Part shown: piece after piece, positions 1-36,620 of the stretch
How the letters are laid out: each line of letters starts with the position of its first letter
Position numbering within the stretch: position 1 is the first letter of the stretch
Program-made: the position numbers and the translations under genes
Virus record (IMG/VR): IMGVR_UViG_3300035698_010570
Coordinates: 1-36,620 of that record
Length of the DNA: 36,620 bases
Strand: one strand, 5' to 3'
Source: a virus
The notes under the pieces: generated by a model
The model's database searches: none
The model's input: only the letters and a program-made list of their open reading frames with translations
Told to the model about the DNA's origin: nothing

Positions 1-444
1 GAAGTGTTTACTGTTGGTGATGAAGTAATTTTTAATAATAGTGTATCTTTTACTATTAAAACTTTTCATATTTCTGAAGGAAATAGAATAGCTTGTGGAG
101 ATATGGAAATAAATTATATTAAACATATTAAAAAACCTTTATTTACAACAGAAGATGGTGTTGATGTCTTTGAAGGTGATGAATTTTATAATACATGGGA
201 TTTACTTGTGCCTAATAAAGAAATAGCTGAAAGTAGAAAAAAAGATTTTTACAGAGAAAAACCTGTAAATAAGTATTGCATTTATTTTTCAAATAAAGAA
301 AAAGCTGATGAATTTATATTATTAAATAAAAAATGTTTATCTATTAATGATGTTAGTAATTTTTACACAAGTGCTTCTAATAATTTATCTAAAAATAGTA
401 AAGGTTTAATAGAGTTAGTAAAAGATAGATTAACAAAATATTAA
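1..444 (+). CDS. Phage protein with TEDGVD module, 5'-truncated by window edge
   Basis: The frame is open from base 1, so the gene begins upstream. A GTG at position 4 is unlikely to be the start: the related protein at 30810-31784 has the same stretch (GEIFTVGDD there, EVFTVGDE here) in its interior. The two also share HIKK-LF-TEDGVD and a C-terminal region with KA(D/E)E(F/Y)-LL-NK followed by a basic tail (DRLTKY here, KEKIYNDKN there). The 147 visible residues show no signal peptide or membrane segment. The family recurs in Bacteroidota phages, as I recall it, without known function. It ends in TAA seven bases before the tmRNA. Confidence 0.8.
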   Translation, partial: EVFTVGDEVIFNNSVSFTIKTFHISEGNRIACGDMEINYIKHIKKPLFTTEDGVDVFEGDEFYNTWDLLVPNKEIAESRKKDFYREKPVNKYCIYFSNKEKADEFILLNKKCLSINDVSNFYTSASNNLSKNSKGLIELVKDRLTKY

Positions 445-451
445 CATTAAC

Positions 452-895
452 GGGGCTGACTGGTTTTGACCGCAGTGTAAATATTAATAAACAGTAGTGA
501 GTGATCACTTTAAATATCGTAGGTGAAATTTCTAAACGGAAATACAATGAGTACGCAGGAAACTGCACAGGAAGTAGCTAACATGAGTGTTGTTCACAAC
601 ATTCTTAACGGATCTGACGATCTAGTTGCACCAGTTGCAACAGTTAAGTTAGCAATGGCAGCATAATGCCAATGGTGAAAAAAGCATCGTAGTAACCATT
701 ATGTAGTAACTTATCACAGGATGCTTGATATTCTGGTATGTCCAGATAGACCCGAAGTACATTAGTATAGTGAAGCTGTATGATAAGTTAATTTAGTATG
801 AGTAACTAGTGTAGAAGAAAACTATAAATTGAAAAACTGTATAATTTATTAATAATCAAATTGTTGGGACAGGGGTTCGACTCCCCTCAGCTCCA
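452..895 (+). ncRNA. ssrA: Transfer-messenger RNA (tmRNA) with a 42-codon tag
   Basis: tmRNA frees stalled ribosomes and adds a degradation tag. The tRNA-like ends are clear: GGGGCTG (452-458) pairs over 7 bp with CAGCTCC (888-894), including the G3-U70 wobble that marks alanine charging. The T arm is AGGGG-TTCGACT-CCCCT (871-887). CCA is not encoded. The 5' end and the CAGGATGCTT region (717 on) resemble Bacteroidota tmRNAs. The context CTAAAC-GGA at 532-540 matches where Bacteroidota tmRNAs resume translation, so the tag frame is read from GGA at 538 to TAA at 664-666. It starts Gly-Asn-Thr-Met and ends Val-Lys-Leu-Ala-Met-Ala-Ala. A 9-bp helix, 708-716 with 781-789, is consistent with the usual pseudoknot region. 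Bacteroidota tags are about nine residues, so 42 is very long. The resume codon is inferred; the terminal AMAA and stop are seen. Confidence 0.93.
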
Positions 896-1073
896 CAGAC
901 TTCGCCGTCTAAAAAGCTGCGCCAGCAGGATATCTGGCAAATATAACATCATCCAAAGTTTTTAACACTTTTATAGATTTGGGAAAGGTTATGTATCAAA
1001 AGTGTAGTACATTGCAATTGATAAGGCTTGCATATATTATGTGAGCTTTTATCTAAATAAAAAATAAAATAAA
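896..1073 (+). other. Structured non-coding stretch between tmRNA and tRNA
   Basis: No convincing gene. Several hairpins are visible: AGAC/GTCT around TTCGCC (897-910), GCCAG/CTGGC (921-938), ACACTTTT/AAAAGTGT (965-972 with 998-1005), and a long one, 1020-1033 with 1039-1053, of 14 pairs (some G-U, one bulge) closing a 5-base loop. None is followed by a T run, so none looks like an intrinsic terminator. No T-arm consensus was found on either strand. It may hold processing signals for the flanking RNAs, decayed tRNA genes, or an unrecognised RNA. Confidence 0.4.
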
Positions 1074-1225
1074 TATTCATTAGCTCAGTCAGGTAGAGTA
1101 CTTGTATCAAATAACGCTACCAATGATTACTATAAGGAACTTTTTTATTTAAAGTTGCTAGATTTAATTTATTATAGATAATAGTGAATCACAAGAAGAC
1201 ACTGGTTCAAATCCAGTATGAATAT
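1074..1225 (+). tRNA. tRNA interrupted in its anticodon loop by about 78 nt
   Basis: Both tRNA halves are intact. Acceptor TATTCAT (1074-1080) pairs fully with ATGAATA (1218-1224). The D arm is GCTC/GAGT (1083-1086 with 1096-1099). The anticodon stem is CTTGT (1101-1105) with ACAAG (1191-1195). The variable loop has 5 nt (1196-1200). The T arm is ACTGG-TTCAAAT-CCAGT (1201-1217), and CCA is not encoded. The anticodon loop spans 85 nt (1106-1190) instead of 7, implying a 78-nt insertion. Within it 1125-1133 pairs with 1181-1190 (one bulge), stacking against the anticodon stem, and 1138-1143 pairs with 1151-1156. Depending on the junction, the restored anticodon would be CAA (Leu codon UUG) or GAA (Phe); no junction gives UCA. 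The insertion is too short for a normal group I intron. It could be an unusual intron, a dead gene or a regulated precursor. Confidence 0.7.
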
Positions 1226-1255
1226 TTTTTAACAATTAACTTAAACAATTTAACC

Positions 1256-1453
1256 ATGAATCAATCAACAATAGCTGTAATGGCAGAAAAAAGAAGAGAA
1301 AGATTAGCTAAAGTAGCTAAAATGACTTACATAGGAACTAGACCTACTTGCAAATCAGTAAGAGTAATAGCTAGTAATGTAAGATGGAATAGAATAAATA
1401 ACAGAATGAGAGCAGAAACTATTTCAGATATTTCTTTGTTTGAAACAATTTAA
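1256..1453 (+). CDS. Small basic protein of unknown function
   Basis: 65 residues, rich in Arg and Lys (KRRERLAK, VRWNRINNRMR), so it may bind nucleic acid. The frame extends upstream to 1184, but that part lies inside the tRNA. ATG 1256 follows a leader (AATTAACTTAAACAATTTAA) that recurs before the gene at 2126, which favours this start. No family recognised. Its one Trp is TGG. Ends in TAA. Confidence 0.6.
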   Translation: MNQSTIAVMAEKRRERLAKVAKMTYIGTRPTCKSVRVIASNVRWNRINNRMRAETISDISLFETI

Positions 1454-1477
1454 ATTCTATTTTTAATAACAATATAA

Positions 1478-1554
1478 AAACTATAACATCGGGATTTCTA
1501 TCTATCTATCCCACTTCTTTAAATCAAGTTCATACTTGAAAGGTGTTATAGTTT
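1478..1554 (+). ncRNA. Three-way-junction RNA element
   Basis: A 13-bp closing stem, 1478-1490 with 1542-1554 (12 Watson-Crick pairs, one G-U), encloses two hairpins: GGGAT/ATCCC (1491-1495 with 1508-1512, 12-base loop made of CTAT repeats) and TCAAGT/ACTTGA (1524-1529 with 1534-1539, loop TCAT). It sits 28 bases before the ATG at 1583 in a 130-base intergenic gap. No T run follows, so it is not a simple terminator. It lacks the CTGATGA core of hammerhead ribozymes and I could not match it to a riboswitch class. A leader regulator or a stand-alone small RNA are both possible. Confidence 0.6.
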
Positions 1555-1582
1555 GATATTGTTAATAATTAAAATTAAAAAC

Positions 1583-1876
1583 ATGAAAAATGAAATAGAA
1601 ATATTAAATAAAATTAATATTGTTAAACCAGTATTAAATGAATTATCAGAAAATATTGATTTTATATTTTATGAAACAATTAGAATATTTACTGACAGTA
1701 CAATAGTTATGTTTTCAATTACTATTACCTATTTAAATATGGCTAATAATGCTCAAATAGTTTATGATAAATTTATTATTAATTCTTTTATTAAAAGAAA
1801 TAAAATAGATGGTATTACAATAACTAAAAGTAACGAAGAAGGTAGAAATTTTATTGAAATAATAATAAATACGTAA
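1583..1876 (+). CDS. Hypothetical protein, possible relative of the gene at 2386
   Basis: 97 residues starting MKNEIEIL. I chose ATG 1583 over an upstream TTG because the TTG lies inside the closing stem of the RNA element before it. There is no signal or membrane segment. Its layout (IVKPVLNEL followed by beta-rich segments) loosely resembles the product at 2386 (NNIKPIFNLL, then beta-rich), so they may be diverged duplicates; the identity is weak. The next gene starts one base after its stop, suggesting co-transcription. Confidence 0.65.
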   Translation: MKNEIEILNKINIVKPVLNELSENIDFIFYETIRIFTDSTIVMFSITITYLNMANNAQIVYDKFIINSFIKRNKIDGITITKSNEEGRNFIEIIINT

Positions 1877-1877
1877 T

Positions 1878-2096
1878 ATGGATTTAATAAAAGCTTGTTT
1901 AAAAACAAAATTTGATGGTCCTAAAATAGAAACTGTTAAAAAAGAAAAAAAAACAATAACAGAAAATACTAATTTAGATGATAAATGTTGTGATGCATGT
2001 ATTAATTTAACATTTCCATTTACAACGTGTGGTATAGACGGTGAAATAGTACAACCTTATAATGTATGTAATCTTTTTCAAAGCGTTTATATATAA
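1878..2096 (+). CDS. Small cysteine-rich protein, possible zinc binding
   Basis: 72 residues. The N-terminal half is basic and Lys-rich. The C-terminal half carries CCDAC, then TTCG and NVCN, a spacing compatible with a small zinc-binding fold though not a standard motif. Starts one base after the preceding stop. Ends in TAA. Function unknown. Confidence 0.6.
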   Translation: MDLIKACLKTKFDGPKIETVKKEKKTITENTNLDDKCCDACINLTFPFTTCGIDGEIVQPYNVCNLFQSVYI

Positions 2097-2125
2097 ATTT
2101 TAAAATTAACTTAAATAATTAAATT

Positions 2126-2422
2126 ATGGGATTATTAAAATCAGGAACTCAAATAGGTTCTTTAACAGTAAGATATTCATCAGGAATGGTTAATATTGGT
2201 AATAAAGGAAAACAAATAAAAGAAACTACTTGTTTTATAAAAGATATAAAAGGTAAAGTTGTTTCTCAAGCAACTGTTAAAAAATTTTCAAAAGATCAAG
2301 ATGTTACTGATGTAGCTAGAAATTATGCAACAGAAACAGCTTTAAGTTTAGTAGAAAACAAAAAAATTAAAAAAGAATTATACTCATGGTGGATACCTTT
2401 AAAAAATCAAATAAAGAATTAA
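2126..2422 (+). CDS. Hypothetical protein
   Basis: 98 residues, basic, beta-rich at the start (GTQIGSLTVRYSSG) and helical later (VARNYATETALSLVENK). Preceded by the leader AATTAACTTAAATAATTAAA, nearly the same as the one before 1256. Its last 37 bases overlap the next gene, suggesting translational coupling. No family recognised. Confidence 0.65.
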   Translation: MGLLKSGTQIGSLTVRYSSGMVNIGNKGKQIKETTCFIKDIKGKVVSQATVKKFSKDQDVTDVARNYATETALSLVENKKIKKELYSWWIPLKNQIKN

Positions 2423-2712
2423 AATTAGAAATACCTATACTTGGATTTCTAAACAACATAAAACCTATTTTTAATTTATTAATAGGTTTTGATATTGAAA
2501 TAGATTATGACAATAGTGATGATTATAGATATTTAAGTATAGAAATAAAAGCTGATAAAAATAGTGAAAATTTAATATTAGCTAATTCATTTTCTAATAT
2601 GGCAACATCTTTGTTAGATCTTAATTATACTAATGTATATACTTCTAATACAATTAATAAAAAAGATGAAATTGAAATTGTAATACATTATGACTTAGGA
2701 GTTCGTGTTTAA
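2386..2712 (+). CDS. Hypothetical acidic protein
   Basis: 108 residues. After a Lys-rich start it has a hydrophobic stretch (IPILGFLNNIKPIFNLLIGF) and an acidic middle (DYDNSDDY). ATG 2386 lies inside the preceding gene in another frame; the next in-frame ATG is far downstream, so the overlap is accepted. The stop lies in the loop of the terminator hairpin at 2700-2725. Possibly related to the product at 1583. Confidence 0.65.
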   Translation: MVDTFKKSNKELKLEIPILGFLNNIKPIFNLLIGFDIEIDYDNSDDYRYLSIEIKADKNSENLILANSFSNMATSLLDLNYTNVYTSNTINKKDEIEIVIHYDLGVRV

Positions 2713-2725
2713 TCACGAACTTTTT
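2700..2725 (+). terminator. Intrinsic terminator before the polymerase gene
   Basis: Perfect 8-bp stem AGTTCGTG (2700-2707) with CACGAACT (2714-2721), 6-base loop holding the upstream stop codon, then more T residues to 2725. Ends the small-gene unit; the polymerase ATG follows at 2751. Confidence 0.8.
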
Positions 2726-2750
2726 GTTAGACTTTATAAAAATAAAAAAT

Positions 2751-4679
2751 ATGAAAAAACAATGAAGTAACAAAACTTACATATACGATTTAGAAACATA
2801 TAAAGATTTATTTCTTGCTGTGTTTAAGAATATAGAAACTAATGAGTTTTGAAGATTTGAAATTAACAAATACAAAACAGACATAGTAAAACTTTACGAG
2901 TTTCTTAATCAAAGAAACATGACTTTAATAGGTTATAATAATGTTAATTTTGACTACCCAGTCTTACATAACACTATACTTAAAGTTAAAAGAAAATGAA
3001 CATCTGAAGAGATATACAATGAAGCACAAAATGTAATACAAGCTGATTATTCTGCAATATGGGATAATCAAGTTAAGATATCTCAAGTAGATCTTTTTAG
3101 GATTAAACATTACGATAACAAAGCACGTAGAACGTCTCTTAAATGGCTTGAATATGCCATGAGAATGGATAATATACGTGATCTTCCTTATCCACCAGAC
3201 AGTGATCTTACAAAAGACATGATGTCTGAAATAATATCTTATTGTGACCATGATGTAAATGCTACACATTTATTTTATAACAAATGTCAAAAAGAAATTG
3301 AGCTAAGGCTTCAGTTATCTGAGGAATATGGTTTAAATTTAATAAATGCTAATGACCCTAAAATTGGTAGTGAAATATTCTTAGATTTATTATCTAAAGA
3401 AATGAATATTAAAAAGAAAGAATTATCAGAGAAAAGAACTTATAGAAAATCAGTTATATTTAATGATATAATACTTGACTATATTAAGTTTGATTCAAAA
3501 GAAATGCAAAAAGTTCTTTTTAATTTTAAATCATATGTATCAAAAGATACTAAAGGTGAATTTAAATTTAGTGGTAAGATAGGTAACATTATTAATGATT
3601 TTGGTCAAGGTGGTATACATGGTTGTACTAAACCTGGAGTGTATGTAAGTGATAAAACTCATGTAATCATAGACATTGACGTAGCAAGTTACTATCCTAA
3701 CTTAGCTATTAACAATGAATTTAGACCAAAACACTTAGGAGAAGCTTTTAGTAAAATTTATAAAAGTATATATGAATTAAGAAAGACATTTCCTAAATCA
3801 GATCCACGTAATGCAGCTTGTAAATTAATGCTCAATGGTTCATTTGGTAAAATGAATGATATGTATAGTTTTTTGTATGATCCCAAATGTCTGTTAAGTA
3901 TTACTCTTAATGGTCAATTACTTTTAGCTATGCTTATGGAGAAAATATTTAAACATGTTAATGATATTACATTTTTGCAATCAAACACTGACGGTTTTAC
4001 TTTTATTATAAAGAGAACTGATGTAGATTACATGAAAAAGATAGTTACATCCTGGGAAAATAAAACTAATCTTGTAATGGAATATGCTGTTTATGACAAA
4101 ATGATAATACGAGATGTTAATAATTACATGAGTATTACTGATACAGGTTATACTAAATACAAAGGTGCTTTTGAAATGGATAGGGATTATAACAAAAATC
4201 ATAGTAAAAGAATTGTAGCTATTGCTTTAGCTAATTATTTTGCAAACAATGTTAGTCCTGAAGATACTATTTATAATCATTTGTCAAATCATTCAACATC
4301 AGAGAATTATACTTTTTGTGAAAACTACGGTATTCACGATTTTTGCTTAGGTGTAAAGATGACAGGTGATAATAAACTCGTTGAAAGGATTGTAAAAGAC
4401 TATGAGCCAGAAGATCATGAATTAGGTAAGGTAACTAGATATTTCGTTTCTAACGATGGTGAAATGCTTGTTAAAAAGTTACCACCATTGCCTGATAAAA
4501 TACCTACATTACAAATAAACATATTTGGTGAGATAGATATGGGTGATAGAGAATCAAGTATTGAAGCTGGTTATAAAACAACAGTTTTTAATCAGTATTA
4601 CAACAATGATAATTATAATATAGATTATAACTATTATTTAAGAGAAGTTAATAAAATTATTAACGTAATTAAAAATTAA
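2751..4679 (+). CDS. Family B DNA polymerase with proofreading exonuclease; three in-frame TGA
   Basis: Replicative polymerase, 642 residues when TGA is read as Trp (codons 5, 34 and 83: bases 2763, 2850, 2997). With TGA as stop, the exonuclease domain would be lost. Exonuclease motifs: YDLETY (D13, E15), NNVNFDYP (D68) and YCDHD (Y164, D168). Polymerase motifs: DIDVASYYPN (D310), KLMLNGSFGK (358-367) and SNTDGF (412-416). In the last, the usual first Asp is Asn, a variant I recall from phage enzymes. Short for the family, with no obvious terminal-protein region. Trp is also coded by TGG three times. ATG 2751 is the first start after the terminator. Confidence 0.93.
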
Positions 4680-4694
4680 AAATAATAAAAAAAA

Positions 4695-5192
4695 ATGATT
4701 AAATCAGTAAATATAAATAAACAAAACATAAAATTTTCAAATAATAAAGGTCAATTTTTGACTTTAAATAAATCTACAGATAATTGTAAATTTGGAACAT
4801 TAGAAAATTTAAATTGTGCAAGTAGAGATTTAAAAAACCTTGTTGATACTGTATTAAAAACAGAAAAATCAATGAGAGTTTTAATGGCTCATGTTAATCA
4901 AAAATCATTAGTAGAAAAACTTAAAAAAGATTTTGAAATAATATCTGTTTTAGAATTACCTATTGGATATAATATTGGTAAACAATATCATGTTCACATT
5001 AGAAACACTTATGATGAAACTTATAAACAAAGATTTATAAGAGAAGGTGCTAAATCTTCTCTTAACTCTATGCTAGACGTTAATACTAAAATTTTAATGG
5101 AAACTTTTAAAGCAGGTAAAGCTGACAAAACTTACCACACAACAAACGGATTTAAAAAATTCATAAAAAAAAACAATTATGGAACTATGTAA
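4695..5192 (+). CDS. Paralogous phage protein of the 'NC' family
   Basis: 165 residues. The segment KSTDNCKFGTLENLN, a hydrophobic strand ending in HVNQ and a later Leu/Val-rich strand match the order seen in the products at 30225 (KSPTKNCQWGSIFN, LVDIN) and 32045 (NPFDNCQNVSISN, VVDIN). The three therefore appear to be diverged copies of one family of unknown function. This copy has no membrane segment and a Lys-rich tail. It overlaps the next gene by 14 bases. No TGA codon. Confidence 0.75.
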   Translation: MIKSVNINKQNIKFSNNKGQFLTLNKSTDNCKFGTLENLNCASRDLKNLVDTVLKTEKSMRVLMAHVNQKSLVEKLKKDFEIISVLELPIGYNIGKQYHVHIRNTYDETYKQRFIREGAKSSLNSMLDVNTKILMETFKAGKADKTYHTTNGFKKFIKKNNYGTM

Positions 5193-5331
5193 TATATGCT
5201 TAGGAGAAAAACAATATATGAAAGAAAAAGCTAACAAAGGTGGTTTTGTACATATTAATTGTAATATTTGTGATGATGAAGGTTTAATAGATAACAATTT
5301 GTTTATAGACAAAACAGATATGGATTATTAA
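5179..5331 (+). CDS. Small double-CxxC zinc-ribbon protein
   Basis: 50 residues: CNIC near the start and a second CNIC about 24 residues later, followed by an acidic tail. The paired CxxC knuckles predict one zinc ion, as in DnaJ-type or ribbon folds. It starts inside the end of the preceding gene in another frame. Role unknown. Confidence 0.65.
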   Translation: MELCNICLGEKQYMKEKANKGGFVHINCNICDDEGLIDNNLFIDKTDMDY

Positions 5332-5360
5332 ATCTAAACAAAATTAATGAAAATATTAAA

Positions 5361-5948
5361 ATGAAATTATGAGATATAGAAAATTTATCATTTAATTTTA
5401 AAGACATTAAGTTACTTGATATAAATATTAATCAATTAATGTGTATTATAAAAATATATTTAAGCTCAAATAAAATTTATTTTGATTATGACATGAACAA
5501 AGCTTACATTAATGACCTTATTGAAAAACAGTATTTAATATCTGATTCAAAAGGATTGTATCTTAGAGATAAAGGTAAGAAAGTTATTAAAGTATTTGTC
5601 AAAATAAAAGAAGATAGTAGAAAAGAAGAAGAATTAGATAATCAATTAAAAACATATAGATCTTTATTTAAAGATATAAAAGTTGGTTCAATGGGTTCAG
5701 GTCTTTCTACTAGAAAAAAATTACAAAGGTTTATGGATTCAAATCCAGACGTAACTTTTGATGAATTAATAAATGCAACTGAAATGTATATTGAAAATTT
5801 CAATGGTAATTTTAAATTCATACAAAGAGCAGATTATTTTATATACAAACAGAATTACAAAGGAGAAGAAACTTCTAATTTGGAAATATGGGTAGAGCAA
5901 TCTAAAAAAGAACCAGAAAATTCAGATTGGACAACAGAATTAAAATAA
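5361..5948 (+). CDS. Hypothetical phage protein; TGA at codon 4
   Basis: 195 residues starting MKLWDIEN, where W is TGA (5370). Reading TGA as stop would force a start at codon 27 and lose an N-terminal region that looks like a winged-helix or restart domain (DLIEKQYLISDSKGLYLRDKG). The C-terminal part (STRKKLQRFM, TFDELINATEMYI, ADYFIYKQ) resembles a conserved domain in phage proteins of unknown function, possibly replication-linked. Two further Trp are TGG. Position between polymerase and helicase fits a replication accessory role, but that is inference. Confidence 0.75.
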
Positions 5949-5958
5949 TTACAAAAAA

Positions 5959-6132
5959 ATGAGTACAAAATGGAAAGTTTCAATTAACGGAGAATTAAAT
6001 ACAATTGGTTCAGAAGAAATTAATGAAAAAGATCAATTTATTGATATTAGAAAAAAAGTTCATAAAAAAATGAACATTAATAAAAAAACATTGGTAAGAC
6101 CAGAAATATACATTATTAATAAAATAAAATAG
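5959..6132 (+). CDS. Small hypothetical protein
   Basis: 57 residues, starting MSTKWKVSING, basic, beta-rich start then helical. One of the five genes ending in TAG, which shows that TAG remains a stop. Six bases separate it from the next ATG. No family recognised. Confidence 0.6.
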   Translation: MSTKWKVSINGELNTIGSEEINEKDQFIDIRKKVHKKMNINKKTLVRPEIYIINKIK

Positions 6133-6138
6133 CATAAA

Positions 6139-6981
6139 ATGCAAACTAAAAAACAAATTAAAGAATTACCAGAACAAATTAATTGTCGAACTTTTAAACA
6201 TAGTATTACTTATCCTGTTATTATAACAGAAAAAGACAAATTAAGAAATTCTGTTTGCTGGGATGGTTTATTTTTTAGATCACAAGATAAAAATTTAAAT
6301 TCTTATTCATGTTACATTAAATTAATAAATGGACAAGTTAATTATAATTTAGAAGATTTTGTAATATTAAAAAATTTACTTGATCGTTTAAAAGATATAT
6401 GTTCTTATTCTAAAACAGTAGATGAAGATGGTTTTATTGAAATTACAACTAAAACTATAGCTCAAAGAATATTAGTTTTAAGAACAATAAGATGTTTATA
6501 TGGAGCTACTGGTAGAAAATTTATTCAAGATGCTATGGATTATAGTAGTTCAAAAAGAAAAAATTTCATATATTGTTTGTTTTTTATAAGCAGGTATAAT
6601 TCAATATTAAATATGTGTAGACCTGAATTGTTAATTAATGGTAAAGTTCATTCTAGATCTTTTTTTCCTGATTCAAGAGGGTATGAAACGTATTATAATA
6701 TTAAATCAAAAGTTCTTAAGTTATCAAGAATTTGGTTTTACAGAGGTAATACTAAAAAAGAAATTTTAAAAATTTTATCTGTTAATACAAATATATATCA
6801 TGTAGATACTAAAAATAGTATTTCTCATTTTTCATTATTAGAATATGAAGTAGCACAAAAAAATAATTCAATTTTTTTTGCTCTTAATAAAGAATTTTGG
6901 GAAATTAAAAAGTATGATATTGCAGCTTTTGAAAAAATATATCAAAAAGATAGAAAAGAATCAATAAAACTTAAAAATTAA
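6139..6981 (+). CDS. Hypothetical protein
   Basis: 280 residues, no signal peptide, no clear membrane helix. N-terminal beta-rich region (residues 20-75), then a helical basic middle (AQRILVLRTIRCLYGATGRKF). All Trp are TGG. It lies 6 bases after the preceding stop and 4 bases before the next start, so it belongs to the same transcript. I recognise no domain. Confidence 0.7.
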   Translation: MQTKKQIKELPEQINCRTFKHSITYPVIITEKDKLRNSVCWDGLFFRSQDKNLNSYSCYIKLINGQVNYNLEDFVILKNLLDRLKDICSYSKTVDEDGFIEITTKTIAQRILVLRTIRCLYGATGRKFIQDAMDYSSSKRKNFIYCLFFISRYNSILNMCRPELLINGKVHSRSFFPDSRGYETYYNIKSKVLKLSRIWFYRGNTKKEILKILSVNTNIYHVDTKNSISHFSLLEYEVAQKNNSIFFALNKEFWEIKKYDIAAFEKIYQKDRKESIKLKN

Positions 6982-6985
6982 AAAA

Positions 6986-7687
6986 ATGTCAAAATTAGTA
7001 AAATGCGTAAGAGAAAACAATTATAATCTTACATTAAACAAAGAATACGAAGCAACAGTTGATGTTAATAACGGAAACCGTTATAATTTAATAAATGATC
7101 GTAATATTGTAGGTAGATATGGTACAAACATATTTGAAGATGTAATAGAAGAAGTGATTCCAGTAGCACCGCCTGCACCTGTTAAAAATACAATTGAACA
7201 TATTTTACATAATATTAATAATGTTAATGGTTCTTTTGTTGTTGAAATTTTTCAAGGTCAAACTGCTAATATTCATAAAGGTATATTTAATACACATGCT
7301 TGTGATATAAGTTGCGGTTTAACTTCATTTAGTGGAATTACAAATATATATAGAGGAATTTCTGACAATGTTGGTGTTTTAGAGTTAACTCAAGCTGAAA
7401 AAATTGCTTTAACTAATAGATTATATTTATTAATGTTAACTGAATTTTTAGACACTATTACTGTAGGTGGTGCAATAGCATCTACAAATACTAATTGTCA
7501 AGGTTTTGAAAATATGGATGAAATTATATCAACTTTTAATGTTAGCTCTTCTAGAATGGATAATCCTAATAGTGGTAATGAAATCATTGTTTATGTTTTT
7601 AATTTAGAACAAGATTTAGATGAAGAAGATGAAGAAGATTTTGATATGGTTGAAGAAAATGATGATTTTGAAGATGTACTTGAATAA
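6986..7687 (+). CDS. Phage protein with SH3-like N-terminus and acidic tail
   Basis: 233 residues. The start (VKCVRENNYNLTLNKEYEA and a GRYGTNIFED turn) resembles a small beta-barrel domain found in phage proteins. A Pro/Ala linker (VAPPAPVKN) follows, then a mixed alpha/beta domain, and the last 25 residues are very acidic (DEEDEEDFD). Acidic tails occur in ssDNA-binding and DNA-mimic proteins, but nothing more supports such a role here. No TGA. Confidence 0.7.
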   Translation: MSKLVKCVRENNYNLTLNKEYEATVDVNNGNRYNLINDRNIVGRYGTNIFEDVIEEVIPVAPPAPVKNTIEHILHNINNVNGSFVVEIFQGQTANIHKGIFNTHACDISCGLTSFSGITNIYRGISDNVGVLELTQAEKIALTNRLYLLMLTEFLDTITVGGAIASTNTNCQGFENMDEIISTFNVSSSRMDNPNSGNEIIVYVFNLEQDLDEEDEEDFDMVEENDDFEDVLE

Positions 7688-7717
7688 TTTTAAAAACTTA
7701 ATTAACAATTAATTTAA

Positions 7718-8848
7718 ATGCAAAAAGAAGAATTAGACAATTATGGTAGATTAAAAAAACATTTATGAAATAGAAGAGAAAATATAATATCTGGAAAAGC
7801 AAATTGTATACCCTTTGGACTACCTCGTTTTGAAGAAGTGGTTCCTGGTATACAACAAGGTAAAATGACTCTTGTTACAGCTAGTACTAAAGTTGGTAAA
7901 ACAAAAGTTACAGATAATTTGTATATGTATAATCCTATTAAATGAAAGTTACAAAATCCTGAAAGTCCTATTACATTAAAAATAGTGTATTTTACATTAG
8001 AAATGTCTGAACGTCAAAAAATGACACAGGCTGCTTGTAATAGGCTTTTTACTACATCAAAAGGTAATATAAGAATAGATCCTGTTAAATTACAATCTAC
8101 TCGTGGTGCTGTTAGTGAAGAAATACTGTTAGAAATAGAAAAACAAAATGAATATTTTGAATTTTTTAATAAAACTGTAACATTTATAGACAACATTAAA
8201 CATGCTTACGGTATAATGAGGTATATGGATGATTACGCTAAGGCTAATGGTACTACTTATTATAAAACAGTTACTTTTAAAGATAATAAAACAGGTGAAT
8301 CTAAAGATCATGAAGTATTTGATTATTACAAAGCAGATAGACCTGACGAGTATGTTATTATAATAGTTGATCACATATCTCTTTTATATCCAAAAAAAGG
8401 TAGTACTTTACATCAAGAAATATCAGATCTTTCTTCTAAATATTTTATACAACTTAGAAATAGATATAATTATAGTCCAGTTATTGTGCAGCAACAATCC
8501 GCAGCTTCAGAATCTCTTGATAATATGAAAGCTAACAGGTTAAAACCTAGTTTAGTAGATATAGCTGATAATAAGTTAACTAGTAGAGATGTAGATTTAG
8601 CATTAGGTTTATTTAGTCCTTACAGACATGGTATAAGAAAATATCCTGAAAAAGACGGCTATAACATTGAAAAATTCAAAGACAATATAAGATTTTTAGA
8701 AATTTTAGCATGTAGAGATGGTGGTGGTAACACTGTTTGCCCTTTGTATTTTGATGGTGCAGTTGATTTTTTTAAAGAATTACCTTTAACTAATGATGAA
8801 AAAGGAATAAAATCAGTATATAATATGCTTAACAAAATTAGAGAATAA
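7718..8848 (+). CDS. DnaB-like replicative helicase (RecA-fold ATPase); two in-frame TGA
   Basis: 376 residues with TGA read as Trp at codons 17 and 76 (7766, 7943); these are its only Trp codons. Without readthrough the Walker A motif would lie downstream of a stop. Motifs: Walker A TASTKVGKT (54-62), FTLEMS (92-97, the DnaB-type glutamate segment), Walker B YVIIIVDHISLL (about 212-223), and QQQSA near 250. The N-terminal layout (INCIP-type segment, PGIQQGK before Walker A) is like crAss-like phage helicases as I know them. It lacks the DnaB N-terminal domain. Preceded by the leader AATTAACAATTAATTTAA. Confidence 0.85.
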
Positions 8849-8913
8849 ATAATAAAGAATGGAATTATGAAGATTATTAAAAATAATTTCAACTATAACA
8901 ACTAGAGATTGAT

Positions 8914-9306
8914 ATGTTTACAAAAGAATTATTAGGAAAAGTGTTTAATACAACTAGTATTGAAAATGAAAAAACAACTGAAAGTTTTTTTCAAAATAAT
9001 GATAATATACTTGAAAAAGGTAGTATAAGACATACTATTACAGAAAATGATGACGACGACATTCCAGTTACTATAATAACTAGAGAATACAGTGCTTTTG
9101 ATGGTAGTCTTAATTACAAAGAACAAGTAACAGTTGCTTCAAGTGTTTTTAATGAAAGAAAAAAAATGATTGTTGGTGATATGAATATATTATCAAGAGT
9201 AAATTATTTAAAAAGACAAATTAGACATTATTCTGAAAAAGAAAGTTATGAAATATGTCAAGGAATGAAAGTTGAACTTGAAAAACTAGAAGAATTATTA
9301 AAATAA
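8914..9306 (+). CDS. Hypothetical protein
   Basis: 130 residues. The N-terminal part is polar with an acidic run (ENDDDDIP) and the C-terminal part is helical (YLKRQIRHYSEKESYEICQGMKVELEKLEELL), probably a coiled coil. Sits 6 bases before thyA. A 65-base gap before it holds only a doubtful 29-codon frame. Function unknown. Confidence 0.7.
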   Translation: MFTKELLGKVFNTTSIENEKTTESFFQNNDNILEKGSIRHTITENDDDDIPVTIITREYSAFDGSLNYKEQVTVASSVFNERKKMIVGDMNILSRVNYLKRQIRHYSEKESYEICQGMKVELEKLEELLK

Positions 9307-9312
9307 AAACAA

Positions 9313-10392
9313 ATGGCAAAAATAGATATTGAATATCACAAATTATTGCAAAAAATAAGAAATGAAGGTTTCAGATATGAAGATCCTAATCGCAAGAATG
9401 TATTTAGGTATCAGATACCAAGTTACACGTTGGTACACAATTTTGATGATGGTTTTCCCGCAATAACTACTAAAAAGTTATATTGGAAAGGAGTTGTTGG
9501 AGAATTATTATGGTTTTTACGTGGTGATACTAATATTAAATATCTTGTAGATAATGGTATTAATATTTGGAATAAAGATGCTTATAACTGGTTAATTAAA
9601 AATTATTCTATATCTGAAGGGGAAACTCCAACTATTAAAGAAATATTTAAAAACCCAGACAGTTGGAATTTAGATTTAGGTAGAGTATATGGTGCTCAAT
9701 GGAGAAATTGGTTTATTTCAGATAATAATCCAGGAGGTTTAGATCAAATATCCAATCTTATAAAAGGATTAAAAGAAACACCTATGGGTACAAAGCACAT
9801 AGTTACAGCTTGGAATCCTGCTGAGTTAGATGATATGGCTTTACCACCTTGTCATTGGAGTTTTGAAATATTAGTTGAACCTTTAAATTGGTTTGAAAGA
9901 ACTGGTTTAGTTAAACCTTCTGATCATATTAAACAAAAATTAAATGTAAAAGCTATTAAAAATGGCAAATGTAGTAAAGAATTAGATATGGAATATTATA
10001 ATTCTTTAGATACACCTAAATACCAATTTACTTTAAAATGGCATCAACGTTCAGTTGATACATTCTTAGGTTTACCTTTTAATATTGCAAGTTATGCATT
10101 ATTAGCAAAGCTAATTGGTAAAATGACTAATATGATACCTAAAGGTATTATTGGAGATTTGTCTAATGTACATATTTATGAAGCACATATAGATGCTGTT
10201 AAAGAACAGTTATCTAGAGATGTTAATAAATATAATAATTGTGATTTAACTATTAGTACTAAAGCACAAGCTGAATTAATAGATGGATTAAAATATATTA
10301 ATAATAATAATATAGAAATTAAAGATCTTATGTTATTAGATTACGAATCATACCCATCTATAAAAGCAGAAATGCTAGCTTATAACAAATAA
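9313..10392 (+). CDS. thyA: Thymidylate synthase
   Basis: Converts dUMP to dTMP with methylene-tetrahydrofolate. 359 residues, longer than the usual 264, because of insertions around residues 95-118 and 195-235. Family motifs: DDGFPAITTKKLYWKGV, ELLWFLRGDTNI, LGRVYGAQWR, catalytic Cys in PPCHW (about 175), and QRSVDTFLGLPFNIASYALL. All eleven or so Trp are TGG. It supplies thymidine for an AT-rich genome together with the RNR genes. Six bases after the preceding gene. Confidence 0.96.
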   Translation: MAKIDIEYHKLLQKIRNEGFRYEDPNRKNVFRYQIPSYTLVHNFDDGFPAITTKKLYWKGVVGELLWFLRGDTNIKYLVDNGINIWNKDAYNWLIKNYSISEGETPTIKEIFKNPDSWNLDLGRVYGAQWRNWFISDNNPGGLDQISNLIKGLKETPMGTKHIVTAWNPAELDDMALPPCHWSFEILVEPLNWFERTGLVKPSDHIKQKLNVKAIKNGKCSKELDMEYYNSLDTPKYQFTLKWHQRSVDTFLGLPFNIASYALLAKLIGKMTNMIPKGIIGDLSNVHIYEAHIDAVKEQLSRDVNKYNNCDLTISTKAQAELIDGLKYINNNNIEIKDLMLLDYESYPSIKAEMLAYNK

Positions 10393-10393
10393 T

Positions 10394-10510
10394 ATGAAAA
10401 AAAATAGATTAACATTTTTAGAAATTATACTTTTAAGTAGTATTCTTATTATAATGTTTTTAACATCTTTAACAGTTTCTTTTTATATTTGTAAATTAAT
10501 TTTAGAATAA
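10394..10510 (+). CDS. Small single-pass membrane protein
   Basis: 38 residues. A basic start (MKKNR) is followed by about 25 hydrophobic residues forming one membrane helix. One base after the thyA stop, and its own stop overlaps the next ATG (TAATG). Too short to assign a role; small membrane proteins between phage genes can act in exclusion or lysis, but nothing shows that here. Confidence 0.55.
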   Translation: MKKNRLTFLEIILLSSILIIMFLTSLTVSFYICKLILE

Positions 10511-10644
10511 TGAATCAAAATAAAAATAGCAGTCAATTAAACACTGTAAGAGATACTTTAAATGAAAAAGTAAGTAAATATTCTATTGTTGGAAACAGTA
10601 AAAGAGTATTTTGGAATGCTAAACGTAGATTTAGAACTATTTAA
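10510..10644 (+). CDS. Small basic protein
   Basis: 44 residues, starting MNQNKNSSQ and ending in a basic aromatic stretch (RVFWNAKRRFRTI). Coupled to the preceding gene by TAATG overlap. Its C-terminus vaguely recalls the small basic protein at 1256. Unknown function. Confidence 0.55.
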   Translation: MNQNKNSSQLNTVRDTLNEKVSKYSIVGNSKRVFWNAKRRFRTI

Positions 10645-10650
10645 TTAAAT

Positions 10651-10671
10651 AAGTCAACAGTGTCAACTTAA
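10651..10671 (+). promoter_or_regulatory. 21-bp repeated upstream motif, copy 1
   Basis: AAGTCAACAGTGTCAACTT plus AA, containing two GTCAAC half-sites nine bases apart. The same 21 bases with one change occur at 11382-11402. Each copy lies 17-18 bases before the start of an adjacent DNA-recombination gene (ATPase, SSB). Likely a promoter element or regulator-binding site. Confidence 0.6.
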
Positions 10672-10688
10672 CTTATTAATTTAAATAT

Positions 10689-11363
10689 ATGGCACATTTA
10701 GTATTTATAGTTGGTGAATCAGGTACTGGTAAATCAACAAGTCTCAGGAAATTAAATCCTGATGAAACCGTAATCATTAATACGGATCAAAAAGCACTAC
10801 CTTTTAGAAAGTACAAAGACGTTTATAATCAAGAAAAAGGAAATTATATGCAGTCTAGTAATATAAAAGATGTGGTTAAATCACTTTCTGAAGCTAACGC
10901 TAATGAAAGCATTAAAACTGTAATTGTAGATACATGGTCTCGTATTATGACAGATTCTGTCATGAGCAATGAATTTAACAATGCTAAGAATGGTATGCAA
11001 GCATGGGCTAACATGGCAAGAAATCAATACAAATTGATTAATTTTGTTAATGATACCATGCGTGACGACATTATTGTTTATTTTTTTTGTCATCCAGAAA
11101 AAATATATGATGATATGGGAACCTTAAATCAAAGAATTGCAGTTCAAGGTAAGCAATTAGCTAAATTAAGCCCTGAAAGCTTTAGTAGTATGGTGTTATT
11201 TACAGATGTAAAAAAAGAGCCAGGAAAACCAGCTAGATATTTGTTTAGAACACAAAACGATGCTACAGATACTTGCAAGACACCAATGGATATGTTTCAA
11301 GAAGAACATGTTGAAAATGATCTTGTAGAAGTAAATAAAGTAATTAGAGACTATTATGAGTAA
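10689..11363 (+). CDS. Sak4-like RecA-fold ATPase
   Basis: 224 residues. Walker A GESGTGKST (about 9-17) at the very start and Walker B TVIVDTW (about 77-83), with a later SPESFSSMVLFTDV strand. The size and the plan of an early P-loop with little N-terminal extension fit phage Sak4-type ATPases, which help anneal or pair single strands with SSB. SSB is the next gene and shares the same upstream motif, which supports that role. A generic AAA-type ATPase of crAss-like phages is the alternative. Two Trp, both TGG. Confidence 0.7.
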   Translation: MAHLVFIVGESGTGKSTSLRKLNPDETVIINTDQKALPFRKYKDVYNQEKGNYMQSSNIKDVVKSLSEANANESIKTVIVDTWSRIMTDSVMSNEFNNAKNGMQAWANMARNQYKLINFVNDTMRDDIIVYFFCHPEKIYDDMGTLNQRIAVQGKQLAKLSPESFSSMVLFTDVKKEPGKPARYLFRTQNDATDTCKTPMDMFQEEHVENDLVEVNKVIRDYYE

Positions 11364-11381
11364 TTATTAGTTTGTATGTAT

Positions 11382-11402
11382 AAGTCAACAATGTCAACTT
11401 AA
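11382..11402 (+). promoter_or_regulatory. 21-bp repeated upstream motif, copy 2
   Basis: AAGTCAACAATGTCAACTT plus AA, 20 of 21 bases identical to 10651-10671, before the SSB gene at 11421. It gives SSB its own signal although the ATPase gene ends only 57 bases upstream. Confidence 0.6.
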
Positions 11403-11420
11403 TTTATATATATAAAAATA

Positions 11421-12032
11421 ATGATTGATTTAAATAGTTTTTCAGACAATGGTTCTGATGTAGTAATTTTTAACGAAGGTAATGCAGGTAAAGTAAATAA
11501 TGTAGCAATTTCTGTTAAGAAAAAAAGTGCAGAAGACAATGCCAATGCACCTGATTATAAAATACATTACACACAAGAAAATGGTTCTGATGTAAACGAT
11601 GGTATTTATTACCCTCAAGATTCAGATAACAACCCAGCTTTTGTATTACAAAGGCTTGTTACAACGTTACACGCTGTAGATGCAGAATCTATAGGTGTAG
11701 CTTTACCAACTCTTCCTAATTACCCAGCAGCTGTAGATTTTCTAATGAAGAAAATTAACGAAGCAGGTAAAAAAGGACATAAAGTAAATGTATTTGTTAA
11801 TTATGGAACACAAGGTTATCCTAAGAGTTTTTTAACTGTTAGAAAAATTAATTTTGTAGAACCTTTTAACAAAGATGAAAATACAACTAGATTAAAACCA
11901 GCTAAAAGCACAGACGCAAATAAGTTAATGTATAATGACTTAATGTCTAGACCTCAGCCAGATAATGATGACGATGCTTTTGACACAGAGTCTACTGACT
12001 CTAAAGACGAAGCTAGTAATGATTTTTTCTAG
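11421..12032 (+). CDS. ssb: Single-stranded DNA-binding protein
   Basis: 203 residues. N-terminal two thirds are beta-rich with an OB-like composition (VAISVKKK, KVNVFVNYGTQGYPKSFLTVRKINF). From about 175 the chain is acidic (DNDDDAFDTESTDSKDE) and ends DFF, the acidic tail with aromatic tip that SSB proteins use to recruit partners. Sequence identity to bacterial SSB is not evident; phage SSBs often diverge. Ends in TAG TAG and is followed at once by a strong terminator. Confidence 0.75.
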   Translation: MIDLNSFSDNGSDVVIFNEGNAGKVNNVAISVKKKSAEDNANAPDYKIHYTQENGSDVNDGIYYPQDSDNNPAFVLQRLVTTLHAVDAESIGVALPTLPNYPAAVDFLMKKINEAGKKGHKVNVFVNYGTQGYPKSFLTVRKINFVEPFNKDENTTRLKPAKSTDANKLMYNDLMSRPQPDNDDDAFDTESTDSKDEASNDFF

Positions 12033-12046
12033 TAGGTCATAAATAT

Positions 12047-12069
12047 AGAGGGGGAAACCCCTCTTTTTT
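12047..12069 (+). terminator. Intrinsic terminator after ssb
   Basis: 7-bp stem AGAGGGG/CCCCTCT with GAAA loop, followed by a T run. The most GC-rich hairpin in its neighbourhood. It separates ssb from the primase-amidoligase unit. Confidence 0.92.
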
Positions 12070-12082
12070 ATTAAAAACAAAA

Positions 12083-13120
12083 ATGGTAGATTTAAATAAA
12101 CACGTATCTAAACCATTAGTAACTAAAGCGGTATTAGATATAGAATTAAAAGACAGTGAAATATATTGTTTTTACATGAATACTGATAGTATTAACTTAA
12201 ATTCAGCTATGAGTTCACCTCTAAGAGAAGATCCAACACCATCGTTTGGTTTTTTTTTAAATAAAAGAGGTAATATTATATATAATGATTTTGTAAATGG
12301 AGGTGGTGATTGTTATAAATTCGTAAAAGAATTTTTTGCATATTCACAATGGTATGATGTTTACAGTCAAATTGCAATTGATTTTAATTTAGATAAAAAG
12401 TACAAATGTAGTAATAATTTATTAAACAATGAAAATAAAAATAAAGTAAAGTATGACGCTAACATACAAATACTTAAAAAAAAGAAATGTAAAATATCAG
12501 TAAACAAAAGAATTTGGGAAGTTCACGATTTAAATTATTGGAATAAATTTAACATAAATAAAGTTATGTTAATAAAATACAGAGTTTTTCCATTAAAATA
12601 TATTTTTATAAATAATAAACCTATAGCAGCAGATAAAAATGCATATGTTTATATAGAAAGTAAAGATGGTTTAATAACACATAAGATATATCAACCTTAT
12701 AGTAAATTTAAATGGATAACAGACAATGATAATTCAGTATGGCAAGGTTGGGAACAACTTTCTTTAAATGGTAACATTTTAATCATAACAAAATCACTTA
12801 AAGATGTAATGTCTATAAAAAGTACAACAGGTTATGATGCAATAGCTTTACAAAATGAAAAAGCTAAACCAAAAGATAATATAATTGAACAATTAAAAGG
12901 TAGATTTACTAAAATTTTTATATTATTTGATAATGATTATGATAAAAAAGAAAACTGGGGTCAAATAAACGCCAAAGAAATATCTAGAAATCATATGATT
13001 ACTAATATAGTAATAAATAAAGAATATAAATCTAAGGATTTTTCTGATTTAGTTAATAATCATGGTAAAGATTTAGCAAAAGAAATATTAAATTCTAAAA
13101 TAAATAAAAAAGATGAGTAA
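12083..13120 (+). CDS. DnaG-like primase with Toprim domain
   Basis: 345 residues. The N-terminal part has SPLREDPTPSFG and NGGGDCYKF, the shape of a primase zinc-ribbon region that has lost its CHC2 cysteines. The Toprim part has ILIITKSLKDVMSI, where cellular primases have a Glu-Gly pair, and ILFDNDYD for metal binding; the TKSLKDVM form is, to my knowledge, a phage variant. Makes RNA primers for the polymerase and DnaB-like helicase encoded upstream. First gene of the long unit after the terminator; its end overlaps the cyclotransferase gene by 8 bases. Confidence 0.8.
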   Translation: MVDLNKHVSKPLVTKAVLDIELKDSEIYCFYMNTDSINLNSAMSSPLREDPTPSFGFFLNKRGNIIYNDFVNGGGDCYKFVKEFFAYSQWYDVYSQIAIDFNLDKKYKCSNNLLNNENKNKVKYDANIQILKKKKCKISVNKRIWEVHDLNYWNKFNINKVMLIKYRVFPLKYIFINNKPIAADKNAYVYIESKDGLITHKIYQPYSKFKWITDNDNSVWQGWEQLSLNGNILIITKSLKDVMSIKSTTGYDAIALQNEKAKPKDNIIEQLKGRFTKIFILFDNDYDKKENWGQINAKEISRNHMITNIVINKEYKSKDFSDLVNNHGKDLAKEILNSKINKKDE

Positions 13121-13499
13121 AAATATAAACATTAGTGTTTACGGAACATTAAGAACTGGTTATGGAAATCACAGAGTATTGGGTAATTCAAAATTAATTG
13201 GTGCTGGATGGACTAAAAATAAATATAAATTGACAGCAAATGGTATTCCTTTTGTTAATCCTAACGAGCAAGTTAGTAAAATTAGAGTAGAAGTTTATTC
13301 AGTTACACCTGATCAATTACCTACAGTAGATAGATTAGAAGGTTATGATCCTAGAGATCATGAAGGTTCTTGGTATAAAAGAACACCTATTGAAATAACT
13401 CTTGATACAGGAGAAGATGTAAAAGCTTCTATTTACTTTGGTGAAAACGAAGGTAAAACATTAATTGAATCTGGAGATTATGCCGATTATAGAAACTAA
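13113..13499 (+). CDS. Gamma-glutamylcyclotransferase-like enzyme (GGCT/AIG2 fold)
   Basis: 128 residues. VYGTLRTGYGNHRVL (9-23) is the substrate-binding YGTLR loop; RLEGY (74-78) holds the usual catalytic Glu (E76). Family members release gamma-glutamyl groups as 5-oxoproline or cleave gamma-glutamyl-amine links. Here it opens a run of amide-forming and amide-cleaving genes, which suggests removing or capping a gamma-glutamyl group on the pathway's product. Overlaps both neighbours (8 and 20 bases). Confidence 0.88.
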   Translation: MSKNINISVYGTLRTGYGNHRVLGNSKLIGAGWTKNKYKLTANGIPFVNPNEQVSKIRVEVYSVTPDQLPTVDRLEGYDPRDHEGSWYKRTPIEITLDTGEDVKASIYFGENEGKTLIESGDYADYRN

Positions 13500-13941
13500 A
13501 TTAATATATTCTCGTTCTAAAAGAAGAAAATCTGCTAAATCTTATATAATTGATCTTTTAAAAAATAGACCTAATACTTATAACGATAAAAAATTTACAG
13601 AAATTCAATGTCGCAGAAGTAAATATAGAACTATTTATGAAGTTTATTGTATTCTTAAAACTGAATATACATCTTTAACTTGGAAACGTTATTTAAGTAT
13701 AGTTTTTAGTTTAGTTGATTGTGAAGAAACAGCTATTAATTTATGGTATTGTTTTCATGTATCAGGTATAGTTTTTAATAGTAGTGTGTCAACAGATAAA
13801 GATGAAAATTTTCCTTTTTTAAAAAGAATAGGTAGTACATCATGGCATTCAGCGGAAAGAATTGAACAAACTGGTTTTAAACACAAATTTGCAAATTTAG
13901 AAAATTTAAACAAATATTATAAAAAATATAATGAAAAATAA
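13480..13941 (+). CDS. Unknown protein in the amidoligase cluster
   Basis: 153 residues from ATG 13480 (MPIIETKLIYSR). A TTG 15 bases upstream would add five residues but is less likely. Basic N-terminal third (SRSKRRKSAKSY), then a mostly helical body with aromatic residues (INLWYCFHVSG) and STSWHSAERI. No known domain. It overlaps both flanking genes (20 and 11 bases), so it is probably produced with them; it could be a substrate, carrier or accessory factor. Confidence 0.65.
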   Translation: MPIIETKLIYSRSKRRKSAKSYIIDLLKNRPNTYNDKKFTEIQCRRSKYRTIYEVYCILKTEYTSLTWKRYLSIVFSLVDCEETAINLWYCFHVSGIVFNSSVSTDKDENFPFLKRIGSTSWHSAERIEQTGFKHKFANLENLNKYYKKYNEK

Positions 13942-14815
13942 ATATACAAAATTTCGTCCTGTAATATACAGTAGGCATCCTTCTCACACTAATCTTAGAA
14001 GAAATAATAAGACAATTGAATTATTACCATTTCGTTCAGTAGTAAGATTAGGTTCTAGTACTGAATGTAAAGACACTATTGCAAATGGAGGTGATAGATT
14101 AGAATTAAATACTGTTGATGCAATTCGTAATAGTAGTAGTAAACTTCGCATGAAAAATTGTTTTCAAAACGCACAACCAAGTGTTAAATCAGCAGATTGG
14201 TATAGATGTAGTAATGATAATAATAATTTTTTATTGCAAACAAAAGCTGAAATAATAACAGTTTCTTTAGAAGATATGCCATTACCATTAGTTGCTAAAT
14301 CATTATATGGTAGTAGAGGTCAAGGTAATACTTTACTTAAAACTATTGATGAAATTAGAAATTATTTACGTTCAGGTGTCAATTTAGAAAATCGCATTTT
14401 TGAACGTTATTATAATTACTCAAGAGAATATAGACTTCACGTTGATGCAAATGGATGTTTTTATACTTGTCGTAAAATGATGAAAAGAGATACTCCTGAA
14501 GAAAATAAGTGGTATAGAAATGATGATAATTGTGTATGGATTCTTGAAAATAACGAAGCTTTTGATAAGCCTAGTAATTGGCAATCTATAATTGATGAAT
14601 GCGTAAAAGCTCTTAATTCAACAGGTTTAGATTTTGGTGCAATTGATCTTAGAATACAAAGTTCTACAGATAGAAATGGTAATATTAATGAAAATCCAGA
14701 TTTTATTATTGTAGAAATTAATTCTGCTCCATCATTTGGAGATATAACAGAAGAAACTTATATTAAACATATACCAGTAATGCTTAAAAATAAATATAAA
14801 ACTTTAAATAAATAA
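13931..14815 (+). CDS. ATP-grasp amide ligase
   Basis: 294 residues. ATP-grasp enzymes join a carboxylate to an amine using ATP through an acyl-phosphate. Seen here: LVAKSLYGSRGQGN (120-133, nucleotide-binding lysine and glycine-rich loop), ERYYNYSREYRLHV (158-171), LDFGAIDLRI (233-242), and VEINSAPSFG (261-270), whose E and N bind magnesium. The N-terminal 110 residues are less conserved and would bind the substrate. Close in plan to RimK/YheC-type ligases; the substrate cannot be read from sequence. Two bases before the next gene. Confidence 0.88.
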   Translation: MKNKYTKFRPVIYSRHPSHTNLRRNNKTIELLPFRSVVRLGSSTECKDTIANGGDRLELNTVDAIRNSSSKLRMKNCFQNAQPSVKSADWYRCSNDNNNFLLQTKAEIITVSLEDMPLPLVAKSLYGSRGQGNTLLKTIDEIRNYLRSGVNLENRIFERYYNYSREYRLHVDANGCFYTCRKMMKRDTPEENKWYRNDDNCVWILENNEAFDKPSNWQSIIDECVKALNSTGLDFGAIDLRIQSSTDRNGNINENPDFIIVEINSAPSFGDITEETYIKHIPVMLKNKYKTLNK

Positions 14816-14817
14816 AA

Positions 14818-15588
14818 ATGTCAAAAACAAAAACGTTAATTGGAATATTAGGTCATAATCATACTGGTAAATATCAACCAGGTTATGGTCAAAATGCAGC
14901 TTACGTACACTTTGCAAGAAGTTTTGATGCAGATGTAGTTATAATAGATGCTGCAAATGAAACTATATTACCAGTAGATTTATTAATATTACCAGGTGGA
15001 CGTGACGTTAATCCTTTACGATATGGTCAAAAACCACATTATATGACTGATAATCCTGATATGGAATATGAATCATTTTATGATGTAAATCTTGGTGCTA
15101 TTAATGGGTATATTGAACGTGCTAAACAAAATAAAACAGCAATTTATGGTATTTGTGCAGGTTTTCAAAATTTAAATGTCCACTTTGGTGGAAGTTTAAA
15201 TCAACATGTTCACAATGATAGATCTACTACTTGGAGAGGTGAATTAGTAGATGATTTAGAAACAGTTATTGATAATTTTCCAAAAGATTATTTAGGTGAA
15301 ATACTTATTTCTTCTAAAAAAGATAGATTAAATTATGTAAATAATGTTCCACGAAAATTTAAAACAAATTCTATACATCATCAAGCTATTTTTATAGACA
15401 ATTTATCTAATGATTTTTTACCATTAGCTTATGATGTCAAACATAAAAATATAGAATTTATGATTCACAAAGAATTACCTATTGCTGCAGAACAATCTCA
15501 CCCAGAAGAAAGATTTAACCCATTTGTTGCAATTGGAATTATTAACACATTATTAAATAGAATAGAAAATGAAAAAAGAAAAAATTAA
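14818..15588 (+). CDS. Class I glutamine amidotransferase / peptidase C26-like hydrolase, copy 1
   Basis: 256 residues. LILPGGRDVNPLRYG (56-70) forms the oxyanion region; the nucleophile is C113 in YGICAGFQNLN; H228 and E230 (SHPE) complete the triad, with NSIHHQA between. The plan matches gamma-glutamyl-GABA hydrolase (PuuD) type C26 enzymes, which cleave gamma-glutamyl amides, as well as free-standing amidotransferases. All three catalytic residues are present. Overlaps the next gene, its second copy, by 20 bases. Confidence 0.88.
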   Translation: MSKTKTLIGILGHNHTGKYQPGYGQNAAYVHFARSFDADVVIIDAANETILPVDLLILPGGRDVNPLRYGQKPHYMTDNPDMEYESFYDVNLGAINGYIERAKQNKTAIYGICAGFQNLNVHFGGSLNQHVHNDRSTTWRGELVDDLETVIDNFPKDYLGEILISSKKDRLNYVNNVPRKFKTNSIHHQAIFIDNLSNDFLPLAYDVKHKNIEFMIHKELPIAAEQSHPEERFNPFVAIGIINTLLNRIENEKRKN

Positions 15589-16216
15589 AATATTTACATT
15601 ATATGCATATCTTACTAATCAATATTTAGAATTTTTTAGTAATAAATATGAAATTGTAATAACAGAAGATTCTTCTGAAGAAGATATAAGCATTGCTTTA
15701 TTTACTGGTGGAGAAGATGTTAACCCTATTTATTATGATGAACAATTAGGTTCTAATACTTATATTAACGCTAAAAGAGATACGTTAGAAGAAGAAGCAT
15801 TTAATTCTTTAGCTCCTCATGTATTAAAAGTTGGTATATGTAGAGGTTCACAGTTTTTAACTGTAATGAGTGGTGGTAAATTAATACAACATATTACTGG
15901 TCACAGTAGAAGTCACAATGTTGTTGATATTGAAAATAATATTTTTGAAGTAACTTCTACCCATCATCAAATGATGTATCCATTTAATCTTAATAAAGAT
16001 AATTATGATATAATAGGAATTTCTCAAGATATTTTATCTGAAAAATATCTTAATGGTAATGATCAAGAAATTTTATTAGATAAAAATTTTAAAGAGTGTG
16101 AAATAGTGTATTATAAAAATACAAATAGCCTTGCTATACAAGGACATCCAGAGTTTAATCATTCAACATTAGAATTTAAAAACTATTGTTATAATTTAAT
16201 AGACAAATTACTATAA
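15569..16216 (+). CDS. Class I glutamine amidotransferase-like hydrolase, copy 2
   Basis: 215 residues, shorter and diverged from copy 1. TGGEDVNPIYY (46-56) parallels PGGRDVNPLRY in copy 1; nucleophile C91 in VGICRGSQFL; STHHQMM; triad H193 and E195 in QGHPEF. Both copies keep intact triads, so they probably act on different substrates or one supplies ammonia and the other trims. One base before the COOH-NH2 ligase gene. Confidence 0.86.
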   Translation: MKKEKIKIFTLYAYLTNQYLEFFSNKYEIVITEDSSEEDISIALFTGGEDVNPIYYDEQLGSNTYINAKRDTLEEEAFNSLAPHVLKVGICRGSQFLTVMSGGKLIQHITGHSRSHNVVDIENNIFEVTSTHHQMMYPFNLNKDNYDIIGISQDILSEKYLNGNDQEILLDKNFKECEIVYYKNTNSLAIQGHPEFNHSTLEFKNYCYNLIDKLL

Positions 16217-16217
16217 T

Positions 16218-17045
16218 ATGAATAATAAATATAATTACAATAATCTTACTATTGGATCTGATCCAGAAGTATTTGTTAGAGATTTTGAAACTAAAGAATT
16301 AGCTTCTATTATTGGAGTTTTTAATGCAGGTAAAAACGATCCTCTTGATATAGGAACAGGTTGTTTTGTTCAAGAAGATAATATACTTGCTGAATTTAAT
16401 ATTCCACCTTGTAAAACAAGAGAAGAATTTTTAAATTCAATAAATTATGCTAAATCTTACATTGAAATGTTTGTAGCACCTTTAGGTATGGAACTTCATT
16501 ATTCAAGTAGTGAAATTGCTACTGAAGAATTACTTCTTGATCCTAAAGCTCATGTTTTTGGATGTTCACCTTCTTATAACGCAATAACTGAATGTTCTTC
16601 AGATATTGCAGAAGAAGACACATCAGAATTAACTATGAGATCTTCTGGTTTTCACATTCATTATGGGTGGGACAACCCAACAGAAGATGAAAGAGATAGA
16701 TTATGTATGATGTTTGAATTAGCTGTATCATTACCTTTAATATTAGAAGATAATGATGATCATAATCGCAGATCATTATATGGTAAAATCGGGGATTGTA
16801 GAGATAAAGATTACGGAATAGAATGTAGGTCTTTAGGTGGTTACTTTTTAAAAAGTGATGATAGTATATTAAACGTATGGGATCGTTCCGTTATGGCTGT
16901 CAAAATGGCAGAAGAACTTGAAATTTCTAATGAAGATTTAAGAAAAGATATATTAAATTATATTAATCCTGAATCAGATTTAGAAATTGAAAACGTAAAT
17001 GAATTAATTGAAAAATACAAAATAAAAGAATATGTTAATATTTAA
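16218..17045 (+). CDS. Glutamine-synthetase-like COOH-NH2 ligase (type 2)
   Basis: 275 residues. Family signatures: IGSDPEVFV (12-20) with E17, EDNILAEFNIPP (53-64) with E59, FHIHYGW (145-151) and RRSLYGKIGDCR...YGIECRS (184-205), the acid, histidine and arginine residues that bind ATP, metal and substrate in this GS/GCS-fold group. These enzymes form amide bonds on peptides or small molecules and are known mostly from phage and bacterial gene clusters. It overlaps the class II amidotransferase gene by 14 bases. Confidence 0.85.
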   Translation: MNNKYNYNNLTIGSDPEVFVRDFETKELASIIGVFNAGKNDPLDIGTGCFVQEDNILAEFNIPPCKTREEFLNSINYAKSYIEMFVAPLGMELHYSSSEIATEELLLDPKAHVFGCSPSYNAITECSSDIAEEDTSELTMRSSGFHIHYGWDNPTEDERDRLCMMFELAVSLPLILEDNDDHNRRSLYGKIGDCRDKDYGIECRSLGGYFLKSDDSILNVWDRSVMAVKMAEELEISNEDLRKDILNYINPESDLEIENVNELIEKYKIKEYVNI

Positions 17046-19152
17046 TATAGTAATTATAATGTTAATTATGCAAATGCTATTAAACATTTTTAGTAAAACA
17101 CAAAAAAAAGATGTTTTTAGTTGTGGATTATTTGGATGGACTGGTGAAAATCCATCTTCATTTGATATGGATAAACTTAAAATATTAGGTGTTTTAAATG
17201 AAGAAAGAGGTACTAATTCTTGTGGTTTATATATAAATGAAAAATTACATAAAGGTGACAGTATTGGTACAAACAATGAAGCTTTATTTAGAAATTTATT
17301 TATTAATGAAAGTATCCAAAAGTACAAAAAAAAAGTAGGTAACGTAATTATAGGTCACACTAGAAATGCATCAAGAGGAGGTATTAAAAGTGTAAATAAT
17401 ACACATCCTTTTATGTTTGATATTGGTGATGGTTTTAATTTTATAGGTGCTCATAACGGAACTTTAGATAATCACAAATTTTTAGCTGAAAAATATGAAG
17501 TAAATCTTAAAGATGATAAACATAGAGAAAAAGTAGATAGTGAAATTTTATTAGAAATAATATCTAAAGCTAATGTAAAAAAACCTGATTATATAAAAGT
17601 TTTACAAGATTACAAAGGTGCTGCTGCATTGGTTTTACATTCACAAAAAGAAAAAGAAACTGTTTTTGTATTTAGAGGTAAATCTAAAAAATGGGAATAT
17701 AATACTAGTGTTGCTGAAGAAGAAAGACCATTGCATTATTGGCAAGAATCTAAAAATAGTATATATTATTCTTCTACAGTAGCTCCTTTAGAGCTTATAT
17801 CAGGTAAAAGACATACTGAAAAAGATTCTAATATATATACTTTTGAAACAAATATACTTTATAAAATAAAAAATGGTGTAATTGAAGCTTTGTTTAATAT
17901 TGATAGAACTAAAAATGAAAAATACGATTCAATGTATGAATTTAATCGTAAAAAAGAAGAAAAAAACAGAAAAAATGTTGATAAAACTAAAAATAACAAT
18001 AAATCAGTAAAAAATTTAGTTGTTTATAAATCAAAACAACCACCTGTTAATTCTAAATTATTTATTAGTGCAAATAAAATACCAAATGATATTCAAAATG
18101 TTATTTCACCTTTAGAAAGTAAAATTGGAAAAAGTATTTTTTATGAGAAAATAATTAGGAGCAAAGAAATGGTTAATTATAATAAAGTTATTTTTGAAAA
18201 TTTTAGATATAAACAAAACAACGAGCTTGTTAAAGATGGTATTTATGTTTATAGTGAAAATAATGGTTTTATATATGTTAGTAATTTAATACATGAAGCT
18301 AAAAATTTAATTAATAATTTTTCATTTTTTGATAAAGTTAATTCTAAAAATATTGTTTTAGGAAAAGTTGATTTAACTTTGTTTTACATAGTTAATGGTA
18401 TTATGTTACTTACTGAATTAGATTATGAAACTATTAATTATAAAGGATCAGAAAACTTTACTCTTGAAGAATATTCGCACATGAGTGTTTATCCTATAAC
18501 TTCTTATTATGAAAATTCATTTTTAAAAAATAAAAAAGAAGATTTATTAGAATTTAATGCTCATTTATTTAAAAATAAAATTTTAAGAAAAGGAAAAGTA
18601 GTACAAAGTGAATCTGTACAAGCAATAGGTTCTACTTATATTTATAGTATAAGAAAAGGTATTTGTGTTGCTAGTTTTTATAATCATATTTTTAATAGTA
18701 TAAAAAATAATAAAATAATTTTAAGTAATAAAAAAGTTATTGACAATGCTTATTTTGAAGACAAAAGTTTTGAAAAAAATATAAATAAACTTGTTAATAA
18801 AAATAATAAATTTGAAGAAGATTTTCAAGATTATGAATCAGGTATAGATTATTCAAATGTTGACGAATTTGAAGACGAAAATGACGACATGAAAGTTGCA
18901 TTAGATGATTTTAACACTTCAATAAAAGAATCTTTAGATTTAGGAATAGATTTTGTTAGTAAATATTCTGATAACAATGAATTAGCAACTAATGTTTTTA
19001 ATTTTTGCGAAAATTTAGAAGGTGTTTATAATCCGTTAAGTAAATGGATTGATAATATTTTAAATTCAAAAGAAATAAAAAATGATGATGATGAATATTT
19101 TGATGAAGATGAAATGGAATTTATTAATAGAAACAACAAATTTAACCAATAG
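17032..19152 (+). CDS. Large class II glutamine amidotransferase (Ntn fold) with unknown C-terminal region
   Basis: 706 residues. The N-terminal domain has C31 in SCGLFGW, GHTRNAS (108-114) and GAHNGTLDN (139-147), the nucleophile, Arg and Asn-Gly features of GATase II, which frees ammonia from glutamine. Ntn enzymes need the Cys at the mature N-terminus, but here it follows about 30 residues including a hydrophobic run (4-20). In-frame ATGs at 17059, 17068 and 17074 all leave extra residues, so cleavage would be needed. From about 310 on there is no recognised domain; an acidic, coiled stretch lies at 620-700. Ends in TAG. Start site uncertain. Confidence 0.82.
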   Translation: MLIFNIVIIMLIMQMLLNIFSKTQKKDVFSCGLFGWTGENPSSFDMDKLKILGVLNEERGTNSCGLYINEKLHKGDSIGTNNEALFRNLFINESIQKYKKKVGNVIIGHTRNASRGGIKSVNNTHPFMFDIGDGFNFIGAHNGTLDNHKFLAEKYEVNLKDDKHREKVDSEILLEIISKANVKKPDYIKVLQDYKGAAALVLHSQKEKETVFVFRGKSKKWEYNTSVAEEERPLHYWQESKNSIYYSSTVAPLELISGKRHTEKDSNIYTFETNILYKIKNGVIEALFNIDRTKNEKYDSMYEFNRKKEEKNRKNVDKTKNNNKSVKNLVVYKSKQPPVNSKLFISANKIPNDIQNVISPLESKIGKSIFYEKIIRSKEMVNYNKVIFENFRYKQNNELVKDGIYVYSENNGFIYVSNLIHEAKNLINNFSFFDKVNSKNIVLGKVDLTLFYIVNGIMLLTELDYETINYKGSENFTLEEYSHMSVYPITSYYENSFLKNKKEDLLEFNAHLFKNKILRKGKVVQSESVQAIGSTYIYSIRKGICVASFYNHIFNSIKNNKIILSNKKVIDNAYFEDKSFEKNINKLVNKNNKFEEDFQDYESGIDYSNVDEFEDENDDMKVALDDFNTSIKESLDLGIDFVSKYSDNNELATNVFNFCENLEGVYNPLSKWIDNILNSKEIKNDDDEYFDEDEMEFINRNNKFNQ

Positions 19153-19178
19153 AGTTAACATTAAAAAAATAAAATGAA

Positions 19179-20693
19179 ATGATAGTTAAAACTTACAAAG
19201 GTAAGAATTTAGAAAAAAGTAAATGTCGTAAAATACAAAATGATTATTACGAAATAGGTGATAACAACATAGAAGGAAGTGGTGGATGTTACAAAGTAAA
19301 CGGTAGATATCATAGATTTAATAATGGTCTTATTGAATTTGATCATGAAAATAAATCTTACGTTTTAGTAAATAAACAACTTTTAACAAGGGGTATAGTA
19401 AGTATAAATAAAGATGATTCTTTTATATTAGGATTTTTTTCACCTAATCCTACTAAAAACATAAAAGTTGTTGTAGACAATTTTAATGTAACTAATTGTA
19501 TAGATGAAGAAACATTAGGTAGTAAGTATTCTGAACATTTAAATACAGGTAATTTTTATAAAAAAGATGAAATGTCAAAATCTTCTTTTAATAAAATAGG
19601 AAAAGCACCTGTAGATAAAAATTCGTTAAACTACGATAGTAGATTTGTAACTAAAATGATTGAAAAATCATATAATCAGTATTACAAAGTTCCTAGTGTT
19701 AAAAATCAAATGGTAGAAGAATTAGGTATTTTATTAGAAAAAAATAAAATAACTTTTGGTCTTGAATTTGAAACTTCAAAAGGTTATTTACCTGATAGAT
19801 TGTGTTATAAACACGGTATAGTAGCATTAAGAGATGGTAGTATATCAGGTTTAGAATATGTTACAGTTCCTTTAGATGGTAGAAAAGGTTTATATAATGT
19901 AATGGAAATATGTAAATTATTAAAAAAAAGAACTGATTATGATTTTACATGTGCTTTACATTTACATTTAGGAGGTCTTAAAAGAGATGTTGACAATATT
20001 TTATCTATAAATAATATAGCAAATATGCTAGAAGAAGATATGTATTCTTTACAACCATTGTCTAAAAAAATTTCTACTGATTACGGTAAAAATAAAAATT
20101 ACAGTGGTCCAATGAATTGTACTCCTTTAAGTATTATGATGTCTGACACAGATAAACCTTTACCTAAACTTAAAAAATTAGCTTTTGATAGTTTATTTAA
20201 GCATTTATCTGGTGGATATTCATTTTCAGATTTTGGTAATGATTTAGAAAAAATACAAAATCATCCTAAAGACCCTAATGGTACATCTAAATGGAACATT
20301 AGAAGTCGTTACGTATGGTTTAACATGATTCCTATTATATTTACTAACAAACAAACTGTAGAATTTAGACAACATAATAATACTTTTGACTTTTTTAAAA
20401 TTTACAATTTTATGTTAAGTTCAGCAATAATGGTTATGGCAGCTAACAAATTAGAAGATAAATTTAATAATCCTAAATTTTTAAAATCTTTTAGTAAATT
20501 AAATAGTAAATATGAAACATTAGTAAAACTTACTAAAAGTGAATTCCCAGAACTTACAGATTCTCTTTGTGAAAATAATATAAAATATTTTAAAGAAAGA
20601 GTTAAAGTTATGAAAAAAATGAATATTAATGACCCTAAAGGTCTTAATGAACATAAATTTTATGATGATTTTACAAATACTGTAGATGAATAA
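19179..20693 (+). CDS. Amidoligase (Amidoligase_2-like, GS/GCS fold)
   Basis: 504 residues. An N-terminal beta-rich region (GGCYKVNGRYHRFNNG, 35-50) is followed by the catalytic domain: FGLEFETSKG (193-202; E196, E198), LRDGSISGLEYVT (218-229), CALHLHLGG (258-266) and QTVEFRQHNNTFD near 380. This acid/His pattern is typical of the amidoligase group that partners class II amidotransferases. It is thus the second GS-fold ligase of the cluster, of a different subfamily from that at 16218. Its end overlaps the UDG gene by 8 bases. Confidence 0.82.
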   Translation: MIVKTYKGKNLEKSKCRKIQNDYYEIGDNNIEGSGGCYKVNGRYHRFNNGLIEFDHENKSYVLVNKQLLTRGIVSINKDDSFILGFFSPNPTKNIKVVVDNFNVTNCIDEETLGSKYSEHLNTGNFYKKDEMSKSSFNKIGKAPVDKNSLNYDSRFVTKMIEKSYNQYYKVPSVKNQMVEELGILLEKNKITFGLEFETSKGYLPDRLCYKHGIVALRDGSISGLEYVTVPLDGRKGLYNVMEICKLLKKRTDYDFTCALHLHLGGLKRDVDNILSINNIANMLEEDMYSLQPLSKKISTDYGKNKNYSGPMNCTPLSIMMSDTDKPLPKLKKLAFDSLFKHLSGGYSFSDFGNDLEKIQNHPKDPNGTSKWNIRSRYVWFNMIPIIFTNKQTVEFRQHNNTFDFFKIYNFMLSSAIMVMAANKLEDKFNNPKFLKSFSKLNSKYETLVKLTKSEFPELTDSLCENNIKYFKERVKVMKKMNINDPKGLNEHKFYDDFTNTVDE

Positions 20694-21390
20694 GGATATT
20701 ATTAATTTTAAAAAAACTTTTGGTAACTGGGTTAATGATGAAAGTTTTCTATATATAATTAAATCAGATTATTTTAGAAAACTTATTGTTTTTTTAAACC
20801 AAGTTTATAATAAAAGACAAATATTTCCTTTAAAAAAAGATATATTTAAAGTTTTTAGATATGTCCCTTATAATAATATTAAAGTGGTGATATTAGGAGA
20901 TTCTCCTTACCCTAATGAATCAGCAAACGGCTTTGCTGTAGCAAATACAGTTGATACACTTAGGGTGTCACCTTCTTTATTTAAAATAAGAGAATGTATA
21001 GAAAAAACTACTAATACTTTAATTGTTGATTTTGATGTAACTTTGCAAAATTGGGCTTTACAAAATGTTTTATTGTTAAATACATCATTAACTATTCAAG
21101 CAGGTATGGTAAATCCACACAAGCATATTTGGGATGAATTTATTAAAGTTACTATTAATACTATTATAGATAATAATCCAGGTGTAATATTTTGTTTATG
21201 GGGAAACGATGTTATGAGAACTTTTCACAAAGTTGTTCCAGAAAACAAATTAAAATTTTGTTATGCTTTAAAATGTATACATCCTGAACTTGCTGCAAAA
21301 CGAAATGAAGAATGGAATTGTAATCATTTTAAACAAATTAACGAATTAATAAAAGAAAACAATGGAAAAGAATTTTGTATTAAATGGTAA
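20686..21390 (+). CDS. ung: Family 1-like uracil-DNA glycosylase with altered active-site loop
   Basis: 234 residues. Family 1 plan: VVILGDSPYP (67-76) for the catalytic loop, LLLNTSLTIQAG (129-140) with the uracil-binding Asn, HIWDEF, VIFCLWGND, and IHPELAA (198-204) with H199. In the canonical GQDPYH loop the third residue is the catalytic Asp; here the loop is GDSPYP, so that position is Ser and Asp moves one place forward. It may be active with a shifted residue, act on another base, or only bind DNA. Last gene of the primase-amidoligase unit. Confidence 0.85.
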   Translation: MNKDIINFKKTFGNWVNDESFLYIIKSDYFRKLIVFLNQVYNKRQIFPLKKDIFKVFRYVPYNNIKVVILGDSPYPNESANGFAVANTVDTLRVSPSLFKIRECIEKTTNTLIVDFDVTLQNWALQNVLLLNTSLTIQAGMVNPHKHIWDEFIKVTINTIIDNNPGVIFCLWGNDVMRTFHKVVPENKLKFCYALKCIHPELAAKRNEEWNCNHFKQINELIKENNGKEFCIKW

Positions 21391-21715
21391 TAAGTTAATT
21401 GCTGAATTTATGGGTTGGGAAAAAAAAGGATTAGTTTATACTACTCCTCACAATAGACCTTATTTAGCTGTAGATAGTAACATGTATGAAACAAATAAAG
21501 CTAGACTAGATGATTTTAAATTTCATGAATCATGGGATTGGTTAATGCCTATAATTCAAAAAATTGAAAGGTTAGATACACTAGATAAAGATAAGGATTT
21601 CAATAAACAATTGGATAGAGTTATATGTAAATTTATTTATACAGATATTAAAACAATGTATAAAGCAGTAATTAAATTTATTAAATGGTATAATGAAAAC
21701 AACAAAAGTAACTAG
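21362..21715 (+). CDS. Conserved phage protein of unknown function
   Basis: 117 residues. IAEFMGWE near the start and FHESWDWLMPIIQKIE in the middle recall a small protein common in Bacteroidota phages and prophages without known function. Starts within the end of ung (29-base overlap, different frame). Trp are all TGG. Ends in TAG and overlaps the next small gene by 23 bases. Confidence 0.75.
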   Translation: MEKNFVLNGNKLIAEFMGWEKKGLVYTTPHNRPYLAVDSNMYETNKARLDDFKFHESWDWLMPIIQKIERLDTLDKDKDFNKQLDRVICKFIYTDIKTMYKAVIKFIKWYNENNKSN

Positions 21716-21833
21716 AGTAGAAATAATAGATCATAATGGTAGAAGTTATGTAAATATGAATTGTAGTATTGATGAAATACAATTACAAGATAATAATAGA
21801 ACTATGAAAATATTTCTAACTAAACAAAAATAA
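21693..21833 (+). CDS. Small hypothetical protein
   Basis: 46 residues, MKTTKVTRVEIIDHNG then beta-type segments; starts inside the preceding gene. Twelve bases after its stop the RusA gene begins. No family recognised. Confidence 0.5.
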   Translation: MKTTKVTRVEIIDHNGRSYVNMNCSIDEIQLQDNNRTMKIFLTKQK

Positions 21834-21845
21834 AAATGAAATAAT

Positions 21846-22223
21846 ATGATGTTATTTTGCGATGGCTCAGTGCCATCAAGTAAAAATGGACGCAGATGAA
21901 CTGGTAGACATTTTATAGCTTCTAAAGCTACTAAAAAATGAAAAACAAACACTGCAGAATGGTGGAAAGATAATAAAGATGCTTTCCACCAGATGATAGA
22001 AGGTAAAGAAAAACCTTATAAAATAGGGGTACATTTCATAAGAGGTACTCATCATAAATATGATTGGGTAAATCCTATTCAAACAATTCAAGATGAGATG
22101 ACTCATGCTGGATGGATAGATGATGACAACATTACAGAAATGGTTCCCTTTCCTTTTAAAATTAAAGGAAAATACACTGGGTATAATAAAGAAAAACCTG
22201 GTTTTTATTTAAAAGTATATTAA
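21846..22223 (+). CDS. rusA: RusA-like Holliday-junction resolvase; two in-frame TGA
   Basis: 125 residues with TGA as Trp at codons 18 and 32 (21897, 21939). It resolves four-way DNA junctions formed in replication and recombination. Support: VPSSKNGR near the start (the RusA P-S-x-N segment), KYDWVNP (71-77) and GWIDDDNITEMVPFP (89-103), the Asp residues that bind metal in this family. Four other Trp are TGG. If TGA stopped, only a 17-residue peptide would be made. It starts at the first of two tandem ATGs. Confidence 0.82.
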
Positions 22224-23567
22224 ATGTTAAACAAAGATAAAGATTATCATTCATATAGTTCTATCTTAAATTTTAAACAAGAAGGACCTTCTTCTCTTAT
22301 AACAGAAAGAAAAAAGAGTACTAAAGGTTTATCAAAAGGTAAAATGTTAGATAATTATATTTATGAAAATTTTGATGATTTATATTATGTAAGTGAAAAT
22401 CCAATAAAGCTTACATCAATGGAAAATGCTTTTTTAGATATGGTTACTAAAGAGTTAGAAGGTACTATAAACGAAGAATCTCTTAATAGTGATGATTTTA
22501 AAGATATATGCATGGAGTTATGTATAGAAAATGGTTTATTTAAAAGTGATATTAAAACTCCTGCTAAAATATATGAAAGAATAGATAAAATAAAAGATTC
22601 TTTAATTGATACATTAGAAGCTGGTAATAGAATTGTAATTACATCTGAAGATTATATTAGTGTTACTAATATGAACAATAAAATTAAAAAAAATAAATAT
22701 ACAAGTAAATTTTTTAATAATACTAATTCAAGTGATTTTCAGAATTTAAATCAAATTTTAATTGAATTTGAATATGAAGGTAATAAATTTAAATGTTATA
22801 TTGATACTATTCATATTGATCATAAAAATAAAACAATTCAAGAAATAGATTTAAAATTTACTTCATTTAAAATGAATGATTTTAAAAATAGTTATTACAA
22901 ATATAGATATGATATACAAGCTTGTATTTACACTCTTGCTATTAATCAATATAAAGATGATAATTTATCAATAAGTAAATATAATGTTTTAGAACCTTGT
23001 ATAGTTGCTGTTAATGATTTTGAAGAACCTTTATTATTTAAAATAAATAATGAAAATGTTTATGGGGCATATTATGGTTTTCACACAGATTTAGGTGTTT
23101 ATATTGAAGGTATTCGTGAAACTATAACTAAAATTAAATATCACATAGATAATAAACTTTTTGAATATAGTTACGATTATTATAAAAAAGGATATGAATC
23201 ATTAGGAAATAACAGAAAAAGTGGTAACGGTTTTAATTTTATTAGGAGATTTACTAATAATAGGAATTTTGATAATTTAATAAATGAAGAAGTTGAAACA
23301 GCTCCTGGATTTGAAGAATATGTAAAAAAATATAAAAAATTATCTAATAGTAAAGAAAAAGTATCATATTATAATAAAAAAGATACTGCAAAAAAAGTTA
23401 CTAAAGAAAAAGTTATTGAAGAAAAATCTATTCAAGGTTTAGATGCAGCTTTTTTGGATCTATTAAGTAAACAATCAAATAACGAAATTGTTAATTCAGC
23501 TCCAAAAGAAAATGATAATTTTATACAAAAATATTATGAAGATTTAAATAATATAAATTCTAAATAA
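22224..23567 (+). CDS. PD-(D/E)XK exonuclease-like protein
   Basis: 447 residues. The nuclease core is CYIDTIHID (191-199; D194), QEIDLKFTS (206-214; D209, K211) and YRYDIQACIYTLAI (227-240; Q232), the order seen in RecE/Cas4-type nucleases. An N-terminal SKGKMLDNYI helix fits the same family. The last 90 residues are Lys/Glu-rich and may bind partners. Directly abuts the RusA stop. Nucleases of this kind accompany annealing proteins and SSB in phage recombination. No TGA codon. Confidence 0.8.
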   Translation: MLNKDKDYHSYSSILNFKQEGPSSLITERKKSTKGLSKGKMLDNYIYENFDDLYYVSENPIKLTSMENAFLDMVTKELEGTINEESLNSDDFKDICMELCIENGLFKSDIKTPAKIYERIDKIKDSLIDTLEAGNRIVITSEDYISVTNMNNKIKKNKYTSKFFNNTNSSDFQNLNQILIEFEYEGNKFKCYIDTIHIDHKNKTIQEIDLKFTSFKMNDFKNSYYKYRYDIQACIYTLAINQYKDDNLSISKYNVLEPCIVAVNDFEEPLLFKINNENVYGAYYGFHTDLGVYIEGIRETITKIKYHIDNKLFEYSYDYYKKGYESLGNNRKSGNGFNFIRRFTNNRNFDNLINEEVETAPGFEEYVKKYKKLSNSKEKVSYYNKKDTAKKVTKEKVIEEKSIQGLDAAFLDLLSKQSNNEIVNSAPKENDNFIQKYYEDLNNINSK

Positions 23568-23568
23568 T

Positions 23569-24144
23569 ATGAAAAAAAATATTAGTCATGGTTATGTTTT
23601 ACCTATAATAACACAATGAGTTGATATAAATTCAAATATACAATCTCATATAATAAACACTTATTTATTTTCTAATTTAGATTCTAAAATAGGTAAGTTT
23701 TATATTGAATGTAATTTTAATTACAGAGATGTTAAATTTACAGAAAAAGAAAATATACTTACTGACAATGATGTATATGTAAAATCTTATTCTGTTAATG
23801 CTAATGTTATTTATGAATATAAAATACCAGAAGAATATCATGAAGATATACTTAAATTGATAAAAGGTAATTATTCTAAACTTTCAGATGATTACAAAAT
23901 GCAAATTAAGAAATACTGAATAGAATTATATGGTAAAATACCAGGTTTTGTAAATTCAACTATTAAAAGATTTGATGATATATTTAACAAAAATGACAAG
24001 TTAAGAGAAAAAATGGAAAAAGATTTAAATGTCAAATTATCTAAAAATAGTGAACTTGGTCAATTGTTAAATATTAACAATGAAACTTATGAGTTTCAAA
24101 ACAATAAACAAATAAATTTAGAAAATATTTCTGATATATTCTAA
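23569..24144 (+). CDS. Hypothetical protein; two in-frame TGA
   Basis: 191 residues once TGA codons at 17 and 117 (23617, 23917) are read through; otherwise the frame breaks into pieces. Starts MKKNISHGYVLPIITQW and has VIYEYKIPEEYHEDILKLIKG in the middle and a helical, Lys-rich C-terminus. It begins one base after the nuclease stop. Both Trp are TGA. No domain recognised; the neighbourhood suggests a recombination or replication accessory. Confidence 0.75.
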
Positions 24145-24172
24145 AAAACAAAAACTTAATTCTAATAAAGAT

Positions 24173-24475
24173 ATGGAATATAGTAAATTACAACCGTTAG
24201 TAGTAAAATGAGGAGCAGACAAAGGTATTCTTGAAAAAGCAACACCTATGGCTCAGGCTATCAAAACATTAGAGGAAGTTAATGAACTTCTTGATGCAAT
24301 AAACAAAAATGATAAAGAAGAAATCAATGACGCCCTTGGTGATATTTTGGTAACAATCATTTTACAAGCAGAATTACAAAATGTAAATTTAACAGATTGC
24401 CTTGAAGGTGCTTATAATATTATAAGTAAAAGAACTGGTAAAATGCAAAATGGAGTATTTGTAAAAGATGCTTAA
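24173..24475 (+). CDS. mazG: MazG-like nucleotide pyrophosphohydrolase; TGA at codon 13
   Basis: 100 residues. KWGADKGILEKATP, TLEEVNELLDAI, EEINDALGDILVTII and AYNIISKRTGKMQNGVFVKD follow the phage MazG plan; the EExxE and ExxD acids bind magnesium. Trp13 (TGA at 24209) sits in the conserved segment before G-I-L, where the family, as I know it, has Trp, so this codon supports TGA as Trp. It likely hydrolyses dNTPs or alarmone and precedes the RNR genes. Confidence 0.88.
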
Positions 24476-24497
24476 CAAAACGGTAAAAGATAGAAAA

Positions 24498-24680
24498 ATG
24501 AATAAAATTAAAACAAACACTGGATTTAAAGGAATTACTAAAAGAACAAACACTGGTAATTTTGAAATTAGAGTCAATGTAAAAGATAATTCTAAAGCAA
24601 CAAGCTTTTATGTAGGTATAGGAAAAACTCTACAAGAAGCAGTAACAAGAAGAAATAACTTTATTAAAAATCTAATTTAA
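24498..24680 (+). CDS. AP2-like DNA-binding small protein
   Basis: 60 residues. TGFKGITKRTNTGNFEIRV and YVGIGKTLQEAVTRRNNFI match the three-strand-plus-helix layout of AP2-type domains found alone or in homing endonucleases. An upstream in-frame ATG at 24468 lies within mazG; ATG 24498 is preferred because the domain begins there. Its stop overlaps the nrdB start (TAATG). It may regulate RNR or be a remnant of a homing endonuclease; a CDS is well supported, the fold moderately. Confidence 0.7.
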   Translation: MNKIKTNTGFKGITKRTNTGNFEIRVNVKDNSKATSFYVGIGKTLQEAVTRRNNFIKNLI

Positions 24681-25654
24681 TGAATATATTTAAAAAAAGA
24701 AAAAACGTGTTACCTTATGAGTATCCCGAATTACTTAAATATAAAAATGCAATAAGGCATTCATACTGAATTCATACTGAGTTTAATATTACAGAAGACA
24801 TTTCTGATTTTATGACTAAAGTTACAGACAGTCAACGTGAAGCAATCAAGCGATCCATGCTTGCAATTGCTCAGATAGAAGTTAACGTGAAAGCGTTTTG
24901 GGGTGATCTGTATAAACGTCTACCAAAATATGAAATTCAATCAGTAGGAGCTACATTTAGTGAGAGTGAAGCTAGGCACTTTGATGCTTATAAACACTTA
25001 CTTGAAGTTCTTGGCTTAGAAAGTGAATTTGAAACAATTACCGATGTACCAGCTATTAAAGATAGGATTTCTTATCTTAGTAAATACCTTGATGGAACTA
25101 GAAGTAAAAGTGATAAGATGTATACAAAATCTATCCTTTTATTTAGTCTATTTATAGAACACGTTTCTTTATTTAGCCAGTTTCTGATAATGATGTCATT
25201 TAATAAAGAATTAAATTTATTTAAAGGAGTGTCAAATATAGTAGAAGCAACCAGCAAGGAAGAAGATGTACATGGTAATTTTGGTATTGAATTAATTAAT
25301 ATTATTAAAAAAGAAAACCCTGAATGGTTTGATAAAGAATTTGAAGAAATAATTAAATCTGCATGCGTTAAGGCTCTTGAAGCCGAGTGTAAAGTTTTGG
25401 ATTGGATTTTTGAAAAAGGTGAACTAGATTTCTTATCAAAGGAAACAATTACTGAATTTATTAAAAACAGGTTTAATAACAGTTTAGAAAGCATTGGAAT
25501 GAGTAAAGCTTTTGAGGTCCAAACTCAAAAGTTAGAAAGTACAATGTGGTTTGACGTTGAAATTAAATCAACCAAAGAAAGTGATTTCTTTTATAAAAAA
25601 AGTATTGATTATAACAAAAAATCAGAAAGTATAACAGAGGACGACTTGTTCTAA
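24680..25654 (+). CDS. nrdB: Ribonucleotide reductase class I small subunit (R2); TGA at codon 30
   Basis: 324 residues. R2 holds the metal-tyrosyl radical centre. Ligands: E67, E97 and H100 (ESEARH), E160, E195 and H198 (EDVH); radical Tyr is Y104. Ligand 1 is Glu where E. coli has Asp. Residue 30 is TGA (24767) in SYWIHTE, aligning with the conserved Trp of the N-terminal FW-P-E segment (Trp48 of E. coli R2). That is the best evidence here that TGA encodes Trp. Four other Trp are TGG. Codon use around 24830-24920 is slightly richer in GC than its neighbours. Confidence 0.95.
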
Positions 25655-25707
25655 CAAAACTATTAATGGTTATGTTAATATAGTCATTAATGTTATATAA
25701 AAATTAA

Positions 25708-27342
25708 ATGAATAAAACAGATAGATATTATTGGCTTAACGAAGAGTCAAGAAAATTTCTTTCTCGTGGATACTTAAGAGAAGGGGTATCTCCAGAGCAA
25801 AGAATTAAAGACATAGCAAATCACGCAGAAAGAATACTAGGAGTAAAAGGCTGAGCTGAAAAATTTGAAAACTATATGGCTTTAGGTTATTATAGTTTGT
25901 CAACTCCTGTATGGTGTAATTTTGGATATGAAAAAACTTTACCTATAAGTTGTTACGGATCTGACATTGATGATACGATGGATAGTATTCTAAATGGAGC
26001 AAGAGAAATAGGTATGATGTCTAAATACGGTGGTGGAACATCCATGTACTTAGGTAACATTAGAAAACGCGGTTCGTCAATCTCAGGTGGTGGGAATGCG
26101 GATGGACCTGTTCACTATGCAAAAATCTATGATACAATTATAGATAAATGTAAACAAGGTGAATCAAGAAGAGGAGCTTGTGCTTTATACCTACCAGTAG
26201 AGCATGAAGACATAATGGAGTTCCTTAGAATTGGTGACGAAGGAAATCCAATTCAGAATCTTCAATTTGGAGTCACGGTCACGGATGCGTGGATGAATTC
26301 TATGAAAGAAAGTGATACTGATAAAAGAAAAATATGGGCTAAAATTATACAGAAACGTAAAGATTTTGGTTTTCCATATATTATGTTTAAAGACAATTCC
26401 AATAACAATAGTCCATACAAAGAATTAGGACTAGATATTAAAGCTAGTAATCTTTGTTCGGAAATACAGCTACCACAGGACAGTTACAACAGTTTTGTTT
26501 GTTGTTTAGGTAGTATCAATTTACTTCATTGGAAAGAAATTGAGAAGACTGATGCTGTAGAAACTTATATTCAATTCCTTAATGCAGTAATAGATGACTT
26601 TATCATAAAATCTGAGCACCTTCCTGGTATGAAGAGAGCTTGGAGATTTGCTAAAAACCATAGAGCCATCGGGCTTGGCGTACTAGGTTGGCATTCATTT
26701 CTGCAAAGTGAATTATTAGAAGTTGATAGTATAAAGGCTAAATATTGGAATAATGTAATATTTAAAGAAATAAATGAAAGATCACAAAAAGCAAGTAAAT
26801 GGTGTCATGATTTTTTAGGAAAAAAATCTATACGAGAAGGATATGCTAATACAACGGTAATGGCAATTGCACCAACTAAAAGCTCATCATATATATTAGG
26901 ACAGGTTAGTATGGGTATTGAACCAATAAAATCTAATTATTTTATAAAAGATTTAGCTAAAGCTAAAACTGTATACAAGAACGAAATGTTGAGAGCGCAA
27001 CTCCAACAGTACAATCTTGATACACCAGAAACATGGAATAGTATTCTTGATAATGATGGTAGTGTTCAACATTTAGATTTTCCTACAAAGGAAGTATTTA
27101 AATCGTTTATTGAAATTTCACCAAGAGAACTTGTGTTACAAGCAGCACAAAGACAAAAATATATTGATCAATCACAATCATTAAATTTAATGATACACCC
27201 TTCAGTACCAGCAAAAGAGATAAATAAACTCTATATGTATGCTTGGGAATCAGGAGTAAAGACCTTGTATTATCAATTTAGTCAAAGCGCAGCACAAAGT
27301 TTTGCAAGAGAAATAAATGACTGTGATTCATGTCATAGTTAA
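25708..27342 (+). CDS. nrdA: Ribonucleotide reductase class I large subunit (R1); TGA at codon 49
   Basis: 544 residues, reducing ribonucleotides with R2. No ATP-cone domain at the N-terminus, so the usual overall activity control is absent. Active-site residues: C82 (ISCYGS), N248, C250 and E252 (SNLCSEI), C265/C266, and PTKSSSYILGQ in the barrel. The C-terminal CDSC (539-542) is the redox pair that re-reduces the enzyme. Trp49 is TGA (25852) in GVKGWAE; eleven or so other Trp are TGG. Short for R1 (usually 700 or more). A 53-base gap after nrdB has a 7-base inverted repeat ATTAATG/CATTAAT. Confidence 0.95.
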
Positions 27343-27361
27343 TAAATTAAATTAGCTTAAA

Positions 27362-27379
27362 GGCTGGGTGGGATGGTGG
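27362..27379 (+). repeat. G-rich tract
   Basis: GGCTGGGTGGGATGGTGG, 12 G out of 18 in a genome of very low GC, 10 bases before the small gene at 27390. Five closely spaced runs of two or three G make a two-layer quadruplex plausible on the + strand (DNA or RNA). Confidence 0.5.
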
Positions 27380-27389
27380 TAATTAGATT

Positions 27390-27563
27390 ATGGAAAAAAA
27401 GGAAATAGTTGAAAAACTAAAACAACACAATTTATTATGGATAGATTTTTACAAATGGGTAACGAATCAAAAATCAGAATCAGAAAAAGTTTTGTATTAT
27501 ATTCACGATGTAGATCAATTTATAGCTTTAAAAACAGTAGGCTTAAACAGTTACTGAAATTAA
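27390..27563 (+). CDS. Small hypothetical protein; possible TGA near its end
   Basis: 57 residues, MEKKEIVEKLKQHNLLW, helical, ending SYW-N with W as TGA (27555) one residue before TAA. If TGA were a stop here the protein would lose only two residues, so this one codon cannot be decided from sequence; TGA as Trp is assumed by analogy with the other genes. Two other Trp are TGG. Confidence 0.55.
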
Positions 27564-27599
27564 TTATAAATTTTCATATTAAAATTAATAAGCATAAAC

Positions 27600-28787
27600 A
27601 TGGATAAAAGAGATAAAATCCAAAAAGAAGCTTTAATAAAATGAATTGTTAATAAAAAAGGAACTGTTTGTCTTGCAACATCATTAGGTAAAATGTTTGT
27701 ATTTTTACATGCATTACATACGATGAATGTTAATGATGATATTCATTTGTTTTTAGCAGAAACAACAGCAAGAAAAATAGATTTACTAAATTCTATTAAA
27801 GCTTTTGATGAAAAATTTAATAAAGAAACAATGAATACTTATAATCTTAAGTTTTATTGTTATCAAACAGTTTACAAATGAAGAAATAAATCATTTGGAT
27901 TAGTAGGTTGTGACGAAATTCACATGCAACTTACTTCTTCTTATGTGCAGTTTCATAAATTTAACAAAGCAAAAGCAGTTTTAGGTTTATCTGCTACTAT
28001 TGATAGAACAGTTGAATACGAAGATGGAGGTATAATTGTTACTAAAGGTCAATATTTAGATAAATATGCACCTGTATGTTACACGTATAGCTTAGATAAA
28101 GCTCGTATAAACGATATTAATAGAGAAGTGGACATACATATCATTTACAATGAATTAGACATTGTAAAGAAGTCTGTTAAGAGCGGTAATAAAGCTAAAC
28201 CTTTTTATCAAACAGAAGAAGAATCTTACAAATACTGAAATAAAAAATTAGGACAAAGCATGTTTGCTGGTCCTGAAAAAAAAGATTTATTTGCTAGATT
28301 AGCTATTGGAGGTAGAAGTAGATTACTATATAATTTACCTAGTAAAACTGTATTAATTAATAAATTATTACCTCATCTTAATAATGTATTAATTTTTGGT
28401 AATTCTATTGATAGTTTATTAACTGTTACTAATAATGTTATTTCTTCACGTAATAATGAAAAGAAAAATAACTTTATTAGAAATCAGTTTGAAACAGGTA
28501 AGGAAAATGTAATTGCTAGTTTTAAAATGCTAGAACAAGGTGCTACTATTCAAGGTATGGAAAACCTTATTATGATGTCTTATTATAGTAAATCATTAGG
28601 TGCTGTACAAAAAATGGGTAGACATAGACGTATAGGTGACACTAAAGGTAAAGCTTTTATAATAGTTACAAAAAACACACAAGAAGAAAAATGGTTAGCT
28701 AAATTTATAGGAAATTTTAAATCTTATAATATTATTAATCATGAAAATGTAAATGAATGCATAAAATACTTAAAAAATGAAAATTAA
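27600..28787 (+). CDS. SF2 helicase; three in-frame TGA
   Basis: 395 residues with TGA as Trp at codons 15, 94 and 213 (27642, 27879, 28236). Helicase motifs: ATSLGKM (26-32, motif I), CDEIHM (104-109, motif II), LGLSATI (about 131-137, motif III), and QKMGRHRRIGDTKG (motif VI with arginine fingers). Motif I ends in GKM instead of GKT or GKS, which usually weakens ATP binding. As separate frames it would look like three fragments, so readthrough restores one plausible helicase. Probably unwinds replication or recombination intermediates. Its end overlaps the next gene by 11 bases. Confidence 0.85.
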
Positions 28788-29067
28788 AGATTTAATAAAA
28801 AAATACCCTAATGCAGAATTATTTTTAACTGGCTTTTTGCAAGTTATACTAGTATGTTTAAATACATATCAAATAGCAGCATTTGTTAAAAAACAAGATT
28901 TTATAATTCTAATAGGAATATTTATTATAGGATTTTTAATATCTTTATTATGGTCTTTTAATGTAAAAAAAGTGGCATTCGGAAGTTTGCTAAACAGAAT
29001 TTGGTATGCTAGTGGTGCTGCATGTGGTAGTGTTATTGGTGTTATCATAGGTTATATATTATATTAA
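28777..29067 (+). CDS. Small membrane protein, three predicted helices
   Basis: 96 residues. Hydrophobic segments at about 14-34, 42-60 and 76-95 with the charged loop SFNVKKVAFGSLLNR between the second and third. The last helix is Gly-rich (GSVIGVIIGY). Similar small membrane proteins occur in phages of Bacteroidota, as I recall, without assigned function. Overlaps the helicase end and shares its last base with the next start. Confidence 0.75.
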   Translation: MKIKDLIKKYPNAELFLTGFLQVILVCLNTYQIAAFVKKQDFIILIGIFIIGFLISLLWSFNVKKVAFGSLLNRIWYASGAACGSVIGVIIGYILY

Positions 29068-29384
29068 TGATAAAAGGAACACAAATTAAATTAATAAGAG
29101 AACTTGATGCTAAAACATTAAGTATTATGAGCTCTAAAGGTAAAGATTATGCAGATGAAGATGTATTATCTAACTTTAAACAAGTATCATCAGTAGTTAA
29201 TACGTTAAATATTAATGTTGGTACTCCAGAAGGATATGCAATGTTAATGATTATACTTAAATTATCAAGAATTAACAATCTTAAAAAAGATAACAAAGAT
29301 CCAACTAACGAAAGTTTACTTGATTCATATGAAGATATGATAAATTATGCTAAATTAGCTTATCTTTGTGAATACGAAAATTAA
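29067..29384 (+). CDS. Small helical protein, DUF1599-like
   Basis: 105 residues. KGKDYADEDVLSNFKQ, LKLSRINNL and ESLLDSYEDMINYAKLAYL form the pattern of small all-helical phage proteins related to nucleotide-modification-associated domains (DUF1599-type), with acidic residues that could bind metal. The match is by remembered motifs, so the name is tentative. Last gene before the terminator at 29392. Confidence 0.6.
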   Translation: MIKGTQIKLIRELDAKTLSIMSSKGKDYADEDVLSNFKQVSSVVNTLNINVGTPEGYAMLMIILKLSRINNLKKDNKDPTNESLLDSYEDMINYAKLAYLCEYEN

Positions 29385-29391
29385 ACAAAAC

Positions 29392-29417
29392 AACCCATCT
29401 AGAAATAGGTGGGTTTT
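29392..29417 (+). terminator. Intrinsic terminator
   Basis: 10-bp stem AACCCATCTA/TAGGTGGGTT (one G-U) with GAAA loop, then a short T run. Separates the helicase unit from the lipoprotein gene. Confidence 0.85.
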
Positions 29418-29428
29418 AAAAACAAACT

Positions 29429-29755
29429 ATGAAAAAATTTATAATAATCTTAATTTTAGGATTAACACTATCATCATGTAATGATTCAACAGCACCATTT
29501 ACATCAGGTCATTTTAATGAACAACAAAGAAAAAATGTTGCAGAAAGAATTAATCAAATAGAAACTATAGGTGATACAATTATTGCTTATGAAGAAGGTA
29601 ATACTTTGTATTATAAAACAAAAAAAAATCAATATTATAATGCTCAAATAACTTCAGGCACAGATTTAGTTACTATTAATTTTTTTGTGTATTTAATAAC
29701 TGGTGTAATATGTATTTTTATTGGTATAATTTTTGGAATGGCATGTCAAGTGTAA
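29429..29755 (+). CDS. Putative lipoprotein with C-terminal membrane helix
   Basis: 108 residues. MKKFIIILILGLTLSSC is a lipoprotein signal peptide with lipobox LSSC, so C17 would be lipidated. The mature part is a polar domain (18-80) followed by a hydrophobic segment (about 85-105) that can cross a membrane. A protein held by both lipid and helix is unusual; phage lipoproteins often block entry of other phages, which would fit but is inference. First gene after a terminator, so it has its own transcript start nearby. Confidence 0.7.
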   Translation: MKKFIIILILGLTLSSCNDSTAPFTSGHFNEQQRKNVAERINQIETIGDTIIAYEEGNTLYYKTKKNQYYNAQITSGTDLVTINFFVYLITGVICIFIGIIFGMACQV

Positions 29756-30240
29756 TAAGATATATATCTGATCCACATTTTGGTCATAAAAGTATGGCTA
29801 CAATGAGAGGTTTTCATGATGAATTTTATCATGATGAGCATATAATAGAAGAGTGGAATAAAACAGTAAGAAAACATGATACAACATGGATACTTGGTGA
29901 CATAACAATGGAAAAAGCTAATTATGAAATATTAAATAGGTTAAATGGAATAAAACGTATTGTATTAGGTAATCATGATATGGGAAATCATGTGAAATCA
30001 ACTCTTGTAAATTATGTAAACTCTATTCACGGCATGGTTAAATTACGTCATAAAAAATATGGCAACATATGGCTTACTCATTGCCCTGTACACCCACAGG
30101 AACTTGAACATAGAATTAATTATAACATTCATGGTCATGTTCATAAAAATACTTTAAAAGATAAAAGATATATTAATGTATGTGCTGAAAACATAAATTA
30201 CATACCTAAAACAATAGAAGAATTATGGAAAAATTTATAA
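29743..30240 (+). CDS. Calcineurin-like metallophosphoesterase
   Basis: 165 residues from ATG 29743 (MSSVIRYISDPHFGHK), chosen because the metal motif begins right there. Motifs: SDPHFGH, ILGDITM, LGNHDM, THCPVHP and IHGHVH, the complete two-metal set. It hydrolyses phosphate esters; such proteins in phages may act on nucleotides, RNA ends or DNA. Overlaps the lipoprotein end by 13 bases and the next gene by 16. Confidence 0.9.
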   Translation: MSSVIRYISDPHFGHKSMATMRGFHDEFYHDEHIIEEWNKTVRKHDTTWILGDITMEKANYEILNRLNGIKRIVLGNHDMGNHVKSTLVNYVNSIHGMVKLRHKKYGNIWLTHCPVHPQELEHRINYNIHGHVHKNTLKDKRYINVCAENINYIPKTIEELWKNL

Positions 30241-30767
30241 AATGGTTAATTAGAATTTTTGCAAAAGATTGCATTTTAATTAAAAAATCTTCACATGAAA
30301 AAGATTGTCAAAAAATAGAAATACTTAGTATGAAACTAAATAAATTAACTTCCAATAGAGGAGATTCTATTTATAAAGAAATAGAAACTAGAGGTGGTGT
30401 AATTAGAATAATTAAATCACCTACTAAAAATTGTCAATGGGGAAGTATATTTAATAGTCAAATCTTATTAAATTGTGATGACATTTTTGTTAGTAAATTT
30501 CTTGATACTTGTTGTTCTTATTTAAGTAAAAAAATGATATTAGTAGATATTAATTCTAGATATTATGACAGAATAGTAGAATTATTTAGCAAAAATTATA
30601 TTGTTAACTTTAAACTTAAATATAAAAACAGTAATGCTTCAGACATGACTTTAATAATGTTTTCTATGAATATGAAATCTCTAAATAAATTTTCAGTAAA
30701 TGATGATAATGCTCCTCTTATTAATAGAGTAATGTTTGGTAGTTTTGATAGAGATTATAATTTATAA
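30225..30767 (+). CDS. Paralogous phage protein of the 'NC' family
   Basis: 180 residues. KSPTKNCQWGSIFN, MILVDINSRYYDRIVELFSKN and ASDMTLIMFSMN parallel the order in the products at 4695 and 32045 (NC, DIN or HVN, then a final beta strand). The N-terminal 15 residues are hydrophobic and basic (FIKWLIRIFAKD), perhaps an amphipathic helix. Function unknown. No TGA. Confidence 0.75.
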   Translation: MEKFIKWLIRIFAKDCILIKKSSHEKDCQKIEILSMKLNKLTSNRGDSIYKEIETRGGVIRIIKSPTKNCQWGSIFNSQILLNCDDIFVSKFLDTCCSYLSKKMILVDINSRYYDRIVELFSKNYIVNFKLKYKNSNASDMTLIMFSMNMKSLNKFSVNDDNAPLINRVMFGSFDRDYNL

Positions 30768-30809
30768 TTTTTAATAGTTTTTAAATATTAATAATAAAAA
30801 AATAAAATA

Positions 30810-31784
30810 ATGAAAAGATATAAATTAAAACAATGGTATCCAGGTTGTGGAAAGCTTGAAATAGGTTCAATAATAAGTAATAAAAGAGATAATTTAGTTT
30901 ACTTTCCAGAAGGTTTTTTTTATCTTTTGTATTTTGGTAAATCATCTATTGAAAATAATCCATTATATTGGGAATTAATAAATTCTGAAATTAAACAAGA
31001 AAAAATAAAAAGTTATGAGATAATATGCGTTAAACATAAAGAAAATAAATTTTTTTATACAAAAGTAATTGATTTAAGAACTTTACATTTATATGATATA
31101 CAATCAATTAAAAGGTTATCTGATGGTGAAATATTTACTGTTGGAGATGACATTAAAGGTCATATAGCTAATGGAAAAATAGAAAAATTTAAAACAAACA
31201 ATAATTTAGATATTATAATATTTTTTGATTACTATACACAAGGGTTAAGTAATATTTCTCATATTAAAAAATCATTGTTTAAAACTGAAGATGGAGTTGA
31301 TATATATAAAGATGATAAATGTTGTTGGATTAATAAAGGTATAGTTACATCTATGTTTAAATGGAAAGGTGATTTAAATAATGTTAAATATTTTTCAACT
31401 AAAAAAGCTGCTTTTAAATATATTGAAGATAATAAACCTAAATTATTGTTTACTACAGAAGACAGTTTTAAAATTTATTCAAATTCTAATGATTTAACTT
31501 TATATGGTGTAGCTCCACAATCTAATGGTGCTGATTGTATAATTGCTAAAACATATCAAGTAAGTTATGAAACTCAACTACCTAAAAATAGATTATGGTT
31601 TTATGACACAGGTAAAGCAGAAGAATATCTTTTGTATAATAAACCTGTACTTTCATTAATGGATATTGCTAAAGTTTATATTACAGCAAATCCTAATTAT
31701 GGAAAACGATCAACAAGCACAGATACTCAATATAAAAAACTTATAAAAATAATTAAAGAAAAAATTTACAATGATAAAAATTAG
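30810..31784 (+). CDS. Phage protein with repeated TEDG modules
   Basis: 324 residues. N-terminal segment MKRYKLKQWYPGCGKLEIGS with PEGFFYLLYFG resembles a small beta domain common in Bacteroidota phage proteins. Two related modules follow: LFKTEDGVDIYKDDK (about 155-170) and LFTTEDSFKIYSNSN (about 211-226). The C-terminal two thirds align with the gene cut by the left window edge. One of the TAG-ended genes. It overlaps the next gene by 14 bases. Function unknown. Confidence 0.8.
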   Translation: MKRYKLKQWYPGCGKLEIGSIISNKRDNLVYFPEGFFYLLYFGKSSIENNPLYWELINSEIKQEKIKSYEIICVKHKENKFFYTKVIDLRTLHLYDIQSIKRLSDGEIFTVGDDIKGHIANGKIEKFKTNNNLDIIIFFDYYTQGLSNISHIKKSLFKTEDGVDIYKDDKCCWINKGIVTSMFKWKGDLNNVKYFSTKKAAFKYIEDNKPKLLFTTEDSFKIYSNSNDLTLYGVAPQSNGADCIIAKTYQVSYETQLPKNRLWFYDTGKAEEYLLYNKPVLSLMDIAKVYITANPNYGKRSTSTDTQYKKLIKIIKEKIYNDKN

Positions 31785-32043
31785 TAAAGTACTTAGAGAT
31801 TTATTAATTAAAAAAAATAAACCTAAGTTTAATCATACTAAAGCTGCTGAAGAACTTTCTGAACTTAATACAGTTCTTTTACAACGTGTTAATAAAGGCA
31901 ATGGAGTAAGTGATGATAAAATTTATGAAGAACTTGCTCATGTTTTAATACGATGTAATTTACTTGTAAAAATATACGGTAAACACAATATTCAAAAAGA
32001 AATTAATAAAAAAGAAAAAGAATTATTTAAAAAATATTCATAA
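31771..32043 (+). CDS. MazG-like protein, second type
   Basis: 90 residues. KAAEELSELNTVLLQR (about 25-40) and YEELAHVLIRCNLLVKIYG supply the two acidic helices of a MazG-like fold (EExxE and ExxH). It differs from the mazG at 24173 in plan and lacks the C-terminal extension. It probably hydrolyses nucleotides or related compounds. Starts inside the TEDG gene; ends one base before the next ATG. Confidence 0.75.
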   Translation: MIKISKVLRDLLIKKNKPKFNHTKAAEELSELNTVLLQRVNKGNGVSDDKIYEELAHVLIRCNLLVKIYGKHNIQKEINKKEKELFKKYS

Positions 32044-32044
32044 T

Positions 32045-32668
32045 ATGAAAAATATAAATCAAATAATGCAAAATGATGATCATAATTTTAAAATTGGATT
32101 ATTTTTAACACTGTTTTTATTTTTAACAATGCTTATAACAATACCTTTTTTAACAATATTATTTATTTTTTTATTAATTTTTATAATAACATTATATAAC
32201 ATAACAGATAAAGAACATTATCAAACTCTTATAAATGAAGACATAATACCTGAATGGTATTTAGTTTATAAAAGAAAAAAAGTTCTTGATAATTTTAAAA
32301 AATACCAAATTAAAACACCTGTTGTAAAAGTTTCATCACTTAATAATTGTCAAATTAAAACATATCATAATAGATCAGGTAAACTTAATGTAATATCAAA
32401 TCCTTTTGATAATTGCCAAAATGTTTCTATAAGTAATTTTCAATCTTTATTAAATTCTTATTCTAAAAAAAATGAAATTAATAAAATATTAGAAGACATA
32501 AAATTATATTATAATAAAAATATAATTGTTGTAGACATAAATAGTTATAAAGATTGTGATTTTGAAATATTTAAAAAAGAATTTAATTTAAAAAATGTTA
32601 AAAAAATGCCATACGTTAGTACAAACGGTAGTGATATGATATTAATAAAATTTGAATTCTATATATAA
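32045..32668 (+). CDS. Membrane-anchored 'NC' family protein
   Basis: 207 residues. Two hydrophobic stretches between about 18 and 56 form a membrane hairpin. The rest faces one side and carries NPFDNCQNVSISN, IIVVDINSY and GSDMILIKFEF, as in the products at 30225 and 4695. It is the only member of the family with a membrane anchor. Last + strand gene; its end faces the bidirectional terminator. Confidence 0.78.
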   Translation: MKNINQIMQNDDHNFKIGLFLTLFLFLTMLITIPFLTILFIFLLIFIITLYNITDKEHYQTLINEDIIPEWYLVYKRKKVLDNFKKYQIKTPVVKVSSLNNCQIKTYHNRSGKLNVISNPFDNCQNVSISNFQSLLNSYSKKNEINKILEDIKLYYNKNIIVVDINSYKDCDFEIFKKEFNLKNVKKMPYVSTNGSDMILIKFEFYI

Positions 32669-32669
32669 T

Positions 32670-32709
32670 AAAAAAACCTTTACTGCATTTAAGCGATAAA
32701 GGTTTTTTT
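32670..32709. terminator. Bidirectional intrinsic terminator between convergent genes
   Basis: AAAAAACCTTTA (32671-32682) pairs with TAAAGGTTTTTT (32697-32708), with an A run on the left and a T run on the right, so it can stop transcription from both sides. It lies between the + strand gene ending at 32668 and the minus-strand gene ending at 32727. Confidence 0.85.
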
Positions 32710-32726
32710 TAGACTTTTTAATATGG

Positions 32727-35700
32727 TTATTTAGCAGAATTTTCAAGAAAATTATAAAGTTCTTTTGGGTCACGTTCTGTTTGTGCAATCATTGGTATTA
32801 ACTTTTTAAATTTAATCCAAGATTTTAATTCACCTCTATTTTTACCATTTTCATATTCTTCATCAATACTCCAAGGCATTATTTGAGTCATAAAAGAATA
32901 AGTTTTTTCTAAAGTGTTAAGTGAAACTGCAGGTGATCTAAACACTCTAAGATTTTCACGTATATCGTAAAATTGCATAAATTCTGATTGTTGTCTTCTA
33001 AATATGTAAGCTAATGTAAATAATAGATCATCATCATCTTCTTCAGCTGCTGCATATGTTAACATTGCTGCTGCTGCCATTATACCTGTTATCATAAGTT
33101 CAGTTACTGTTTTTCTAACGTTAGATCTTTCCATATCAGACATTTCTTTCCAGTTTTCAGTAGCTAATTGTAATTTAAAACTAGATACAGCTGGAAAGAC
33201 AGAATGTCTCATAAATCTAATAAAGCTAGTGTAAGTACCTTCATCAAATCTTTTCATTTCATAATCATAAATTTTTTGTTCATCTGTTAAATCTTTTGAT
33301 TCAATTGTAGAATGCATAACACCTGCGTACCTACGTTTATAAGAACTTATCATCCATTTTCTAAACATCATAAATAGTTTACCCCACCATGCTCTTTCTA
33401 TATGTGCTTGCAATTTAGAATCATATTGACCGTGTAATTTAATAATTAATTTTCTTATTAATTGTTGATGATGTATTTCACCAACTTCTCTTATTGGCTT
33501 AGAACTATGGGAACTAAATTCAGCATGTTTGTTTATTTCAACACTTGATACACCGTCTTTATCAGTTTTCATTTCATAAGCTTCATACAAAGACATTGCT
33601 TCTTTTTTAGTAACTACTTTACCATTTTTGTTTATAAATTTACCATCTTTGTTTTTAACTTTAGTAGCAGTCATTATAGCAATCATTAATGTTGATTGAG
33701 CTTCATGTTCCCCCATTGCATTTAAAGAATGCATTGTTCCAGAATGAGCTAATGATCTTAATTTACTTTTATTTTCAAAAGCATTTTTAATAATGTTAAA
33801 ATCACCCATTGTATCAAAAAGTTCATTTAATATATTAATTTTACTAGTATTAATAGTACTACCTACATCGTTTAATATTTTAGGTAATTCTTTCATATAT
33901 ATACCTTGTGCTTTTACTAAATCTTTTAAAGTAAATATATCAGCACCAGCTGCTTCAATCATATTTTGAAGTTTAGCTTGTACAACGTTAGGTACAGCAG
34001 TCATTGCATTTAAAGCAAGTTGTAAATCAGCTGTATAACCAGCTATAGAATTTGAAACTTGATTTATACTAACTCCCATAAATTTACCTGCATATACATC
34101 ACTTATACCATAAATTCTGTTTTCAATCATTGATTGAACTTTTTTGTATAAATTAGAATCTTTACCAGGCATTTTTACAAGATCTTCTTCTGATATAGTA
34201 CCATCTTTTTTAAACATTGCAACAAATGCTTTTGTAGTAGAATTTCTTTTAATAACTTGTGAACCACTTATTACATGTAACAACACATCAGCTTCTGCTT
34301 CTATTTCTTTTTTGTTATGATAATTTTCGGACATCATAGTGTCCATAGCAAGCATAGTACCCAAATCATATGATTGATCTTTTGCTTCTAATTTATTTCT
34401 ATAGTAAACTGGAATAGAATGAATAGGTTTATTATTAAGATCAGTACGAGTACGTTCGTACATTGTATCTTCTTCTTCATTAATTACATTACCATATGTA
34501 TCTTCATCTTTTCTTGATTTAAATACGTCACCAACGTTAGTTTTAATTGCGTTTAAAGCTTGACCACTTAATATTTTATCACTAGTTGATTGGGTTATAC
34601 CTCCCATTTTAATAAATATAGGACCTTTTTCTATTGGTTGATTAAATAAACTATTTATACCTACTGTTTTTTTATTATTTTCTTTTAACTGTTGAACATA
34701 AGAATCATAATATTCTTTTTGAACACCTGTTAAACTTTTATATTTAGGATTTAACCATTTAGAAATAGGTATTCCTTTTTTAAAGTTAGCTTTAATCCAA
34801 TCTTTCTTTTCTTTTGAAACTTTTTTATGTTCTTTTTCTCCGTATTCTAACTTACTTAATTTATTTTGAAAATTTTCAAGTATATCATTAAATTCACCTT
34901 TGTATTTAGTTATAAAATATTGATTATCTTTAGTAATATCAAGCATAAAATCATAACGTTTTTTATTAGAAGAACCTTGAAAATTAGCTTTTCTTTCTCT
35001 TACTGCTATTTTATTACGTTGAATAATAGAAGCTTTTCTTGTTTTTGCTTCTACAGTGTCTATTTTTTCGCTTAATATGCTAATTAAAGGATGGTCTATT
35101 AGTTTTTCACTTGAAAGTTGTAAATCAAGACTGCTGATATCCATATTAATAATGTCAAGACCTTTTCTTATTCTACTTCTTTTTTCAGCTTCTATAACTT
35201 CCATGTTTTCATTCATTTTATTGAAAACATATTCATCTTTAGTTATACCATAAGGCATTTCATTTCTATAATCAATTTTATATTGATCTTGATATTCAGT
35301 ATTTACTCTATCAAATTTTATAGCTAATGGTTCAGTTAAAGCATCTCTCATTTTATTATCTAATGCTTTACTAACTTTTTTATATTTTCCTACTACAAAA
35401 GTTAAAGTTTTATCTATTTTATTATAATCTTCTTGTGTAATTTTATCATACTTTTTTAAATTTATAAGTACGTTAGCAATAGCATCATTATTAGAAAATA
35501 CAGCCATATAAGCTTTAAATCTACTTAAATAATTAAAATCAGGATTTTCTTTATTTTCTAAACCTTTTTCTAAACCTATTAATTCAGTTACTGAAAATTC
35601 AAGATATTCAAGTATTGCTTTTTCTTTAGATTTATCTTGTAATTCTTTAAGTCTTTCTTGAATTTCTCTATATTTTTCTTTATATTTACCACCTTTAGCA

Positions 35701-36620
35701 TCTGCTGATTTAATTTTAACATCTTCAAGAGTTGCATAAATTCTAGTAATAAGACTTTTTACATTTGTTAAATTATCTATTAAATTTAATTCAATTTCTT
35801 CTTTAGTTCTAGTTTCTTTTTTACTACTTGTTCTTTTTTCAAAAGTCATGTTAAGAGATGACTGATTATTATCAGTATATTCTTCTGATGCAATGTCTAT
35901 AATAGAATTTATAATTTGATCAACTTTAATAGAGTCGTATTTTTCAATATTTAATCCTAAAAATTGTTTAATTGCATTTATAAATTGTTTCCATACAGAT
36001 TCTTGACTTTCAACAGCTTTTAATTTACTTCTAAAAGCAGTGTTAGTCATTATTTCTGATGCAAATTCATTTATATCAGTAAAACCATAATTATCACCTT
36101 TTAAATCTTTATATTCAACAGCTTTAGTATAATAATCGTAAGCTTTTTGTATACTATTTCTAAAAGCAATTTGTTTATCAGTTTTAGGTTGATTAAGAGC
36201 TACAGCTGTTATGTCATGCGTTCCTTCATGTAATATAGACTCTATAGCATAATAAAGATTAGAGTCTCCTATAATGTCTTTATTTATTAATATAGTACGA
36301 GTTAAACTATCATATCTACCAAAAACTTCATCTGTTAAAACTGCAGATGTTACAAATTTAATTTTAGATCTACTAGGTAATAAAGCTTTCATTAAAGCTA
36401 AACCTTCTTCATTCATATTTATATTAGGATTAGAATATAAATTTCTAAGAAAATCATTTAATGTTGTAGGTTTAAATGTACCATCAAACAATTGATTTAA
36501 TACATCTGATTTGTTTTTATTTGTTTCTTCTTCTGATATGTTAGCAGGAGCTATTGAAACTTTTGTTTTGTCAAACGCAAAAGATTTGTATTCTTTTTTT
36601 TCAGATTGCTGACGTTCTAA
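32727..36620 (-). CDS. Giant virion/ejected protein with zincin-like metallopeptidase site, 5' end beyond window
   Basis: 1297 visible residues. The frame is open to the right edge (43 codons upstream of a TTG at 36491), so the start is outside. HEGTH (visible residues 131-135) with a downstream Glu (NEFASEI, about 185-189) forms a Glu-zincin site, likely a metallopeptidase. Long helical, Lys/Glu-rich regions follow. Near the C-terminus come WWGKLFMMFRKW and a hydrophobic segment (MITGIMAAAAMLTYAA) that may insert in a membrane. Such giant multi-domain proteins in crAss-like phages are packaged and ejected. All its Trp are TGG. Confidence 0.75.
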   Translation of the reverse strand, partial: LERQQSEKKEYKSFAFDKTKVSIAPANISEEETNKNKSDVLNQLFDGTFKPTTLNDFLRNLYSNPNINMNEEGLALMKALLPSRSKIKFVTSAVLTDEVFGRYDSLTRTILINKDIIGDSNLYYAIESILHEGTHDITAVALNQPKTDKQIAFRNSIQKAYDYYTKAVEYKDLKGDNYGFTDINEFASEIMTNTAFRSKLKAVESQESVWKQFINAIKQFLGLNIEKYDSIKVDQIINSIIDIASEEYTDNNQSSLNMTFEKRTSSKKETRTKEEIELNLIDNLTNVKSLITRIYATLEDVKIKSADAKGGKYKEKYREIQERLKELQDKSKEKAILEYLEFSVTELIGLEKGLENKENPDFNYLSRFKAYMAVFSNNDAIANVLINLKKYDKITQEDYNKIDKTLTFVVGKYKKVSKALDNKMRDALTEPLAIKFDRVNTEYQDQYKIDYRNEMPYGITKDEYVFNKMNENMEVIEAEKRSRIRKGLDIINMDISSLDLQLSSEKLIDHPLISILSEKIDTVEAKTRKASIIQRNKIAVRERKANFQGSSNKKRYDFMLDITKDNQYFITKYKGEFNDILENFQNKLSKLEYGEKEHKKVSKEKKDWIKANFKKGIPISKWLNPKYKSLTGVQKEYYDSYVQQLKENNKKTVGINSLFNQPIEKGPIFIKMGGITQSTSDKILSGQALNAIKTNVGDVFKSRKDEDTYGNVINEEEDTMYERTRTDLNNKPIHSIPVYYRNKLEAKDQSYDLGTMLAMDTMMSENYHNKKEIEAEADVLLHVISGSQVIKRNSTTKAFVAMFKKDGTISEEDLVKMPGKDSNLYKKVQSMIENRIYGISDVYAGKFMGVSINQVSNSIAGYTADLQLALNAMTAVPNVVQAKLQNMIEAAGADIFTLKDLVKAQGIYMKELPKILNDVGSTINTSKINILNELFDTMGDFNIIKNAFENKSKLRSLAHSGTMHSLNAMGEHEAQSTLMIAIMTATKVKNKDGKFINKNGKVVTKKEAMSLYEAYEMKTDKDGVSSVEINKHAEFSSHSSKPIREVGEIHHQQLIRKLIIKLHGQYDSKLQAHIERAWWGKLFMMFRKWMISSYKRRYAGVMHSTIESKDLTDEQKIYDYEMKRFDEGTYTSFIRFMRHSVFPAVSSFKLQLATENWKEMSDMERSNVRKTVTELMITGIMAAAAMLTYAAAEEDDDDLLFTLAYIFRRQQSEFMQFYDIRENLRVFRSPAVSLNTLEKTYSFMTQIMPWSIDEEYENGKNRGELKSWIKFKKLIPMIAQTERDPKELYNFLENSAK

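What the first reader, a model, noticed from the sequence alone, without database searches (positions are those of the whole stretch)
12083..21390. Compact amidoligase pathway fused into the replication transcript
Seven enzymes of amide chemistry plus one unknown protein lie in one overlapping run: GGCT, unknown, ATP-grasp, two C26-type amidotransferases, GS-like COOH-NH2 ligase, class II amidotransferase, Amidoligase_2-like ligase. Three ligases from two folds and three glutamine hydrolases suggest stepwise building and trimming of a gamma-glutamyl or other amide chain. Such families are known from comparative genomics, but this full combination placed between primase and UDG may be new. Candidate roles: host envelope peptide modification against competing phages, modification of phage protein, or a novel metabolite or DNA-linked group.
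Basis: partly seen in the sequence, partly recalled or inferred. Interest (0 to 1): 0.9.

Follow-up and report, generated by a model that had tools for sequence, protein, structure and literature searches.

The report
Known phage amide-enzyme gene module
The gene cluster is real, but it is a widespread and already described set of phage enzymes that build and trim amide bonds; what they make is still unknown, and in this phage and some relatives one of the enzymes carries a predicted membrane anchor, which hints at work on the cell envelope.

Summary
In detail: between primase and UDG lie GGCT, a RimK-like ATP-grasp ligase, two C26 proteins, two GS/GCL-fold ligases (CNL, AL2), a class II amidotransferase (GAT2) and one unknown, with active-site residues kept. 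The novelty claim fails. Cellulophaga phage phi14:2 (Crassvirales) has the same order without the C26 genes and the unknown, and cr108_1 nearly so; LUZ24-, phiEco32- and PA11-type phages carry the core set in other orders. Each of four core families occurs in 19 of 19 records tested with curated profiles; all four occur in 69 of 80 IMG/VR loci, on one strand. Cell-wall change against superinfection was already proposed (Iyer 2009, seen only as cited). The unknown gene is probably not part of the module. New as far as my searches reach: in the window's clade a hydrophobic pro-segment of about 30 residues precedes GAT2's catalytic cysteine (0 of 63 controls), and GAT2 neighbours AL2 in 78 of 82 loci. 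I favour glutamine-dependent amidation or gamma-glutamylation of a membrane-proximal envelope precursor (about 0.4). DNA modification is less likely: a relative with the module showed no Nanopore modification motif, though another group is unexplainedly restriction-resistant.

The parts
12083..13120 (+). DNA primase: upstream flank of the module, not part of it
   Evidence: phrog_12622 4.7e-70; same place in phi14:2 and cr108_1
13113..13499 (+). GGCT / gamma-glutamylamine cyclotransferase-like enzyme (trimming)
   Evidence: Pfam GGACT 3.1e-20; phrog_2520 in 17 of 19 records; YG(T/S)L and LEG motifs kept
13465..13941 (+). Small unknown protein (ATG at 13480); clade-specific gene inside the run, probably not part of the module
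   Evidence: no Pfam, PHROG or phage-collection hit; only the window's own kind, L003/L099 and L004/L100 in IMG/VR; distant homologues off the module in L028 and L038
13931..14815 (+). ATP-grasp amino-acid ligase, RimK / cyanophycin-synthase-like
   Evidence: phrog_2599 in 19 of 19 records; PDB profile hits alpha-L-glutamate ligase 1.7e-12, RimK, cyanophycin synthase; D239, E262, N264 invariant
14818..15588 (+). C26-type protein (class I glutamine amidotransferase / gamma-glutamyl hydrolase), copy a
   Evidence: Pfam Peptidase_C26 1.9e-21; Cys and HPE invariant; nearest solved Lin1909, amidotransferases, PuuD
15569..16216 (+). C26-type protein, copy b (the copy closer to phrog_7218)
   Evidence: phrog_7218 1.9e-36; the family is in 11 of 19 records
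16218..17045 (+). CNL: COOH-NH2 ligase, glutamate-cysteine-ligase / YbdK-like fold
   Evidence: Pfam PF14395; phrog_3815 in 19 of 19; AlphaFold2 model pLDDT 94.1, best match YbdK Z 15.7, plant GCL Z 14.3
17032..19152 (+). GAT2: class II glutamine amidotransferase with N-terminal hydrophobic pro-segment and long C-terminal part
   Evidence: GATase_6 in 19 of 19; R111, N142, G143, D169 invariant
17032..17121 (+). Hydrophobic pro-segment (30 residues) before the catalytic Cys31 (codon 17122-17124); inferred N-out/C-in membrane anchor
   Evidence: 14 of 25 non-canonical GAT2 rows over KD 1.9 (13 distinct prefixes), L110 at 1.59, L109 by eye; 0 of 63 canonical genes have such an open upstream frame; no topology program was run
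19179..20693 (+). AL2: Amidoligase_2 with an extra N-terminal beta-rich domain (about residues 1-190, 19179-19751)
   Evidence: Pfam PF12224; phrog_2443 in 19 of 19; model pLDDT 93.0, residues from about 185 to 503 match YbdK, Dop and GCL at Z about 12
20686..21390 (+). Uracil-DNA glycosylase: downstream flank, not part of the module
   Evidence: Pfam UDG 2.9e-9; same place in phi14:2 and cr108_1

Best explanation
This is the crAss-phage version of a conserved phage module of amide-bond enzymes, not a new assembly. Shown here: four enzymes (ATP-grasp, CNL, GAT2, AL2) travel together in one strand block, often with GGCT and a C26 enzyme, and their active sites look intact. Inferred: GAT2 splits glutamine and feeds ammonia to its usual neighbour AL2, which makes a primary amide on a carboxylate; CNL makes a gamma-glutamyl-type bond and the ATP-grasp enzyme adds an amino acid; C26 and GGCT remove gamma-glutamyl groups as editing or recycling. 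Inferred with less certainty: the acceptor is an envelope precursor met at the inner face of the cytoplasmic membrane, such as a peptidoglycan stem peptide, because GAT2 of the window's clade starts with a hydrophobic segment followed in most by lysines or arginines (catalytic domain then cytoplasmic), and every bacterial host named in the rows I read is Gram-negative. The changed envelope would then hinder superinfecting phages or their lytic enzymes. GAT2 must be cut before Cys31 to be active, probably by itself.
For: Co-occurrence with curated profiles, 19 of 19 records for each core family, GGCT 17 of 19, C26 11 of 19 (18 of the 19 are the window or were picked through CNL). IMG/VR: 69 of 80 CNL loci hold all four (38 of 41 with enough flank), 69 of 69 on one strand. 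Anchored on AL2 instead: 11 of 15 loci hold all four; 7 of the 15 were already in the CNL set, and of the 8 new ones 4 hold all four and 6 hold CNL and GAT2. Phage-collection searches give similar record counts and host tallies: window CNL 317, LUZ24 ATP-grasp 308, LUZ24 AL2 302 of 50,697. AL2-GAT2 adjacent in 78 of 82 loci, in both main gene orders. Ligase folds; ATP-grasp relatives. Hydrophobic GAT2 prefix. ATP-grasp, glutamine amidotransferase and YtfP-like proteins of the relative SU10 seen by mass spectrometry of lysate (PMC4281155; its CNL and AL2). The envelope / superinfection proposal is in print (PMC10580990 citing Iyer 2009).
Against: No product, substrate or phenotype is known. The membrane prefix is missing from most relatives: none of the 54 rows of the other GAT2 branch was scored as prefixed, and within the 29-row branch 15 lack it, so it cannot be essential to the module. 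If the prefix is cut off at the Cys, the mature enzyme leaves the anchor. The window's own AL2 finds only 5 phage records, so its link to the LUZ24-type AL2 rests on profiles. Eleven of 80 CNL loci lack one or more core genes, three of them (L024, L042, L088) with enough flank. Nearness to replication genes would fit a nucleic-acid role. The restriction resistance of Gordonclarkvirinae, which carry the module, is unexplained (PMC11990801). No signal-peptide or topology predictor was run.
Confidence: 0.42

Rival explanations
1. The module makes a soluble gamma-glutamyl or amidated metabolite that blocks a host enzyme or a defence pathway, or protects the cell during infection; C26 and GGCT tune its level.
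For: The chemistry equals that of small-molecule pathways: GCL/YbdK and gamma-glutamyl-amide synthetase folds, PuuD among C26 relatives, GGCT. Listed among early gene products in SU10.
Against: A hydrophobic prefix on GAT2 in one clade is hard to explain. No transporter is named among the annotated neighbours in the 15 GenBank records viewed, but unannotated genes were not examined for this.
Confidence: 0.27
2. The module tags proteins (host or phage) with amino acids, as RimK does with S6 and PafA with Pup.
For: ATP-grasp closest to alpha-L-glutamate ligases and RimK; AL2 core matches Dop at Z 12.3, tied with YbdK; the R2K ATP-grasp family was proposed to modify host proteins (PMC4431377).
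Against: GAT2, C26 and GGCT act on small gamma-glutamyl compounds in their known relatives (general knowledge). No tag protein was looked for; small unknown genes lie among the module in several phages (for example), so this is not excluded.
Confidence: 0.14
3. The module hypermodifies phage DNA with an amide-linked group.
For: A primase or primase/helicase gene lies within about 3 kb of a module gene in 9 of 15 GenBank records viewed. Gordonclarkvirinae, which carry it, are remarkably restriction-resistant without a known pathway (PMC11990801; its authors point to dCTP deaminase and a nucleotidyltransferase, not to this module).
Against: Pseudomonas phage Rembedalsseter carries the core genes and GGCT and native against amplified Nanopore signal showed no modification motif (PMC11780129). 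DNA of phage tf, same module, was digested with HaeIII (PMC3517423).
Confidence: 0.1
4. The genes are unrelated cargo that merely sits together.
For: AL2-like genes without the other core genes in 2 of 15 loci (L113, L114), and CNL without the other core genes in L040, L042, L044.
Against: 69 of 80 loci with all four in several gene orders, 19 of 19 records.
Confidence: 0.03

Closest known systems
Amidoligase module of Cellulophaga phage phi14:2 and crAssphage cr108_1 (Crassvirales, Steigviridae, Asinivirinae)
   Same: Same order of shared genes between primase and UDG; CNL 47% and AL2 43% identical to phi14:2; phi14:2 GAT2 has the same kind of hydrophobic prefix
   Different: phi14:2 has no C26 and no unknown gene; cr108_1 has one C26, other genes in between, no GGCT match and a GAT2 that starts MCG
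Amidoligase / ATP-grasp / GAT-II module of phiEco32, LUZ24, tf, PA11 and CW02 type phages (Iyer et al. 2009)
   Same: Same four core families, GGCT in most, often near primase/helicase
   Different: LUZ24 order CNL-phrog_4877-AL2-GAT2-ATPG; no AL2N domain found there; no hydrophobic GAT2 prefix; phrog_4877 and the AL2 N-domain never in one locus
gamma-Glutamyl amide metabolism (PuuA/PuuD, GmaS, GGACT) and glutathione-type synthesis (GshA + ATP-grasp)
   Same: Folds and reaction types of ligases and hydrolases
   Different: Sequence identity about 9-14% to solved ligases; substrates unknown; combined with a class II GAT and a second GS-fold ligase
MurT-GatD and AsnB/LtsA peptidoglycan amidation (recalled, no call)
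   Same: Glutamine-dependent amidation of a carboxylate, the kind of reaction proposed for AL2 plus GAT2
   Different: Different ligase folds (Mur ligase, AsnB synthetase domain); cellular, not phage enzymes

Membership tests
Phage amidoligase module (phiEco32/LUZ24 type) | COOH-NH2 ligase (PF14395 / phrog_3815) | tested here: met
Phage amidoligase module (phiEco32/LUZ24 type) | Amidoligase_2 (PF12224 / phrog_2443) | tested here: met
Phage amidoligase module (phiEco32/LUZ24 type) | ATP-grasp ligase (phrog_2599) | tested here: met
Phage amidoligase module (phiEco32/LUZ24 type) | Class II glutamine amidotransferase | tested here: met
Phage amidoligase module (phiEco32/LUZ24 type) | GGCT in the same block (frequent, not constant, member) | tested here: met
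Phage amidoligase module (phiEco32/LUZ24 type) | Function in cell-wall modification | not testable with these tools
   published only as a suggestion, seen as a citation; Iyer 2009 itself not held
Crassvirales, Steigviridae/Asinivirinae-like phage | Shared gene order with phi14:2 from DnaB-like gene through ThyX, Sak4, primase and module to UDG and exonuclease | tested here: met
Crassvirales, Steigviridae/Asinivirinae-like phage | Capsid, portal and terminase phylogeny | not tested
   capsid, portal and terminase genes were not sought
Class II (Ntn) glutamine amidotransferase | Arg, Asn-Gly and Asp of the active site, and the CG nucleophile motif | tested here: met
Class II (Ntn) glutamine amidotransferase | Catalytic Cys at the N terminus of the mature protein | tested here: inconclusive
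   Cys is residue 31 after a hydrophobic segment; needs processing, which was not tested
DNA hypermodification pathway | Modified nucleoside in virion DNA | not testable with these tools
   published Nanopore data of a relative negative; restriction resistance of another group unexplained

The most novel reading that the evidence does not exclude
In crAss-type phages the module is tethered to the inner face of the cytoplasmic membrane through a membrane-embedded pro-segment of GAT2 that must be removed to free the catalytic cysteine. This would be a zymogen-like switch that turns on amidation of a lipid-linked envelope precursor only at the membrane: a phage pathway that rewrites the peptidoglycan or other envelope chemistry of Gram-negative hosts from within.
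Probability: 0.18. Interest if true: 0.75.

Novelty: new member of a known kind. Interest (0 to 1): 0.42.

Why it matters
A block of four amide-chemistry enzymes recurs in hundreds of phage records, from E. coli and Pseudomonas phages to marine and gut crAss-like phages, yet I found no product or experimental function in the listings and passages I could search. The steady AL2-GAT2 pairing and the membrane pro-segment turn 'unknown amidoligase' into testable statements about which enzymes work together and where. A proven envelope or metabolite role would explain a large set of 'auxiliary' phage genes at once.

Tried and rejected
AL2 N-terminal domain as a fused form of phrog_4877 (the gene before AL2 in LUZ24-type phages): profile comparison gave probability 0.1-0.2%, and 25 of 97 AL2 loci have neither, so rejected. 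Unknown protein 13465-13941 as a pathway part: disfavoured on distribution; it was not folded. Near DNA matches of 12000-22000 in phages: none. Plasmid relatives of the ATP-grasp protein at E 1e-5: none. Bacterial genomes: no relative of LUZ24 CNL and two MAG contigs with the crAss CNL alignment (L115, L116); these scans use a few short patterns and see close relatives only. Sequence profiles of CNL and AL2 found no solved structure at E 1; only the models did, and AL2 had no Foldseek match at E 0.001 or better. Lipoprotein or signal-peptide reading of the GAT2 prefix: disfavoured by me, without a predictor, because lysines or arginines follow the hydrophobic part in most (not in L108) and the residue before Cys is Y, N, F or L in several. 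A search for restriction digests of phiEco32-type DNA returned unrelated papers. The passages of the Durham collection paper that I searched name no phage of this kind.

Limits of the counts: 80 of 397 IMG/VR relatives were kept by the tool and the set holds near-copies; my local profiles were built from the panel, the window included. Of the 19 records four are IMG/VR contigs close to the window (two of them, L003 and L005, nearly alike, and L002 nearly the window itself). L109 was scored wrongly by the prefix scripts and read by eye; L110 is below my cut (1.59); both were put among the prefixed rows by hand. Nine non-canonical GAT2 rows (L008, L011, L012, L017 twice, L034, L046, L062, L086) have no Met-started prefix and probably use other starts. 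The trees are quick ones with long branches. Host statements rest on the rows shown (40 to 60 of about 300 records per search) and on tallies whose tail is not listed; PMC10580990 mentions amidoligase and GATase genes in a mycobacteriophage.


Full report
What is there. The run 13113-20693 on the + strand holds GGCT, a small unknown, an ATP-grasp ligase, two C26-type proteins, a COOH-NH2 ligase (CNL), a class II glutamine amidotransferase (GAT2) and an Amidoligase_2 protein (AL2), between a primase and a uracil-DNA glycosylase. The active-site residues expected for each family are conserved across distant relatives.

Whose phage. The window is a 36,620-base virus record. A 66.7-kb IMG/VR contig has nearly identical proteins over the region compared (L002). 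From a DnaB-like gene through ThyX, Sak4, primase and the module to UDG and exonuclease the order matches Cellulophaga phage phi14:2, a member of Crassvirales (Steigviridae, Asinivirinae). The polymerase, ThyX, Sak4 and ribonucleotide reductase genes fit. Capsid and terminase genes were not sought.

Is the combination new? No. phi14:2 reads primase-GGCT-ATP-grasp-CNL-GAT2-AL2-UDG; cr108_1 reads primase-x-ATP-grasp-x-x-C26-CNL-GAT2-AL2-UDG. LUZ24, ECBP2, Salmonella 7-11, PA11, CW02, LAh_9, Vp_R1, QDWS535, RHph_N3_13, tf, a podovirus of Manatee Spring and a Leptolyngbya phage carry the core families in other orders. Searching 19 records (window, four IMG/VR contigs, 14 GenBank phages) with curated profiles gave ATP-grasp 19, GATase_6 19, Amidoligase 19, CNL 19, GGCT 17 and C26 11 of 19. 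Thirteen of the 14 GenBank records had been chosen by a CNL hit and one by an AL2 hit, so the CNL figure is partly by construction.

Wider survey. The CNL alignment found 397 relatives in IMG/VR, of which the tool kept 80. With profiles built from the panel, 69 of 80 loci have all four core genes. Among loci with at least 5 kb before and 7 kb after CNL it is 38 of 41 (the exceptions are L024, L042 and L088). All 69 are on one strand, with a median span of 4.8 kb. From the other side, an AL2 alignment found 15 loci: 11 hold all four, 13 hold CNL and GAT2, and 2 (L113, L114) hold AL2 without the other core genes. Seven of these 15 contigs were already in the CNL set; of the 8 new ones 4 hold all four and 6 hold CNL and GAT2. 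Three phage-collection searches gave similar totals and host tallies: window CNL 317 records, LUZ24 ATP-grasp 308 and LUZ24 AL2 302 of 50,697. The window's own AL2 finds only 5 records, since AL2 is divergent. Every bacterial host named in the rows shown is Gram-negative, but most records are not listed.

Two main forms. CNL-AL2-GAT2-ATPG, the LUZ24 form with phrog_4877 between CNL and AL2 in most, is read in 42 of 86 non-redundant loci; ATPG-CNL-GAT2-AL2, the crAss form, in 16 of 86; the rest are other orders or partial. AL2 and GAT2 are neighbours in 78 of 82 loci with both, against 54 of 83 for CNL-AL2 and 4 of 75 for ATP-grasp-AL2. I infer that GAT2 feeds ammonia to AL2.

The folds. An AlphaFold2 model of CNL (pLDDT 94.1) matches YbdK (Z 15.7, rmsd 3.4, 228 aligned) and plant glutamate-cysteine ligase (Z 14.3), then bifunctional glutathione synthetases, glutamine synthetases and PafA. 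AL2 (pLDDT 93.0) has a GS-superfamily core from about residue 185, matching YbdK, Dop and glutamate-cysteine ligase at Z about 12, all tied; Foldseek alone gave E 1.5e-3 at best. Its first 190 residues were barely tested. The ATP-grasp profile hits alpha-L-glutamate ligases, RimK and cyanophycin synthase; C26 hits Lin1909, other glutamine amidotransferases and PuuD; GGCT hits YtfP and AIG2-like proteins; GAT2 hits PurF and GlmS.

The membrane pro-segment. Class II amidotransferases need the catalytic cysteine at the mature N terminus (general knowledge). In the window the cysteine is residue 31, behind a hydrophobic segment and lysines. Among 25 GAT2 rows without a canonical Met-Cys start, 14 (13 distinct prefixes) have a Met-started prefix with Kyte-Doolittle mean above 1.9 over 17 residues; L110 (1.59) and L109 (misread by the script, seen) look alike; nine have no such prefix. 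Of 63 canonical genes none has an open upstream frame of that kind, and one would if stops were ignored. The prefixes are 26 to 31 residues long (L109 aside). On a GAT2 tree built without the prefix, the 14 rows that I labelled as prefixed (L109 and L110 included) all fall in one 29-row branch that holds the crAss-type loci, with 7 changes of the label (at least 3 forced); the other 54 rows have none. A CNL tree gives 6 changes. So the anchor is a trait of one branch, gained or lost repeatedly. The basic residues after the hydrophobic part suggest a cytoplasmic catalytic domain (inference; no topology program was run).

The unknown protein. It has no Pfam, PHROG or phage-collection relative. 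By a pattern scan IMG/VR holds it only in the window's own kind, L003/L099 and L004/L100, beside the module; my profile also finds it in L028 and L038, almost 5 kb upstream of the module's GGCT. In L028 a second GGCT gene lies about 1.2 kb from it. I do not count it as a pathway member.

What is in print. Iyer et al. 2009 is not held. PMC10580990 (passages read) says that amidoligase and GATase were suggested, citing that paper, to modify the cell wall and so prevent superinfection in phiEco32. The passages shown of PMC3517423, PMC3890496, PMC6209634, PMC4431377 and PMC7824862 name the genes or related families without testing them. PMC4281155 (passages) lists ATP-grasp, glutamine amidotransferase and YtfP-like proteins of phage SU10 among those found by mass spectrometry of PEG-concentrated lysate, so the module is expressed there. 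My literature searches (listings) showed no experimental role; they cover open-licence papers only.

DNA or not. Pseudomonas phage Rembedalsseter carries CNL, phrog_4877, AL2, GAT2, ATP-grasp and GGCT shortly before primase/helicase. Its paper reports no DNA modification motif by native against amplified Nanopore sequencing (PMC11780129, passages). Phage tf DNA was digested with HaeIII (PMC3517423, passage). Against this, Gordonclarkvirinae, which carry the module (ECBP2; BASEL phages with CNL), are remarkably resistant to restriction systems without a known pathway (PMC11990801, passages); its authors point to a dCTP deaminase and a nucleotidyltransferase. I hold DNA modification possible but unlikely (0.1).

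Verdict. A real, probably active and widespread phage module, already known in genomes and already given a speculative envelope role. The window adds a member, and this study adds the AL2-GAT2 pairing count, evidence against the unknown protein as a partner, and the membrane pro-segment of GAT2. Product and target remain open.

Noticed in passing
window 452-898 (+): A tmRNA gene (RF00023, 58.1 bits, tag ATVKLAMAA by ARAGORN). In one search over the cut-off in 4 of 12 records (window and the contigs of L002, L028 and L038) and just below it (46 of 47 bits) in phi14:2: crAss-like phages with their own tmRNA.
   Followed up: partly
L003 1790-3293, L005 2055-3558, L004 937-3358 and 4048-5778: ThyX (and in L004 also the Sak4-like gene) aligns in two parts separated by about 0.4 to 1.3 kb, as by an intron or homing insertion; the window copies are unbroken.
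   Followed up: no
window 32727-36491 (-): A 1254-residue ORF on the opposite strand at the end of the window with only a weak match to phrog_37402 of unknown function.
   Followed up: no
L028 1753-2199, L038 573-1007: Distant homologues of the small unknown protein outside the amide module; the window's copy matches no Pfam or PHROG family.
   Followed up: partly
L010 1993-4556, L013 17012-20150, L016 1-3676: Ribose-phosphate pyrophosphokinase and nicotinamide (or nicotinate) phosphoribosyltransferase genes lie next to or a few kb from the module in three phages of different groups.
   Followed up: no
window 19179-19751 (+): N-terminal beta-rich domain of AL2, detected in 22 of 97 AL2 loci, crAss-type and a Leptolyngbya phage among them; no family named for it; not folded alone.
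   Followed up: partly
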